Source: an uncultured Luminiphilus sp. (lineage in GTDB: Bacteria; Pseudomonadota; Gammaproteobacteria; Pseudomonadales; Halieaceae). Taken from it: a stretch of 64,000 nt of DNA. Location of the stretch: positions 124,001-188,000 of the forward strand of contig CALSVI010000008.1 in the NCBI GenBank assembly GCA_943840615.1, given 5' to 3'. Numbering within the stretch: position 1 is the first letter of the stretch; the number at the start of each line of letters is the position of its first letter. A model generated the notes under the pieces. It was not told the DNA's origin, ran no database searches, and saw only the letters and a list, made by a program, of their open reading frames with translations. Position numbers and translations under genes: made by a program. Below are positions 1 to 64,000 of the stretch, in pieces.

Positions 1-2472
1 CAGGATTGTGATGGCGCTGACTTTAGCCAGTCTCCCAGATAGGCTTCGTTACGTTTGAAGCGCTCGCGATCCAAATCAGTGGCGTTACCGACAAACACCG
101 GTAACTCGGTGGCGGGTGAAATATTAGACTCGGATCGGATGGTTCGGATACCCACGATGATTTGTTTCAGCCATTCGATTTCATTTTCAGACTCTTCATC
201 GAGGCGTGCTGGCTCGCGAGCAGGCCAGGGCGCGAGCATAATGCTGTCCCCATGCCGGCCAACCAGTGGGCTGACGGTTTGCCATATTTCTTCAGTCAGG
301 AAAGGCATGAAGGGATGCAGCATTCGCAACGACTTGCTCCAACACCACAATCAAGGTTCTGCGTGTCGCGAGTTGGTCTGCTTCCGCCGCAGTCTCATCC
401 CATAACACAGGCTTAGACAGCTCGAGGTACCAGTCGCAAAATTCATTCCAGACGAAGTCATATAGCGCCTGTGACGCCAGATCAAAACGGTAGCTGTCAT
501 AGGCGGCTTCGACGGCGTGCAGCGTGACTTCGAGCCGACTGCGGATCCAGCGATCTGCAAGCGATAGCGGTGCATTGCCTTCGCCGAGATCGTGGCCCTC
601 GGCATGGCTCAAGACATACCGTGATGCATTCCAGATCTTATTGCAGAAATTCCGGTAGCCCTCCATGCGACCAATATCAAATTTGATATCCCGACCGGTG
701 GAGGCAAGCGAGTAAAAGGTGTAACGCAGTGCGTCGGTGCCATACCCGGTAATGCCGTCCGGGAACTGTTTACGAGTAGCCTTCTCGATTTTGGCCGCGA
801 GCTGCGGCTGCATCAGGTTGCTGGTACGTTTCGCTATGAGCGTTTCAAGTTCGATGCCGTCAATCAAGTCGATTGGGTCCAGCACGTTCCCCTTCGATTT
901 CGACATTTTTTGGCCTTCACCGTCACGCACCAGTCCGTGAACGTAAACCGTATGAAATGGGACCTCGTCCATGAACTTCATGGACATCATGATCATGCGG
1001 GCTACCCAGAAGAAGATAATGTCAAAGCCCGTGACGAGCACTGACGCAGGATGAAAGGTTTCAAGGTCCGGATGTTTTTCAGGCCAGCCCAGAGTAGAAA
1101 ACGTCCATAGGGCGGAGGAGAACCACGTATCCAGTACATCGTTATCTTGTCGCAGCGATATTGAGTCCGGGATGTCGTTTGCCTTGCGAACCTGTGTTTC
1201 CGATTCACCAACGTAAACGTTACCCGCCTTGTCGTACCATGCCGGGATACGGTGCCCCCACCAAAGCTGACGGCTGATGCACCAATCCTGAATGTCTCTC
1301 ATCCAGGCGAAGTAGGTGTTCTCCCACTGTTTAGGCACAAACTGTATCGCCCCGGTCTCCACTGCCGTGATCGCCGGTCCAGCAAGCTTTTTAGCATCGA
1401 CATACCATTGCGGCGTTAGCCAGGGCTCAATCACGGCACCCGAGCGGTCACCTCGCGGCACCTTCAGGGTATGTGCTTCAATTTTTTCCAGCAGTCCTAG
1501 CTGTTCAAGCTCGTTGATAATCAGCGCTCTTGCGTCATATCGATCCATGCCGCGAAAACGCTGCGGCGCTTCATCGTTGATTTTGGCCTCGGCGGTAAGC
1601 ACATTGATCTTGGGCAGCTTATGACGCTCGCCCATGGCGTAGTCGTTAAAGTCATGGGCAGGGGTGATTTTGACGCAGCCTGAGCCGAACTCCGGGTCGA
1701 CGTAATCATCAGCAATGATGGGGATGACACGATCTGTCAGCGGCAGTTCAATCGTTTGCCCAATGAGATGTCGATAGCGCTCGTCCTCCGGATGTACGGC
1801 TACCGCCGTGTCTCCCAGCATGGTTTCGGGTCGCGTTGTCGCCACTACGAGGTGCCCCTCGCCGTTGCTCAGCGGGTAACGCAGGTGCCAGAGTGAGCCC
1901 GCTTCCTCCTCCTGCACGACCTCAAGATCCGATATCGCTGTCAGGAATTGAGGGTCCCAGTTGACCAACCGATACCCTCGGTAAATCAAGCCCTGTTCGT
2001 GCAACGAGATAAAGACCTGCTGTACGGCTTTCGATAAGCCGGGGTCCATCGTAAACCGTTCTCGGGTCCAGTCCGGCGAAGTGCCGAGACGTCGTAGCTG
2101 CTGGGTAATGGCGCCGCCGGATTCCGCCTTCCAATCCCACACGCGATCAATGAAGGCTTCTCTACCCAGCGCTGCTCGCGACGTGCCCTCTGCCTCAAGC
2201 TGTCGCTCGACCACCATTTGAGTGGCGATTCCGGCGTGATCGGTACCCACCTGCCACAGCGTGTTCTGACCTCGCATCCGCTGGTAGCGAATAAGAGCAT
2301 CCATAATCGCCTGCTGGAAACCGTGCCCCATATGCAAAGTGCCCGTGACATTGGGGGGAGGAATGGGGATGCAGTAAGCGGGTCCCTCTCCTGACGGCGC
2401 GAAGTAGCCTTTCGACTCCCAGCGCTCATACCAGCGCGTCTCGATATCGGCGGGCGAGAAGTTTTTATCCAT
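1..2472 (-). CDS. valS: Valyl-tRNA synthetase, 3' end cut by window edge, two frame breaks
   Basis: This enzyme charges tRNA-Val with valine in the cytoplasm. The class I signatures are visible: HMGH (HIGH box) at residues 47-50 and KMSKS near residue 522, with an editing domain between them. The start is the ATG at 2470-2472 ([11 protein letters not shown]); a GTG two codons upstream is possible. The frame breaks at about position 330, where one extra base turns the expected [16 protein letters not shown] into a short tail that ends at 292. The ValS anticodon-binding sequence resumes directly in the next frame. A second break lies in the CCC run at 34-36, where one base appears to be missing, after which [10 protein letters not shown] resumes. 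The C-terminal coiled coil lies beyond the window. Both breaks look like sequencing errors because the gene is essential. It is followed upstream on the same strand by holC and pepA, the usual gammaproteobacterial order. Confidence 0.95.
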
Positions 2473-2513
2473 TGTCACGGTCGTGGCTGCTCTTGGGTAC
2501 GTGTCGTGATCTA

Positions 2514-4428
<1,915 letters not shown>

Positions 4429-4534
4429 AGAGGGTTCCGAAATAGGTTCAGTCGATAAGAAGGGCGCTAGTGTATGATGACGTGGCCGTTAACGAAATAA
4501 CCCTTTGCGAGACTGTCGCGGACTATTTGACGCC

Positions 4535-5627
4535 ATGCGGATCCTTCGATACCTCACTCGAGATATTTTACTGCATGCCGCTGCGGTCAGTTTCGTGCTG
4601 TTCCTCGTTGTATTTGCGGGTCGCTTTATTCGCTACCTCGCCGAGGCGGCGGTCGGGTCACTCACCGGCGATGTCTTATTACCCATTATGTTATTCAAAC
4701 TGCCCGGCTTCTTCGAAATGATTCTGCCGCTGGGGCTATTTATTGGCATTTTGTTAAGTCTGGGTCGGCTCTACGCGGAGAGTGAAATGGTTGTACTGCG
4801 GGCCTGCGGTGTGGGTCCGGGCAAGCTGGCCCTCTATGTCATGGTCCCTGCCGCAGTGGTCATGGTGGTCGTGGCGACATTGTCGCTGATGGTCGCGCCG
4901 GAAGGATCAGCCAGAGCGCAGGTGCTGCTCGATAATCCCCGTTCGGCGGAGGGCCTTCACATGCTCAATGAAGGGCGCTTTAGAAAGCAGCGGCGGGGCG
5001 ATTACGTGACTTACGCGGAGCGCATTGACGACGATGGCTTAATGCACAACATCTTCGTGTTTCGAGCGCGAGCCGGGTTCAATGGACGATTTCTACACTG
5101 CGACCTTTGCCGAGGAGGGTGAAATTGTTTTCGAAGAGGCGAGCGGACGGCGTTACCTGGAACTGAGAGGCGGTAGCCGTTATCGCGCAGAGCCGGGTGA
5201 GCGAGCGCTGGAAGAAATCACGTTTAACCTTTACGGAGAGCTGATACCCGAGCCCAAGAATAGTCTTCGTCGCACCGGTAAGGTGGAGTCCTTGACCACC
5301 GCTGAGCTATGGCATAGCGATGAACCTCGGCTGCGGGGGGCGCTGTGGTGGCGGTTGTCGTTACCGATGATGGTTCCAGCCGTCGCAGTGATTGCGCTGG
5401 CTCTGAGTCGGACCGATGCGCGCAGAGGGCGGTATGCGAAAGTCGGCCCGGCAATGGTGGTATTGCTGCTCTACTTTCTCTGTTTGACTCAGGGGCGAAG
5501 TGCGATTGAAGGAGGGCAAGGTCCGACTGTGATGATGGCGGTGCATATCGCCTTCGGTGTGCTGGCACTGACGCTACTGCAGTGGGAGCGAATCATGAAG
5601 CGGTGGAAGGCGGCATCCCGTGCATAA
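4535..5627 (+). CDS. lptF: LPS export permease LptF, one frame break
   Basis: LptF is one of two permease subunits of the LptB2FG ABC transporter that extracts lipopolysaccharide from the inner membrane. The ATG at 4535 (MRILRYLTRDILL) is preferred over upstream in-frame starts because this is the usual LptF N-terminus. There are three N-terminal membrane helices, a periplasmic beta-jellyroll region and three C-terminal helices. The frame breaks at the TTT at 5060-5062: removing one T joins IFV to FEREPGSMDDFYTATF. Repaired length is 363 residues. The end overlaps lptG by 8 bp. A TATGAT hexamer at 4473-4478 is a candidate -10 element in the pepA/lptF divergent gap, without a clear -35. Confidence 0.92.
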
Positions 5628-6681
5628 GTTCGATCTCTATATCGGTCGATCAGTATTCTGGGCGACGCTGGGCGTCCTGCTTTTGCTGGTGGGCCTCGAC
5701 GCGCTGACCTCGGTCGTAGATGAAGCCGACGATATGAGGGACGGCTACAGTTTTGTGGATGTGTTGATCTACGTGGGCTATACGGTTCCCAGGCGGGTTC
5801 ACGAGTTCGTTCCTTTCGCCGCGCTGATTGGCGCCCTGATTGGTCTGGGACGACTGGCGGCGTCGAGCGAGTTGGTCGTGATGCGCGCCGCGGGTGTATC
5901 CATGTTTAGCCTGTCGATCATGGTGTTGAAGCCGGCGCTCTTGGTGGCGGCTTTGGGTTTTTCCGTTGGCGAGTTTATTGCCCCACATACCGAGCAGTTG
6001 GCGATGAGTCATCGCGCATTGGCGCAGCGGTCTGAATCGGCCGTAGCAGGCCGATTCGGCGCTTGGAACCGGGACGGAAACACCTTCGTCCATGTCGATG
6101 CAGTGCAGCGCGGGGGCATAGCGTATGGCGTGACCTTACTGAGCTTCGATGATGGCCGGCGACTGCAAAGCACATTGATGGCAGAGCGAGCGACCCATGC
6201 CGGAGATCACTGGATGCTGGAGCAGGTGAAGTTGACCCGGCTCGAGTCAGGTGCGACCCACGTCGAAGAGAAAACACTCTGGCGTTGGGATACGGCCATC
6301 ACGCCGCAGCTGCTAACTCTTGACGTGGTGGAGCCCGAAACCCTGCCGGTGCTGCAGCTCTGGCCTTATGCGCAATATCTCAAGCAACAGGGCATGGTGT
6401 TTGTCGACATTGAGCTCGCCTTTTGGCGAAAGTTGTTACAGCCGCTAGCGACACTGGGTTTAGTGCTGGTCGCAATGTCCTTTATTTTTGGGCCGCTGCG
6501 CGAAGGCACGATGGGAGCCAGAATCTTTGTGGGTGTCATTGTGGGAGTGGTGTTCCGGATCAGTCAGGACTTTTTTGGCCCGGCGAGCCTGATTTTTGGT
6601 TATGACCCGATGATGGCGGCGCTGCTCCCCATCGCAATGTGTTGGTTGGGTGGTGCGTGGCTTCTGTGGCGCCGCGCATGA
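5620..6681 (+). CDS. lptG: LPS export permease LptG
   Basis: LptG is the second permease of the LptB2FG transporter and pairs with LptF. The protein is 353 residues with the family layout: N-terminal helices (about residues 13-35, 60-80, 95-115), a periplasmic domain, and C-terminal helices (about 270-350). The GTG start at 5620 lies inside the lptF stop region (overlap 8 bp), indicating coupled translation. The frame is intact, unlike lptF. It is convergent with the RDD gene, separated by only 26 bp, with no obvious terminator hairpin. Confidence 0.93.
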   Translation: MHKFDLYIGRSVFWATLGVLLLLVGLDALTSVVDEADDMRDGYSFVDVLIYVGYTVPRRVHEFVPFAALIGALIGLGRLAASSELVVMRAAGVSMFSLSIMVLKPALLVAALGFSVGEFIAPHTEQLAMSHRALAQRSESAVAGRFGAWNRDGNTFVHVDAVQRGGIAYGVTLLSFDDGRRLQSTLMAERATHAGDHWMLEQVKLTRLESGATHVEEKTLWRWDTAITPQLLTLDVVEPETLPVLQLWPYAQYLKQQGMVFVDIELAFWRKLLQPLATLGLVLVAMSFIFGPLREGTMGARIFVGVIVGVVFRISQDFFGPASLIFGYDPMMAALLPIAMCWLGGAWLLWRRA

Positions 6682-6707
6682 GAAATCTCGGTGTAATGCG
6701 AGCCCCT

Positions 6708-7166
6708 CTAACCGGACTTTGGCACCAATACTAAACGGGTTTGTGACAGGCGATCGTGCCAGTAGCGATGGTGAGGAGGCACGAAGCGCCATAGGTAGCC
6801 GCCAGCGAAAAATACTGCCGAGAGTAGTGCCCCCGATAGGCGTACTGCCACTTGTTGCCATGTGAGCGGCTCCCCCGATGCGCTCACCAGCTTGATACGC
6901 CAGGCCTGCATCCCGAGTGTTTGCCCTGCGCGGCGCCAGAAGATGCCGAAAAAAAGGAGCAGGATTAGTGCCCAGCTGCACCATTGTAGAACTGCCGGCA
7001 CCGCGGGTTCGTCGAGGTTTTCGGTGGGGCCAAAGACCGCTATCCATAGCGCCGCGGCGGCCATGAAAAGCGGAATAATAAGAAGCGAGTCGTAGAGCAT
7101 CGCCAATAAGTGTCGCCACAATGGGACTGCTGAAAGCGGTTCGGTGGTGTGCAGAGGTTGATCCAT
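6708..7166 (-). CDS. RDD family membrane protein
   Basis: This 152-residue integral membrane protein belongs to the RDD family. Hydrophobic segments are at about residues 19-45, 62-82 and 109-125. The conserved pattern is seen as WRRAGQTLGMQAWRIKLV and the closing HDRLSQTRLV, although the eponymous R-D-D motif near the N-terminus is only partly recognisable. Function of the family is poorly defined; some members are implicated in cation transport. RDD genes commonly sit next to lptF-lptG in gammaproteobacteria, which matches here. It diverges from bolA. Confidence 0.82.
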   Translation of the reverse strand: MDQPLHTTEPLSAVPLWRHLLAMLYDSLLIIPLFMAAAALWIAVFGPTENLDEPAVPAVLQWCSWALILLLFFGIFWRRAGQTLGMQAWRIKLVSASGEPLTWQQVAVRLSGALLSAVFFAGGYLWRFVPPHHRYWHDRLSQTRLVLVPKSG

Positions 7167-7240
7167 TTGCAGGTGTGTATCCAGGAGATGTCTGGGCTAT
7201 TTCAACGTAAAATAGCACGCTTGAGATCGGGACTGGTGAG

Positions 7241-7553
7241 ATGACAATACAAAGTGAGATGACAACAGCACTGGAAGCGACGTTTCGGCCAGCGAAGCTG
7301 TCGGTTGAAAACGAGAGCCATCGGCATAATGTGCCAGTCTGATTCCGAGACGCATTTTAAGGTGACGCTGGTGAGCGAGATGTTTACCGGGCAGCGCAGT
7401 GTCAAGCGACACCAATCAGTGTATGCCGTGCTGGCCGAATGGCTTGCAGGGCCGGTACACGCCTTGGCGCTTCACACCTATACACCTGAAGAGTGGATGC
7501 AGGTTGATGGGGCACCCGACTCGCCCGACTGTCGGGGCGGTACCGGGAAATGA
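7241..7553 (+). CDS. bolA: BolA family protein, one frame break
   Basis: BolA proteins partner with monothiol glutaredoxins in iron-sulfur and iron homeostasis and can affect cell-shape genes. From the ATG at 7241 the sequence reads the BolA N-terminus with the conserved [11 protein letters not shown]. It then hits a stop after position 7336, where one extra base breaks the frame. The next frame resumes [16 protein letters not shown] and runs to [16 protein letters not shown], the family hallmark. The span is 313 bases, one more than a multiple of three, giving 103 residues once repaired. The conserved His in HALALHTY is present. The stop overlaps the trhO start as ATGA, so the two genes are coupled. 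Confidence 0.88.
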
Positions 7554-8524
7554 CGCGAGCAGAGGCGCATGCAGACCGGGTCGTGGCGGCGCTATACCGT
7601 TTTGTCTCGCTGGATGATTATGCCAATCTGAAGGCGCCTTTGCTGGAGGTTTGCCGGCAGGCGGGGGTGAAAGGAACTTTGCTGCTCGCACGGGAAGGCA
7701 TTAATGGCACGATTGCAGGTAGCCGAACCGGAATCGATTCGGTGATTCGCTGGTTGCGCCGCGACCCGCGTCTTGCCGATCTCGACTGGAAGGAATCGCG
7801 GCACGCTGCGGCGCCTTTTCATCGTATGAAAGTGAAGTTGAAGAAAGAGATCGTCACGATGGGGGTGGAGGACATCGATCCGACGGCCTGCGTGGGACGC
7901 TATGCAACGCCGCTGCAATGGAATGCACTGATTGATGATCCTGAGTGTCTGGTAATCGATACCCGGAACGATTACGAAGTGGCTATTGGCAGTTTCAAGG
8001 GAGCGGTGAACCCGGGTACGCAGAGCTTTCGAGATTTTCCGGGCTGGGTTCGGCATCATCTGAAGCCCGAAAAACATACCAAGGTGGCGATGTTTTGTAC
8101 GGGAGGCATCCGCTGCGAGAAGTCGACCTCTTACCTTGTCTCACAGGGGTTTGATGAGGTCTGGCATCTCAAGGGTGGGATTCTCAAATATCTCGAAGAG
8201 ATGCCGCAAACCGAATCCCGCTGGGAGGGAGAGTGCTTTGTTTTTGACTCGCGCGTGGCTATCGATCACAACCTTGAGAAGGGGAGTTTTGATCAGTGTT
8301 ATGCCTGCCGACATCCGATCACGGAACAGGATAAGACCTCGGCGCACTACGAGAAGGGCGTGTCTTGCCCCCGATGCTACGGGGATCTGACGCCCGACAA
8401 GCTGGCCCGTTTTGCGGAGCGGCAGAGACAGGTTGAATTGTCGGCGGATCGCGGCGAGGAGCACATCGGTAGCCCACCCCCTGAGCGTCAACGCAGTCGT
8501 CGCACTCGCTCAAGCAGTGACTGA
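7550..8524 (+). CDS. trhO: tRNA uridine(34) hydroxylase, rhodanese type
   Basis: TrhO (formerly YceA) performs oxygen-dependent hydroxylation of U34 in tRNA anticodons, an early step toward 5-(carboxy)methoxyuridine. The 324-residue protein has an N-terminal acylphosphatase-like domain ([24 protein letters not shown]) and a central rhodanese domain with the active cysteine in [10 protein letters not shown] near residue 183. A C-terminal cysteine cluster follows ([16 protein letters not shown]). The ATG overlaps the bolA stop. The C-terminal tail is Arg/Ser-rich. The 3' end overlaps the convergent protease gene by 37 bp. Confidence 0.93.
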
Positions 8525-9216
8525 GTGGGGTAAAAAAAGCTCACCGTGTTTCCATCCCCAGCTGAAATGATGCCGAGTAGCCGTGCGCTTCCGCTGGCGG
8601 TCTGAGTAAGAATCGCGCCGCCAGACGCGCCTTGTCTGGCAACACAGTTTGACGCTGCCGGGCGGGATTCTGAGTCGGTCACGAGGCAGGTCGTATCGGC
8701 TAACAGCTGTCTGTGGGTCATTGAGCCATGGAGGTGCTCGGTGGGCGCGAAGCCCGCCGCGATAACTCGCGAACCGGATCGAGGCCCGTTAAGCGAGATG
8801 GGAATCCAGCCCGCGGTGAAAGTCGGACGCTGCGCGCGCAGCAGGGCCCAATCCTCCAGCATGGAGCCGCCGCTCGCGATGAGTGTCAGCATCAAGGGCT
8901 CCTCTTCTCGGGGCAAGACGAGTTGCAGCGGGTCAAGGGTCGATCGATAACCGTCAAAGCAGTGCCATGCACTGACAAAAATAGGCAGCGGGCCGGGAGT
9001 GATCGCCACCGCCGAGCAGTGTTCCGTAAAGTGCCGTAGTCGGCCATCCTCTATGCGTTTGACAGGGACTTCCAGTTGACCGATGGCTAACTGCCAGTGG
9101 GCGGTATGTGGCCCGAGAGGCGTTCGCGGATCGCCGGCTGGCGCGACCGTGGGGGCCAGCAGTAGCCCGATACAGAGTATCGCTCTGGCCAAAGAGTGAT
9201 TGCCGCGACGACACAT
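8488..9216 (-). CDS. Secreted trypsin-like serine protease
   Basis: This is a 242-residue trypsin-fold (S1-like) protein. An N-terminal signal peptide spans roughly residues 8-27 ([19 protein letters not shown]). The catalytic triad is visible: His85 in SAWHCF, Asp122 in EDWALL and Ser198 in GASGGA, so it should be active in the periplasm or outside the cell. The Cys pair C67/C86 suits the usual disulfide next to the histidine. No substrate can be inferred. It stands alone, convergent with trhO (37 bp overlap) and divergent from rarD. Confidence 0.82.
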
Positions 9217-9372
9217 AGCAAAGCCGGTGCATCCGATTGATCGGGCAAAGTATCACTCTCGGTGTCACTCTGAAAAGCACATCGTATTAGAAGGCCATTT
9301 TCCGCGCTTGCTTAGTGTAGTCTCGCGCTGAGGTCAGTCAGACGATGGTTCACCACGACCTGCCTCAGAGGA

Positions 9373-10263
9373 GTGAAAAATTTGCAGTACACAGCACAGC
9401 AGCTGCGAACCGGATTGGCACTCGGGGTTTTCGCCAATATTATTTGGGGCGTGTCCGCCTTGTACTGGGTCGAGACAGCGCCCGTCAGTCCGGCGGATGT
9501 CGTAGCCCACCGCGCAATCTGGAGTTTGCCAGTGGCAGCACTGGTTTTGCTGTGGGTGGGGCGATTCCGTGCAACGTGGGCTTTGGTGCGGGTACCGACA
9601 ACACTGCTCTGGAGCGCTGCGGCTACTATTCTCCTGAGCCTCAACTGGGGTGTGTTCGTTTATGCGGTTTTCTCCGGGCGTGCGACGGAGGCGAGTCTGG
9701 GCTATTTCATGGTGCCGCTTCTCACCATCATGGTCGGCAAGGTGGTATTCCATGAGACGCTGGGTCCGGCTCAGCGAGTCGCCATTGTATTAGCGGTATT
9801 TGCGGTGGCGCTCCAGCTCATATCCTACGGCAGCCTTCCGTGGATCAGCCTGGTGGTGGCGGCTAGCTTCTCCCTGTACGCCGCGATTCGTAAAAAGATT
9901 GAAGCCGATACCATGCAGGGATTGTTTATCGAAACGCTCTGTATGGCACCCTTTGCCTTAGCGTGGTTGTGGATGACAGGCGGTGCCGGGATGGGTCAGC
10001 ACGGCCTGAAGGTCGATGTATTCCTGTTGCTCGCGGGCATCTACACCGCGACGCCGTTGCTGACCTATATTGCTGCGTCACGGCTGTTACCGCTGAATAT
10101 CGTTGGCTTAATCTCTTACCTGGGACCGTCGCTTCAGCTCTTGGTGGCGCAAACGGTGCTGGGCGAGTCCATTGATACGGTCACCGTGATCTCTTTTACG
10201 TTGGTTTGGGTCGGCGTGCTATTGGTGTCGGGTCAGGGGTTGGCGCGCATTCGTAAGCGCTAG
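9373..10263 (+). CDS. rarD: EamA-family permease RarD
   Basis: RarD proteins are ten-helix drug/metabolite transporter superfamily members in the inner membrane. The substrate is not established, though the name comes from a chloramphenicol-sensitivity link. The 296-residue protein starts with GTG at 9373, preceded by an AGAGGAG ribosome site. It shows the RarD landmark GVFANIIWGVSALYW and two EamA repeats. The central CLxL-type and LLTYIAASRLLPLNIVG segments fit the family. A short 18 bp gap to ung suggests co-transcription. Confidence 0.88.
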   Translation: MKNLQYTAQQLRTGLALGVFANIIWGVSALYWVETAPVSPADVVAHRAIWSLPVAALVLLWVGRFRATWALVRVPTTLLWSAAATILLSLNWGVFVYAVFSGRATEASLGYFMVPLLTIMVGKVVFHETLGPAQRVAIVLAVFAVALQLISYGSLPWISLVVAASFSLYAAIRKKIEADTMQGLFIETLCMAPFALAWLWMTGGAGMGQHGLKVDVFLLLAGIYTATPLLTYIAASRLLPLNIVGLISYLGPSLQLLVAQTVLGESIDTVTVISFTLVWVGVLLVSGQGLARIRKR

Positions 10264-10281
10264 GGGCTGGATGATGAGCGT

Positions 10282-10965
10282 ATGACCGTCGCGGTACGAT
10301 TAAGGCAGGAGTGGCTGGCACTGCTTGAGCGCGAATTCGAGCAAGAGTACATGATCCAATTGGGGGAATTTTTACGCGCCGAGAAAGCGGCGGGCAAAGT
10401 TGTTTATCCTCCGGGTGCCGATTTCTTTGCTGCCCTTGAGGCCACCCCTCCGTCTGCGGTCAAAGTGATTATTTTGGGTCAGGATCCCTATCACGGTCCG
10501 GGGCAGGCTCACGGCCTCAGTTTTTCCGTCAAAGGGGGGCAGCGGATCCCGCCATCGTTGCAGAATATATTCCGGGAGCTGCATGAGGATGAGGGGCTGG
10601 TCCCGCCAACACAGGGTGACCTGTCTGTGTGGGCTGAGCGGGGTGTGCTGCTGCTCAATAGCGTGCTGTCGGTTGAGCGAGGCCTCGCAGGGTCTCATCA
10701 GGGTAAGGGCTGGGAGCAGTTCACCGATGCGGTGATTGCTCGACTGAACATGAGCCACGCACCGCTGGTATTTATGTTGTGGGGCGCCCAAGCGCAGCGC
10801 AAAGGGGCGGGCATTGACCGTGATCGTCACTGTGTTTTGACTGCGCCACACCCTTCGCCGCTTTCAGCCCATCGCGGTTTTTTAGGTTGTCGACACTTTA
10901 GTCAGGCCAACGCTTTCCTAATCTCCAATCAACGTGAGCCGGTAGATTGGTCCTTGTCGTCGTGA
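10282..10965 (+). CDS. ung: Uracil-DNA glycosylase
   Basis: Ung removes uracil from DNA to start base-excision repair. The family 1 signature GQDPYHGPGQAHGLSFSV is present with catalytic Asp68. The second motif HPSPLSAHRGFLGC lies near residue 190 and carries the catalytic His. Length (227 residues) matches family 1 enzymes. The gene follows rarD closely on the same strand and its 3' end overlaps the convergent ygfZ gene by 37 bp. Confidence 0.96.
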   Translation: MTVAVRLRQEWLALLEREFEQEYMIQLGEFLRAEKAAGKVVYPPGADFFAALEATPPSAVKVIILGQDPYHGPGQAHGLSFSVKGGQRIPPSLQNIFRELHEDEGLVPPTQGDLSVWAERGVLLLNSVLSVERGLAGSHQGKGWEQFTDAVIARLNMSHAPLVFMLWGAQAQRKGAGIDRDRHCVLTAPHPSPLSAHRGFLGCRHFSQANAFLISNQREPVDWSLSS

Positions 10966-11807
10966 CAGGGCGAAATATGGGTTAGCGCTTCCCCTCCTGC
11001 TCGCAGGGTAACCCTGCCTGCCGCTGCTGCGGGGACGAGTTCGATGAGCAATTCGGTGTTGCCGTTGTGCTGGCAATGGTTGACGATGCTGCCGACGGGC
11101 CGGTTATCCGCGTCGATCAGCGCGTCGCCCGATACCACGGAAGCGGCGACTTGCGCGCGATGTAGTCGGCGTTTCGGCGTGCCCCGATAGTGCAGTCGAG
11201 CGATAATTTCCTGGCCGGTATAGCACCCCTTGCTGAAGCTGACTGTCCCGTTAAGGTCGTAATTAAGATCTTGAGGTAGGTAGTGGCCCACGGTTTGCCG
11301 TTCAATTCTCGCTCGGTTGCCCAGTAATGCAGCGCACCTTTGAGTGGTGGGCTCGAGATCTTCGTTAGCGCCGGGTGGTCGCCATTGTTCGAGGTATCCG
11401 CCTTCGACGGGAATCGTCACAGCCGTTAGATTTTCCGCGTCGTATTCCAGCGCTGCTTGGGACTCGGCTTGTGTGCCCGGCGAGCCCTCGACGAGCCAGT
11501 GAGTGGGTGACAGCGTGCATCGGGAAAAGGCGAGGTAGGGCGTGAGATGCTCCGCCAGTTTATGCATGACAGGTTCCCTTCCCCTGAGCAGGATTTCTGC
11601 ATCACTGACCACGACGGCCAAAATGTCGGCTAATACGCGCCCTTTGGGATTGCAAAATGCCGCGTAGCGGATGTCTCCGGGGACGCAGGCGTTGAAATCG
11701 GCCGTCGTTTGCCCATGGAGAAAGTCGCCGGCCGCTTTGCCTTGCAGCCGCATGATGGTATCGGCCTGATCGGCGGAGGTACCAGATTGGGAAAGGGTCG
11801 AATGGGT
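10929..11807 (-). CDS. ygfZ: YgfZ/GcvT-like folate-binding protein
   Basis: YgfZ is a tetrahydrofolate-dependent protein needed for repair or assembly of some iron-sulfur enzymes. The hallmark KGCYTGQE motif with its essential Cys is present, followed by ARLHYRG. The GTG start at 11805-11807 (VTHSTLSQSG) is chosen because longer in-frame starts run into sdhE's upstream region and lack family similarity. It is divergent from sdhE, a common pairing in gammaproteobacteria, and convergent with ung. Confidence 0.9.
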   Translation of the reverse strand, partial: THSTLSQSGTSADQADTIMRLQGKAAGDFLHGQTTADFNACVPGDIRYAAFCNPKGRVLADILAVVVSDAEILLRGREPVMHKLAEHLTPYLAFSRCTLSPTHWLVEGSPGTQAESQAALEYDAENLTAVTIPVEGGYLEQWRPPGANEDLEPTTQRCAALLGNRARIERQTVGHYLPQDLNYDLNGTVSFSKGCYTGQEIIARLHYRGTPKRRLHRAQVAASVVSGDALIDADNRPVGSIVNHCQHNGNTELLIELVPAAAAGRVTLRAGGEALTHISPCHDDKDQSTGSR

Positions 11808-11876
11808 CACGGTAGGCGCTGCGAAATGAGAAAGGCCTATACTACAACGTTTAGTGGGCAAGGCCGCGGGTGTTCG

Positions 11877-12134
11877 ATGGATCAACGAGAAGAGTGGAAT
11901 AGGGCAAAGTGGGCCAGCCGTCGCGGGCTGCTGGAGCTCGATCTATTGCTATCCCCATTTGTAGCGGAGGCCTTCAGTGATTTAAGTGACGATCTAAGGG
12001 CTGATTATCGCGAACTACTCGTTCAGGATGATCAGGATCTTCTGGAGTGGATCATGGGGCGGGCGGACATCACCGATGTTCGATTTCTCGACATCGTAAG
12101 TAGCATCAGGCGCTTCCACCGCATCCCAGCATAG
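11877..12134 (+). CDS. sdhE: FAD assembly factor SdhE
   Basis: SdhE (CptB/YgfY) promotes covalent flavin attachment to succinate dehydrogenase and fumarate reductase. The 85-residue protein carries the conserved RRG motif (NRAKWASRRGLLELDLLL) and the acidic pattern DQDLLEWIMG. The start ATG at 11877 gives MDQREEWNRAKW, matching family length. An earlier in-frame ATG at 11709 was rejected because it would overlap ygfZ and has no family similarity. A TATACT hexamer at 11838-11843 could be its -10 box. It is convergent with nadB, six bases apart. Confidence 0.9.
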   Translation: MDQREEWNRAKWASRRGLLELDLLLSPFVAEAFSDLSDDLRADYRELLVQDDQDLLEWIMGRADITDVRFLDIVSSIRRFHRIPA

Positions 12135-12140
12135 CGACGC

Positions 12141-13778
12141 TCAGTCGGAATACGCGGGCAGAGTGTCGGTGGGTCCGCTCAGCGCCGACGCGGGATCAAA
12201 ATGAGACGGGATCAGAATAGAGTCACGGGCCGCCGCCGCTGTGTCAGGAAAATCTGAGTTGTAATGCAAGCCCCGGCTTTCTTTTCTTCCCGCGGCGCAC
12301 TGAACCATGAGTTGCGCAATCCTTGTCAGGTTGCGCATCTCAAGCAGCGGACGAGTAATCTGAAAGCGTCCGTAATAGCCAGCGACCTCTCTATCCAGCA
12401 GAGCAATCCGCTCAGCGGCATTGTGCAGTCGTCTGGACGTGCGCACGATGCCCACATAGTCCCACATCAATCGGCGCAGCTCCTGCCAGTTGTGCTGAAT
12501 CACGACTTCCTCGTCAGAGTCTCTGACGCGGCTGTCGTCCCAGGCCTCGGGTGTGGTGCTTCGGGCGCTGATGGAGTCGGCAATGTGCTCCGCCGCCGAC
12601 TGCGCATAAACGAAACATTCCAGTAATGAATTACTGGCCATTCGGTTGGCTCCGTGCAGGCCGGTGCAGGCCGATTCTCCGACCACGTAAAGTCCGGGCA
12701 CATCACTGGCACCATATTGATCCACTACCACGCCACCGCAGGTGTAATGGGCGGCGGGGACAACAGGGATGCGATCACGAGTGATATCCATGCCCAGTGC
12801 CAGGCAGCGCTTGTAGGCCTGCGGAAAGTGGTGGGTGATGAACGCTGGTGATCGCTTGCTGATATCGAGGTAGACACAGTCGGCACCGAGACGCTTCATT
12901 TCGTAATCGATCGCTCGCGCGACGATGTCTCGGGGCGCCAGTTCCTCGCGGTCGTCGAAGCGGGACATGAAGCGCTCACCGTCGGGCAAGTGTAGGGTCG
13001 CCCCCTCACCCCGCAGCGCTTCGGTCATCAAAAATGATTTGCTATCGGGGTGATAAAGGCAGGTGGGGTGAAATTGATTAAATTCGAGGTTGGCAACCCT
13101 GCAGCCCGCGCGCCACGCCACCGCGATACCGTCTCCGCTAGCGCCGTCGGGGTTGGTCGTATATCGGTAGGCCTTGCTGGCACCCCCTGTCGCCAGCACC
13201 ACCGCATCTGCACTCACGGTGTCGACCCGATTGTGCTCCGTGCTCAACAGGTACGCGCCACAGACTCTCGGGCCAGTTTTGATGACGTCGACCAGACAGC
13301 GGTCTGTTAGCAAAGTGATGTTGGAGGCCTCCGCCACGCGGCTGGCCAACACCTCCGACAACGCGCGTCCGGTTTGGTCCGCCGCGTGGATGACTCGACG
13401 GTGGCTATGCCCGCCCTCAGTCGTCAGATGAAACTCGCGGAACTCGGCGTCTTGCTGGTCCTCGCGAAGATCGAAGTGCATGCCTTGAGACACCAACCAA
13501 TCGACAATTTGTCGACTCCGGCCGACCGTAAACTGCACTGCGGGTTCATGACAAAGGCCGGCGCCAGCGGCTAGGGTATCTGTTACGTGCGCCTGCACCG
13601 AGTCTCGATCATGCAGCACCGCCGCCATGCCCCCTTGGGCCCAAAGCGTTGAACCCGAGCCGAGTTGGGTTTTCGACAGGACGGCCACCTTCAATTGCGG
13701 CGGCAATTGCAGAGCAAGGCTCATCCCAGCGGCACCGCTGCCGATAATGAGCACGTCAAATCGGGAAATAGTAGGCAT
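12141..13778 (-). CDS. nadB: L-aspartate oxidase
   Basis: NadB oxidises L-aspartate to iminoaspartate, the first step of de novo NAD synthesis, and is a cytosolic flavoprotein. The N-terminal dinucleotide fold reads [12 protein letters not shown] (GSGAAG at 13-18). Further landmarks are [16 protein letters not shown] and the C-terminal helical domain. Active-site segments TEALRGEGA and HYTCGGV fit the succinate dehydrogenase/L-aspartate oxidase family; the lack of the SdhA flavinylation context and the presence of rpoE alongside favour NadB. The nadB/rpoE divergent pairing is conserved in gammaproteobacteria. Length is 545 residues. Confidence 0.95.
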
Positions 13779-13844
13779 ATTTCATCGGCCGTTGCTTCGG
13801 TGCGGGTGCGGTATAGTAATGGGGAGATAAGTGTAATGTATCGG

Positions 13845-13871
13845 GAACTTTTTGCCTGCGCTGTGTTCATA
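13845..13871 (+). promoter_or_regulatory. Sigma-E type promoter of the rpoE operon
   Basis: GGAACTT ends at 13850 and is followed after 16 bases by TCATA at 13867-13871. This is close to the sigma-E (RpoE/AlgU) consensus GGAACTT with a 16-bp gap and TCAAA. It lies about 65 bp upstream of the rpoE start, where the known autoregulatory promoter is found in relatives. Assignment rests on visual match only. Confidence 0.7.
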
Positions 13872-13934
13872 CAGGCCAATGGGTGCCCGGTAGAGTGGGC
13901 ATCCCGGTATGTCGGGTAAAACAAAGGCGCGGTT

Positions 13935-14525
13935 GTGACAGCCTCTGACACAGATAAGCAACTGGTTCAGAGGGCGCAGCGCGGCGACCTGAGAGCGTTT
14001 GACCTGCTGGTATTGAAATACCAGGGAAGGATTGCAGCGCTGGTTAGCCGGTATGTGTCGGACCCGGGAGAGGCGGAGGACGTCACTCAGGAAGCGTTCA
14101 TCAAAGCCTTTCGGGCGTTGGAGCAGTTTCGTGGTGACAGTGCGTTCTACACGTGGCTGTACCGTATAGCGGCAAATGCGGCTAAAAATTATTTGGTCGC
14201 CAAAGGGCGCCGGCCGAGGGCTGATGCGACCATCGAAGACGCCGAGGGCTTTGACGATGGATGGCTGCTTGCGGAGAGTAGTTCGCCCGAGGCGGTTGCG
14301 ATGGGAGACGAGCTGGCCGGAGTGGTGGAAGTAGCGTTACAAGCGCTGCCAGATGAGTTGAGGTCCGCCCTAACACTCAGAGAGCTTGACGGTCTGAGCT
14401 ACGATGACATTGCGGATGTGCTGGAGTGCCCTGTAGGCACGGTGAGGTCAAGAATTTTTCGAGCGCGTGAGGCGATTGACGCACGGGTGAGAGAGCAGAT
14501 GAACGGAGAGTCGGGGTTTAGATGA
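13935..14525 (+). CDS. rpoE: RNA polymerase sigma factor RpoE (AlgU)
   Basis: This extracytoplasmic-function sigma factor directs the envelope-stress response. The 196-residue protein has a sigma region 2 (ALVSRYVSDPGEAEDVTQEAF, then FYTWLYRIAANAAKNYL) and a region 4 helix-turn-helix (LSYDDIADVLECPVGTVRSRIFRAREA). The start is GTG at 13935. A sigma-E-like promoter upstream implies autoregulation. The stop overlaps the rseA start as ATGA. The downstream rseA-rseB-rseC-mucD set confirms the identity. Confidence 0.96.
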   Translation: MTASDTDKQLVQRAQRGDLRAFDLLVLKYQGRIAALVSRYVSDPGEAEDVTQEAFIKAFRALEQFRGDSAFYTWLYRIAANAAKNYLVAKGRRPRADATIEDAEGFDDGWLLAESSSPEAVAMGDELAGVVEVALQALPDELRSALTLRELDGLSYDDIADVLECPVGTVRSRIFRAREAIDARVREQMNGESGFR

Positions 14526-15139
14526 CAGCCGAAGACAGAGATAGAGAGGCGCTTTCAGCGCTGATGGATGGCGAGACGCAAGAACTTGAACTGCGTCGGG
14601 TGCTCGATTCGATCTCCAGTGATCCGTCCCTGCGAGATCGATGGCGGCGGCAGCAGCAGGTACGCGAGCTCTTGCAGGGCCAGCGTCGTCACCTGCCTGA
14701 TGTCGACGTATCGACTCGAGTGCGCGAAGTGCTCGATGCCAAGCGGTCTGTCAGTCGAAATCCAATCTGGAGTATGGCGGTCGCGGCGTCAGTGACGCTG
14801 GCGGTGGTAATGGGCGGGCAGCAGTTGTTAATGCCGTCCTCGGGGGTCACTCCCGCTCCGGTGGTCAGTGAGCTGGGCGGGGCGGTCGTGCCAGTATTTG
14901 GCGCGCAGCCAGTGCAAGCCAGTTTGGGCGCTCAATCGCTCCCGGTCTCCAGCCGTCAGGCCTCGGGGGCCCAGAGCGCGGGTCAGAGCATTGCTGCGGT
15001 TTACGAACGGCTGGCTCGGGACCGGTATCATCGCCTGAACGGCCGTCACGCAGCGTCGGCCGCGCAAAGTCACCCAGCGCCTTATATATCCTATGTTCGC
15101 GTTCCGGAACTCAAGCTCGAAGCGCCTGATTCAGAGTAA
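14522..15139 (+). CDS. rseA: Anti-sigma-E factor RseA (MucA)
   Basis: RseA holds sigma-E at the inner membrane and is cut by regulated proteolysis under envelope stress. The N-terminal cytoplasmic domain (residues 1-78) shows the family start with LSALMDGE and a conserved DRWRRQQQVRELLQG. One membrane helix spans about residues 82-103. The periplasmic part is Ala/Ser/Gln-rich, ending in a short conserved stretch (YISYVRVPEL). It is coupled to rpoE through an ATGA overlap and overlaps the start of rseB by 47 bp. Confidence 0.9.
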   Translation: MTAEDRDREALSALMDGETQELELRRVLDSISSDPSLRDRWRRQQQVRELLQGQRRHLPDVDVSTRVREVLDAKRSVSRNPIWSMAVAASVTLAVVMGGQQLLMPSSGVTPAPVVSELGGAVVPVFGAQPVQASLGAQSLPVSSRQASGAQSAGQSIAAVYERLARDRYHRLNGRHAASAAQSHPAPYISYVRVPELKLEAPDSE

Positions 15140-16004
15140 CCCTTGCGGGCGTAGCCTGCGGGCCGCTTTGGTCGCTTGGGTGCTCGTTGCGTTGTCTCCT
15201 CAGGTGTTAGCGCAAGCTGATGAGCAGTGCGTCCTCAGTGCGCCGCCGGAAAAGGCCCTGGCGGCAATGATGCAAGCCGCATCTGACGTCTCTTTTGAGG
15301 GCACAGTGCTTTACGAGCGAGCGGGATCCCGGCAGTTTATGACGGTGGCATCGACTGCTGAGGCAAGTCGGGGAGAGTTGCGTCGGATGAATGCCGAGGC
15401 CAACCCTAGGCCCGAATTTTGGCCGATACCGAGTGGTTCGTCGAAGAGAATTTGTAATGTGGTGGAGGTTTACGTCTCTAGTCTGGAGTCGGGACGCATT
15501 ATTGCGGGCCGCTCGACCCAGCGCCTCACGTTGCGGCCCCGCGATACGCTACGCCTGACGCATCTCGTGGATGTGGACGAGGCAACGGGCCTTCCGCTGG
15601 CAATGGTTACGCTGGATCTCGATGGGCAAATGCTAGAACGTTACGAGTATGCGGCAATCGAGTACGGATCAGATATTCCAGACACGTCTGTCGGGAACGT
15701 CGTTGAGGCAGAATACAATCGGGGTCGCAATATTGTGCCCGGCTACTTTTTAGTCTCTGAAAACCCCGATCGAGGTATTTTTGTGGTCAGTGACGGACTG
15801 GCGACAGCCTCCGTTTTTGTCGAACCGTTGCCAGCCGGCGCGCCAGTCGGTGAGGGTGCGATCATTGAGGGAGCGACTTTGACTTATACCCGGGGAGTCC
15901 GGTCTGCCAGCGGGGGGCTTCTCATTAGCGTGCTGGGAGAGGTGCCGTTCGTCACCGCGCGGTTGTTGGCCGATGCGGTGCGTCCGCCCCTCGAGGATTC
16001 GTAA
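15093..16004 (+). CDS. rseB: Periplasmic regulator RseB (MucB)
   Basis: RseB binds the periplasmic part of RseA and shields it from DegS-type cleavage until lipoprotein or LPS signals displace it. A signal peptide is seen near residues 22-41 (ALVAWVLVALSPQVLAQA). The family fold is supported by SFEGTVLYERAG, the RLTLRPRD core and DEATGLPLAMVTLD. The ATG at 15093 is the only ATG that precedes the signal peptide, although it overlaps rseA by 47 bp; a non-ATG start slightly downstream is possible. The segment around residues 95-125 is less family-like than the rest. The stop touches rseC (TAATG). Confidence 0.87.
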   Translation: MFAFRNSSSKRLIQSNPCGRSLRAALVAWVLVALSPQVLAQADEQCVLSAPPEKALAAMMQAASDVSFEGTVLYERAGSRQFMTVASTAEASRGELRRMNAEANPRPEFWPIPSGSSKRICNVVEVYVSSLESGRIIAGRSTQRLTLRPRDTLRLTHLVDVDEATGLPLAMVTLDLDGQMLERYEYAAIEYGSDIPDTSVGNVVEAEYNRGRNIVPGYFLVSENPDRGIFVVSDGLATASVFVEPLPAGAPVGEGAIIEGATLTYTRGVRSASGGLLISVLGEVPFVTARLLADAVRPPLEDS

Positions 16005-16486
16005 TGGGATGGCTGACGGAGACGGGGCGCGTTGTCGCGGTGGAGCACGACGCGGTATGGGTGGAAGCGGACCGGAGTGCGGCCTGCGGCAAATGCGCTG
16101 CGCGCGCCGGCTGTGGTCAAGGAGCCCTCTCCGCCTTGCTGCAAAGCGGTAAGGGGCGCGTTAGAGCCAAGTCGGGGGACGCGTTGGCCGCGACGAGTTG
16201 CGAGGTGGGCGATGAAGTGGTGATTCAGGTCCCTGAGTCAACCCTGCTTGGCGGTACCTTGCTGATCTATGGTGCGCCTTTGCTCACAGGTACTGTGATC
16301 GCGATGCTCGCTGCGAATTGGGGGGACCTCTGGTCTGCTTTGGCTTTTGCTGCCGGTCTCTTGGGAGGTTTTGCTATCCTTCGGGCCGTCAGCGTGAGGT
16401 CAGGGGGCGTATTGCCCGGCCTCGCTGAGCCCAGGTTGGCCTCAAAGCAGGGCAGCCAACGAGATGGGCTGCTCGTAAAGAGCTGA
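16004..16486 (+). CDS. rseC: SoxR-reducing/sigma-E regulator RseC
   Basis: RseC (MucC) is an inner-membrane protein that positively affects sigma-E activity and is linked to SoxR reduction in E. coli. The 160-residue protein has the N-terminal cysteine cluster AACGKCAARAGCG (Cys 28, 31, 37) followed by two membrane helices at about 85-105 and 110-128. The start overlaps the rseB stop by one base (TAATG), consistent with coupling. Confidence 0.88.
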   Translation: MGWLTETGRVVAVEHDAVWVEADRSAACGKCAARAGCGQGALSALLQSGKGRVRAKSGDALAATSCEVGDEVVIQVPESTLLGGTLLIYGAPLLTGTVIAMLAANWGDLWSALAFAAGLLGGFAILRAVSVRSGGVLPGLAEPRLASKQGSQRDGLLVKS

Positions 16487-16502
16487 GCTCACTTCCCTGA
16501 AT

Positions 16503-17912
16503 ATGACGCGGAGTACGGCGATGATGGTTCGCTTTCTGATATTGGTATTGGCACTGTCTGCGATGGCGCAGAGGGGCTTGGCCAGCCTGCCTGATTTCAC
16601 CGAAATCGTTGACTCAGCATCGCCGGCAGTGGTGAAGATTCTGGTTGAATATGAGTCTGAGAATCCCCGGTATCAGGAACAGATTGAGGAGTTACCTGAG
16701 GCATTACGACGGTTTTTTGACTTTCGTGGCGGCCCCCCTGTACCACGTGAACGCGCAGGTATGGGTTCCGGTTTCATTTTCTCCAGCGACGGCTATGTCG
16801 TGACCAATAATCATGTCGTGGAGAATGCCAGACAGGTGGTGGTTCGCTTGCCAGACCGGCAGGAGTTTGATGCAGAGGTGGTTGGCACAGACCCGCGGTC
16901 CGATTTGGCGGTGCTTAAAGTGGACGCCAGTCGCCTGCCCTTTCTGCAATTGGCCGATGAAGATGACGTCAAGGTGGGGCAGTGGGTGCTCGCGATCGGG
17001 TCACCCTTCAGTCTCGATTTTTCTGTCACAGCGGGTATCGTCAGCGCGCTGGGCAGGAGTTTGCCAACCGAAACGGGGGACAACTATGTGCCCTTTATCC
17101 AGACTGATGTGGCCATTAATCCGGGGAACTCTGGAGGGCCGTTATTTAACCTTGATGGTGAAGTGATTGGCGTGAATTCCCAGATCTTTACGCGGTCGGG
17201 AGGCTCTATCGGGCTGTCGTTCGCCATCCCCGTGTCAGTGGTTCGCAATGTCATCACTCAGATCAGGGAAAAGGGCATCGTCGAGCGTGGCTGGCTCGGC
17301 GTCAGTATTCAGGACGTGGATCGTAATTTGGCTGAATCGTTTGGACTTGACCGTCCCAGAGGAGCGCTCATCGCACAGGTCGGGCGGGACTCACCCGCTG
17401 AGCGGGCCGGTTTGCAGTCTGGTGACGTGATTACGGTGTTTGACGGTGAGCCGATCGAGACCTCGGCAGATTTGCCTCATGTAGTGGGGTTGATTGCTCC
17501 CGGTACACGGGTCGAAGCGTTAATTGTCCGCGAAGGCGAGGAGCAAGCGATTGACGTCGAGGTGGGCGGGCTGGCCGCAGATGAAGTGGCGCGGGTTGAG
17601 GCCGGCGCCGCAGCTGACGGCAGCATCACTTTACTGGGGATGCGTATCGCTGAAGCGGAGCCGGCCATGCTCTCGGAGCTGGGGCTATCGGGCGGTGTGG
17701 TGATCAGAGAGGTTGCGCTCAATTCGCCGGCCGAGGAGGCAGGCGTCAGGCCCGGTGATATCTTGACCCGTCTGGGGAGCTGGCCGATTAGCCGTGTGGA
17801 AGATCTCGAGAGTGCCACTGATGAGTTGGCCCCGGGCCGGTCTGTTCCGGCACGTCTCATTCGGGGCCAAAGCCCCTTATTTATTGGTATTCGTATACCT
17901 GAAGCAGACTGA
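16503..17912 (+). CDS. mucD: Periplasmic serine protease MucD (DegP/DegQ family)
   Basis: This is an HtrA-type S1C protease and chaperone acting on misfolded periplasmic proteins; the mucD position after rseC makes it the sigma-E operon protease. A signal peptide covers about residues 8-28. The triad is His104 (TNNHVV), Asp134 (RSDLAVL) and Ser210 (GNSGGPL). Two PDZ domains follow (about 270-360 and 375-465), the second smaller. Length 469 residues matches MucD. Confidence 0.94.
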   Translation: MTRSTAMMVRFLILVLALSAMAQRGLASLPDFTEIVDSASPAVVKILVEYESENPRYQEQIEELPEALRRFFDFRGGPPVPRERAGMGSGFIFSSDGYVVTNNHVVENARQVVVRLPDRQEFDAEVVGTDPRSDLAVLKVDASRLPFLQLADEDDVKVGQWVLAIGSPFSLDFSVTAGIVSALGRSLPTETGDNYVPFIQTDVAINPGNSGGPLFNLDGEVIGVNSQIFTRSGGSIGLSFAIPVSVVRNVITQIREKGIVERGWLGVSIQDVDRNLAESFGLDRPRGALIAQVGRDSPAERAGLQSGDVITVFDGEPIETSADLPHVVGLIAPGTRVEALIVREGEEQAIDVEVGGLAADEVARVEAGAAADGSITLLGMRIAEAEPAMLSELGLSGGVVIREVALNSPAEEAGVRPGDILTRLGSWPISRVEDLESATDELAPGRSVPARLIRGQSPLFIGIRIPEAD

Positions 17913-17998
17913 TGAGCCGCCTCAGGGCGTGCTAAAATTAACGTATCGATAACGGGTTGTGTTTCCGGCAGCCCGCATCCCTTTGAGGCAATTTATCT

Positions 17999-19798
17999 GT
18001 GGCTGAGCTCAGTCATATACGAAACTTTTCCATCATTGCTCACATTGACCACGGCAAGTCCACGCTTGCGGATCGATTCATTCAGCATTGTGGCGGGCTT
18101 TCCGAGCGGGAAATGGCTGAGCAGGTGCTCGACTCCATGGATATCGAGCGCGAGCGGGGCATTACCATCAAAGCCCAAAGCGTTACTCTGGACTACCAGG
18201 CTCAAGACGGCGCGATCTATCAGCTGAACTTCATTGATACGCCGGGCCACGTCGATTTTTCTTATGAGGTATCACGCTCCCTTGCGGCCTGTGAGGGAGC
18301 GCTACTGGTGGTGGATGCTGGGCAGGGTGTCGAGGCGCAGTCCGTGGCAAATTGTTATACGGCAATCGAGCAAGGACTCGAGGTATTGCCGGTGCTGAAT
18401 AAAATGGATCTGCCGCAGGCAGACCCCGAGCGGGTCCAGCAGGAAATCGAAGAAATTATCGGTATTGATGCGACCGGGGCGGTTCCGGCCAGCGCCAAAA
18501 CCGGCATGGGTATTGAGGAGGTTCTGGAGTATCTCGTAGAGCACATTCCCGCGCCCGCCGGTGATCGTGATGCACCGCTTCAGGCTCTTATTATTGATTC
18601 TTGGTTTGACAACTATCTGGGCGTCGTCTCGCTTGTGAGAGTAAAGCAGGGTCGGATCGCTAAGCGAGAGAAGTTTGTGATCAGCTCGACCGGAAAGCAG
18701 CATCAGGCTGACATGATCGGAGTCTTCACGCCGCGCAGGACCGAGACCGGCAGCCTGATGGCGGGGGAAGTGGGCTTTGTCGTGGCCGGTATTAAGGATA
18801 TTAAAGGCGCGCCCGTTGGGGACACGCTGATCTCTGCGTCCCATCAAGAGACAAGCGCGCTGCCTGGTTTTCAGAGTGTGAAACCGCAGGTTTACGCGGG
18901 TATCTTTACCGTCAATTCCGATGATTATGAGGACTTCAGGGATGCGCTGGGCAAGCTAACCTTAAATGACGCCTCGCTTTTCTATGAGCCTGAGTCTTCG
19001 GATGCGCTCGGGTTTGGGTTTCGGTGCGGCTTCCTGGGGATGCTGCACATGGAGATTATTCAGGAGCGTCTGGAGCGGGAGTACAACCTCGATCTCATTA
19101 CGACCGCACCGACGGTCATTTACGAGATCGTGACCAAAAGTCAGGAAACGGTTTTTGTCGACAACCCCTCCAAGTTGCCGGACGTCGGTGACATTGAGAT
19201 CATGCGCGAGCCCATCGCGCGGTGCACCATTCTCACTCCTCAAGAGTACCTCGGTGCAGCGATCACGCTGTGTGTTGAAAAGCGAGGCGTTCAGGTTGAT
19301 CTGCAATTTTTAGGTCAGCAAGTTCAGCTGATTTACGATATTCCCATGGCAGAGGTAGTGCTCGATTTTTTCGATCGGCTCAAGTCAGTCAGTCGTGGTT
19401 ACGCGTCGTTGGATTACGGGTTTGAGCGGTTTGAGGCGGCAAGCCTATCGCGCCTCGATGTATTGATTAATGGCGATCGGGTTGACGCGTTGGCCATCAT
19501 TGTGCATCGAGACCATGTGCAGTCGCGCGGGCGAGTGCTGACGGAAAAGATGAAGGAACTCATTCCGCGACAAATGTTCGACGTTGCGATTCAGGCGGCA
19601 GTGGGTGGGAAAATTGTGGCGAGACAGACAGTCAAGGCGCTGCGCAAGAACGTCACCGCTAAATGCTATGGCGGAGATGTGACACGTAAAAAGAAGCTTT
19701 TGGAAAAGCAGAAGGCAGGAAAAAAGAGAATGAAGCAGGTGGGGAATGTGGAGATACCCCAATCTGCCTTTTTGGCGGTATTGCAGGTAGACGGTTGA
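17999..19798 (+). CDS. lepA: Elongation factor 4
   Basis: LepA/EF-4 is a ribosome-associated GTPase involved in translation under stress and in initiation. GTPase motifs are AHIDHGKST (residues 14-22), DTPGHVDF near residue 80 and NKMDLPQAD. The unique C-terminal LepA domain ends with [16 protein letters not shown]. Length is 599 residues. The start is GTG at 17999. It stands between mucD and lepB, the usual order, with an 86 bp gap from mucD. Confidence 0.97.
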
Positions 19799-19907
19799 CG
19801 GGTCAGATGGTTCGCCAGTGTATGATCAATCGTATTCATCGTGACAATGGGCATCCTCGAAACGACACCCTCAAAAACATACCGGTTGAATAAGAGAGCG
19901 ATAGGCT

Positions 19908-20750
19908 ATGAACATTGATTTCCCGCTGATTCTGGTCATTGTTGTGCTGGGCAGTGGGGCTATCTGGGCGCTGGATGGCTTGTTGCTGGCTAAGGGGAGG
20001 AGGGCGCGCCGTGACCAGCTGGCGGACCAGTTCCCAGGCCATGAGCAGCTGGGTTCGAAGGCGGCCGGTGCTTTTGCGGAGGCCTGCGATCGTGAGGCAG
20101 GGGAGCCGGCGGTGGTGGAGTACGCGAAGTCTTTTTTTCCGGTGTTGGCGGTCGTGCTGGTGCTGCGTTCATTTCTGTATGAGCCTTTTCAGATTCCCTC
20201 ATCTTCTATGGTGCCGACCCTCGAGGTGGGCGATTACATTCTGGTGAACAAATTTTCATATGGCCTGCGACTGCCGGTAACGCGGACCAAAGTGTTCGAC
20301 ATCGGTGAGCCGGAGCGAGGGGATGTGATGGTGTTTTTCCCTCCGCATCAAAATGACACTTACTACATCAAGCGGGTGATCGGTAAGCCCGGAGATCGCA
20401 TCGCGTACCGCAATAAACAGCTAGTGGTGAATGGCGAGCCCGTGCCTCAGGAATGGTTGGCAGAATTTCCCAGCGGTCGATACAGCGTCAAAATGGGCCG
20501 CGAATCGTTGCCAGAGACAGACGGGCACTTGATGCAACTCGATAACCGTCGTGGGCCAAGGAATTTTTCCGTCGTCGTCCAGCCTGGCCATTATTTCATG
20601 ATGGGTGATAATCGCGATAACAGCAGTGACAGCCGCGTTTGGGGGCAGGTCCCCGAGCGGGATATTGTTGGCAAAGCCGTCGCCATATGGATGCACTGGG
20701 AAGCGTTTCTCAGCGTGCCATCCTTCGGGCGAGCGGGCGCCATCGACTGA
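19908..20750 (+). CDS. lepB: Signal peptidase I
   Basis: LepB cleaves signal peptides on the outer face of the inner membrane. The 280-residue protein has two N-terminal membrane segments (about 5-25 and 75-90). The catalytic Ser100 lies in IPSSSMVPTL and the general base Lys155 in YYIKRVIGKPGDR. The box D/E motif MGDNRDNSSDSR is present. It follows lepA, as in most gammaproteobacteria, with a 109 bp gap. Confidence 0.96.
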   Translation: MNIDFPLILVIVVLGSGAIWALDGLLLAKGRRARRDQLADQFPGHEQLGSKAAGAFAEACDREAGEPAVVEYAKSFFPVLAVVLVLRSFLYEPFQIPSSSMVPTLEVGDYILVNKFSYGLRLPVTRTKVFDIGEPERGDVMVFFPPHQNDTYYIKRVIGKPGDRIAYRNKQLVVNGEPVPQEWLAEFPSGRYSVKMGRESLPETDGHLMQLDNRRGPRNFSVVVQPGHYFMMGDNRDNSSDSRVWGQVPERDIVGKAVAIWMHWEAFLSVPSFGRAGAID

Positions 20751-20769
20751 CCAGCCAGGAGGGTAGGTC

Positions 20770-21186
20770 ATGAATAGCGACAAACGGGTCAGGCCTCTAG
20801 TGCACAAGCGGCAAAGCTTTCAGGGCTTTAATCTCTGGGCGGTATCGCTCAATTTATTACTCCTTGGTGCGCTGCTGGTCATCGCTTTGCGCGTAGTGCC
20901 CGGTTATGTCGAGTATCTAACGGTCAAGGATGTCATTACACGGGCGGCGCAGGAGCATGATCCGCGTGGTGAGACGACGACCGACTTAAAGATGCGGCTC
21001 GCAAAATTGCTCAATACGAATCAGGTTTATGACATCAGCGTCGATAACATCAAGGTGTATCGGGAGCGAGGTGTGATCGTGATCGACGCGCGCTACGAAA
21101 AGCGATTCCCACTCTTCTGGATCCTCGATGGTGTGATGAAATTCGACGATCTGGTGGTCGAGACCACGAAAGCGGGTCGCACTTGA
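20770..21186 (+). CDS. DUF4845 membrane protein
   Basis: This 138-residue protein has one N-terminal membrane helix (about residues 22-42, ending in RVVPGYVEY) and a small periplasmic domain with VDNIKVYRERGVIVIDARYEKRFPLFWILDGVMKFDD. It belongs to the DUF4845 family, which sits between lepB and rnc in many gammaproteobacteria. Its job is unknown; the position suggests a link to membrane or export functions. The stop overlaps the rnc TTG start. Confidence 0.85.
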   Translation: MNSDKRVRPLVHKRQSFQGFNLWAVSLNLLLLGALLVIALRVVPGYVEYLTVKDVITRAAQEHDPRGETTTDLKMRLAKLLNTNQVYDISVDNIKVYRERGVIVIDARYEKRFPLFWILDGVMKFDDLVVETTKAGRT

Positions 21187-21869
21187 GTCAGCCTAGTCAG
21201 CTGCTACTCGATGCATTGCAGCATCGGTTGGGTTACCAATTTTCGCAGCCCGATTTACTTGTGAGGGCGTTAACGCATCGCAGCGCGCACAGAGATCACA
21301 ACGAGAGACTTGAGTTCCTGGGCGATGCGCTCATCGGGTTGGTGACTGCTGCGGCTTTCTATGACCGCTTCCCCGGAGAAGATGAGGGGGTTCTGAGCCG
21401 GCTCCGGGCTTCGGTGGTCAGCGGGAAGTCCCTGGCGAGCCTGGCCAAGGAGCTCGACTTATCGAGTTGCCTGATTCTTGGTGAGAGTGAGCGAAAGAGC
21501 GGCGGCCGACTGCGAGATTCTATTCTTGCGGATACCTTTGAGGCATTGGCGGGAGCCGCAATGTTGGATGGCTCTCTGCCGCAGGCTCGAGACGTGGTGG
21601 GCGCTTGGCTCGAGCCGGCGATCGCTGCAGCGACGCCCGATGCGACGGTCGATGCTAAGACGCGCCTACAGGAATGGTGTCAGGCGCGTTCTGAAGCGTT
21701 GCCGGAGTACAGTGTGGTCGAAGTAACCGGTAGTGATCATGCACAATCTTTCCGAGTGCAGTGTCTTCTGGCGGATCAACAGCGTTCTACCGAGGCGACA
21801 GGTTCAAGCCGCCGGCGGGCGGAGCAGTCATCGGCCGCGCTGATGCTCGATCAGATATTAGGGGGCTGA
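21183..21869 (+). CDS. rnc: Ribonuclease III
   Basis: RNase III cuts double-stranded RNA in rRNA processing and mRNA decay. The signature ERLEFLGDAL is at residues 41-50 and the C-terminal dsRNA-binding domain is at about 155-225. The start is a TTG at 21183 forming TTGA overlap with the DUF4845 stop; the family N-terminus (LLLDALQHRLGYQF) begins directly after it, which supports this rare start codon. The stop is directly followed by the era ATG. Confidence 0.95.
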   Translation: MSQPSQLLLDALQHRLGYQFSQPDLLVRALTHRSAHRDHNERLEFLGDALIGLVTAAAFYDRFPGEDEGVLSRLRASVVSGKSLASLAKELDLSSCLILGESERKSGGRLRDSILADTFEALAGAAMLDGSLPQARDVVGAWLEPAIAAATPDATVDAKTRLQEWCQARSEALPEYSVVEVTGSDHAQSFRVQCLLADQQRSTEATGSSRRRAEQSSAALMLDQILGG

Positions 21870-22775
21870 ATGTCTGAGCAGCGCTGTGGGATGATCGCCA
21901 TTGTGGGTCGCCCCAATGTTGGTAAGTCGACTTTACTCAACCACTTGTTGGGGCAAAAGCTCAGCATTACGTCGCGCAAACCGCAAACGACACGACATCA
22001 GGTGCTGGCTGTTAGTACGGTGGATGCGACGCAACTCATTTATGTCGACACACCCGGGATTCATCTTGGTCAGTCGAAGGCCATTAACCGAGCGATGAAT
22101 AAAACGGCGGCATCGGCGCTGAATGATGTCGATCTGGTGATGTTTTTATGTGATCGCACCAAATGGACCGAAGAGGATGAATTTGTCCTCGACATGGTTT
22201 CCCGTCAGGACAATCCCGTTGTGTTGGTCATGAATAAGGTTGACCTCATGGACACCCAGGAGGCGCTGCTGCCCTTCGCAGAGGATCTGGCACGCCGCTG
22301 CGCCTTTAACGCAGTGTTTCCCGTGTCGGCTTTGCGGGCACGGGGCCTGCAGGAATTGATTCAGCACATTTCCTCGCTAGTCCCTGAGGGGCCGCATTTG
22401 TTTCCGGCGGATCAGATCACCGACCGCAGTCAGCGATTTCTTGCGGCCGAACTTGTTCGTGAAAAGATTGTTCGGCAGCTGGGTGACGAGCTCCCCTATG
22501 CGACGGCGGTTGAAGTTGAATCCTTTAACGAGGATGAGCGGGGGGTGCTCCACATCCATGCACTGATTCTGGTTGAGCGAGACGGGCAGAAAAAAATACT
22601 CGTGGGCGAGGCCGGTGGCCGATTGAAGTCGATCGGTACGGCGGCACGAAAGGATATGGAGCGGGCATTTGATAGCAAGGTCATGCTCAAATTATGGGTG
22701 AAGGTCAAATCGGGCTGGTCAGATGATGCCCGGGCCCTGAAAACGCTCGGTCTAGATCCGTGGGGTGAAGCGTGA
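21870..22775 (+). CDS. era: GTPase Era
   Basis: Era is an essential GTPase that binds 16S rRNA during 30S assembly. Motifs are GRPNVGKST (13-21), DTPGIHLG and NKVDL. The C-terminal KH domain shows [17 protein letters not shown]-like sequence with [15 protein letters not shown]. Length 301 residues is standard. It abuts rnc with no gap and overlaps recO as GTGA, so rnc-era-recO are one transcript. Confidence 0.97.
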
Positions 22776-23515
22776 GCGAGGTCCAACCAGCGTGGGTGCT
22801 GTCTCGTAAAAACTATGGCGATAACGGTATGCTGGTGGAATTGTTTAGTGCAGATTTGGGCCGTTGCGGTGCGATTGTAAGGGGTGCTCATCGACGAAAG
22901 CAGGGGGGGAGTCTGGCATCCTTGTTGCAACCTTTTCACCCGTTGTTGATCACCCTGGCTGGGCGGGGCGAGCTGAAGACGCTGCGAATGGCAGAGGCGC
23001 CTACGCCAGGTTATTTATTGCGGGGTGATGCAATGATGAGCGGTCTTTATCTCAATGAACTGCTGGCTCGCATTCTACCGAGATTTGACGCGCTCCCGAC
23101 GCTGTTTGTGGCGTATGGGCGGGCAGTGGAAAGTTTGTTTAACGCCGCCGGAGAGGAGAGTTTGCGGCGCTTTGAGCTAGTGCTCTTGTCTGAGCTGGGC
23201 TACCGGATTGACTGGGACAGTGATGAGCGGGGGGAATCGATCCGATCGGATGCTTACTATCGGTTTGAGGTAGATCGTGGCTTTTCTCGTGTCGAGGCGC
23301 ATGCACCGATTGCGCATAATGAGCCCCTATTGTCTGGCGAGCAGATACTGACTTTTCGACGGTGGTGGGAGGGGGAATGCGCGCTAGCAGTTGAGGACCT
23401 AATGGCGCTGAAGAGAGTCACCCGAGCCGCAGTAGGTCAGCTGGCGGGTGGTCGTGTCATTCATACCCGCGAGTTTTTCCGGGATCTCAAGGTGCCTGCG
23501 AGCAGAGGGTCATAA
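22772..23515 (+). CDS. recO: DNA repair protein RecO
   Basis: RecO loads RecA at gaps in the RecFOR pathway. The 247-residue protein starts [27 protein letters not shown] after a GTG at 22772, matching the family OB-fold N-terminus, and has the helical C-terminal half. In several gammaproteobacteria pdxJ follows; here cysM comes next after a 62 bp gap. Confidence 0.93.
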
Positions 23516-23577
23516 ACGTGGATAGCCTAAAATAGGATGCAGCGCCTTTCTGTCACGGTTCAGCGGGAGTGCCTCTC

Positions 23578-24477
23578 ATGACTGAGGGGGGTGACTATCC
23601 CACTATTGAAGGGGTCGTGGGTCAAACGCCGCTGGTCCGCCTGCAACGCATTCCGGGTGACACCTCTAATGTTGTTCTGGGGAAGCTTGAGGGTAACAAC
23701 CCCGCCGGCTCGGTAAAGGATCGTCCCGCCATGAGTATGATCCGCGAGGCCGAGTCGCGCGGTGCAATACAGCCTGGCGATACGCTGATTGAAGCCACTA
23801 GCGGGAACACCGGCATTGCACTGGCCATGGCCGCGGCCGTAAAGGGATATCGCCTAAAGCTGATCATGCCTAGCAACCAAAGCGAAGAACGCAAGGGGTC
23901 CATGCGCGCCTATGGCGCGGAACTCATTAACGTGACGCCCGAGGAAGGGATGGAGGGTGCTCGTGATCTTGCGCTGGCAATGGCGAGCCGGAATGAGGGG
24001 GTTGTGCTTAACCAGTTTGCCAATCCTGACAATCCAGGTGGGCACTATGCGTCGACTGGGCCGGAAATTTGGAAGCAGACCGGCGGAAGGGTAACTCACT
24101 TCATCTCCTCTATGGGGACTACTGGCACGATCATGGGGGTGTCTCGGTATCTCAAATCGCAAAACCCGGACATTCAGGTGATCGGTTTGCAGCCGACCGA
24201 TGGTTCCCAAATTCCTGGAATAAGACGCTGGCCCGCGGCGTACTTACCCGACATTTATCAATCCGAACGTGTGGATCGCGTGATGGATATTAGCCAGTCA
24301 GAATCAGAGCAGATGATGCGCCGCCTGGCGAAAGATGAAGGGATCTTTGCGGGCGTATCGTCCGGGGGTGCCGTAGCAGCGGCGATGCGGCTCAGTGCGG
24401 AAGTTGAAGGCGCAACGATCGTTGCTATCATTTGTGACCGCGGAGACCGGTATCTTTCAACGGGTGTTTTTTCCTGA
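23578..24477 (+). CDS. cysM: Cysteine synthase B (O-acetylserine sulfhydrylase)
   Basis: CysM is a PLP enzyme making cysteine (or S-sulfocysteine) from O-acetylserine. Lys47 in NPAGSVKDRP is the PLP lysine and the phosphate-binding SGNTG is at 75-79. The 299-residue length and the RRWPAAYLPDIY segment favour CysM over CysK. The ATG at 23578 is preferred to an upstream GTG at 23569 because a GGGAG ribosome site precedes it at proper spacing. Confidence 0.93.
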   Translation: MTEGGDYPTIEGVVGQTPLVRLQRIPGDTSNVVLGKLEGNNPAGSVKDRPAMSMIREAESRGAIQPGDTLIEATSGNTGIALAMAAAVKGYRLKLIMPSNQSEERKGSMRAYGAELINVTPEEGMEGARDLALAMASRNEGVVLNQFANPDNPGGHYASTGPEIWKQTGGRVTHFISSMGTTGTIMGVSRYLKSQNPDIQVIGLQPTDGSQIPGIRRWPAAYLPDIYQSERVDRVMDISQSESEQMMRRLAKDEGIFAGVSSGGAVAAAMRLSAEVEGATIVAIICDRGDRYLSTGVFS

Positions 24478-24558
24478 GTCAGTATGGGCTCAGGAGCCAT
24501 GCAGTGCAGTTTGCTGCGCAATAAGCCCTCGTGAGCGGGTCGGAGAGGAGAAGGCGCT

Positions 24559-25377
24559 ATGACGGAATTGCCATTAGCGGAGACCACTGACCCCATGGGC
24601 CTGCTACTCGATATCATGCGGCAATTGCGCGATCCCGATTCGGGCTGCCCCTGGGATCTGCGTCAGGATTTTCATACGATCGTACCCTTCACTATCGAAG
24701 AGACCTACGAGTTAGCCGATGCAATTGCTTCGGGAGATTTTCCTCAGGTTTGTGACGAGCTCGGCGACGTGTTGTTTCAGGTGGTTTTCTATGCGCAGAT
24801 GGCGAGTGAGCGGCGACTGTTCGATTTTAACGACGTGGTGGAGGGCATCGCCCAAAAATTACTGCGCAGGCATCCCCATGTGTTCGCGCGGAATTCTGAC
24901 GAGCCGATAAGCGAGGTCGAGGTCAAGGAGCGTTGGGAGGCTATCAAGGGAGAAGAGCGCCAGCAGAAAAACCAGCGTGGTGTGTTGGACGACGTGCCTC
25001 GGGCGCTACCGGCGCTTAGCCGGGCTCAAAAGTTGCAGAAGCGGGCTGCGAGAGTCGGTTTTGATTGGCCTGACAGAGCGGGTGTGCACGCCAAAGTTGA
25101 AGAGGAGTTGGCAGAGCTGGAACAAGCAATCTCAGAAGAGGATGGGGTCGCTATAGAAGCGGAGGTTGGCGATGTGTTGCTTGCGATGGTGAACCTTGCC
25201 CGCCATTTGGGCGTAGACGCAGAGTCTGCTGTGCGGCAGGCAAATCATCGGTTTGAAAGCCGGTTTCGTGTGATGGAGCAGGCTGCAGCAGAAGATAACA
25301 GCGATCTTCAGCACGAGGCATTGGACAGATTAGAAGATCGTTGGCAAGCCGCAAAGCGGCATTTGGCTTCGGAGTGA
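24559..25377 (+). CDS. mazG: Nucleoside triphosphate pyrophosphohydrolase MazG
   Basis: MazG hydrolyses nucleoside triphosphates to monophosphates and lowers ppGpp-linked stress in E. coli. Two MazG domains are visible: the first with CPWDLRQDFHTIVPFTIEETYELADAI and DELGDVLFQVVF, the second with EEELAELEQAI and EVGDVLLAMVNLARHLG. Metal-binding acidic residues are intact. An AGAGGAG ribosome site precedes the ATG. In Pseudomonas-like genomes relA and rlmD lie between cysM and mazG; here they are absent. Confidence 0.95.
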   Translation: MTELPLAETTDPMGLLLDIMRQLRDPDSGCPWDLRQDFHTIVPFTIEETYELADAIASGDFPQVCDELGDVLFQVVFYAQMASERRLFDFNDVVEGIAQKLLRRHPHVFARNSDEPISEVEVKERWEAIKGEERQQKNQRGVLDDVPRALPALSRAQKLQKRAARVGFDWPDRAGVHAKVEEELAELEQAISEEDGVAIEAEVGDVLLAMVNLARHLGVDAESAVRQANHRFESRFRVMEQAAAEDNSDLQHEALDRLEDRWQAAKRHLASE

Positions 25378-25466
25378 GTTGAATGTGACTTGCGAGCAGG
25401 TCACTGCCTGTGTAGCGTACGATTGCCGGCAGTAACGATAAGCACTGAATAAGAGACTTACCCATT

Positions 25467-26102
25467 ATGCGCATTATTCTCCTTGGCCCCCCGGGTGCAG
25501 GTAAGGGCACGCAAGCACAGTTCATCTGTGAGCAGTTTGGGATTCCCCAGATATCCACTGGTGACATGTTGAGAGCGGCGGTCGCAGCAGGGTCTCCGCT
25601 GGGAGAGCAGGCGAAAGTCATTATGGAAGCGGGTGGGCTGGTATCTGATGACATTATTGTCGGTCTGGTGAAGGAGCGACTTGAGGAGTCCGACTGTGTC
25701 GATGGATGTTTGTTCGACGGGTTCCCTCGCACGATTCCGCAGGCGCAGGCGATGGTGGAGGAACAGATTGGCATTGATCATGTGCTCGAGATTGCCATAT
25801 CGGATGAGGAGATCATCAGTCGTTTGAGCGGGCGCAGGGTTCATCCCGGCTCGGGACGTATTTATCACGTCGAATACAATCCGCCGAAACAATCGGGATT
25901 AGACGACCAAACCGGCGAGGCGCTCATCCAGAGAGATGATGACTCGGAGCAAACAATTCGTAACAGACTTAGCGTGTATCATGACCAAACGCGACCCTTG
26001 GTTAATTTTTATCGCGAACTGGAGGGGGTCGATTACCACCAACTCGATGGTGTAGGGGCGGTAAATGACATTACTCGCCACATAATGAGCGTCTTGGGTT
26101 AG
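25467..26102 (+). CDS. adk: Adenylate kinase
   Basis: Adk interconverts AMP, ADP and ATP. The P-loop GPPGAGKGT is at residues 7-15, the AMP-binding signature [12 protein letters not shown] is near residue 82, and the LID region with [16 protein letters not shown] is of the long, zinc-free type. Length is 211 residues. Gene order mazG-adk is not universal but no oddity is seen in the protein. Confidence 0.97.
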
Positions 26103-26186
26103 GTAGTAATTCGCACGACTTAGCTTGTCATCAAATATAAAGCTTGATAGTTTTTCACATGAGGCTGGGCACATTAGGAGGGACTT

Positions 26187-26656
26187 ATGGCCGCTGCGAA
26201 GAAAGCAACAAAAAAGAAACCCGCTGCTAAGAAAAAAGTAGCAGCAAAGAAGAAGGCTCCTGCCAAGAAAAAGGCAGCAGCAAAGAAGAAGGCTCCTGCC
26301 AAGAAGAAGGTAGCAGCTAAGAAGAAGCTCCGCCAAGAAGAAGGGCAGCTAAGAAGAAGCTCCGCCAAGAAGAAGGCGGCAGCTAAGAAGAAGGCTCCTG
26401 CCAAGAAGAAGGCAGCAGCTAAGAAGAAGAAAGCTCCTGCCAAGAAGAAGGCAGCAGCTAAGAAGAAGAAAGCTCCTGCCAAGAAGAAGGCAGCAGCTAA
26501 GAAGAAGAAAGCTCCTGCCAAGAAGAAGGCAGCAGCTAAAAGAAGAAGGCCCCTGCCAAGAAGAAGGCAGCAGCTAAGAAGAAGAAGGCTCCTGCTAAGA
26601 AGAAGGCAGCAGCAAAGAAAAAGGCTCCAGCTAAGAAAAAGGCAGCCAAGAAGAAG
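26187..26656 (+). repeat. Tandem Lys/Ala-coding DNA repeat
   Basis: A degenerate repeat of about 24-39 bases built on the pattern aagaagaaggctcctgcc and aagaagaaggcagcagct is reiterated across the gene. It is purine-rich on the coding strand. It explains the frame breaks here and makes exact unit number unreliable. It is coding and is not a CRISPR array: units lack unique spacers. Confidence 0.85.
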
Positions 26657-26659
26657 TAA
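26187..26659 (+). CDS. Lys/Ala-rich histone H1-like (AlgP-type) DNA-binding protein, frame breaks in repeats
   Basis: The protein is built from tandem units close to K-K-A-P-A-K-K-K-A-A-A-K, like the C-terminal tails of AlgP/histone-H1-like bacterial proteins that bind and condense DNA. A strong ribosome site (AGGAGGG) precedes the ATG at 26187. The DNA repeat breaks frame around 26325-26365, where the protein briefly reads LRQEEGQLRRSS, and again at about 26538, where one base is missing and the frame turns Arg-rich. Restoring the base lets the AK repeats run to the TAA at 26657-26659. Repeat units suit polymerase slippage as well as sequencing error, so real unit number is uncertain. A terminator follows. 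No other domain is recognisable. Confidence 0.8.
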
Positions 26660-26697
26660 ATTATTTTGGCGCCACGTTTGGGAGTGGCATCCAACAA

Positions 26698-26725
26698 TAA
26701 AGCCGGCCTTTGGGCCGGCTTTTTT
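26698..26725 (+). terminator. Intrinsic terminator after the histone-like gene
   Basis: An AAGCCGGCC / GGCCGGCTT inverted repeat with a four-base loop (TTTG) is followed by a run of T at 26720-26725. This is a strong GC stem with U-tract, about 40 bp past the stop at 26659. It ends transcripts coming from adk or the histone-like gene before the divergent accessory region begins. Confidence 0.9.
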
Positions 26726-26807
26726 ATGGATTGTGTGAAATGAAGTTACCGGCACTAGTTGGCGTGGCGCAAATGAGGCTGAGGGCATCGATAGGGGGGC
26801 GGTATTA

Positions 26808-27716
26808 GTGGCTGTGAACCCCATTCTTTATCACTACCCAATGTCGCCCTATTCAGAAAAGGTACGCCTGGCGATGGGGCTCAATAATCAGGCCTGGACT
26901 TCAGTTGTCGTCCCGGCTCAACCTCCGAGGCGCTCGCTGGATGATCTGGTCGGTGGTTATCGTCGAATTCCCGTGCTTCAAATCGGAGCCCAATTTTATT
27001 GCGACTCACAATTGGCTTTTGAGGCCTTGTCCGGCACGCATTCCGATGTCGGCGCTCTCGATGCTGATGATGAGGCACTGCGTCGTTGGGCAGAGGAGGA
27101 GATTTTCTTTGCGGTGATCGCGGCAGCCCCTCCGCTAAAGGTATTAAAATATTTGTTGGGGCAGCTAGGCCTGGTCGGCATTGCAAGATTTGTCCGAGAT
27201 CGCTCGCGAATGATGCGAGATGCCACAGTGACAGTGAAAGCGTCTGCTGTGGCTGCTGCGGGCATTGCGGAATATGTTTTTCATGTTGACCGATTGCTTT
27301 CTGCACGGCCCTATCTGTCTGGTTCGCATCCCGGCTATCTTGATCTGTGTTGCTACCACCCTTTATGGATGGCTCTTGCGGTCGATCGAGGTGGCGCCGC
27401 GGACTGGCCATTGAGGGTTCAAGAGTGGATCACTCACATGGGTGAGCTATCACACGGGGCCGCAGCTAGCGCCTCACGCCGTTCAATTGCCGAAGCTATT
27501 ACGAGCGATCAGGTTGAGATTTCGGGGGAAGTCAGCATGCCTCATCATTACGGCGAGACAGTGGCGGTCGCGCCGTTAGATTATGCGCGTGATGAGACGA
27601 TCGGCGAATTGATCATGTTGAATGATGAGCGCATCGTGATTCGGCGGCGCTTCGATACGGAACATCCTATTTATCTACATTTTCCGCGACGAGGTTTTGA
27701 AATCAGGGGCCGCTAG
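26808..27716 (+). CDS. Glutathione S-transferase family protein with C-terminal extension
   Basis: The N-terminal thioredoxin-like domain reads ILYHYPMSPYSEKVRLAMG and then the glutathione-binding region RRIPVLQIGAQFYCDSQ. An alpha-helical GST C-terminal domain follows to about residue 225. A further 70-80 residues end with DERIVIRRRFDTEHPIYLHFPRRGFEI, which is not usual for GSTs and reads like a small beta-rich domain. Start chosen at GTG 26808; a second GTG lies two codons on. Likely role is conjugation or detoxification, substrate unknown. Convergent with the AraC gene (4 bp overlap). Confidence 0.8.
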   Translation: MAVNPILYHYPMSPYSEKVRLAMGLNNQAWTSVVVPAQPPRRSLDDLVGGYRRIPVLQIGAQFYCDSQLAFEALSGTHSDVGALDADDEALRRWAEEEIFFAVIAAAPPLKVLKYLLGQLGLVGIARFVRDRSRMMRDATVTVKASAVAAAGIAEYVFHVDRLLSARPYLSGSHPGYLDLCCYHPLWMALAVDRGGAADWPLRVQEWITHMGELSHGAAASASRRSIAEAITSDQVEISGEVSMPHHYGETVAVAPLDYARDETIGELIMLNDERIVIRRRFDTEHPIYLHFPRRGFEIRGR

Positions 27717-28744
27717 TTTTCGGAGGTCGAGCTTTTGCCGCGCTGATTTTTTCGCCATTGGATGGGCGACGCTCCGCTCCATTGTATAAACGCACGGCGA
27801 AAGTTGGAGGCGTCATTGAATCCCAATAACAAGGCGATTCGGTCGACGGATAGCTCGTTTTTCCGGAGATAGTGTTTCGCGTGCTTTCGGCGAATCGTAT
27901 CCAGTAGCACCTGAAAGGTGGTGGATTCTTGTTGCAGGCGTCGTCGATAGGTCCGCGGACTGAGGTTGAGCATCCCAGCCATCTGATCGAGCTGAGGGTA
28001 TTGGCCTTGCAGCTTGTTGAGCGCCGCGAGCGTTCGTTCCGCATAGCTGGCAGTGTCAGATAGGTCTGCAAGTAACCTCGCGCATTCTGCGTCATACAGC
28101 GCCCTCAGGGTTGGGTTTGACGTTGGCACAGGTTGTCGCATCAGCGAACCCGGCAGACTCAGGATGGCGTTATCGGCGTTGAATTGAATTTTGTCGCCAA
28201 AGATACGTATCAGCGGCGTTGTGTCTGGTGGGGGCGCATAGGGAAAATGTACCTCCAAGTCCGCAGTTGGCATTTGCAGAAGGTCGGAAATCGTTTTTTG
28301 GGCGGCGGAAAAAATGGCCTCGTGCGAGAATCTTCTCGACAGCGGAGGGGAGTCCAGCGACAGCAGCAAGCCGGCGCGGTCGTTGACGGGATCTTCGTAG
28401 CGGGAGAGCTCTGTATTGCTGCCCGTTAATAGTGGACCGTAACGCACTAGCGTCTCCAACACCTCCACGAGATCTGCGCACGCCATAAAGGTCTGTCCGA
28501 TCACCGCGTGTGCCCCGAGATTCAATTGTTGTCCCACGGCCAGGCCCAATGCTGGGTCACCGGTTGCCATGAGTGCATTGGCGATGATCCGGTCTGCCTC
28601 GTGCTCTTCCACCCTCGCCCCAGGACTGCTCAATGCATCGAGACTGAGGGCGGTTCCCTCGCAGAGCGATGCCATTGAGTATCCTTGTTCCCCGGCCAGC
28701 GCAATAAGGACGAGGAGATATTGACTGGGGATAGACGATTCCAT
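27713..28744 (-). CDS. AraC-family transcriptional regulator
   Basis: This 343-residue regulator has an N-terminal arabinose-binding-like domain (AraC_bd, residues about 20-205) and a C-terminal AraC-type double helix-turn-helix (about 240-335), with LDQMAGMLNLSPRTYRRRLQQ and VDRIALLLGFNDASNFRRAFIQWSG. The ATG at 28742-28744 (MESSIPSQYLL) is chosen; a longer reading would run into the diiron gene's promoter and has no family match. It is divergent from the diiron-ferredoxin-CYP153 operon and is its likely activator. AraC/OruR-type regulators are typical beside CYP153 alkane operons. Confidence 0.88.
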   Translation of the reverse strand: MESSIPSQYLLVLIALAGEQGYSMASLCEGTALSLDALSSPGARVEEHEADRIIANALMATGDPALGLAVGQQLNLGAHAVIGQTFMACADLVEVLETLVRYGPLLTGSNTELSRYEDPVNDRAGLLLSLDSPPLSRRFSHEAIFSAAQKTISDLLQMPTADLEVHFPYAPPPDTTPLIRIFGDKIQFNADNAILSLPGSLMRQPVPTSNPTLRALYDAECARLLADLSDTASYAERTLAALNKLQGQYPQLDQMAGMLNLSPRTYRRRLQQESTTFQVLLDTIRRKHAKHYLRKNELSVDRIALLLGFNDASNFRRAFIQWSGASPIQWRKNQRGKSSTSEN

Positions 28745-28749
28745 CACGC

Positions 28750-28778
28750 TATTTGGCCATAAATGACCTTTATTTGGC
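28750..28778. promoter_or_regulatory. Candidate AraC-type direct-repeat operator
   Basis: TATTTGGC occurs at 28750-28757 and again at 28771-28778, a centre spacing of 21 bp (two helical turns) in the same orientation. This is the spacing expected of two AraC-family half-sites on one face of DNA. It lies in the 102 bp gap between the AraC gene and the diiron gene. Assignment is by pattern only. Confidence 0.5.
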
Positions 28779-28846
28779 AAGGTAGCACCTTGAGCGGTCG
28801 CTTCGAGGACGAGAAGATAGCGTTCAAGGAAAAAGGAGAGGTCGAC

Positions 28847-30025
28847 ATGAAGATTGCTTGGCGTGATGAGACACCCCGAAAAATTCAGCAGTTCCCCGGC
28901 GCGGATTATCCCTCCACGAACCCGGATCTCGAAGATGTGTTGACGAGCCGCGACGTAGATCATGTCGCGCAAATTTTCCAGACACCGCTGACGGGTTCCT
29001 ACAATTGGGACTATTCGGTGCAGGACGACCGCATCAAAAAACTTTACGAGTTGGGCAAGCAGTTAAATTGGGACCCGCAGATGGACATCGACTGGGACCG
29101 TCCCTGGCCTGAAGAAGAGCGGCAGGCAGAGCTGATGAATCTGCACGATTACCCTCCTTATCTCGCCTTGTCGGATAAAGAGCGGGACGAGTTCTGGCTG
29201 CATATGAACGCTTGGTCGTTGTCGCAATTCTTGCACGGAGAGCAGGGGGCGCTGCTGGTAGCCAGTCAGCTGTGTTCCTGCGCGCCTACCTTCAACGCGA
29301 AACTCTACGCCGCCTCACAGACATTCGACGAGGCACGCCATGTTGAGGTGTTCAATCAATATATCCAGAAGCGAATTGGGCTGATGTACCCCATCAATAC
29401 GCATCTAAATAGCATCATCGACAAGATTCTCACCGATCCGCGCTGGGACCTTAAATTTATCGGTATGCAGATTGTCATTGAGGGGCTGGCGCTGTCGGCC
29501 TTCAACACCACTCGCGAGACCACGCCTGATCCTGTGTTGAAAGATATTGTGTATCTGGTCACCCGCGACGAGGCCCGACATGTGACTTTTGGGGTGAATT
29601 ATCTCGAGGAGTTTGTGCAAACCTTGACAGAAGAGGAGCGTGAGGAGCGAGCGTTGTTTGCCTTTGAGGCCTGCGCAATCAGCCGAGAGAGACTGGTAGC
29701 GACCGATGTGTTCCGTCATTTCGGTTGGGATGTCGAGGAGAGCCGACGCAAGGTGCTCGATGGGTTTGTCATGTCGACCTTTAGAAATCTGCTCTTTCAG
29801 CGAGTCGTGCCCAACCTTCGACGAATTGGGTTGCTGACTGAATCGGTGCGCCCTAAATTCGAGGAGCTAGGGATTCTGGAATATGAAGCGATGACTGACG
29901 ACGGCGATATCGATTGGAATAAGCTTGAGCGACCACTCGATATTACTGAGGCCCAGAGTCACGAGCAGAGCATGCTCGCAGCGTTCCACGAGGCCTTTGA
30001 GGCGGATCAGGCGGTGGCAGGTTAA
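28847..30025 (+). CDS. Ferritin-like diiron oxygenase/oxidase
   Basis: A 392-residue all-helical protein with a full carboxylate-bridged diiron ligand set: Glu132 (HGEQGA), Glu162 and His165 (FDEARH), Glu212 (IVIEGL), Glu242 and His245 (RDEARH). This E / ExxH / E / ExxH layout is that of ribonucleotide-reductase-R2-like and AurF-like ferritin-fold oxidases. The ATG at 28847 is chosen for the AAAAGGAGAG ribosome site; more N-terminal readings lack similarity. It is first gene of an operon with a [2Fe-2S] ferredoxin and a CYP153-type P450. Substrate is unknown; oxidation or desaturation of an alkyl compound is an inference from the neighbours. Confidence 0.85.
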   Translation: MKIAWRDETPRKIQQFPGADYPSTNPDLEDVLTSRDVDHVAQIFQTPLTGSYNWDYSVQDDRIKKLYELGKQLNWDPQMDIDWDRPWPEEERQAELMNLHDYPPYLALSDKERDEFWLHMNAWSLSQFLHGEQGALLVASQLCSCAPTFNAKLYAASQTFDEARHVEVFNQYIQKRIGLMYPINTHLNSIIDKILTDPRWDLKFIGMQIVIEGLALSAFNTTRETTPDPVLKDIVYLVTRDEARHVTFGVNYLEEFVQTLTEEEREERALFAFEACAISRERLVATDVFRHFGWDVEESRRKVLDGFVMSTFRNLLFQRVVPNLRRIGLLTESVRPKFEELGILEYEAMTDDGDIDWNKLERPLDITEAQSHEQSMLAAFHEAFEADQAVAG

Positions 30026-30116
30026 ATCCGGTGGTGATAGCCTCCCGAAGCTGCGATGCGCCATATAGCCAAGGCGGATCTGAGTAATAGAAATGACTAG
30101 AGGGATATAACAGTTC

Positions 30117-30431
30117 ATGACGGTGATCACGTACATACAGCATGATGGTTCCGAGAGGATGGTTGATGCCGATGCGGGCCTCTCGCTAATGGAGACGGCG
30201 CTTAAGCACGACATCCCGGGCATCGATGCCGATTGTGGAGGTGGCGCAATCTGCGGCACCTGTCATTGTTTTGTCGAGGTTTCCGGGGAGCTACCGGCGC
30301 CTGATCCGCAGGAGACTGCGATGCTCGGACTGCGTCCGGATCGTGCCGAGAACTCCCGCCTTGCCTGCCAAATTGTTATCTCAGCCGGCATGTCCGACGT
30401 GACGGTAAGGCTGCCTGAGTTTCAGATGTAA
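30117..30431 (+). CDS. [2Fe-2S] ferredoxin
   Basis: This is an adrenodoxin/putidaredoxin-type ferredoxin of 104 residues. Cluster cysteines are Cys40, Cys46, Cys49 (C-x5-C-x2-C in CGGGAICGTC) and Cys84 (LACQI). An additional Cys51 sits near the cluster. It lies between the diiron gene (91 bp) and the CYP153 gene (52 bp) and should deliver electrons to the P450 and possibly the diiron protein. No ferredoxin reductase gene is nearby. Confidence 0.93.
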   Translation: MTVITYIQHDGSERMVDADAGLSLMETALKHDIPGIDADCGGGAICGTCHCFVEVSGELPAPDPQETAMLGLRPDRAENSRLACQIVISAGMSDVTVRLPEFQM

Positions 30432-30483
30432 CCGTATAGTGAGCGTTGCATTGCAGCCATAACTACATGAAAAGGTTGATTTT

Positions 30484-31743
30484 ATGAATATGCCAATAGG
30501 GGCATCCGTACCCAACTACAGCGGTATGTCATTGGAGGAACTTGATGTCTCCGATCCACGGATGTTTCAGTACGACTATTGGCACGCATTGTTTGCCCGG
30601 CTGCGCGAAGAATGCCCCGTCCATTTTCAGGCAGACAGCCCTGCGGGCTCGTTTTGGTCGGTAACGCGTTACGAGGATATTGTCGCGATTGAATGCGACA
30701 CCGAGGCCTTCTCTTCAGCGCCCGCTATTTCTATGTTGGATCCCGAGCCCGACATGATTCTGCGGATGTTCATCGCAATGGACCCGCCTGAGCATGATGA
30801 TCAGCGGCGTGCGGTACATCATGTCGTCGCGCCCCGAAATTTGCAGGAATTTGAGACGCTAATCCGCGAGCGGACGGTCGAGGTGCTGGAGGCGCTACCG
30901 GAGAACGAGCCATTTGATTGGGTGAAGCTTGTCAGCCGAGATTTGACGACGAAAATGTTGGCGACCTTGTTTGATTACCCGTGGGACGAGCGAAACAGCC
31001 TCACGGAGTGGTCCGACATGTTTACCTCTGACGTTAGGCTCACCGGAGGCGAGGGTGCGACCCGTGAGGTCATTATTGAACACATCACAGCATGCCTGCA
31101 GCGTTTCACGGAACTCTGGCACGAGCGTAAAGGGGACGGAAAAGAGACCTTCGATCTGATTCGTATGCTTCAAGCGGATCCCAATACAGAGAACATGGTG
31201 GATGACCCCCTCACGTATATGGGAAACATCATGCTGCTGATTGTGGGCGGCAATGACACCACCCGGAACTCAATGTCTGGAGGGGTGGTTTTTCTCAATC
31301 AGTTCCCTGATGAAATGACGAAGGTTCGTCAGAATCCGGATCTTATCCCCTCGATGGTTTCGGAAATTATCCGCTACCAGACCCCCCTGCCGCACATGCG
31401 GCGAACTGCGACGCGAGACGTAGAATTCGCTGGAAAGCGCATCGCCAAAGGCGAAAAAGTCGTTCTCTGGTATGTGTCGGGAAACTATGATGAATCAGTG
31501 ATTGAGCGGCCAAATGACTTTTGGATCGACCGACCAAGTGTGCGAAACCACCTTTCTTTTGGGGCAGGTATTCACCGCTGCATGGGTAACCGCTTGGCTG
31601 AAATGCAATTGCGGATTCTCTGGGAGGAAGTGCTCAAGCGCTTTGAGACGATCGAGTTGGCGGGGGAGCCCCAGAGAACCTGTAACCTCTTTATTCGGGG
31701 GTTTACCCACCTTCCAGTGCGCGTCACCCGATTTCGGTCCTAA
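30484..31743 (+). CDS. Cytochrome P450, CYP153-like alkane hydroxylase
   Basis: CYP153 enzymes hydroxylate the terminal carbon of medium-chain alkanes and fatty acids. The 419-residue protein has the I-helix GGNDTT (255-260), the ExxR motif EIIR (294-297) and the heme loop FGAGIHRCMGNRL with ligand Cys366. Segments typical of CYP153 are LLIVGGNDTTRNSM and the C-terminal LPVRVTRF. It is soluble (no membrane anchor). It forms an operon with the upstream ferredoxin and diiron genes. CYP153 subfamily assignment is from memory of the family pattern and is not a database result. Confidence 0.9.
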   Translation: MNMPIGASVPNYSGMSLEELDVSDPRMFQYDYWHALFARLREECPVHFQADSPAGSFWSVTRYEDIVAIECDTEAFSSAPAISMLDPEPDMILRMFIAMDPPEHDDQRRAVHHVVAPRNLQEFETLIRERTVEVLEALPENEPFDWVKLVSRDLTTKMLATLFDYPWDERNSLTEWSDMFTSDVRLTGGEGATREVIIEHITACLQRFTELWHERKGDGKETFDLIRMLQADPNTENMVDDPLTYMGNIMLLIVGGNDTTRNSMSGGVVFLNQFPDEMTKVRQNPDLIPSMVSEIIRYQTPLPHMRRTATRDVEFAGKRIAKGEKVVLWYVSGNYDESVIERPNDFWIDRPSVRNHLSFGAGIHRCMGNRLAEMQLRILWEEVLKRFETIELAGEPQRTCNLFIRGFTHLPVRVTRFRS

Positions 31744-31777
31744 CGTCTGAGCAGCTCTCGGGCAGCGCGCACTAAGC

Positions 31778-31792
31778 GTCGCTGTCAGCGAC
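31778..31792. other. Small perfect inverted repeat after the CYP153 gene
   Basis: GTCGCTGTCAGCGAC is a 15-bp palindrome (7-bp arms about a single T; as RNA a 5-bp stem with a 5-base loop). It lies 35 bp past the P450 stop. There is no U-run after it, so it is at best a weak terminator or a binding site. Confidence 0.35.
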
Positions 31793-31823
31793 AGCGATAA
31801 GGCGACCACAAGGCTATCCGGTA

Positions 31824-32576
31824 ATGTTTGCAGAGTCAGCTAGGCCTTTTCTCGCTGCCGGGCTCGATGGGTGTCGAGCGGGTTGGGTGTGCGCGGGATG
31901 GGATGGGCAGACCTGGTCGCTGACATTGTTGCCTGACCTGGAGTCCGTGGTGCCGCGGTTGGCGCCAACGGCCACCGTGTGTATCGATATTCCAATTGGT
32001 TTATCTGACGACGGAAGCAGGGCGTGTGACCGTGAGGCCCGGCAGCTGCTCGGAGCAAGGCGCAGCAGCGTTTTCTCGGTGCCGCCGCGGCTCGCACTGC
32101 CTGAGGCCTCCTATGCCGAGATCAATGCGGCGAGTAAGCGTCATTGTGGAAGGGGGATCAGCAAGCAGGCATTTTATCTGTTGCCTAAAATTCGGGAAGC
32201 AGAGCGGCTGCTCAGATCTTCTCCCGAGCGATATGCGGGCTGGTTGGAAACGCACCCTGAACTCTGTTTTTGTGCCCTGAATGGTGGCATTCCAATGGGA
32301 AACAATAAAAAAACGGACGCGGGATATCGGCAAAGGCGTTCGCTTTTGGAGCGCCAGATCTCGCAAAACATGCTTGAGTACGTACTCTCACGGCTGACAC
32401 GCGAATCGCTCCGTTCGCACTGCGCCAGAGACGATATGATCGACGCTCTGGTATGCGGCGTGGTGGCCACTCTCGATGCGGATCGGCGAGCCTGTGTTCC
32501 TCAGCATGGTGAGGAGTATGACGCGGTGGGGCTCCCTATGCGTATCTGTTACCCCGTGACGTCGCGGCCATTATGA
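31824..32576 (+). CDS. DUF429 family protein
   Basis: This 250-residue protein matches DUF429 proteins, predicted to have an RNase-H-like fold. Visible segments are AAGLDGCRAGWV near the start, VCIDIPIGLSD, RRSSVFSVPPR, THPELCFCALNG and DDMIDALVCG. The acidic residues (Asp in LDG, DIPIG and DDMID) resemble a metal-binding set. Function is not established. It follows the CYP153 gene by 81 bp and abuts the PepSY gene. Confidence 0.8.
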   Translation: MFAESARPFLAAGLDGCRAGWVCAGWDGQTWSLTLLPDLESVVPRLAPTATVCIDIPIGLSDDGSRACDREARQLLGARRSSVFSVPPRLALPEASYAEINAASKRHCGRGISKQAFYLLPKIREAERLLRSSPERYAGWLETHPELCFCALNGGIPMGNNKKTDAGYRQRRSLLERQISQNMLEYVLSRLTRESLRSHCARDDMIDALVCGVVATLDADRRACVPQHGEEYDAVGLPMRICYPVTSRPL

Positions 32577-32577
32577 A

Positions 32578-33291
32578 ATGCGGCCGGAGGAGAGCAAGGT
32601 GATGAGGGCAGGGCCGCTTCATCGGCAACGACGAGTGAGGCATTGGCACCGCTGGGTTGCCATGGTGACCTCCTGTCAATTGCTCCTGTGGACGCTGAGC
32701 GGACTGTATTTCGCGTTTATCGATATCGACTATGTGCGTGGGCATCAATTTAAAGCGGCGCCCGAGTCGACGCAGTTTGACCTCTCGCTGCTGCAGGTGA
32801 CTGGGATATCGGCGAGCAAGATCGTGATTACCGAGCGACGCCCCAATGAGACGGTACTGGGCATCTATCGCGACGACAAAATTGAATGGCGCGACGATAA
32901 GGGGCTCCCGCTGCTGCCACTGAGTGGTGACGAGGCTCTGGCTGTCGGGACCGCGGGGACTGTCATGTCCTTGGATCGCTTCGAGTGGGTCGATCGTGAA
33001 GTCGCCGGCAGCGAGTATCGGGGTGCGCCGCTGCCGCTATGGCGCCTCTGGGAGTCCGCCAATCCTGATCGCGTTGCTTATCTAGACGCCATGTCCGGTG
33101 AAGTCGTCTCAGTGCGCCACGAGGCTTGGCGGTGGTGGGACTTTTTATGGTCGCTGCACATCATGAGCTACGACGACCGCGACACCATCGGGACGTGGTT
33201 GCTGAGGATCTTTTCGGTACTGGCTTTAACGACCGCCGTTTTGGGACTATGGCTATTCCGTGATACCCGACGTGTGAAGCAGGATCAGTAG
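32578..33291 (+). CDS. PepSY-domain membrane protein
   Basis: The 237-residue protein has two membrane helices (about 28-48 and 205-228) flanking a periplasmic PepSY region, with ISASKIVITERRPNETVLGIY and VAYLDAMSGEVVSV. It matches PepSY-associated TM proteins, whose members include iron-uptake linked reductases and peptidase regulators. The start at 32578 abuts the DUF429 stop but has no ribosome site; the ATG at 32602 has GGAGGAG upstream and may be the real start. Convergent with the MerT-like gene (7 bp overlap). Confidence 0.75.
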   Translation: MRPEESKVMRAGPLHRQRRVRHWHRWVAMVTSCQLLLWTLSGLYFAFIDIDYVRGHQFKAAPESTQFDLSLLQVTGISASKIVITERRPNETVLGIYRDDKIEWRDDKGLPLLPLSGDEALAVGTAGTVMSLDRFEWVDREVAGSEYRGAPLPLWRLWESANPDRVAYLDAMSGEVVSVRHEAWRWWDFLWSLHIMSYDDRDTIGTWLLRIFSVLALTTAVLGLWLFRDTRRVKQDQ

Positions 33292-33665
33292 AACAGCATT
33301 ACCCAAAGGTAGGCGAAAAATAGGCCGCACAGGTAAGCCGCCCAGGCCAGTGATAGCAGCCACGCGTTGATCCGGCGCAGGCGTTGGCATGCCTCTGCCT
33401 TAATCGGGTCAACCGGACAGGGTGCGCTGCGTTGCTGCCACCATAGCAGGCTGCTGAGTGTCATCAGCAGGCCGGACAGGACAAACAACACATCTTTGTG
33501 ACCGGATAGCCACATGATGCCGGGAATAGCTGATGTGAGGCCTGCCATCACCGCTCCAGCACCCACTGAAATCAGCAGGGCAGGGAGAGCGCAGCACAGT
33601 AATGTAGAGGCACTGCCAAACAGCGCCAGCGTGGGCGCGATGGTATCGCGCCAATCGCCTCTCAC
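33285..33665 (-). CDS. MerT/MerC-like metal transport membrane protein
   Basis: This 126-residue membrane protein has three or four helices. A vicinal Cys pair lies in the first helix (STLLCCALPALL), and two further cysteines follow in PCPVDPIKAEAC. This is the pattern of mercuric transport proteins MerT/MerC. The metal here could be mercury or copper. It is the last gene of the CsoR operon and overlaps the HMA gene as ATGA. Confidence 0.68.
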   Translation of the reverse strand: MRGDWRDTIAPTLALFGSASTLLCCALPALLISVGAGAVMAGLTSAIPGIMWLSGHKDVLFVLSGLLMTLSSLLWWQQRSAPCPVDPIKAEACQRLRRINAWLLSLAWAAYLCGLFFAYLWVMLFY

Positions 33666-34183
33666 GATACGTCGCCCAGTGCCGCTTTGCCTCGTCGAAC
33701 ATCGGCGACCCGGTAGCCAGCCTGCATCGCAAGTTCTGCGATGGCCTCATCGCTGAGTGATGCGCCCGGCTTTAGCACCAGACTCAATGCTTTAGTATCG
33801 AGGTCCACATACATTGCTGCGACTTCATCACGTTTACCGAAGATCTTATTCATAGCCAGTGCGCAGAAGTCGCAGACCACGCCTAGCACGTCTGCGACGA
33901 TCGGTTCTCCACCCCCTGACAGAGCGGTCTCGATGGCGTCGGTCACGGTGAGCATCGCAATAGTATCGGTGGCCTCTGGGGCGGCGCCGTCTGGGCTGCC
34001 GGTATGCCCTTCATGATGATGCCCGGCGTCTGCGTGATCGTGCTGTGCGTGTGGCGAATCACTGTCTGCGCTGTCAGGGCTGTGTCCGGAGTGTTGGCTT
34101 TGGACGCTGGTGTTCTGCGCCGCCGCGGCGGCTGACAGTAGGGCGACGACAGCAATGGAAACGATATTGATGTGTAGGCGCAT
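33662..34183 (-). CDS. Periplasmic His-rich heavy-metal-associated protein
   Basis: A signal peptide (about residues 1-22) precedes a His/Asp-rich linker (HSGH, HAQHDHADAGHHHEGH) and a C-terminal HMA-like domain with CDFC (Cys104, Cys107) and AELAMQAGYRVADVRRG. The layout resembles MerP-like metal chaperones with an added His-rich metal buffer. It is within the CsoR operon, directly upstream of the MerT-like gene, so a metal hand-over to that membrane protein is likely. Confidence 0.75.
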   Translation of the reverse strand: MRLHINIVSIAVVALLSAAAAAQNTSVQSQHSGHSPDSADSDSPHAQHDHADAGHHHEGHTGSPDGAAPEATDTIAMLTVTDAIETALSGGGEPIVADVLGVVCDFCALAMNKIFGKRDEVAAMYVDLDTKALSLVLKPGASLSDEAIAELAMQAGYRVADVRRGKAALGDVS

Positions 34184-34200
34184 AACTATGTCTCCTTAGG

Positions 34201-34848
34201 TTAAAAACGATACGTAAAGTTGAACAGGGGCTGCTTGGCAGTCAGGTTGTAGCCCGCCTCAAGCAGGAGTGGGCCTTTAAAGAGTCTGATTAATGGCGTG
34301 GTGGTCACGGTATCTTCTCCCTCTGGGCGATGATCAATCTCTAGCATCAGCCAGGTATGAAGATCGCCGGTGTCCCCGACGTAAGGGGCGAAGCCCAGTC
34401 GAGCGGCTTGCGAGAACTGGTCTCCAAAGCGACCGGCGTCGAGATAGCGAGAACGATAGCCCGCGAAGAGCGAACGGGTCTCCCAGTCAGCCATCACGCC
34501 TCCATGAATCGCGAAATCATCCTCGAGCGGGTTTTGATTGATGCCGGCGGCGAGGCCGGCGCCGGCATGAAGATACAGATTTCCTTGATAGTCGCTACCA
34601 AACCAGCGCTTCGCTAACCAGGTCGGGTGAATCGAATAAAGAGCATAGTCTGCATCCCGGTTCACCTCGACGCGAGGGCCAATCGACCAATTTGAGGCGG
34701 GGGAATAATGCACCAGCAAAGAGGTGGATTGGCGATCTGATTCTTCGATGATGGTCCATCCGCCAGCATATGAGACGGGACGCGCTAGGGTGGGTTGGCC
34801 AATCAGTCCACTCGTCACGAGCAGCAACACGGCCAGTCCTCGCATCAT
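34201..34848 (-). CDS. Predicted outer-membrane beta-barrel protein
   Basis: A signal peptide (about residues 1-22) is followed by alternating hydrophobic and polar stretches ending in the C-terminal aromatic NFTYRF, typical of outer-membrane barrels. The 215-residue length suits an 8- to 10-strand barrel. No known family was recognised. It overlaps csoR by ATGA, so it is in the metal operon and may help metal export or envelope protection. Confidence 0.7.
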   Translation of the reverse strand: MMRGLAVLLLVTSGLIGQPTLARPVSYAGGWTIIEESDRQSTSLLVHYSPASNWSIGPRVEVNRDADYALYSIHPTWLAKRWFGSDYQGNLYLHAGAGLAAGINQNPLEDDFAIHGGVMADWETRSLFAGYRSRYLDAGRFGDQFSQAARLGFAPYVGDTGDLHTWLMLEIDHRPEGEDTVTTTPLIRLFKGPLLLEAGYNLTAKQPLFNFTYRF

Positions 34849-35120
34849 TTTTTTCGGCCAGTGAGAATTGAGACCAGTTCGGTCACCTTTTCTCTGCGCT
34901 CGGTTGCTCCGCCATCTTCCAGTGCGTGTTGCACGCAGGTGTCAACGTGATCATCGATAATCAGCGCCTCAAGACTGCTCAGGGCGGAGCGGGCCGCCTG
35001 CACCTGTCTCACGACGTCGATGCAGTAACGATCCTCTGCGACCATTTTACGAACCGCACTGATCTGGCCACCAATTCGGGCGAGTCTGGCATCGGCTTTG
35101 CGTTGTGTTTCGTCTCTCAT
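34845..35120 (-). CDS. csoR: CsoR/FrmR-family metal-sensing repressor
   Basis: This 91-residue all-helical repressor has the CsoR metal ligands Cys33, His58 and Cys62 (YCIDVV; DDHVDTC), the C-H-x3-C pattern seen in Cu(I) sensors. It starts MRDETQRKADARLARIGGQISAVRKM, the family dimer helix. It is the first gene of a four-gene operon and should repress it until copper (or another soft metal) binds. Two palindromes just upstream are its likely operators. Confidence 0.9.
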   Translation of the reverse strand: MRDETQRKADARLARIGGQISAVRKMVAEDRYCIDVVRQVQAARSALSSLEALIIDDHVDTCVQHALEDGGATERREKVTELVSILTGRKK

Positions 35121-35140
35121 GGCCTGTTGTTCCCTAATGC

Positions 35141-35157
35141 ATACCCGGGGTGGGTAT
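35141..35157. promoter_or_regulatory. CsoR-type operator, promoter-proximal
   Basis: ATACCC-N5-GGGTAT palindrome (17 bp, central GGGGT) lies 21 bp upstream of csoR. This is the form of CsoR operators, with G/C tracts on either side. Confidence 0.7.
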
Positions 35158-35174
35158 CTAGCGCGATTGGCAGT

Positions 35175-35191
35175 ATACCCCCATAGGGTAT
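35175..35191. promoter_or_regulatory. CsoR-type operator, distal copy
   Basis: A second ATACCC-N5-GGGTAT palindrome (central CCATA) with identical half-sites sits 34 bp from the first, centre to centre, about three helical turns. It overlaps a minus-strand TATACT that could be a -10 box. Confidence 0.7.
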
Positions 35192-35339
35192 CGATAGGGA
35201 ATAGGTTGCTGCGCTACGGCGATGTGGGGCTGCCATTGAGCGCCCGGGCGCGCCAAGATCCGTTGCAGATTGAGCGAGATATCGGGCTAATCCCCCGAGT
35301 CAGTTGTCGCGTATAGCTGATAAACCGGAGGGCTTTGAC

Positions 35340-35897
35340 ATGAAAGGGCATCCCGTTGCGTATTCGCGAAGCGTCATCACCGAGCTGATGGTGCCCAGCT
35401 ACGCAAATTTCGGCGGTAAGGTACACGGCGGCACACTGATGTCACTGATGGACAAGTTGGCATACGTGTGTGCGAGTAAGCACGCTGGAAATTATTGTGT
35501 CACCGTATCGGTCGACAACGTGCAGTTTCTGCTGCCGGTCGAAGTCGGCGAGGTCGTCTCGCTGATGGGCTCCGTTAACTATGTGGGTAAGAAGTCTCTG
35601 GTGGTGGGCATCAAGGTGGTCACTGAGAACCTGCAGGAAGGGTCGAGCAAGCATACTAATACCTGCTACTTCACCATGGTCGCCAAGTCTGCAGATGGCT
35701 CAACGGCCGACGTGCCTCCGCTGATTCTGGAGAATGAGGAGGACGTGCGCCGTTTTTGTAGTGCCCTTCAGCGACGCCGCATTCGGGAAGAGGGTGTGTC
35801 ATTCATGACGAACTATAAATCAGCGTTCACTGACCATTACGCAGTGGCAGAACTTCTGGCGAATGAGCGATGCGTGTTGTCGATCTCGGATACCTGA
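35340..35897 (+). CDS. Hotdog-fold acyl-CoA thioesterase
   Basis: This 185-residue protein shows the acyl-CoA thioesterase pattern MVPSYANFGGKVHGGTLMSLMDKLAYVCA, then VSVDNVQFLLPVEVGEVV, as in YciA/BFIT-type hotdog enzymes. The active-site Asn and Asp positions (ANFGG, LMD) are present. The ATG at 35340 is preferred because of the GGAGGG ribosome site; an upstream ATG at 35304 has none. A C-terminal tail of about 40 residues lies beyond the single hotdog domain. Confidence 0.88.
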   Translation: MKGHPVAYSRSVITELMVPSYANFGGKVHGGTLMSLMDKLAYVCASKHAGNYCVTVSVDNVQFLLPVEVGEVVSLMGSVNYVGKKSLVVGIKVVTENLQEGSSKHTNTCYFTMVAKSADGSTADVPPLILENEEDVRRFCSALQRRRIREEGVSFMTNYKSAFTDHYAVAELLANERCVLSISDT

Positions 35898-35913
35898 CGA
35901 GGCGTGTCGCAGG

Positions 35914-37149
35914 TCAGCCGGGTTGATTGGCCTGGGTTTGCTCATTGAGCGGCGAAGAGAGTCGCAGCACAACCAGGGCGCTGGCAGCGGCCAATACCGA
36001 CATGCCGATGAAGGCCGAAACATAGTGGCCTTGCCACTCCCGTACTAATGCAATGGTTTGTGTACCCAAGGCGCCGAACAGTGTGTCAATCAAAACCACG
36101 ACAGCAAGAATGCGGCCGTAATGGGGGCCGCTGTAATGCGCGGCAACTAGAATTTGGATGCACGTAAAAGCGCCGCTGAATCCCACGCCCGCGAGCAGGG
36201 CATAGGAGTAAAGAAGTACCGTGTCGGTGGCGGTCATCTGGCTGAGCAGCACAAGAGAAACGGCGAGCAGCATCACGGCGCACGCCATTACGCGATGTAG
36301 ATTAAAGCGGTCTGATAACAGTCCGAAAGCCAGCTTTCCGATCACTGAAGAGCCAAAAAACAGACTGAAAACGGAAGGCAAAAGCGACCGATCCAGGCCG
36401 ACATCTCGCGCCAGAAAGATAGACTGATGCTGCGTCAGCGCGATGATGATAAACCAGAGGCTTCCGGTGGTAAAAACGATGGCGTAGAACCGGCGTTCAA
36501 CCAATGCCGACAGCAGGGTGACTGATGGATGAGTCGCAACAGGGGGCGAGGCGGCCCGCTGTGGAGAGCGACGTCCGTCTCGCAGCAGCAGCCACGCGCT
36601 GCCCAGCATCAATAGACCTACGCCAAGCCCTGCGTAAAGCACCGTTTGCCGCCATCCAAGATGTTCCAGGCCATTGCCGACTAACAAGGGGAAGACGGCG
36701 CCGCCCAGACTCGAGGCCATGAGGAGAATGCCCGTTGCCCGGCCCCGACCGGCGTCGAACCAGCTAGTGAGCATCACCATGTTCGAAACCAGTCCGCAGA
36801 GAGACAGTGCCAGTCCCAATAGGGCATAGACGGCAACCAGTTGCCATAGTGACTCGGTGGCGGAGTAGGCCATCAGGCCGAGGCTCAGTAGCAGACTGCC
36901 GATAGCAATGATGGCCCGCGATGAATAACGGTCCAAAAGCCAGCCAGCCGGCGGGGAGGTTAAAGCGCCCACCAAGAAAAATATGGTGGCAGGTAGGGTG
37001 ACTTCGCTCTCTTTCCACCCGAACGTTTCCATCAGTTCGGGGTACAGTAGGGGAAGTGTATGGAGAGTAACGCCGTTCGATGCCATGTAGACAAAGAACA
37101 AGCCGCTCAGCACGGCCCAGCGTCGGTACGGCTCCTTACCCTCATTCAT
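35914..37149 (-). CDS. Major facilitator superfamily transporter
   Basis: A 12-helix MFS permease of about 411 residues. The loop 2-3 motif reads GWLLDRYSSRAII (a variant of G-x-L-x-D-R-x-G-R) and the second half has GLLSDRFNLHRVM. It resembles oxalate/formate- or monocarboxylate-type MFS members; substrate unknown. The ATG at 37149 (MNEGKEPYRRW) is chosen over longer readings. It is convergent with the thioesterase and divergent from the FAD monooxygenase. Confidence 0.85.
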   Translation of the reverse strand: MNEGKEPYRRWAVLSGLFFVYMASNGVTLHTLPLLYPELMETFGWKESEVTLPATIFFLVGALTSPPAGWLLDRYSSRAIIAIGSLLLSLGLMAYSATESLWQLVAVYALLGLALSLCGLVSNMVMLTSWFDAGRGRATGILLMASSLGGAVFPLLVGNGLEHLGWRQTVLYAGLGVGLLMLGSAWLLLRDGRRSPQRAASPPVATHPSVTLLSALVERRFYAIVFTTGSLWFIIIALTQHQSIFLARDVGLDRSLLPSVFSLFFGSSVIGKLAFGLLSDRFNLHRVMACAVMLLAVSLVLLSQMTATDTVLLYSYALLAGVGFSGAFTCIQILVAAHYSGPHYGRILAVVVLIDTLFGALGTQTIALVREWQGHYVSAFIGMSVLAAASALVVLRLSSPLNEQTQANQPG

Positions 37150-37340
37150 ATCGCGATGCTTCGTCGTCAAGTGTCGTGACAGTACACCACTGGCCATTGG
37201 CTGGGAATCTGATAAATGTCGACGTGACCTTGTGCGAGTCGCTCGAGAATATAAAGCCGCCTATTGCGACGGATAAGTCGATGCGGCCGCTGTTAAACTG
37301 AGACGCTGACAATAGCAATGAATCGAGTGCGGGGTTTGCG

Positions 37341-38516
37341 GTGACGACTCAACAGGTTGATGTAGGCATTATTGGATCCGGTATTGCTGGCGCATCGCTG
37401 GCGGCGGCGCTGGCAGACACCGGATTACGGGTCGCCCTGCTCGATCGCCGCAAGGGGCCGCTAGACACTGCGCGAGGTGACCACATTCAGCCGAACTTAC
37501 AGCCGGTGCTGGCGCGATGGGGCGTGCTGGATCGGCTTCAGGCGGCGGGCGCCGAGCAGCGCGTCGGCACGCGCTGGTTCGATGCCGCAGGAGAGCATAT
37601 CGTTACGGTCCCTGTTCCCGAGCACGAGCGTTGCGCGTCCTCGTTTTTGTTTCTAAATCACGAGCAAATTGGAGACATACTGCTAGCTCGGGCCTGCGAA
37701 GGTGACGCGATCAACATCGACGGTGTATCGGAATGGTCGCTGGAGCGTGGCAGGGGTGCTTGGCGGATTGCCTGGGAGAGTGAGGCGCAGTCAGGAGTAG
37801 TGACCTGCACCGTTTTGGTGGGCGCCGATGGCACCGCCTCGGCGGTGCGCCACCGCCTCGACATTGGCCTCAGTCGGCATCGCTATCAGTACCCCATCGC
37901 AGTGCTGTACGGTCGGCAACACCCGGTGCCTGAATTGAGAACCTTGGACGTGTATCTCGCGAAGCAACGGATGGTGTCGATGATCCCGCGGACCGGCGGA
38001 GATACGAAAGTCGGATTTCCAGTTTCGCCAGAGGAGTTGCCCTTTTGGCGGAGTGAGCCGGCTGCTGCGTTGAGAGAACGGCTGGCAGAATGGTGCCCTC
38101 AGGTTGAATTCGAGTCACTGGAGTTTGGTGCCGTGTACCCTCCCGTCTCACAACAAAGTGAGCCGTATGAGGGAGAGGGTGCGGTTGCGCTGATCGGCGA
38201 TGCGCGTCATGCAATGCACCCCGCGCGGAGTATGGGAATGAACACCTGTTTTCGTGTCGCCGATCAGCTTGCCGGATTGCTTGGTACACTTGAATCAGGC
38301 TTCTCGGAGCGGGAAGCGTTGCCGTTGCTGTCTCGCTTTGAGATGCAGTTCAGCGAGGAGTTGGCGCCTCGTCTGGCTGAGAACCATGCGGCGGGGTTGC
38401 AGATGGACACGGTCGACGGCGATGGATTTGTCGCGCTGGCGGCGCAATTGAGTGCCGCGGCAGCTGACCCGGCCATTTTGCAAGCGATGGCACTCAAGGC
38501 GGCGGGGTTGCGCTGA
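37341..38516 (+). CDS. FAD-dependent monooxygenase (UbiH/PHBH fold)
   Basis: The 391-residue flavoprotein has the GxGxxG of the FAD-binding fold in VGIIGSGIAGASLAAALADTG, the DG motif LVGADGTASAVRHRL, and the GD motif ALIGDARHAMHPARSMGMN. This is the group A flavin monooxygenase pattern (ubiquinone hydroxylases, PHBH, geranylgeranyl reductases). Start is GTG at 37341. It heads a co-directional set with an ATP-grasp enzyme, a P450 and a Rieske oxygenase and likely works on the same substrate. It could also be a halogenase- or reductase-like member; the sequence alone does not decide. Confidence 0.85.
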   Translation: MTTQQVDVGIIGSGIAGASLAAALADTGLRVALLDRRKGPLDTARGDHIQPNLQPVLARWGVLDRLQAAGAEQRVGTRWFDAAGEHIVTVPVPEHERCASSFLFLNHEQIGDILLARACEGDAINIDGVSEWSLERGRGAWRIAWESEAQSGVVTCTVLVGADGTASAVRHRLDIGLSRHRYQYPIAVLYGRQHPVPELRTLDVYLAKQRMVSMIPRTGGDTKVGFPVSPEELPFWRSEPAAALRERLAEWCPQVEFESLEFGAVYPPVSQQSEPYEGEGAVALIGDARHAMHPARSMGMNTCFRVADQLAGLLGTLESGFSEREALPLLSRFEMQFSEELAPRLAENHAAGLQMDTVDGDGFVALAAQLSAAAADPAILQAMALKAAGLR

Positions 38517-38582
38517 TTCGCTGGGCCCTTTTGCTCAATGTTCAGGGCGAAACTGCTTGGGAAGCGCACACATTGAAGGAAG

Positions 38583-39887
38583 GTGATTGTGAAAGTCGGT
38601 AGCTTTGTTCCGGAGCAGTTAGCATCGGTGTTTTATGCGATGGCGGGAGACGATTGCTCCCTTCACCATGATCTAGATAGCTTGACTCCCAAGCAGCAGA
38701 TCGATCATCAAGAAAATCAGATCCTGACCTGTGCGCTTCAAGTCGCATTAACCGGTTTGGGTAAAGCGAATGATTACGTGGCACTGGGTGCGCCTTTTGC
38801 GGAGCCCGCGTGGCACAACCTGTTGACTCATTACAGCGAGATGTTCACCCAGATGGGACTCGAATCTATTCCGAGTGAACATTGGCAGTTTCATCCGCTT
38901 GATGGCTATTACGAGGCGGCTGCCGCTGCAATGCCGAAGGCTGACCTGACGAATCTCTATATGATCAGCGGCAGTAATATGCCGCTCCACCAGAATGTGA
39001 ACGCTTTGGGGGTCAGCCGCAATGTGAACTCCAAATTACACTTTGCGCTGCACGCCCCGGCAGCAGGTATTCCTGTGCCTCAGACCGAGATTTACAGCAA
39101 GGGCGCCATTCGGGCCGGCGCCGCTGATGCGTTGTTTGCCGCGTTTCCAGATGGTGTGATGGTGAAGCTACTGGGGTTGGCGGGCTCACGAAATGTATTT
39201 GCTGTGGGTTCGGTGACGGACTGTCTCGAGCAGGTCGCGGAATATGACGACGGCGTGGAAATACTCCTGCAGGAAAAACTAGATGTGAACCACTGGCAGG
39301 AGATGACCGTTGACCTGACCATTACGCCCGATGACATCAGAATTAGTAACGTCCGAAAGATTTTATTTGCGGGCGGCAAGTGGGTGGGTAATTATCTCTC
39401 GCCGGAGCTCATTGTGCCCGATGCGCACCGCGAGGTGCTGCTTCAGGTCGGCGCCTATGCGCGCCAGCAGGGTCATGTCGCTTTAGAGGGCATTAATTGC
39501 GGTATCGACTACTTTATTTCTGGCGATGACGTCATCGTCACGGAGATTAATGCGCGCTGGACGGGGGGGCTTTTCCCGGCAGAGTTTCTGCGCCGCCTGC
39601 AGATCGATAGCCCGGCGATCGCCTTTTTTGACATGGTGCCTTGCGCGCACCGTGACAACATGCTGGCCTTCCAGCGCGAGCATCTGTTTCCAGCTTCTCA
39701 GGCGGCCTTTTCCTATGTGCCGATGGGTTTTACGCCCTTCGCTATGGAGATTGACGGCGCAGAGCGTTATTTTGTCTGGCAGGTGGTGGTGGGGGACTTT
39801 GCCGCGTTTGTCGAGGCGAAAGATCGAGCACTGCCACAGGGCGCGTTACCCACCGCGAATCTCATTTTAGAGGAGGCACTATCATGA
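38583..39887 (+). CDS. ATP-grasp family ligase-like protein
   Basis: This 434-residue protein has an ATP-grasp C-terminal half: a nucleotide-binding lysine segment DGVMVKLLGLAGSRNVF, LLQEKLDVNHWQEMTVDL, and the metal site EINARWTGGLFPAEFL (Glu321, Asn323). The N-terminal half (1-150) is a pre-ATP-grasp type domain with no clear match. ATP-grasp enzymes activate carboxylates as acylphosphates and join them to amines or thiols. The GTG at 38583 or 38589 is the start; AAGGAAGG precedes it. The stop overlaps the P450 start as ATGA, so it is tightly linked to that enzyme. Substrates cannot be read from sequence. Confidence 0.78.
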   Translation: MIVKVGSFVPEQLASVFYAMAGDDCSLHHDLDSLTPKQQIDHQENQILTCALQVALTGLGKANDYVALGAPFAEPAWHNLLTHYSEMFTQMGLESIPSEHWQFHPLDGYYEAAAAAMPKADLTNLYMISGSNMPLHQNVNALGVSRNVNSKLHFALHAPAAGIPVPQTEIYSKGAIRAGAADALFAAFPDGVMVKLLGLAGSRNVFAVGSVTDCLEQVAEYDDGVEILLQEKLDVNHWQEMTVDLTITPDDIRISNVRKILFAGGKWVGNYLSPELIVPDAHREVLLQVGAYARQQGHVALEGINCGIDYFISGDDVIVTEINARWTGGLFPAEFLRRLQIDSPAIAFFDMVPCAHRDNMLAFQREHLFPASQAAFSYVPMGFTPFAMEIDGAERYFVWQVVVGDFAAFVEAKDRALPQGALPTANLILEEALS

Positions 39888-41128
39888 GCCGTGTTGACTT
39901 GGCCGAGTTAGATTTCTTTAGCGCTGAAGTACAGGAATGTCCTTTTCACGTCTACCGCCAACTACAGGACGAGGCGCCGGTATGGCAGATGCCGGGAACC
40001 AACGTTTTTGTGGTCACTCGCTACAACGATATCCGGGAGGTGATCCGCGATCCTGGGCGGTTTTCCAATAATTTCAGCGCCTTACTTAACGCGGGCTCCT
40101 CGAATAAGGAGGTGAGCGCGATTTATGAGCAAGGCTACGAAATGGTGGAGACGCTGCTCACTCAGGATCCGCCTCGGCATCGGGTTTACCGCAATCTGGT
40201 AAACAAGGTTTTTTCGAATAAGCGGATTGAGGGAATGCGCCCCTTTATCGAGACGATGACTGAGGAGCTGATTGACCAGTGGATCGACGAGGGAGAAGTT
40301 GATTTACTCAATCGCCTTTGTGTGCCCCTTCCGATCTATGTGATCGCCGATCAGCTGGGAGTGCCCCGTTCCGAGCTCACTCTGCTTAAGAAGTGGTCCG
40401 ATGCCTCTGCTTCCCGGTTGGGGCAATTAGCGAACGAGCAGCAACAACTTGAGAATGCCAGAGATATTGTCGAGTTCCAGCACTATTTTGCCGACCTGAT
40501 TGATCGGAAAAGAGAGCAGCCCGAAGACAATATTATTTCTGATCTGGCGAATAATACGATCGACGAGGGTCGCTTACTGACAAAACCCGAGATCCTGGGC
40601 ATGGTTCAGCAGATTCTCGTCGCGGGTAACGAAACCTCGACTAACGCCATCGCGGGAGGCGTGGTGTTGCTGATTCAAAACCCCGAAGAGCAGGCGAAGT
40701 TGCGCGCTAATCCAGACTTGATTCCCGGTGCGGTGGAGGAAATTCTGCGGCTGGAGACCCCAACGGCGGGCATGTGGCGGAGAGTGACTGAGGACGCAGC
40801 CGTGGGGGGCGTCGACATTCCGGAGGGGTCATTCCTCATGGTGCGTTTTGCCGCCGGTAATCGTGACGAGTCGATTTTTCCCTGCAGTGGCGCCATGCAG
40901 GTAGAGCGGGACAATGCTGATAGTCATATGGCATTTGGTCAGGGAACCCATTTTTGTCTGGGCGCGCAGTTAGCGCGAACTGAGCTGCAAATTGCGCTAA
41001 CGACACTGCTCCGACGCACGGATAATTGGGGACTGGTGGAAGGCAAAAATACGCTTGAGCACCACCCCAACGTGCTGCTGCGCGGTCTGATGGACCTGCA
41101 TATTTCTTTCGATAAGGCTACTGTATAA
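39884..41128 (+). CDS. Cytochrome P450 (soluble class I)
   Basis: A 414-residue P450 with the I-helix AGNETST (247-253), ExxR motif EILR (286-289) and heme loop FGQGTHFCLGAQL with ligand Cys358. It differs from the CYP153 enzyme at 30.5 kb. Class I P450s need a ferredoxin, and only the one at 30.1 kb is visible in the window. Overlaps the ATP-grasp gene (ATGA) and is followed after 41 bp by the Rieske gene. Confidence 0.92.
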   Translation: MSRVDLAELDFFSAEVQECPFHVYRQLQDEAPVWQMPGTNVFVVTRYNDIREVIRDPGRFSNNFSALLNAGSSNKEVSAIYEQGYEMVETLLTQDPPRHRVYRNLVNKVFSNKRIEGMRPFIETMTEELIDQWIDEGEVDLLNRLCVPLPIYVIADQLGVPRSELTLLKKWSDASASRLGQLANEQQQLENARDIVEFQHYFADLIDRKREQPEDNIISDLANNTIDEGRLLTKPEILGMVQQILVAGNETSTNAIAGGVVLLIQNPEEQAKLRANPDLIPGAVEEILRLETPTAGMWRRVTEDAAVGGVDIPEGSFLMVRFAAGNRDESIFPCSGAMQVERDNADSHMAFGQGTHFCLGAQLARTELQIALTTLLRRTDNWGLVEGKNTLEHHPNVLLRGLMDLHISFDKATV

Positions 41129-41169
41129 GTCGACTCTGATTGCAATGTTGTTATGAGGTGGAGTGATCT

Positions 41170-42528
41170 ATGAATAAGCCGGTGTTTCCTAGCTATCAGG
41201 ACTTATTGGACGAGGAAGCCGTGTCGATTCCTGAGGCGTTGAGATCTGACACCCGACCAGACATTGCCAATAACCTGATTGCGACAGATGTGTGGACCGA
41301 CCGCGGTGTGTTTGAAAAAGAGGTTGAGCATCTTTGGCCAAAAGTCTGGCAGATGGCGTGTCGCGAGACGGTGTTGCAGAAGGCGGGGGATTACTTTGTT
41401 TATGACATTACCCGCTACTCCATACTATTGGTTCGCACTGAGAGCGGCGAGCTCAAGGGCTTTCACAATTCCTGCCTGCATCGGGGGCGAGCGCTTAAAT
41501 CAGGGAAGGGAACCAGTCGTGAGTTGCGCTGTCCCTATCATGGTTTTTGCTGGCACCTCGATGGCCGTTTTAAAGAGGCTTACTGCGACTGGGAGTTTGA
41601 TGAAGCCAATCTGGCTGAATTAACCCTTCCCGAGGTGCAGGTGACGACTTGGGGTGGCTGGGTGATGGTTAACCTGGACCCCGAGGCGCAGCCCTTTGAG
41701 CAATACGCCTCGGTGTTGAGCGAGCATTTTCAGCGTTGGACCCCGGAAGAGCGCTACGTGTCTTTGCATGTGGAGAAAAAGATCCGCTGCAACTGGAAAA
41801 TCGCGATGGAGGCGTTCATTGAGTCTTACCACGCGATACAGACTCATCCGCAGATCCTGTCTTTTACGGGTGGCGACAACTCTCAGTACGACGTATTTGG
41901 CGATCATCTGAGCAGAACGATCACCGCGCAGGGCATTCCAAACCCGGGGCAGGCCGATCGCTACAGCGTGCAGGAATCTGTCGAGGCCATGACCGGCCCG
42001 GGTGGTTTCGAGCAGGCATTGGAACTGACGGGTCTGGCTGCAGATGCTATCAGCTCTCGGCAGGCGATCGGCGCTGTGCGCAAAGAACAGTTCGCTGAAT
42101 TTATGGATCCGGAGAGACTGGCGACGGTCACTGATGCCGAGACGATGGATTCAATTTTGTACCTGGTATTCCCCAACTTTGCCCCGTGGGGTGGCTTCCA
42201 GAGCCAGATCACCTATCGGTATCGACCAGACGGCATGAACGCTGACGGCTGCATCATGGATATCTATTTATTGGATGCTTATCCCTCCGATCAGCCCAGA
42301 CCACCCGACGCGCAAACCATTCGCCTAGACTACGATCAAAAATATGCGGAAGCAGAAGCGCTGGGGCTTCTCGGAGCGCTATTTGATCAAGATGCCAATA
42401 ATTTGCCGGAGGTGCAGAAAGGCTTGATGGCTTCCAAAACGCGGAGGGCAATCACCGCCAGCTATCAGGAGCTTCGTATTCGGCATTTCCACGAGACGCT
42501 GGCAACGTATTTGCAGTCAGGCGACTGA
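41170..42528 (+). CDS. Rieske non-heme iron oxygenase, alpha subunit
   Basis: The 452-residue protein has the Rieske cluster motif Cys102-x-His104 and Cys121-x2-His124 (SCLHRGR; CPYHGFCW). The mononuclear iron site shows ESYHAIQTHPQI (His221, His226) and a distal Asp in LFDQDANNLPEVQKG near residue 407. It lacks partner beta-subunit, ferredoxin or reductase genes nearby, as in alpha-only (alpha3-type) oxygenases such as demethylases. Last gene of the FAD/ATP-grasp/P450/Rieske set. Confidence 0.92.
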   Translation: MNKPVFPSYQDLLDEEAVSIPEALRSDTRPDIANNLIATDVWTDRGVFEKEVEHLWPKVWQMACRETVLQKAGDYFVYDITRYSILLVRTESGELKGFHNSCLHRGRALKSGKGTSRELRCPYHGFCWHLDGRFKEAYCDWEFDEANLAELTLPEVQVTTWGGWVMVNLDPEAQPFEQYASVLSEHFQRWTPEERYVSLHVEKKIRCNWKIAMEAFIESYHAIQTHPQILSFTGGDNSQYDVFGDHLSRTITAQGIPNPGQADRYSVQESVEAMTGPGGFEQALELTGLAADAISSRQAIGAVRKEQFAEFMDPERLATVTDAETMDSILYLVFPNFAPWGGFQSQITYRYRPDGMNADGCIMDIYLLDAYPSDQPRPPDAQTIRLDYDQKYAEAEALGLLGALFDQDANNLPEVQKGLMASKTRRAITASYQELRIRHFHETLATYLQSGD

Positions 42529-42582
42529 GCGCTCTCTGGACTCGGCTGACTGCAAAGCGTCAAGCCTGACGAGGAGTCGCGC

Positions 42583-43269
42583 TCAATAGCTGAGCGCCAT
42601 GCTTGCCCGGCCGTCTTTCTCGGTCGCCCGAGCGAAGCTGGGTAAAGCCTTCATGCGCTCAACCCACTCGATACAGCGGGGGTGTTGTGTCTCGTTGATC
42701 ACGCCGCGCTCGGCCCCCACGATCATATTGTAGGCGATCAGGAAATCCGCCGCCGTGAGTGTCTCTCCCCCGAACCAAGGCGCACTGGCCAAATCGGCTT
42801 CGGCCAAAGTGAGCAATCTATTCAGGCGCGGCTGGATGAATAAATTGTTGAGTCCCTGAACGTAGAGTTTGACGAAAGGTCTCATAAAAAAGGGCAGTCG
42901 TTTTTGCGAAATCGTTGTCACCGTTGCCATGAGCTGTAGGGGCATCATGGAGCCTTGGGCGGCGTGCCACCAAAACAAGTAGCGTGCTCGGTGAGGCGAG
43001 CCTACGGCCGGCCTGAGTGTCTGGTCCGGGATGCCATCCAAGATATATTCCATAATGGCACTGCTCTCCGCGAGGGCTAAGCCTCCTTCAGTGACCACTG
43101 GCGCAGTGCCCAGCGGAGAGAGCGCCTTGTAGTCGTCCGGCGCGGCCATCGTTTTGGCGTCGCGTGAATACACCTTCAAGTCGAAGGGTGTGCCCAGCTC
43201 CTCGAGCATCCATAGCACGCGGAAAGACTGGGAGTATTCAAGGTGGTGAAGCGTGAGTGTATCGGTCAT
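42583..43269 (-). CDS. Glutathione S-transferase
   Basis: This 228-residue GST has an N-terminal domain starting LTLHHLEYSQSFRVLWMLEELG (Ser in YSQS as candidate catalytic residue), the cis-Pro region LGTAPVV, and ESSAIMEYIL for glutathione binding. The helical C-terminal domain ends with TAADFLIAYNMI. Typical length. It is convergent with the Rieske gene and may serve detoxification around the oxygenase cluster. Confidence 0.9.
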   Translation of the reverse strand: MTDTLTLHHLEYSQSFRVLWMLEELGTPFDLKVYSRDAKTMAAPDDYKALSPLGTAPVVTEGGLALAESSAIMEYILDGIPDQTLRPAVGSPHRARYLFWWHAAQGSMMPLQLMATVTTISQKRLPFFMRPFVKLYVQGLNNLFIQPRLNRLLTLAEADLASAPWFGGETLTAADFLIAYNMIVGAERGVINETQHPRCIEWVERMKALPSFARATEKDGRASMALSY

Positions 43270-43440
43270 AGCTTATGCCGTTAGGCTCATCGAGCATTTG
43301 TTAAAGCTCTCTATATACCCGTTAGCTTGTGTTTCGGATGCATCAGGGGAATCGACGGGCGCGATGACGCCGACGACGGCGTCGAGCGCGTGGAGTTCGG
43401 TGTTGGGCGCGCTCGGCTTCAGTAGCACAAGCGCGTTCGA

Positions 43441-43806
43441 TCAGAATATCTCGTGTTCTTCGGTCATGAAAATTCGAGATCGGCTGAAATCAATGAACTG
43501 CGCCTCGTCCTCTATCAGGCGCGTCTGTGCGTCGATCCCTTCAGGAGACGACATGCCTATTTCGAGCGCCGTCGAGTCCTGCCACCAGACCTCGGTGATC
43601 CCGTCGTAGGGGTCGAGCAGCCCTCGGCTCTCGATCATCAGGGCATTCAGTTCGGGCAGTACCGTATGGCTCTGGACGTAACGACAAGCACCAATCGCAG
43701 TAGCGACTGACTTCACAAGCGGTCCGTGTTCTTCCTGCCAATAGCGATAGAACGCGTCACTGTCGACGTCGTCGCGCTTGCGCAGGCAGTAAACAAGTTT
43801 GATCAT
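43441..43806 (-). CDS. EthD-domain protein
   Basis: A 121-residue alpha/beta-barrel protein. EthD family landmarks: MIKLVYCLRKRDDVDSDAFYRYWQEEHGPLV near the start and the central CRYVQSH. EthD is needed in ethyl tert-butyl ether degradation; most members have unknown roles, often next to oxygenases or hydrolases. Start at ATG 43806: longer readings run back into the tRNA gene and are rejected. About 170 bp between this and the GST show nothing recognisable. Confidence 0.85.
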   Translation of the reverse strand: MIKLVYCLRKRDDVDSDAFYRYWQEEHGPLVKSVATAIGACRYVQSHTVLPELNALMIESRGLLDPYDGITEVWWQDSTALEIGMSSPEGIDAQTRLIEDEAQFIDFSRSRIFMTEEHEIF

Positions 43807-43856
43807 GTCTTCGCGCTCAGTTGTCCGGACCGCCCCATGGTGTGTGCGCGCCGCAA

Positions 43857-43932
43857 TGGCCTCCCCGCCAGGACTCGAACCTGGAATCACCGCTTAGGAG
43901 GCGGTAGTTATATCCTGTTTAACTACAGGGAG
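43857..43932 (-). tRNA. tRNA-Arg (anticodon CCT)
   Basis: The complementary strand folds as a cloverleaf: acceptor CTCCCTG/CGGGGAG, anticodon stem ACCGC/GCGGT with loop CTCCTAA (anticodon CCT), and T arm CCAGG-TTCGAGT-CCTGG. The 3' CCA is encoded. It reads AGG codons. It sits at the junction between the accessory oxygenase region and selU-selD. Confidence 0.93.
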
Positions 43933-43986
43933 CCGGGCACAGTTTATCGTAAAGTGGAAGGGCGAGCGGCGCCTGATGACCCCAGT

Positions 43987-45108
43987 CTATTGCGTGCGAT
44001 GAGCTGGATTCATTCTCTCTAATAGATATTCGATCACGGCTTTTGCTTCCCCCTTGAACAGCGGTGGGCGGACTCTTTTGGTCATTTGGTACTGATACAT
44101 GGGGTCGTAATATTCGGTCAACAGCTCTTTGATCCACAGTTTGTGCAGTTCCGGATTGCCCTGCTGATGGGCTCGCAACGCCTCATCGAGTGTGTCTTTG
44201 AGCGTTTTATAACGGCTGCCCCCGAGGCGCTTTTGAATGCGCTGTAAAGACTCAAGCAGCCCGTCCGCAAAGTCCCTAAAGCCTCCGTCGCCACGGGTTT
44301 TCTCGAGCTCCTTGAGGTTACTCAAAATGTAGTTTTCGTAAGAATGCTGCACGCGCTCGTCGAGGCTTGCGTCGAGCTGTATCCAATCAGCTTCTTTTCG
44401 CGCCGTTTGCAGGCACAGAGGCAAAGCACACCGTCCAATCAGGCGACCCTCGTCCTCGAGGACCAGCGTTAAATGTCCTTCATGGCTGCGCTTGAGGACT
44501 TCAATACCAAACGCTAATTCGAAGCTAATTTGAGACGGTTGCGCCGTCACGCGCCGGCCAAAGGCCGAACCTCGATGATTGGCGAGTCCCTCTAGATCAA
44601 TGCTACCGGGAATGGGTGAGCCTGCATTCCCCTCGTTGAGCACTCGCGTCTTGGCGGCGCCCGTCTGACCCCCCAACAGTAAGAGCGGCAGCGTCGCGAT
44701 GTATGCGTCAGTGTGGTCGCTCAGCCAGCGCCGCATTGCTTTATAGCCGCCCTCGATCCGTGGATAGTTGACGCCGACCTCGCAGAGCCATCGCTGTGTG
44801 ATCTCGGACCTTAATCCTCCGCGAAAGCAAAATAAGGCGCCCTCAGGGTGCTCAGCTGAAAAGGCTTTCCACTTGGCGACCCGCTGTGCCTTTGTAGATG
44901 CCGTCACTAGCTCGTGGCCCAATTGTATGGCAGCCTCCTGTCCATCCGTTTTGTAATGGATGCCGACCGCCTCTCGCTCCTGATCTGTCATCAGCGGGAG
45001 GTTCACCGCCGTCGGTAGGCTACCTTTGGCAAACTCCGACGGTGAGCGGGTGTCGATCAGTGGCGTCCCACTGAGAAACACCGATTTTAGGTCGTCAATT
45101 TCCGTCAT
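43987..45108 (-). CDS. selU: tRNA 2-selenouridine synthase
   Basis: SelU (MnmH/YbbB) replaces sulfur with selenium in 2-thiouridine at U34 via a geranylated intermediate. The 373-residue protein has a rhodanese domain with Cys94 in [11 protein letters not shown] and a C-terminal P-loop domain with GGQTGAAKT (146-154), where Ala152 stands in place of the usual Gly. It is coupled to selD (ATGA), which supplies selenophosphate. Confidence 0.93.
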
Positions 45109-46164
45109 AATGCCGCCAGTGTAATGCGCGGGCCGCGCTGGTCAGTGCTCTGGAGTACGCCCACAATATTTGTCGCCAAATGCTGTTCCAAAAGCAGGTG
45201 CTGAACGCTTTCACAGGCATCTGGGGAGACAGCTACCAAGAGCCCGCCACTGGTTTGGGGGTCACACAGTACGGCTTGTTGCCTCGACGTAAGAGACGGC
45301 AGACGCTCATGTGACGCGTCAAAGTTTCTCTGGGTGCCGCCGGGCACACAGCCCATTTCGATATAAGAATCGAGGGCGGGCAGTTCTGGCAATGTCGCGG
45401 TGTCTAGCGTCGCCGTGAGGTCGGCGGCCTCGCACATCTCGAGTAGATGGCCTGCCAAACCAAAGCCCGTGACATCGGTGAGCGCATGCACGCCTTCGAT
45501 TTTCGCGAGTGCCGCGCCGATATCATTGGCCTGGCACATGACTTCGGTAGCCAATCCAAAATGATCGCGGTGGAGCTTCCCCTGTTTCTCGGCAGTGGTG
45601 AGGATGCCGACCCCCAATGGTTTGGTGAGCAACAGCTGATCGCCGGGCTTGGCATTGCCGTTGCGCTTAAGGTGAGCTCGCTTAACGGCGCCGGTCACCG
45701 CCAAGCCAAATAGGGGTTCCGGTGCGTCGATACTGTGACCCCCGGCTAGCGGGAAACCCAGCTGCCGACAGACATCCCGCCCGCCCTTTACGACAAGGTT
45801 GGCGATCTCAGGACTCAAGGCAGCCACGGGCCATCCGAGAATGGCGACCGCGACTAAGGGTGTGCCACCCATGGCGTAGATGTCAGAAATGGCGTTGGTA
45901 GCCGCGATGCGCCCAAAGTCATAGGGGTCATCCACAATGGGCATGAAGAAGTCGGTCGTAGAAAGAATGACCTGATCTCCGTCGAGCACAACCGCCGCAG
46001 CATCATCGCGCGTTTCATGCCCCACTAGTAACGAGGGGAAGGCGCTGGTCAGACTATCGTTATCGGTCCCAGCCAAGATCCGCGACAAGACGTCAGGCGC
46101 AATTTTACAGCCGCAACCGGCTCCATGGCTGTATTGGGTTAAGTCGAACGTCGTTAGCGGTCAT
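45105..46164 (-). CDS. selD: Selenophosphate synthetase, one frame break
   Basis: SelD makes selenophosphate from selenide and ATP. The N-terminus with catalytic GAGCGCKI (Cys form, no selenocysteine codon) reads correctly from ATG at 46164 if one base in the GGG run at 46136-46138 is removed. Without that repair the N-terminus is lost and the protein appears to start at [24 protein letters not shown] and DPQTSGGLL are present. Repaired length is 352 residues. Only selU is visible as user of selenophosphate; selA/selB are not in the window. Confidence 0.92.
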
Positions 46165-46296
46165 AGCTTTAATCGCTTTGCTCTAATCGTGACGATGCTA
46201 ACGGTTTATGATTGAAAAGCAGAGAGTTCCGTACCATTCTTCGCGTCGTGATGAGATCCCTCTACATTGTACTTGCCGAGATTTATATTGACCTTA

Positions 46297-48210
46297 ATGC
46301 GTCTGGCGGGCTTGCTTTTCGGGGCACTGTCGGCCGGGGCGGTAGCGGACATCAGCTGGTTGCCGCCGGCTGAGGGGTGGGCTGACAAACGAGCGCTTTA
46401 TCAAAAAGCGGCTGCGGAGCTCGATTCTGGGGCGGGTAATCGTTACCGGGAGATGCGTGACGAATTGATAGATTATCCGTTGGGCGTGGATCTGGATTTC
46501 TCGATCAAGCTGGGTCAGCTACACGATATGCCGGCCGAGGAGGCGCGGGTCTTTATTGCCAGCGCGGCAGGAACCCCGTTAGCGAGTCGTTTTTTGGTTG
46601 CTTATCTGCGGCATAAAGCTCAGGACAAGCGATGGCAGGCCTTTCTCGGGGTGCTGGATGACCTGCCTGCAATGTCCGAGCTACAGTGTCATTACTATCG
46701 TGCAAAGCTGGCGCTAGGAGAGCGGGATCGGGCTTTTGAGGGCGCGGCCGATCTCTGGAATGTCGGACAGTCTCAGGAAAGGGCCTGCGATCCTTTATTT
46801 GAGGCTTGGATAGCGGCGGGTGGACCGAGCGATGCGCTGGTATGGTCGAGGGCGTTGAAAGCCTTTGATGCCAAAAATGGGCACCTGATCCGCTACGTGA
46901 AGCGTTTTGCCAGCGAACCATTGCAGCGTGATCTCGATGAGCTGGCGGCGGTCTACCGGCGGCCGTCGCGGGTCGAAGGGGATCATCACCAAGCCACTGA
47001 CCGGCACGCCGACATTCTGGTGGCCGGAGTGGGGCGCCTCGCGCAGCTCAGTCCTGCGCGCGCCTATCAGGCGATGATCAGTGTGAGAGACGGATACGCG
47101 CTGTCGCCGTCACGCTCGCGTCTGGTAACGACCGCCATCGTGCGCCACAGTTTGTTTGCTCAGCGTTCACCGGCACCCACCGACTGGGTGGACGCGCAGG
47201 TAGCGGCGCTACATGAAGATGAGTTGACCGTTATCTGGCTGCGAAATGCCATTGCGAGGGGGCAATGGGAGGCAGTGCAACAAGGTCTTGCATGGCTTTC
47301 CGAGGATCTTCGCGCGCAGGATCGCTGGCGCTATTGGTCAGCTCGTAGCGGCGACGCGCTGCGGCTCGCGGGGACTGAATCTATTTGGCAGGGATTGGCC
47401 AAGAATCGGAGCTTCCATGGCTTTTTAGCGGCCGACAAGCTTGAAGTCCCCTATGGGTTAAATGAGGCGACTGCCCCAACGTCGCTGCCGGAGTTTGCTC
47501 AGGCGACGCGGCTCGGTGTGGGGCGTACCCAAGAGCTACTGGCGCTTGGCGACCGCAGGCAGGCCAAAGAGCAGTGGCGGCACACCTTAAATCAAATGCC
47601 TCGGGAAGACCGGGCTCGGCTCGGTGAGGTCGCACTGCAGAGGGATTGGCCTGATTTGGCCACCGACGCAGCCAATGCGGGGGCGGCCTGGGACCGGCTC
47701 GACCTGCGCTTCCCCATGACCTACTGGGAGCGCTTTCAGGCGGCCTCGCAGGCGCTTGGTATCGATGCCTTTGATCTGATCGGCCTCGCCCGCCGGGAGA
47801 GTGGCTTATACCCCTTGGCGAGATCGAAAGTCGGTGCAAGGGGGCTGATGCAAATCATGCCTGCAACGGCTCAAAGCGTGGCGAGAAAACAAGGAGACGC
47901 GTATCGCGGCACCCGCTCCTTGTACGAGCCGTCGACCAGCATTGGCTTGGGTGCGGCGTATTACGCAGATCTGATGTCTCGGTATGAGGATAATCGGGTT
48001 AAAACGCTGGCCGCCTATAACGCGGGGCCGAGTCGTGTCACGCGATGGTCCGACGGCACAATGGCGCTGGATCAATGGGTCGACTCGATACCTTTTGGTG
48101 AGACGCGGGAGTACGTGCAAGCCGTTCTTGCTTATACGCTGATCTACCGAGCGAGAGGGGGTGCGCCCGCACGGTTATTAACAGCGGCAGAGCGTGATGC
48201 GTTGTACTGA
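46297..48210 (+). CDS. slt: Soluble lytic murein transglycosylase
   Basis: Slt cleaves peptidoglycan to anhydromuropeptides in the periplasm. A signal peptide covers about residues 1-17 after the ATG at 46297 (MRLAGLLFGALSAGAVA); an upstream TTG at 46267 is less likely. A long alpha-superhelical region (about 20-460) is followed by the SLT catalytic domain with the active Glu in GLARRESGLYPLARSKVGARGLMQIMPATA. Length about 637 residues matches Slt70. Confidence 0.9.
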   Translation: MRLAGLLFGALSAGAVADISWLPPAEGWADKRALYQKAAAELDSGAGNRYREMRDELIDYPLGVDLDFSIKLGQLHDMPAEEARVFIASAAGTPLASRFLVAYLRHKAQDKRWQAFLGVLDDLPAMSELQCHYYRAKLALGERDRAFEGAADLWNVGQSQERACDPLFEAWIAAGGPSDALVWSRALKAFDAKNGHLIRYVKRFASEPLQRDLDELAAVYRRPSRVEGDHHQATDRHADILVAGVGRLAQLSPARAYQAMISVRDGYALSPSRSRLVTTAIVRHSLFAQRSPAPTDWVDAQVAALHEDELTVIWLRNAIARGQWEAVQQGLAWLSEDLRAQDRWRYWSARSGDALRLAGTESIWQGLAKNRSFHGFLAADKLEVPYGLNEATAPTSLPEFAQATRLGVGRTQELLALGDRRQAKEQWRHTLNQMPREDRARLGEVALQRDWPDLATDAANAGAAWDRLDLRFPMTYWERFQAASQALGIDAFDLIGLARRESGLYPLARSKVGARGLMQIMPATAQSVARKQGDAYRGTRSLYEPSTSIGLGAAYYADLMSRYEDNRVKTLAAYNAGPSRVTRWSDGTMALDQWVDSIPFGETREYVQAVLAYTLIYRARGGAPARLLTAAERDALY

Positions 48211-48276
48211 CAGGGCGAATAGGAGATGGTTCGTGCTGGTTATTCGCGTCGTGATTCTTTGGGAAAGGAGATGGCA

Positions 48277-49404
48277 ATGAAAACCCTGCAAATGCAATCC
48301 TGTGTGCACGATAACGCTACGGTCGAGTGCGCGTTAGTTGAAGTGGCTGTGCCCGAGCCCGGCCCGGATGAGGTGCTGGTGGCAGTCGATGCTGCGCCGA
48401 TCAACCCCTCGGATCTGGGATTGATGTTTGGTGCGGCCGATCTCGCTAGCGTTCGTGAGACTGAACGCGATGGTCAGCCGGCGGTCATGCTGGATGTGCC
48501 GCAGGCGGCGATGCGGGCCATGGCGCCGCGAGTTGGGCATTGGATGGCGGTAGGTAACGAAGGTAGCGGTCGTGTCGTGGCTGCGGGGCAGAGTGAAGCC
48601 GCCGCAGCGCTGATGGATCAGCGCGTGGGTATGTTCGGAGGCGAGATGTACACCGGTTATCGCTGCCTGCCTGCTGCACAGTGTTTGGCGTTTCCTGACA
48701 GTATTTCCGCCGAGCAGTCGGCCTCCTGCTTCGTGAACCCGATGACGGCCTTGGGTTTTATGGAAACGCGCGATATGGAGGGGCAGAAGGCGTTGGTGCA
48801 TACGGCCGCAGCGTCGAATCTGGGGCAGATGCTTCTGCGGCTGTGTCAAGCGGATGACGTGCCGCTCGTGAATATTGTCCGCTCACCGGAGCAGGTGGAG
48901 CTGCTGCAGTCTAGGGGTGCTGAATGGGTGCTCAATAGTCAGGATGACTCTTTTATGAAGCAGCTCATCGAGGCGCTGGTGGCAACGGGCGCAACGCTTG
49001 CCTTCGATGCGATTGGCGGTGGGCGAGGTGTCAATCGTATTCTAACCGCGATGGAAATTGCGGCTGCACAAACGGGCCCATGGTCTCGGTACGGCTCTGA
49101 ACAGGCCAAGCAGGCCTACATTTACGGGCAGCTCGATCTTGGACCCACCGAATTAACCAGGGGCTATGGATGGGTGTGGTCCGTCAGTGGTTGGCTGCTA
49201 ACACCCTTCATGAACCGGGCGGGGTCCGAGCGCGTCGCGCGTATGCGAGACCGAGTGGTCAAGGAGATTGACACGACTTTCGCGAGTCATTATTCCTCGA
49301 GAATGAGTCTACGAGAGGCCCTTTCGGTGGGCGCCGTGCGGGAGTATGGGGCGAGAAAAACCGGGCAGAAAACCTTGCTTGAAATGAACGCTTCAGCCGC
49401 CTGA
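48277..49404 (+). CDS. Zinc-binding dehydrogenase / quinone oxidoreductase-like protein
   Basis: A medium-chain dehydrogenase fold protein: N-terminal GroES-like domain (PEPGPDEVLVAVDAAPINPSDLGLMFG, VGNEGSGRVVAAG) and a Rossmann C-terminal domain with ALVHTAAASNLGQMLLRLCQADDVPLVNI. Catalytic zinc ligands are not evident, fitting zinc-independent quinone oxidoreductases. The ATG at 48277 is chosen for the AAAGGAG site six bases upstream; the ATG at 48271 is also possible. Its end overlaps the convergent SUI1 gene by 12 bp. Confidence 0.85.
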   Translation: MKTLQMQSCVHDNATVECALVEVAVPEPGPDEVLVAVDAAPINPSDLGLMFGAADLASVRETERDGQPAVMLDVPQAAMRAMAPRVGHWMAVGNEGSGRVVAAGQSEAAAALMDQRVGMFGGEMYTGYRCLPAAQCLAFPDSISAEQSASCFVNPMTALGFMETRDMEGQKALVHTAAASNLGQMLLRLCQADDVPLVNIVRSPEQVELLQSRGAEWVLNSQDDSFMKQLIEALVATGATLAFDAIGGGRGVNRILTAMEIAAAQTGPWSRYGSEQAKQAYIYGQLDLGPTELTRGYGWVWSVSGWLLTPFMNRAGSERVARMRDRVVKEIDTTFASHYSSRMSLREALSVGAVREYGARKTGQKTLLEMNASAA

Positions 49405-49752
49405 TTGCTTTACCACATAGCCCATATCCTCGAGCGCTGTTTGGCACGTTGCCCGCTGGTCCCCCTGAATTTCCAATTGGACCCCTTTCACCGCGCCTCC
49501 GACGCCGCAGCGTTGTTTGAGTTGTTTGCAAACGCTCTTGAGTTGCGCGGGATCTGCTGGAATGCCGTCTATCACGGTGACTGCCTTGCCACCCCGGCCC
49601 TTGGTCTCGCGCCGAATGCGAACCACCCCGTCACCGGTTGCGGCCGGCCTGTCGGCCCCGCAGACGCACGCTACCACCAGTCTCTGGCACTGCGGACAAA
49701 GTCGACCTCCATCAGTACGGTAGACTCCTCTAGAGTCAGAGTGCTTCGCCAA
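49393..49752 (-). CDS. SUI1/YciH-type translation factor
   Basis: This 119-residue protein has the eIF1/SUI1 core (RRETKGRGGKAVTVIDGI, KSVCKQLKQRCGVGGAVKG, LEIQGDQR) like E. coli YciH, which can act in start-site fidelity. An N-terminal pair CPQC and CVC suggests a zinc knuckle. It is convergent with the dehydrogenase and divergent from slyX. Confidence 0.87.
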   Translation of the reverse strand: MAKHSDSRGVYRTDGGRLCPQCQRLVVACVCGADRPAATGDGVVRIRRETKGRGGKAVTVIDGIPADPAQLKSVCKQLKQRCGVGGAVKGVQLEIQGDQRATCQTALEDMGYVVKQSGG

Positions 49753-49820
49753 TGGGTTCTCCTATGGCATGCCGGGGCCTTTATACTAGCACCGGGCAAG
49801 CGGAGCGAAGGGGCCCCACT

Positions 49821-50029
49821 ATGAGTGATACATCAGCATTAGAGGCGCAGTTGGCGTTCGTAGAGGATGCGATGCGCGTCTCTGGACAATGCGCTCGCAG
49901 CTCAGCAGCAGCACATTTTCAAGTTGGAGCAACAGGTCGACCGGCTGCGTCAGCAGCTTAAGTGAGCAGGGAGCGCGTCTGGATGCGGTCGCTGAGCCCG
50001 ATAATGAACCTGCGCCCCCGCATTACTAA
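49821..50029 (+). CDS. slyX: SlyX protein, two frame breaks
   Basis: SlyX is a small coiled-coil protein of unknown function. From ATG at 49821 it reads MSDTSALEAQLAFVEDAMR. One extra base near 49875-49878 breaks the frame, after which SLDNALAAQQQHIFKLEQQ resumes; one extra A at 49960-49961 breaks it again, after which SEQGARLDAVAEPDNEPAPPHY follows. The C-terminal PPHY is the SlyX hallmark. Repaired length is 68 residues. An apparent longer upstream reading (from 49752) is not supported. Confidence 0.85.
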
Positions 50030-50058
50030 CGCCCTGGATTATTGAAGAGAGACTACTT

Positions 50059-51772
50059 ATGAATTGGCGCGTAACTATATTGATTTCAATGGTATTTATG
50101 GCTGGGGTCTGTCGTCTTGTTTGCGATTGTCACGCGGCCAGCCTCCGCGCCTCTCCACGAAATTTATGTCAACGGAACCGTGCTGACGATGGACGCCTCA
50201 GACCGGATTGTCGAGGCGGTGAGTGTTCGCAACGGTCGGATTGATGCGGTCGGAGGCTCAGAGGCATTGCTGGCGACGGCCGACGACCAAACGTCGGTAG
50301 TCGATCTGCGCGGCCGAACGTTGATGCCGGGATTTGTTGATGCCCACGGGCACTTTCCCGGGTCCGGGCAGACGGTGTTTTCGGCGGATTTAAATAGTCC
50401 GCCCATCGGTGAAGTCACCAACATGGCCCAATTGCTCTCGCGCTTAAAAGCGTTCGCTGCCGCGCGGTCCGACGGCTGGGTGGTGGGGCACGGTTACGAT
50501 GACACGCTGTTGCTGGAGCGGCGGCATCCCACTCGAGATGATCTGGATCAGGTCTCGGTCGAGAGACCAGTAGCCGTCGTGCATGTGTCGGGCCACCTGG
50601 CAGTAGCAAATACTGCGGCACTCAAGATGCTTGGCATCGACGCGGCAACGCCAGATCCCGTCGGCGGGGTCATTGTGCGGGATCCCGATTCAGCCGATGG
50701 GCGACGACCCAATGGCGTGTTGGAGGAAACGGCCGCCAGGGCAGTGTGGGAGCATACGCTCGATCTTGGCGTGATAGACGGCCTCCGGATGACGACCCAG
50801 GCGGCAGAGGAGTATTTGGCAGTCGGTGTGACGACAGCCTCGGCCGGCGGAATGCCGACCCCGGTGGCCACATTGCTGACTCTGTTGAGTCGGCTTAACC
50901 AGTTTCCACAGCGCGTGGCACTCTTCCCGCTATTTGAAGAGGTGGGTGAGGCGCTGTTAACAGGGGAGAAGTCTCTCGCTGATTTTGCGGGGGCCAATGT
51001 CATCGTGCCACGCGTCAAAATTATTGCTGACGGCAGTATTCAGGGCTACACCGGGTATTTGTCGGAGCCTTACTACCAGCCGTTCAAGGGTGATGCGGGT
51101 TATAGGGGCTATCCTTCGGTTGCGCGCGAGGAGCTATTTAGGCAAGTAGCCGGTCTATATCAGCGACGCATTCCGGTCGCGATTCACTGTAACGGCGACG
51201 CCTCCATTGATGATGGTCTGGATGCCATTGAGGCGGCAATGGAGGCGCATCCTTGGCCGGAGGCACGGCCCCTGATCATACACGCTCAAATGACCCGCAA
51301 AGATCAGATCGAGCGCATGGCTTCCTTGGGTGTGACGCCCAGTTTTTTCTCGGCCCATACCTACTACTGGGGTGATCGTCACGCCGCCATTTTTATGGGT
51401 CCAGCGCGCGCCGCAAATATGAGTCCTGCCCGCTGGGCTTTGGACGCGGGCATCCGATTCAGTTCGCATCTGGATACTCCCGTCACGCCTATGCTGCCCT
51501 TGCAGGCGGTGTGGAGTCAGGTAGAGCGGGAGAGCACGGGCGGAATTGTGATTGGGCCTTCGCAGCGTATCGAGCGCATGCCGGCGCTTCGCGCCGTGAC
51601 CGTCGATGCGGCGTGGCAGGTCTTCATGGATAACGAGATCGGCTCAATAGAGCCTGGCAAGCGAGCTGATCTGGTGGTGCTCTCAGATAATCCGTTGACG
51701 GCAGCGGATCTCCGGGCGATCAAAGTGGATCGCACCGTTATTGACGGTGCCACGGTCTATACCCGATTTTAG
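50059..51772 (+). CDS. Amidohydrolase family protein (YtcJ-like), one frame break
   Basis: A metal-dependent amidohydrolase-superfamily enzyme of about 570 residues after repair. The N-terminus from ATG 50059 is a membrane anchor or signal peptide (ILISMVFMAGV); one extra base at about 50110 breaks it from VLFAIVTRPASA. The HxH metal site is seen as DAHGHFPG, further ligands in AIHCNGDASID and SSHLDTPVTP, and the composite domain closes with GSIEPGKRADLVVL. It resembles the YtcJ/AAA family of exported amidohydrolases; substrate unknown. Its end overlaps the hotdog gene by 4 bp on the opposite strand. Confidence 0.85.
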
Positions 51773-52431
51773 TGACGGTCCTTGGTATCTAAGCCAAACT
51801 TTGCAGCATCGACGCGCACAAAAATCGCTTCTGCGGTGGCGGTTAGCGTATCGCCGACGCGCATCGATGCGGTGACTTCTGTTCGCCGCTCGTCGATCTC
51901 GGTGGCCTCGGCACTGATGTGAATCAGTGTGTTTAGGGGTGTGGGCTTAAGGTAGCGGACTGATAGCCCGCTCGTCATGCCCGGACGACCCGTTTTGACG
52001 TGAGTCATACCCATCAGGTGATCGAGAATACCGGCTACCCAGCCGCCGTGGGTATGCCCGGGAGGCCCCTCAAATGCGGGTCCGAATATGACCTCGCCGA
52101 CAATACGATTCGGCTCTTCGTGCCAGGTAAGCGCCGGTGCACTAGGGTGGCTGCGCCCGGCCATCGCGACCAACTCGCCCATAATATTATCGATACTGCC
52201 ACGGTCCTTGCGCCTGGCCATATCGACCAACCCTGTCACCTGGGGCTCTTTTTTTAAGCGCTGGGTCAGCTGTCGCATTGCTTCAGCGATTTCAGCAGCA
52301 GTGTCGAGCGAAATATCAGTGCTCACTACTGTCTCGTTAAGTGCTCTGGCCGCCGCCGCAAGCTCGTGCCGTGCCTGCCAGTAAGTCTCCTCGGGTGTAT
52401 CGACCTTGTGGGGATGGTCGTCTTCACTCAT
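51769..52431 (-). CDS. PaaI-like hotdog thioesterase
   Basis: This 220-residue protein has an extended N-terminal helical region (1-90) and a C-terminal hotdog domain with GHTHGGWVAGILDHLMG and LSVRYLKPTPLNTLI. The HGG and Asp in ILDH are typical of acyl-CoA thioesterases. It is next to an epoxide hydrolase gene (gap zero), so the two are probably co-transcribed. Confidence 0.83.
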   Translation of the reverse strand: MSEDDHPHKVDTPEETYWQARHELAAAARALNETVVSTDISLDTAAEIAEAMRQLTQRLKKEPQVTGLVDMARRKDRGSIDNIMGELVAMAGRSHPSAPALTWHEEPNRIVGEVIFGPAFEGPPGHTHGGWVAGILDHLMGMTHVKTGRPGMTSGLSVRYLKPTPLNTLIHISAEATEIDERRTEVTASMRVGDTLTATAEAIFVRVDAAKFGLDTKDRH

Positions 52432-53601
52432 TTAAAGCCACTTCCCTGACAGGAGCTGAGCGTGCCAGCGCCTGATGTCGGTCACGAGCGCGTCGGGCTG
52501 CTCGAGAGAGGCGAAGTGCCCTCCCGCTGCGTGTTGGTCGTTGAACATGACCAGTTGCTGGTAGCGAGTGCTGGCGAGTCGTTCTGTGCACAAGAACAGT
52601 TCTTTGGGAAATAAAGAGACGCCCATGGGTTGCTCGATGGGGCGGTAATCAGGCTGGGTGAAACTCTCCCAGTAAAGTCTGGCGCTGCTGCCGGCGGAAT
52701 TCGTCATCCAATAGTGCGTGGCTATGTCGAGCAGTACATCACGTTTCACCGCATTTTCCGGGTGGCGAACATCGTTTTGCATGCAGTCAGTCCACTGGGC
52801 GTATTTTTCGATAATCCAGGCCATCTGCCCAGCCGGAGAATCCGCCAACCCGTAGGCGAGTGTTTGTGGGCGGGTGCTTTGTTGCTTGGAATACCCGGAT
52901 TCGTGTTCCTGATAGTGCATTGCCGCCGACAGGGTGGCCTGCTCTGCGGGGTCATCAGAGCTCATGGTTTGCTCGTCTGGGAGCACCAGCGGTAAATTCA
53001 CATGTCCGGCGAGGCAGTGCGTTCCCGGGTGAAGCAGCAGCGCGTGAGTGACCAGAGAGCCCCAGTCACCGCCTTGAGCGATATAGCTTTCATAGCCCAG
53101 TCTTTGCATCAGCGTATCCCACATGGCGGCAATCTGGGCGACGCCCACACCTGGGGCGGTGGGCTGATCAGAAAAACCGAATCCGGGCAGACTGGGTATC
53201 ACCAGGTGAAAGGCGTCGCTCGGATCGCCACCGGTCGTTGTCGGATCCGTAAGCGGCTCGATGATGTTCAGAAATTCGAGCACAGAGCCAGGCCATCCGT
53301 GGGTGATCAGTAGCGGTTGGGCTTGTGTGTGAGGACTCCGAATGTGAAGGCAGTGAATGCCGAGACCGGAGATCTCGGTGAAGAGGTTCTCGTACTGGGA
53401 CAGCTGTCTTGGAACGCGCTGCCAGTCATAGTCTTCCCGCCAGTATCGGACGAGTTCTTGGCAGTAACTGAGCGGGATACCCTGTTGCCAGTCCTCCACC
53501 GTTTCCGCGTTAGGAAACCGAGTTTGCTCCAATCGACGGAGGGCATCCTGCACTGAGGCAGGGCTGAACTGGGGCTCAAAAAGCGTTAACGAGTGGTCCA
53601 T
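52432..53601 (-). CDS. Epoxide hydrolase (EHN plus alpha/beta-hydrolase)
   Basis: The N-terminal EHN domain (RRLEQTRFPNAE, REDYDWQRVPRQLSQYENLFTEI) precedes an alpha/beta hydrolase with oxyanion HGWPGS (101-106), nucleophile Asp179 in GGDWG and a C-terminal His in AAGGHFASLEQP. This matches microsomal-type epoxide hydrolases that open epoxides from oxygenase reactions. The ATG at 53601 is chosen; an in-frame upstream ATG adds eleven residues without similarity. Abuts the hotdog gene. Confidence 0.88.
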   Translation of the reverse strand: MDHSLTLFEPQFSPASVQDALRRLEQTRFPNAETVEDWQQGIPLSYCQELVRYWREDYDWQRVPRQLSQYENLFTEISGLGIHCLHIRSPHTQAQPLLITHGWPGSVLEFLNIIEPLTDPTTTGGDPSDAFHLVIPSLPGFGFSDQPTAPGVGVAQIAAMWDTLMQRLGYESYIAQGGDWGSLVTHALLLHPGTHCLAGHVNLPLVLPDEQTMSSDDPAEQATLSAAMHYQEHESGYSKQQSTRPQTLAYGLADSPAGQMAWIIEKYAQWTDCMQNDVRHPENAVKRDVLLDIATHYWMTNSAGSSARLYWESFTQPDYRPIEQPMGVSLFPKELFLCTERLASTRYQQLVMFNDQHAAGGHFASLEQPDALVTDIRRWHAQLLSGKWL

Positions 53602-53655
53602 GGCGTGTCGCTCCGAATGCGTCGACCGAGACACTAACGCCTGACTCTCCTCTGC

Positions 53656-55074
53656 TCAAGCTTCTATCTCGAGCGCGTTATAGGTTTCATTCAGCCATTT
53701 CAGGAGACGGGCCCGCTCCCCTTCGTCTTCTCTGGTGCGAGTTCTCAGGTGAGTCGTGCGTGGTTCGCGATCGAGAAAAAGCTTCCCGGTCAGTTTGTCC
53801 GCCTCGGTCGCACGGGCGAGCCATATGACAGTATCGGCGCCTTCGTCGGGGGTGCGCAGTACTTTTTTAGTGACGCGCCTAAAGCCGGGTAGGGCGTTCT
53901 GGACGCCCGGCGTATCGGCCCACCCGGGGTGCATACTGTTCATAACGATATTATCCTCTGCCCATTGCTGCGCCCAGAGCTCAGTCAGCACGGTCAGTGC
54001 GCGCTTGGCGCGTGCATAGGCGACGGTGCCGTCATAATTATTGTCGGGCATGATCAATTCATCGCAGCGAAGTTTCTGGGTATACATGCCACCTGAGACG
54101 ACATTGATGACGCGGGCAGGAGAGGTTGAGCGGCGAAGGAGTGGTAGCAGTTGCTCTGTGAGTCGCCAGGGTGATAGCAGGAGTAGAGAGACGCTACGTT
54201 CAAGCCCTTCCGAGGTTGTTGCATAGTCATTGAACAGCGCCCCCGCATTGTTGATCAGTACGTCGATGGGCGCGCCTTGCTGATGCAGTTTTTGACACAG
54301 CTTGTTGACATCGCCCAGCAGGCTCAAATCGGCCAGCTCGACGCGATCAGCCCGCCGACCAGTCTCTGCCTCGAAGGCCTGTTGCATCGTGTCAAGCTTG
54401 GCGGGATCGCGAATGACAACGGTGAGCGTGGCGCCTGCTTCGAGCAGGGAGACCGCCGTGGCAAATCCAAGTCCCGCATTGGCTCCGGTTAATAAAACAT
54501 GCTTGCCGGCCATGTCGCTGCTCATGGGGAGCCATTTCCGTCGGCCTCTGCGATGCCCGTAGCGAGTAAAGCAGGCCAAGGCTGTCGCCAGCTTCCTGTC
54601 TTTTTGTTCGGTGTCTGCAGAGGCGCTGGGAGCGGGGTTCCCGTCGGCTAATGCTCTTGCAAGGCCACGGAGACTGGCGCGACCCATCTTTTGCATTCCG
54701 GCCTCAGTGTTGCGCGCAAGGAGATCAAGCCCATATCGAAAGCGAAACTCGGCGACGTAAGTGATGCGAGTCCGGCCTTGGCTCAGCGGGTCAAACGTGA
54801 TGACATCCTTGACGTGAAAAAACCGACTGGTGCCTTCCAGCACAACGCTTTGCCACGGCGTGAATTCAGTGATGCAGTAATCCAGCGTGAGCTCCGTGGG
54901 TCCGGCTTTGCAAACCACGGAAAAGTGACTGCCTTTGCCGACGGGCCCCGGGCTAAGCTTTTGTGCCGCCACCGCGGTGGCGTCCCATTCTACGGTGGTT
55001 CTAAAATCCGATACGTAGCGAAAGCAAGCTTCGACGGGCCGTTCAACCTCGATGACTTCCGTGAGGGTAATCAT
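53656..55074 (-). CDS. SRPBCC domain fused to short-chain dehydrogenase
   Basis: Residues 1-145 form a SRPBCC/polyketide-cyclase-like lipid-binding domain (VIEVERPVEACFRYVSDF; RTRITYVAEFRF). A linker (146-188) leads to a short-chain dehydrogenase domain with cofactor motif TGANAGLG (196-203), NNAG near 277 and YARAKRAL near 349. The 472-residue fusion is in one frame. A plausible stand-alone start exists at Met184, so two genes fused recently or an internal start are both possible. A ligand-binding helper joined to its reductase is the simplest reading. Confidence 0.8.
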   Translation of the reverse strand: MITLTEVIEVERPVEACFRYVSDFRTTVEWDATAVAAQKLSPGPVGKGSHFSVVCKAGPTELTLDYCITEFTPWQSVVLEGTSRFFHVKDVITFDPLSQGRTRITYVAEFRFRYGLDLLARNTEAGMQKMGRASLRGLARALADGNPAPSASADTEQKDRKLATALACFTRYGHRRGRRKWLPMSSDMAGKHVLLTGANAGLGFATAVSLLEAGATLTVVIRDPAKLDTMQQAFEAETGRRADRVELADLSLLGDVNKLCQKLHQQGAPIDVLINNAGALFNDYATTSEGLERSVSLLLLSPWRLTEQLLPLLRRSTSPARVINVVSGGMYTQKLRCDELIMPDNNYDGTVAYARAKRALTVLTELWAQQWAEDNIVMNSMHPGWADTPGVQNALPGFRRVTKKVLRTPDEGADTVIWLARATEADKLTGKLFLDREPRTTHLRTRTREDEGERARLLKWLNETYNALEIEA

Positions 55075-55170
55075 GGCGGGTTCTCTGACTGTAGGTACTG
55101 ACAGTACGCTGCAGACAAAAGCTTAGTTCAACCGCCTGCCGCAACAGAGTTTGATCACGGCCGCGTCGGA

Positions 55171-55497
55171 TTATTCCTCAACCCAAACAACCCGCAAGGG
55201 CTCACCGAAGTCGTCATACACAACCTGGCGTCTTTTTTTGGGCGTTCTACCCCGCACCACCTTTGTGCGTCCTCTTTTCGCCGCGCGTCGAGCTTCGAGC
55301 ACTGCAACCACATCGTTAAGGGGCGTTCGCTCGCTGCGACGTGCGTCAAACAGCGGGGCGGGTGGCGGGGTTTCATTGCGGTCATAGGCGCTTTCGCCAA
55401 CCGCCAGTTCCTCGACCTTTCCACCTGACGATAAAAAAGCCGCGGTCTGGCGCTGCAGCCGGTCGCGCAGGTCTGTCTTTGAGGGCGGTTTTTTCAC
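55171..55497 (-). CDS. Small charged protein of unknown function
   Basis: 108 residues, rich in Arg and Lys. It has a helical LRDRLQRQTAAFLSSGGKVEEL segment; the FLxxGGKVxE pattern recalls P. aeruginosa SutA, an RNA polymerase-binding factor. A second stretch (PLNDVVAVLEARRAAKRGRTK) is basic, followed by a beta-like tail (RQVVYDDFGEPLRVVWVEE). The SutA link is tentative. Codon use and start are ordinary. Confidence 0.6.
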   Translation of the reverse strand: MKKPPSKTDLRDRLQRQTAAFLSSGGKVEELAVGESAYDRNETPPPAPLFDARRSERTPLNDVVAVLEARRAAKRGRTKVVRGRTPKKRRQVVYDDFGEPLRVVWVEE

Positions 55498-55669
55498 GTA
55501 ATCGTCTCCACGGACGACATTATAAGGAACGAGCCTGCCGACATAAAACAGTTGGGCTGACCGTACGTGGCTGTTTCTGGTTTAATGCCTCAGCGTAAAG
55601 GCCAGGGGTCAGGGATTTAGTGCGATCTGCGTGTGAGAGCCAGTTAGATAAGCAGGGCAAGGGGGGCGA

Positions 55670-56527
55670 GTGATGCGCTCCCTGCGGTCAGTGCTGGTCT
55701 TTTTCTGGATGGCGGTTACCGTTATCCCTTTTGCGTCTGTCATCATCATTTGCGCTCCGTTTATCGGACCGGATGCGCGCTGGTGGTATCTCGCCAGACC
55801 TTGGCTTCAGGGGGCCGTCGAAGCGGTTAGATTGGTGGGGGGCATCCAATATACCGTGATCGGTGAGGAGCATCTTCCTGCCGCGGGGGATAACCAGCGC
55901 ATCATTCTCTGCCCGAAGCACCAATCCACCTGGGAAACATTTTTTTTCGCGAGTCGTATGCCACGTCCTCTAGCCTATGTTTTCAAGCGCGAGCTACTTT
56001 ATGTTCCGTTCTTCGGATGGGCGATGGCGTGCCTCAATATGATTCATATTGACCGGGGTGCTCGGGGAGATGCTTGGAAGAAGGTCGCTTCGCTCGGTGA
56101 GGCTCTGATGGATCGGGGCAAATGGGTCATCATGTTTCCTGAGGGCACGCGGTCAGAGCGGGGCGGCCAGGGGGTCTATAAGACGGGCGCGGCGAGACTC
56201 GCGATTGCCACGGGCGCGAGTATTGTTCCGATCGCCGTTGCGTCAGCCCGATGCTGGCCGCGAAAAAGCTTTACTTTCATACCAGGCATGGCTGACGTGT
56301 CTTTTGGACCACCTATTGCGCCCCAACCCGGCGAAAGCGCCGGCGAACTAATGGAAAAAGTCTCCCTCTGGATCGAGCAGGAGATGCGCCGTATTGACCC
56401 CGAGGCATATCCGGCTGACGAACGACCGGCGGACCCGGCGCAACAGGAAGCGGCGCAAAGAGAAATCCTTGAGGTTCAGGCCGCGGCTGCGCGGGCCGCT
56501 CAGGGCGGCGTGACAGATGAAAGCTGA
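55670..56527 (+). CDS. 1-acyl-sn-glycerol-3-phosphate acyltransferase (PlsC-like)
   Basis: A lysophospholipid acyltransferase with an N-terminal membrane segment (about 8-32). The HX4D motif appears as KHQSTWE (His then Glu, a known proteobacterial variant) and the FPEGTRS motif follows. Activity is phosphatidic-acid synthesis at the inner membrane. Start at GTG 55670 or ATG 55673. The C-terminal 40 residues are Ala/Gln-rich and look disordered. A methyltransferase follows after 84 bp. Confidence 0.88.
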   Translation: MMRSLRSVLVFFWMAVTVIPFASVIIICAPFIGPDARWWYLARPWLQGAVEAVRLVGGIQYTVIGEEHLPAAGDNQRIILCPKHQSTWETFFFASRMPRPLAYVFKRELLYVPFFGWAMACLNMIHIDRGARGDAWKKVASLGEALMDRGKWVIMFPEGTRSERGGQGVYKTGAARLAIATGASIVPIAVASARCWPRKSFTFIPGMADVSFGPPIAPQPGESAGELMEKVSLWIEQEMRRIDPEAYPADERPADPAQQEAAQREILEVQAAAARAAQGGVTDES

Positions 56528-56611
56528 TACACCGTCATCACGGGGGTGCTGACGGGCATCTGGAGCGCAGCCGTCGGTGTACACTGCAGCCGGCAGTGGA
56601 GGAAGTCTTAA

Positions 56612-57229
56612 ATGGGTTTTTATAGCGATACGATCGTACCGAGGTTAGTGACCTGCGCCTGCGGCACAAAGCCAATATTGAAACAGCGAGAGAAGATCGT
56701 GCCGCTCGCGACGGGCAGCGTTCTGGAGATTGGAGTGGGAGCTGGACATAACCTGCCCTATTACGATTCGGCGCAAGTAGATTCTGTTCTGGGAATCGAT
56801 CCCTGCACGACCAGTTGGCACCTTGCGCAACCGAGAGCGAAGGAGCTGGGAGTGCCACTTGAGTTCCTGGAGGGTTCAGCAGAGGACATGCCGCTGCCAG
56901 ACGCTGCGTTTGATAGCGTGCTGATGACCTATAGCCTTTGCACCATTCCTGACGCGCACGCGGCGCTCTCGGAGATTCGTCGCGTGCTCAAGCCTGGAGG
57001 CCGGCTGCTGTTTTGTGAGCATGGCGAGGCGCCAGATCCCTCAGTGGCGCGCTGGCAGGCACGTGTGAACCCCCTGTGGAGGCGTATTCTGGGAGGTTGC
57101 AATCTCAATCGACCCATTTTGAGCTGGATCGGTGAGGCTGGATTTTCTATGCAGTCGTGTGACCAGATGTATTTGCCCGGCACGCCGCGGATCGCGGGTT
57201 TTAATGTATGGGGAAGCGCTCAGCGCTAA
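56612..57229 (+). CDS. Class I SAM-dependent methyltransferase
   Basis: The 205-residue enzyme has the SAM-binding motif I VLEIGVGAGHNLPYY, motif II-like VLGIDPC and motif IV region FDSVLMTYSLCTIPD, followed by RVLKPGGRLLFCEHGEAP. It resembles METTL7/ubiquinone-type methyltransferases of bacteria. Start ATG 56612 is preceded by GGAGG. Substrate unknown; neighbours are PlsC and lipoproteins. Confidence 0.85.
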   Translation: MGFYSDTIVPRLVTCACGTKPILKQREKIVPLATGSVLEIGVGAGHNLPYYDSAQVDSVLGIDPCTTSWHLAQPRAKELGVPLEFLEGSAEDMPLPDAAFDSVLMTYSLCTIPDAHAALSEIRRVLKPGGRLLFCEHGEAPDPSVARWQARVNPLWRRILGGCNLNRPILSWIGEAGFSMQSCDQMYLPGTPRIAGFNVWGSAQR

Positions 57230-57327
57230 AGACCTCGCCCGGTAGAGAGTGATGTCTGTTGAGTGTGGTGTCGGAGTGCTTGGGCCCATGGGTTTTCACC
57301 GGATCAAAGGAAAAGGTTGTGAGGGTG

Positions 57328-58026
57328 ATGACTGATCGGTGCCAGTTCATCACCTCGGGCGATTGGCTTGGGTATGCGGTGCTGATAGGTCTGCTCTCTG
57401 GGTGTGTTAGTGAGCCGGGATACGTTGCTCCCTCCGACTTGCCCATCTCCGATTTTGCCGGGCACTGGGAGATAGATTACGCGCGCAGCGACAGCGTCCA
57501 GACCCAGCTCAATGCCTCGTTCCGGGAAGTGCAGCGTGAACTGCGCCGGCGTCGAGAGGCGGCTGAGCGCGGCGCGACATACCAGGGTGCACCACTGGGG
57601 AATTTGGATAGGTTAGTAGCCCTTGCGAAGATGGCAGAGCTGGTGACGGAATCAGAGCTGCTGGAAGTGTTTCAGGACAGACAGTTGGTGCGTATAGAGA
57701 GAGAAAGCAGCTTTGCCCTGAGCTGTTCGCTGGAGGGCGCCCAGTCAGTGCCCAGTCAGCTGGGTGCAGAGCGCTGTTGGTGGGATGGTCAGCAGCTTAA
57801 TTTTTCGGTGCTATTGCCCGATGGCTTGACGATTAAGCATCGTTTTGCACGATCTAACGATGGCCTTTCTATAGCTCAGCGCACGGCGTTGAGTGCGCCG
57901 GGGGTCTCTAGGGATGTGGAGATCGTGCGCATTTTTTCTCGGTTCGACCCTGCGGCGAGGGGGTTTCGTTGCACGCAAACGCTGTCGCGGGGTCGAGTGT
58001 GTACGACAGCGCCCGATGAGTCATGA
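57328..58026 (+). CDS. Predicted lipoprotein
   Basis: A lipobox (LLSGC) ends at Cys26 when the ATG at 57328 is used, which defines this start. The mature protein has an alpha-helical Arg-rich region (RREAAERG), Cys pairs in SCSLE, ERCWW, GFRCTQ and GRVCT that suggest disulfides. No family was recognised. The next lipoprotein gene overlaps its end by 8 bp. Confidence 0.62.
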   Translation: MTDRCQFITSGDWLGYAVLIGLLSGCVSEPGYVAPSDLPISDFAGHWEIDYARSDSVQTQLNASFREVQRELRRRREAAERGATYQGAPLGNLDRLVALAKMAELVTESELLEVFQDRQLVRIERESSFALSCSLEGAQSVPSQLGAERCWWDGQQLNFSVLLPDGLTIKHRFARSNDGLSIAQRTALSAPGVSRDVEIVRIFSRFDPAARGFRCTQTLSRGRVCTTAPDES

Positions 58027-59125
58027 AGGTAGGATTGAGTTGAAGCGTACGCTGGTGTTTGTGGCGTGTATTGGGCTGATCAGTTGTTCGGGTCAATCGG
58101 CAAGAGAATCAGGTGAGGCGTCGTCGCGTGAACCCGCGATGGTCTGGCAAACCCCTGAAACATTGATGGTGGCTCAAACGCCCGCAGAGCCATTGCTTGA
58201 TGTTGCCGTTGAACTGTTAGATCCCGGCGTGAGTCCGGAAGACAGCACCCCCGGCGCTGCGGTGAGACGTCTGGAATCGCAGTTGCTTGCCGGCGACCTC
58301 AGACAGACTCTCATTCGCAGTAACCAATGGGGCGTAGTCAGAATAGTGCCCGAAGCCTCCGCACTGACCCCGGTCTCGATTCGCGCGCGTATCCTTGAGT
58401 CGAATGGGCGGGATCTGGTGCTTGACGTGCTGGTCGAAGATGCGCTGGGGGCCATTTGGTTCGAGCAGAAAATGGCGTACCGGCAGGGGCTAGACGAGCG
58501 AGGTGCAAGCGGCTTTGAGGGCGTATTCAATGCGCTGAGTAACCGGCTGCTGGAGGCGTGGCAGGCGCGGAGTGTTGAGGAGCAACAGGTGCTCATTGAG
58601 GCGACAGCGATTACCTACGCACAGGAGCTGGTGCCCGGCATGTTCTCGGGAATGATTCAACGAAGCGAGCAGGGCTGGAAACTCGTGAGATTACCCGCCG
58701 GTGATGATCCCATGTTAGAGCGAATCGACCGGGTCCGACATCAGGAGTACCTGTTCTGTGACACGATCGACGAGCAGTTCACCGAGCTGGCTGGGCGAGT
58801 GAGGCCCACCTACGCGCTGTGGCGAGAGGCGACTTTGGAGCAGATGGAGTGGCTGGAGCGGTATGAGCAGAGAGCGGCGGCAAGATCGGTTAACGCTGCG
58901 GACAGTGACTTCTCGCGCATGCAGGCAGAATATGCGGCGTACCGCTCCTACCGTATACAGGAGCAGGCCTTGTTCGATCTGGCGGAAGCCTTTGATGGAG
59001 AGAGTCAGCCTACGGTGATGCGAACACAAGATCAGGTCTTTAAGTTGGAGGGCACGCTTGAGACTCAGTACGAAACGTGGCGTCGGCTACTCCGCGATAT
59101 CTACATGATCGAGCAGGGGTCATAG
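58019..59125 (+). CDS. Predicted lipoprotein
   Basis: With the ATG at 58019 the protein has a lipobox at LISC (Cys24); a TTG at 58043 would also give a lipoprotein signal. The mature part is mostly helical and acidic, with no recognised domain. It overlaps the preceding lipoprotein gene and is followed by rlmKL after 2 bp, so all three may share a transcript. Function unknown. Confidence 0.6.
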   Translation, partial: SHEGRIELKRTLVFVACIGLISCSGQSARESGEASSREPAMVWQTPETLMVAQTPAEPLLDVAVELLDPGVSPEDSTPGAAVRRLESQLLAGDLRQTLIRSNQWGVVRIVPEASALTPVSIRARILESNGRDLVLDVLVEDALGAIWFEQKMAYRQGLDERGASGFEGVFNALSNRLLEAWQARSVEEQQVLIEATAITYAQELVPGMFSGMIQRSEQGWKLVRLPAGDDPMLERIDRVRHQEYLFCDTIDEQFTELAGRVRPTYALWREATLEQMEWLERYEQRAAARSVNAADSDFSRMQAEYAAYRSYRIQEQALFDLAEAFDGESQPTVMRTQDQVFKLEGTLETQYETWRRLLRDIYMIEQGS

Positions 59126-59127
59126 CA

Positions 59128-61299
59128 GTGGTGACGCACCGGTTTCTCGCGACCTGCCCGGCTGGAGTGGGGGTGTATCTGGCTCAGGAGCTCGAAGAGT
59201 TGGGTGCGGACTCAATTGTCGAGCGACCGGCCGGTGTTTCATTCGAGGGAAGCCTTGGTCTCGCCTACCGGGTTTGTCTTTGGAGCCGGATGGCAAACCG
59301 AATCATTCTGGAGCTTGACGCCCGTGCGGTGGATTCAGCGGACAGCATTTATGATTTCGTGCTGACAATTGACTGGGCGGAACACATTTCGCCACAGAGT
59401 TCTCTGATGGTCGATTTTTCGGGCCGCAGCGCAGACATCCGCAATGCACAGTTTGGTGCCCGCCGTGTCAAGGATGCCATCGTTGACCAGTACCGGACTA
59501 AAGCGCTGAATCGGCCGTCGGTCGATTTACGTCAACCCGACGTGCGGGTTGCTGCCCGCCTTCACAAGGGGACGTTGAGTGTCGGCATTGATCTCAGCGG
59601 CGACAGTCTGCATCGGCGCGGCTACCGACTCAATGGGGGGCTGGCGCCTTTAAAGGAAAACATCGCCGCCGCCGCGCTCTGGGCTGCACAGTGGCCGGCG
59701 CGCTGCAAGCGTGGCGAAGCCTTGCTCGATCCCATGTGTGGCTCTTCGACGCTGCTGCTCGAAGGCGCGCTAATGGCACTGGATCGTGCGCCCGGGTTAG
59801 ACAGGCAGCAGTTTGGTTTTACCGGCTGGCTGGGTCACGACGAGGACCAGTGGCGCGCTATTAAAGCGGCGGCTAGCGAGCGCGCAGATTCGCAATCTCG
59901 AAGCGACATTGAAATTCGTGGTTACGATGGCGATATACAGGCGGTGCGACGGTCTCAGGAGAACATTAGCCGGTTGGGCCTTGAGGATATTGTGCGCATT
60001 CGTTGCAAGGATCTGGCCGCCGTGACGCGACCCACGCATCGCAACTTCTCCGCGGGTCTGATGGTGGTTAACCCGCCCTGGGGCGAACGTATGGGCCATG
60101 CTGACGCGCTACCCTATCTTTACAACACCCTGGGTGAGCTGATGAGTCGGCAGTTCGACAGTTGGCGAGGCGTCATCCTCACCTCGGATCTATCACTCGG
60201 AAAAGCGGTGGGGCTCAGAGCGGATAAGCGACATCGATTTCATAACGGGCGCTTAGATTTGCACTGCCTGCAGTTTGATCTGGGCGCAGATAACCGTTTT
60301 CGTCCGCTTCAGGGGTTCGCTGACGCCGAGTCTGTCAAGGCAGAGGCTGGAGCGCCTTTGTCAGACGGCGCGCAGGTTGTCGCGAATCGGCTTCGAAAAA
60401 ATCTGCGGCGCCTCAAGCCCTGGCTTAACCGCGAGCGCGTCGGCTGCTACCGGGTTTATGATGCAGACATTCCTGAGTATTCAGCGGCGATTGATGTCTA
60501 CGAAGGACGACTGCATGTCGCAGAGTATGCGGCGCCCAGAGACGTGCCGCCGGAAAAGTCGGCCCGTCGGCTCGACGAAGTGGTAGAGGCGGCGCGTGCG
60601 GTATTTGAGATTGCGTCAGCTGAAGACCTAGCCGTAAAGCGGCGTCAGCGACAAAAAGGTCGGGATCAATACCAGCGCCTCGGTGATGCAAAGGAGCGTG
60701 TCGTGGTGACAGAGGGTCCGGTCAAGGTCCTCGTGAATTTGCATGACTATCTCGATACGGGTCTGTTTTTGGATCACCGACCGTTAAGGTCGTGGTTGGG
60801 AAGCGAGTCGAAGGGGCGTCACTTTCTCAACTTATTCAGTTACACGGGAGTGGCTACCCTGCACGCGGCGTTGGGTGGTGCCACTACCAGCACCAGCGTT
60901 GATACCTCGGCGACTTATCTCGATTGGTTTCAGGCAAATCTGGCGCTAAACGGGTTGTCAGACAGACAACATCGTGGGGTTCGAGCAGATGTGCGGACCT
61001 GGCTCGCGCAGGAATCCCGTCAGTACGATCTCATTATGCTCGATCCACCCTCGTTTTCTAATTCCAAAGGTCAGGACGACTTCGACGTACAGAGAGATCA
61101 CCTGCCGTTGCTGCAGCTCGCCATGGCAACACTCAGCCCTGATGGAGTGCTTTATTTTTCAACCAATCATCGTCGCTTCTCGCTTGATCCACAGGCAATG
61201 GAAATGTGGCAGGTTACGGATGTGACTCGATCGTCGATCCCCGAAGATTTTGCGCGCAATCAACGGATTCACTGTTGCTGGCGGGTAACGCATCGTTGA
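59128..61299 (+). CDS. rlmKL: 23S rRNA methyltransferase RlmKL
   Basis: This bifunctional enzyme makes m2G2445 (N-terminal RlmL) and m7G2069 (C-terminal RlmK) in 23S rRNA. A THUMP domain lies at about 55-150, the RlmL catalytic motif NPPWGERMG near 325, and the RlmK Rossmann domain with DPPSFSNSKG near 640. The GTG at 59128 (or 59131) is chosen as start since VVTHRFLATCPAGVG is the family N-terminus; a longer reading overlaps the lipoprotein gene and lacks similarity. Repaired length about 723 residues. Confidence 0.93.
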   Translation: MVTHRFLATCPAGVGVYLAQELEELGADSIVERPAGVSFEGSLGLAYRVCLWSRMANRIILELDARAVDSADSIYDFVLTIDWAEHISPQSSLMVDFSGRSADIRNAQFGARRVKDAIVDQYRTKALNRPSVDLRQPDVRVAARLHKGTLSVGIDLSGDSLHRRGYRLNGGLAPLKENIAAAALWAAQWPARCKRGEALLDPMCGSSTLLLEGALMALDRAPGLDRQQFGFTGWLGHDEDQWRAIKAAASERADSQSRSDIEIRGYDGDIQAVRRSQENISRLGLEDIVRIRCKDLAAVTRPTHRNFSAGLMVVNPPWGERMGHADALPYLYNTLGELMSRQFDSWRGVILTSDLSLGKAVGLRADKRHRFHNGRLDLHCLQFDLGADNRFRPLQGFADAESVKAEAGAPLSDGAQVVANRLRKNLRRLKPWLNRERVGCYRVYDADIPEYSAAIDVYEGRLHVAEYAAPRDVPPEKSARRLDEVVEAARAVFEIASAEDLAVKRRQRQKGRDQYQRLGDAKERVVVTEGPVKVLVNLHDYLDTGLFLDHRPLRSWLGSESKGRHFLNLFSYTGVATLHAALGGATTSTSVDTSATYLDWFQANLALNGLSDRQHRGVRADVRTWLAQESRQYDLIMLDPPSFSNSKGQDDFDVQRDHLPLLQLAMATLSPDGVLYFSTNHRRFSLDPQAMEMWQVTDVTRSSIPEDFARNQRIHCCWRVTHR

Positions 61300-61380
61300 T
61301 CCCATTGTGATGTTCGCTGTCTAGCCCGCCACCATTGCGGCTTGCAAATCGGCGGAGAGCCACTACTGACGCGCCTTCGG

Positions 61381-61389
61381 TGCTATACT
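61381..61389 (+). promoter_or_regulatory. Extended -10 promoter of the leu operon
   Basis: TGCTATACT is a TGn-TATAxT extended -10 box, about 95 bp upstream of leuC. No good -35 is seen, as expected for extended -10 promoters. A short CGCCC-TTTT-GGGCG hairpin (61393-61406) follows at the predicted transcript 5' end. Confidence 0.5.
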
Positions 61390-61483
61390 CCGCGCCCTTT
61401 TGGGCGGGCTCGTACTGCGGCGGACACGTGGCAGTGGCAGCGCGGCGCTCAATAAGACAGCGGGCAGCAGGAAAGCAGAGGTT

Positions 61484-62926
61484 ATGGCGAAAACCCTTTA
61501 CGACAAGCTATGGGATGCTCATTTGGTTGAGCAGCGAGACGACGGCACAGCGCTGATCTATATCGATCGGCATCTTTTGCACGAGGTCACCTCACCGCAG
61601 GCTTTCGAGGGGCTTAGCCTCGCGAACCGCGGATTGTGGCGGCGCAGCGCTAACCTTGCAGTACCGGATCACAACGTCTCGACCCTCAAGAGTGAGCGTG
61701 AGGCGGGTCTGGCCGCGCTGCCCGATCCCGTTTCGAGGCTTCAACTTCAGACGCTTGATGACAACTGTGACACGTTTGATGTGGTTGAGATCCCGCTGAA
61801 CGACGAGCGCCAGGGGATTGTGCATGTGATGGGGCCGGAGCAAGGTGCGGTGCTGCCAGGCATGACGATTGTTTGTGGTGACTCTCATACTTCAACCCAT
61901 GGTGCGGCCGGGGCGCTCGCGCATGGTATTGGCACCTCAGAGGTCGAACATGTATTGGCGACCCAGTGCCTGATTCAGAGAAAAATGCAGAATTTCCAGG
62001 TTGAAGTCTCGGGGCAGCTCGGCCCAGGCGTCACAGCAAAGGATATTGCTCTGGCCGTGATTGGCGAGATCGGTACCGCCGGCGGCACCGGCTACGCGCT
62101 GGAATTTACCGGCTCGGCGATCGAGAGTTTGACCATGGAGGGTCGCATGACGCTCTGCAATATGGCGATCGAAGCGGGTGCCCGATGCGGGCTGGTGGCG
62201 GTCGATGAGGTCACGTTGGACTATTTCCGGGAGAAGCCCTTTGCGCCAAAGGGAGCCCAATGGGACGCGGCTGAGGCTTGGTGGCGGACCTTGCGCACTG
62301 ACAAGGGTGCTGTTTTTGATCGCCGTATCGTAATCGATGGCGATTTGATCGCACCTCACGTCACCTGGGGAACATCACCTGAGATGGTGGCCTCGATAAA
62401 AGGGCATGTCCCCCGGTTGGCAGATATGCCCGACGAGACGGCACGAGTAGGGCTGTCGAGAGCGCTCGATTACATGGGGCTCGAGGAGGGCATGGCCATT
62501 TCTGATATCCAGCCAGACGTTGTCTTTATCGGTTCCTGCACGAATTCGCGTATCGAAGATCTGAGAAGTGCGGCGGCCATTCTCGACGGGCATCGCATCG
62601 CACCCACCATTCGCAAGGCGCTGGTGGTCCCGGGTTCAGGGTTGGTAAAAGCCCAGGCAGAGGCTGAGGGGCTCGATCAGATATTCCTTGAGGCGGGCAT
62701 GGAGTGGCGCGAGCCGGGGTGTTCAATGTGCTTAGCTATGAACGCTGATCGGCTGATGCCCGGCGAGCGTTGCGCGAGTACCTCGAACCGAAACTTTGAA
62801 GGCAGGCAGGGGAGTGGCGGCAGAACGCACCTGGTGAGCCCCGCGATGGCCGCTGCCGCCGCGGTCGCCGGGCGCTTTGTTGCAGTCGGCGAGATCATGA
62901 GCGATGCCGGAGGTGCCGCCCGATGA
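61484..62926 (+). CDS. leuC: 3-isopropylmalate dehydratase large subunit
   Basis: LeuC carries the [4Fe-4S] cluster that isomerises 2- to 3-isopropylmalate in leucine synthesis. Start at ATG 61484 ([10 protein letters not shown]) after GAGGTT; upstream readings are not family-like. Cluster cysteines lie in GSCTNSR (near 345) and EPGCSMCLA (near 408). Landmarks [11 protein letters not shown] and [14 protein letters not shown] are present. Length 480 residues. Overlaps leuD as ATGA. Confidence 0.97.
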
Positions 62927-63573
62927 AGCCTTTTACCCAGCATGATGGCTTAGTAGCGCCTATGGATCGGGCTAACGTCGATACCGATCTGATGATCCCG
63001 AAGCAGTTTTTGAAATCGATTAAGCGGTCCGGTTTTGGCCCTAATCTGTTTGACGAACTTCGCTACCTCGATGAGGGTCAGCCAGATGCCGATAACAGCC
63101 AGCGACCGCTGAACCCCGAATTCGCGCTGAACTCCGCCCGTTATGAGGGCGCGTCGATATTGCTCACGCGCGAAAATTTCGGCTGTGGGTCGAGTCGTGA
63201 GCATGCCGCCTGGGCCATGGATGATTACGGTTTTCGGGCGGTTATTGCGCCCAGCTTTGCCGATATATTTTGCTCGAACGCGCTCAAAAACGGGCTTTTG
63301 CCCATTGTGCTCTCGACGGCACAGGTTGATGCCTTGTTCGTGGCGCTCTATGCCGAGGAGGGGTTTAGTCTCCGTATCGATCTACAGGCCTGTACGATCA
63401 CGCTGCCCAACGCCGAGCAGTGGTCTTTCGAGGTAGATGCGTTTCGCCGGGACTGTTTATTGAGCGGTTTGGATGATATCGGCATCACGCTTGAGCGGTC
63501 AGAGGCGATTCGGACATTTGAGCGCCAGCATCAAGCGCGTTTTCCCTGGCTCTTTGAGGATATTGTACTGTGA
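62923..63573 (+). CDS. leuD: 3-isopropylmalate dehydratase small subunit
   Basis: LeuD completes the isopropylmalate isomerase with LeuC. It starts [22 protein letters not shown], and has the substrate loop [12 protein letters not shown]. Length is 216 residues. It overlaps leuC (ATGA) and leuB (GTGA). Confidence 0.97.
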
Positions 63574-64000
63574 CCCGTCACATCCTGTTGCTGCCGGGTG
63601 ACGGGATTGGTCCAGAGGTGGTTCGAGAGGCGCGCCGGGTACTGGAAGTAGTGGGCGATCGATACGCGCTTGATCTGGCCTTTACCGAGGCGAATCTGGG
63701 TGGCGTTGCTATCGATCTAGAGGGCCGCGCTTACCCCTCTTCTACCCAACACCTAGCGCGCGAGGCCGACGCTATCTTGCTTGGAGCGGTAGGTGGACCG
63801 AAATGGGATTCGCTGCCCGCCGCCCAGCGACCTGAGCGAGGGCTGTTGGCCATTCGCTCCGATCTAGACTTATTTTGTAATCTTCGCCCGGCCATGCTGT
63901 TTCGGGAGCTGGCAGAGGCGTCGAGTCTGCGTGCGGAGCTCGTCGCGGGGTTGGATATTCTGATCGTGCGAGAGCTGACAGGCGGCATCTATTTTGGTGA
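63570..64000 (+). CDS. leuB: 3-isopropylmalate dehydrogenase, 3' end cut by window edge
   Basis: LeuB oxidises and decarboxylates 3-isopropylmalate. The GTG at 63570 overlaps the leuD stop; the protein reads [31 protein letters not shown] and [10 protein letters not shown] before the window ends. About 143 of roughly 360 codons are present. Confidence 0.96.

Follow-up and report, generated by a model that had tools for sequence, protein, structure and literature searches.

In the oxidation of aniline and 1-naphthylamine (AtdA1-A5, NpaA1-A5), a glutamine-synthetase-like ligase forms a conjugate on which a two-component Rieske dioxygenase acts, and a GAT-like enzyme and a reductase complete the system (PMC11335346). 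We analysed a block of four genes within a 64,000-nucleotide stretch of DNA (the window) from a Luminiphilus-like genome of the Halieaceae. Like the aniline system, this block encodes an ATP-dependent ligase together with a Rieske oxygenase. However, the aniline ligase is glutamine-synthetase-like whereas the ligase here is predicted to have an ATP-grasp fold, and the block lacks the GAT-like enzyme, the second Rieske component and the reductase, and adds a cytochrome P450 and an FAD monooxygenase. The analogy with aniline catabolism drawn in the first-pass annotation of this DNA thus holds for the logic of the system but not for its parts. Judged by titles and abstract openings, none of the papers that literature searches brought up deals with this unit.

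Organization of the gene block

The four co-directional genes proposed by the first-pass annotation are real open reading frames on the plus strand, and Pfam matches bear out its three oxygenase classes. The FAD monooxygenase (37341-38516, 391 aa, GTG start; FAD_binding_3) is followed after 66 bp by the ligase (listed ORF 38583-39887, 434 aa, GTG start; no Pfam match), the first gene of what we call the triad. The ligase probably starts at an in-frame GTG at 38589, where the MKVGS of its relatives begins. Its frame overlaps by ATGA with that of the P450 (39884-41128, 414 aa, ATG start; p450), and a further 41 bp separate the P450 from the third triad gene, encoding an alpha-only Rieske oxygenase (41170-42528, 452 aa, ATG start; Rieske and Ring_hydroxyl_A). 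For comparison with RiPP clusters, in which a precursor peptide gene lies beside an ATP-grasp ligase, the spaces inside the unit are these two gaps and the overlap. The block holds no ferredoxin or reductase gene, and by ORFs and Pfam searches the main-clade block has neither an amidase nor a CoA ligase nor a ring-cleavage gene.

The flanks are also as first described. An MFS transporter gene (35914-37197, minus strand; Pfam and NCBIfam searches) diverges from the FAD monooxygenase gene, and two genes recognized by Pfam search lie beyond the Rieske gene on the minus strand: a convergent GST gene (42583-43269), a possible accessory, and a gene for an EthD-domain protein (43441-43890), a doubtful member. 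A hairpin spanning the Rieske stop codon (42505-42560, plus strand) is a weak candidate for the end of the unit; folding of 42505-42575 gave -29.3 kcal/mol, 3 of 200 shuffles were equally good, no T run follows, and the hairpin is absent from the terminator scan output. The promoter scan (3 versus a mean of 4.6) and the terminator scan (10 versus 7.6) performed no better than on shuffled sequence.

The oxygenases retain the motifs of their classes. The P450 scored 105.8 bits against Pfam p450, with the haem-Cys loop present in 10/10 sequences and the I-helix pattern in 9/10. The Rieske oxygenase exceeded its Pfam cut-offs, and the CxH...CxxH cluster, the 2-His-1-carboxylate iron site and the bridging Glu were found in all 12 sequences inspected. 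It does not appear to be the glycine betaine monooxygenase GbcA, reaching 109.5 bits against an NCBIfam equivalog cut-off of 670. The FAD monooxygenase (FAD_binding_3, 86.9 bits) carries the GxGxxG, DG and GD motifs in 9/9 sequences, in agreement with class A. A role in defence was set aside, as none of the four proteins had a PADLOC match at E 0.01.

The ligase is predicted to be an ATP-grasp enzyme

The ligase is more than a chance reading frame, because all 18 aligned sequences, 61-92% identical to the window, keep it open. Searches of Pfam, NCBIfam and the PDB sequences (phmmer) gave no match for the window protein, and a profile of the family found nothing among PDB sequences at E up to 10, ligases of the 7r8q/8ynd type included. 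ATP-grasp_3 was matched by 1 of 11 relatives (E 0.071), and the window protein itself matches no curated ATP-grasp profile. Since the family and PDB sequence searches gave no match, assignment to the ATP-grasp superfamily rests on predicted fold and motifs. The segment TEINARWTGG, the Lys in MxKLLG and GxDYF, which we take to be the metal-site and ATP-site residues, are kept in 18/18 rows of the ligase alignment, in line with the intact metal site (EINARWTGG) noted at first pass. The predicted structure (pLDDT 81.7) has ATP-grasp enzymes as its best PDB fold matches; a viral fold library returned generic ATP-grasp matches only.

The closest predicted folds are amino-acid/peptide-type ligases. 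SAOUHSC_02373 (7r8q, 7r8p) ranks first, with TM 0.61-0.63 on the query at 11-12% identity and no sequence match; it is an Asp-Met ligase named LdmS, and we know of no oxygenase partners for it. A Streptomyces ATP-grasp peptide ligase (8ynd, 8ynq) follows, with TM 0.58-0.63 at 14-16% identity, again with no sequence match. E-values in the fold search were nearly equal across many ATP-grasp enzymes (10-16% identity), whereas in the better model the ligase-type chains gave TM 0.58-0.63 versus 0.41-0.54 for PurK, PurD, PurT and biotin-carboxylase-type folds. Structure comparison, suggested at first pass as a route to the substrate, thus places amide-forming ligases nearest in predicted fold. The ligase is a conserved enzyme family with its active-site motifs kept, unnamed in Pfam and NCBIfam.

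The triad is conserved as a unit within the Halieaceae

Among 140 Halieaceae genomes surveyed, 20 had a ligase match, and in 16 of these the ligase, P450 and Rieske genes occur in the same order on one contig. At all 18 junctions read, the end of the ligase frame runs 1-4 bases into that of the P450. The triad occurs in three neighbourhoods in two genera. The majority of its carriers belong to a single group that is syntenic in general, with unrelated flanking genes shared too. The FAD monooxygenase was found in 18/20 ligase genomes versus 1/120 others, and in G049 and G060 it is unlinked to the triad. Thus, the tight unit is the triad, and the FAD monooxygenase is a frequent yet separable partner. 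The lack of joint conservation that the first-pass annotation named as a refutation was not observed: relatives do keep the genes of the block together, the FAD monooxygenase more loosely. Frames are broken or lost in G032 and G033, so the block is dispensable in some genomes.

Ligase matches were confined to Halieaceae-type genomes in the searches made, where coverage elsewhere is thin. Across 72,556 plasmid records, the ligase had no match at E 0.01 and the FAD monooxygenase none at 1e-5; the Rieske oxygenase matched 928 records and the P450 1369, all below 60% identity. The genes annotated near four of the plasmid matches (Nostoc twice, Novosphingobium, Rhodococcus), many of them labelled 'hypothetical', include none named as an ATP-grasp protein. 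An empty-site comparison of seven block-free genomes and G049 yielded no usable site: beside the thioesterase, none of the window's other neighbours lay in order.

The best NCBIfam match of the MFS protein, below cut-off, is a lactate-type carrier; the gene is present in 19/140 genomes, 16 of them ligase genomes. GST adjoins the triad in the main clade and had no match in 14/14 other-context genomes, in a search run without a positive control. Only some main-clade loci contain the EthD protein. The genes flanking the triad in genus g5 are of Amidohydro_2, limonene-epoxide-hydrolase-like, MFS, luciferase-like, SDR and glyoxalase types. The G049 triad is on its own, separate from evident breakdown genes; the FAD monooxygenase of that genome adjoins a GbdR-like regulator (472.3 bits versus a cut-off of 480), and in G060 MttB and dehydrogenase genes lie near it. 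A betaine connection was dropped, the FAD monooxygenase neighbours differing between these two genomes.

Adjacent P450 and Rieske genes also occur in other Halieaceae genera (L083, L084, L085, L087), with the P450 49-56% identical in three and the Rieske oxygenase 40-48% in four. Unlike the triad, these pairs have the Rieske gene first, and their genomes lack a ligase of the triad's family. Rieske relatives of 42-53% identity lie in loci that, by eye, contain acyl-CoA ligase, thiolase-like and TonB-receptor genes, and RPE65-family genes occur in 4 of the 15 such loci listed, a count given without a base-rate test. The Halieaceae loci of P450 and Rieske relatives look catabolic, some lying near carotenoid-cleavage-family genes.

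Discussion

We tentatively favour, at somewhat less than even confidence, a lineage-restricted Halieaceae module that joins an acid to an amine and oxidizes the product or its precursor, most likely in order to take up and degrade an acid derived from plankton. We infer amide formation, reaction order, direction and substrate class as follows. The ATP-grasp enzyme would activate a carboxylate with ATP and couple the carboxylate to an amine or amino acid. The resulting conjugate would be the substrate of the P450 and the alpha-only Rieske oxygenase, unless these act earlier to prepare its precursor; a further oxidation may come from the FAD monooxygenase; and the monocarboxylate-like MFS protein could move the acid, perhaps a terpenoid or apocarotenoid-like compound from plankton. 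A module is suggested because the triad is linked in 16/20 genomes, overlaps at 18/18 junctions, persists in three neighbourhoods and is accompanied by the FAD monooxygenase (18/20 versus 1/120), and because the ligase fold lies nearest 7r8q/7r8p and 8ynd/8ynq with its motifs kept. We counted against it the low identity behind the fold prediction, the near-equal E-values, the dispensability in G032 and G033, the missing ferredoxin and reductase, and the lack of a base rate for the RPE65 neighbours.

Breakdown is somewhat likelier than biosynthesis because the Rieske-relative loci, the RPE65-family neighbours and the g5 flanks look catabolic; the missing amidase, CoA ligase and ring-cleavage genes of the main-clade block and the isolated triad of G049 were counted against it. 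In a small biosynthetic cluster, the ligase would instead build an amide or dipeptide out of the cell's own metabolites, which the oxygenases would then modify and the MFS protein export. This is a serious but improbable alternative: the amino-acid/peptide-type folds, the compact unit without an amide hydrolase in the main clade, the narrow distribution and the solitary triad of G049 all fit it, but the catabolic-looking surroundings of P450 and Rieske relatives and of the g5 triad do not, and both MFS proteins best match monocarboxylate-type carriers, albeit below cut-offs. The order of the reactions cannot be read from that of the genes, and the ligase might instead act last, or catalyse another ATP-dependent step such as carboxylation or phosphate transfer, with the oxygenases using free substrate. 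PurK, PurD, PurT and biotin-carboxylase-type folds do lie near the ligases in E-value; however, the clearly higher TM scores of ligase-type chains make this unlikely. Finally, the genes could be neighbours through shared descent with no common pathway, as the synteny of most carriers, extending to unrelated flanking genes, would allow. We consider this very improbable, given the overlapping frames kept in three neighbourhoods and an FAD monooxygenase that co-occurs even where unlinked.

Whichever direction applies, the triad is a defined set of proteins for assay, and its ligase family lacks a Pfam or NCBIfam name. Within the favoured acid-amine module, it is possible, though we would not expect it, that an ATP-grasp family restricted to Halieaceae and so far undescribed joins an acid to an amine, giving the product a handle for its own P450 and Rieske oxygenase, and that this conjugate-then-oxidise route arose separately from the aniline route with its glutamine-synthetase-like ligase. 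If so, it would be a second, independent way of attaching a handle that fits small molecules for oxygenases, and one found in marine bacteria about whose use of recalcitrant compounds little is known.

The oxygenase–ligase block

The first-pass annotation had placed four co-directional genes at 37341–42528, separated by 66 bp, an ATGA overlap and 41 bp; all four frames proved open on the forward strand and the spacing was confirmed. Pfam matches were obtained for the FAD monooxygenase (37341–38516; FAD_binding_3), the P450 (39884–41128; p450) and the Rieske oxygenase (41170–42528; Rieske and Ring_hydroxyl_A). The ligase encoded by the second gene (38583–39887) was without a match in Pfam or NCBIfam, and neither a single sequence nor a profile query matched PDB sequences. 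The block itself holds no redox partner gene; a [2Fe-2S]-type ferredoxin gene at 30117–30431, whose ISC-type profile score fell below the cut-off, is a candidate partner for the block oxygenases. Positions 27713–31743 carry consecutive genes for an AraC-type regulator, an AurF-family oxygenase (Pfam), a small ferredoxin and a second P450, a row present wholly or in part in five relatives as well (L040, L094, L095, L113, L114). At 26187–26738 lies a low-complexity, Lys/Ala-rich ORF that by eye is histone-H1-like.

Distribution and linkage of the genes

A ligase profile matched 20 of 140 Halieaceae genomes (many of them incomplete bins) in 2 of 28 genera, including two fragmentary matches, one of 51 residues in G033 and one in G494 that is truncated at the end of its contig; among genomes at least 90% complete the count was 4 of 78. 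The window's own genome was the sole match among 398 genomes drawn phylum-wide (E up to 1e-5) and 293 drawn order-wide (E up to 0.01), which indicates rarity rather than absence, because these draws included few genomes per genus and missed the other known carriers. Scanning one genome per species with short exact-type patterns, which detect only close relatives, found 11 loci titled Halieaceae, Luminiphilus or Gammaproteobacteria. Those relatives that bear a name are bins of Luminiphilus and Halieaceae.

Ligase, P450 and Rieske genes follow one another in that order on a single contig in 16 of the 20 ligase genomes, counting some whose first or last gene is cut at a contig end. This triad is split across contigs at the expected points in G043 and G060, and in G032 the order is present with frames broken at contig ends. 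The several frame breaks in G032 (L040, L078), which affect neighbouring genes too, would reflect either decay or sequencing errors. In G033 (L041, 2588–3226) ligase residues 3–52 directly abut Rieske residues 286–449, through either internal loss or assembly error.

Conservation of the neighbourhood in the main group of ligase genomes proves little by itself, since unrelated flanking genes are conserved as well. Small minus-strand genes at 33285–35120 are also conserved beside the block there; judged by eye, they resemble a cluster for metal response that includes a repressor gene of the CsoR-like kind. Distances among the four protein families correlate (Spearman 0.83–0.94; 55 pairs, 11 genomes), for which common descent alone would suffice. 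The case for functional linkage places its weight on the frame overlap, the occurrence in three neighbourhoods and co-occurrence without adjacency. Ligase and P450 frames overlapped at all 18 junctions read (G032 and G033 left out), by ATGA or GTGA in 15 and by one base in three, and the overlap extends to G049 and both genomes of the second ligase-carrying genus, whose neighbourhoods differ. P450 orthologues, by a criterion of our own choosing (E <1e-200, plus the G060 piece, 70% identical and truncated where its contig ends), were found in 19 of the 20 ligase genomes versus 0 of the other 120, and the FAD monooxygenase in 18 versus 1; Fisher P values on such counts ignore shared ancestry and should not be read literally. 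The FAD monooxygenase of G049 and G060 lies on a separate contig with different neighbours on both sides. The MFS gene occurred in 19 of the 140 genomes. Sixteen of these also carry the ligase, and the remaining three are G021, G025 (gene cut by a contig end) and G039, which has the FAD monooxygenase and MFS gene without the ligase. Where measurable (n = 13), the distance between the stop codon of the FAD monooxygenase and the start of the ligase was 10–117 bp in six loci and 726–761 bp in seven, one of which contained an identified insert, an SRAP-family gene (L031, 6610–7263).

Predicted ligase fold and oxygenase relatives

AlphaFold2 models of the ligase reached pLDDT 79.0 from an 11-row alignment and 81.7 (pTM 0.82) from an 18-row alignment. 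The top PDB folds were those of ADP-bound SAOUHSC_02373 (7r8q/7r8p) and of an "ATP-grasp peptide ligase from Streptomyces" (8ynd/8ynq). For the 18-row model their TM on the query was 0.58–0.63, versus 0.41–0.54 for the remaining chains among the top 50, mostly purine-pathway enzymes and some carboxylases. This gap was narrower with the 11-row model, E-values differed little between the groups with either model, and identities were 10–16%. The motifs TEINARWTGG, GxDYF and EMTVDLT and the ATP-site lysine pattern were retained in 18/18 alignment rows. The predicted fold class and the retention of the motifs are supported, and the enzyme is a putative amide-forming ligase.

Rieske paralogues (42–53% identity) were read in seven loci, beside genes that by eye seem to encode acyl-CoA ligase, thiolase-like, DUF35-like and TonB-receptor proteins. 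A Rieske gene adjoins the P450 paralogue in four of eight fetched loci, and comes first every time. The bridging-Glu pattern, common to glycine-betaine-type oxygenases, was present in 12/12 block Rieske proteins and 9/10 paralogues tested. In other Halieaceae genera, RPE65-family genes (carotenoid-cleavage type) lie close to P450/Rieske paralogues; a Pfam search verified RPE65 in 4 of the 15 paralogue loci above (L072, L084, L089, L090), a count from scanning look-alikes alone that carries no base rate.

Proposed function

According to the proposed model, the ligase would activate a carboxylate, which would then be joined to an amine, and the P450 and Rieske enzyme would carry out oxidation, with the FAD monooxygenase and MFS protein as putative partners. 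The block may work by analogy with aniline/1-naphthylamine oxidation; however, it is not a member of that system. There, as described in the portion of PMC11335346 consulted, the ligase is glutamine-synthetase-like, its accompanying proteins are a GAT-like enzyme and a reductase, and the Rieske dioxygenase has two components. The consulted portions of PMC11335346, PMC4391266 and PMC8371827 do not mention the block.

Whether such a unit would build or degrade a compound is addressed by its settings. The predicted ligase fold and the bare setting of the triad in G049 speak for biosynthesis, which we consider somewhat less likely than breakdown; the flanks in the second genus favour breakdown. 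There, the genes upstream of the triad encode Amidohydro_2, a protein resembling limonene-epoxide hydrolase and a further MFS protein, and luciferase-like, SDR and glyoxalase genes lie downstream on the opposite strand. Breakdown is our tentative reading, with some reserve. In the sections consulted, P450 genes are described as far commoner in postulated K-strategists among marine gammaproteobacteria (PMC4391266), and breakdown of algal metabolites is suspected in other marine clades rich in oxygenases (PMC8371827).
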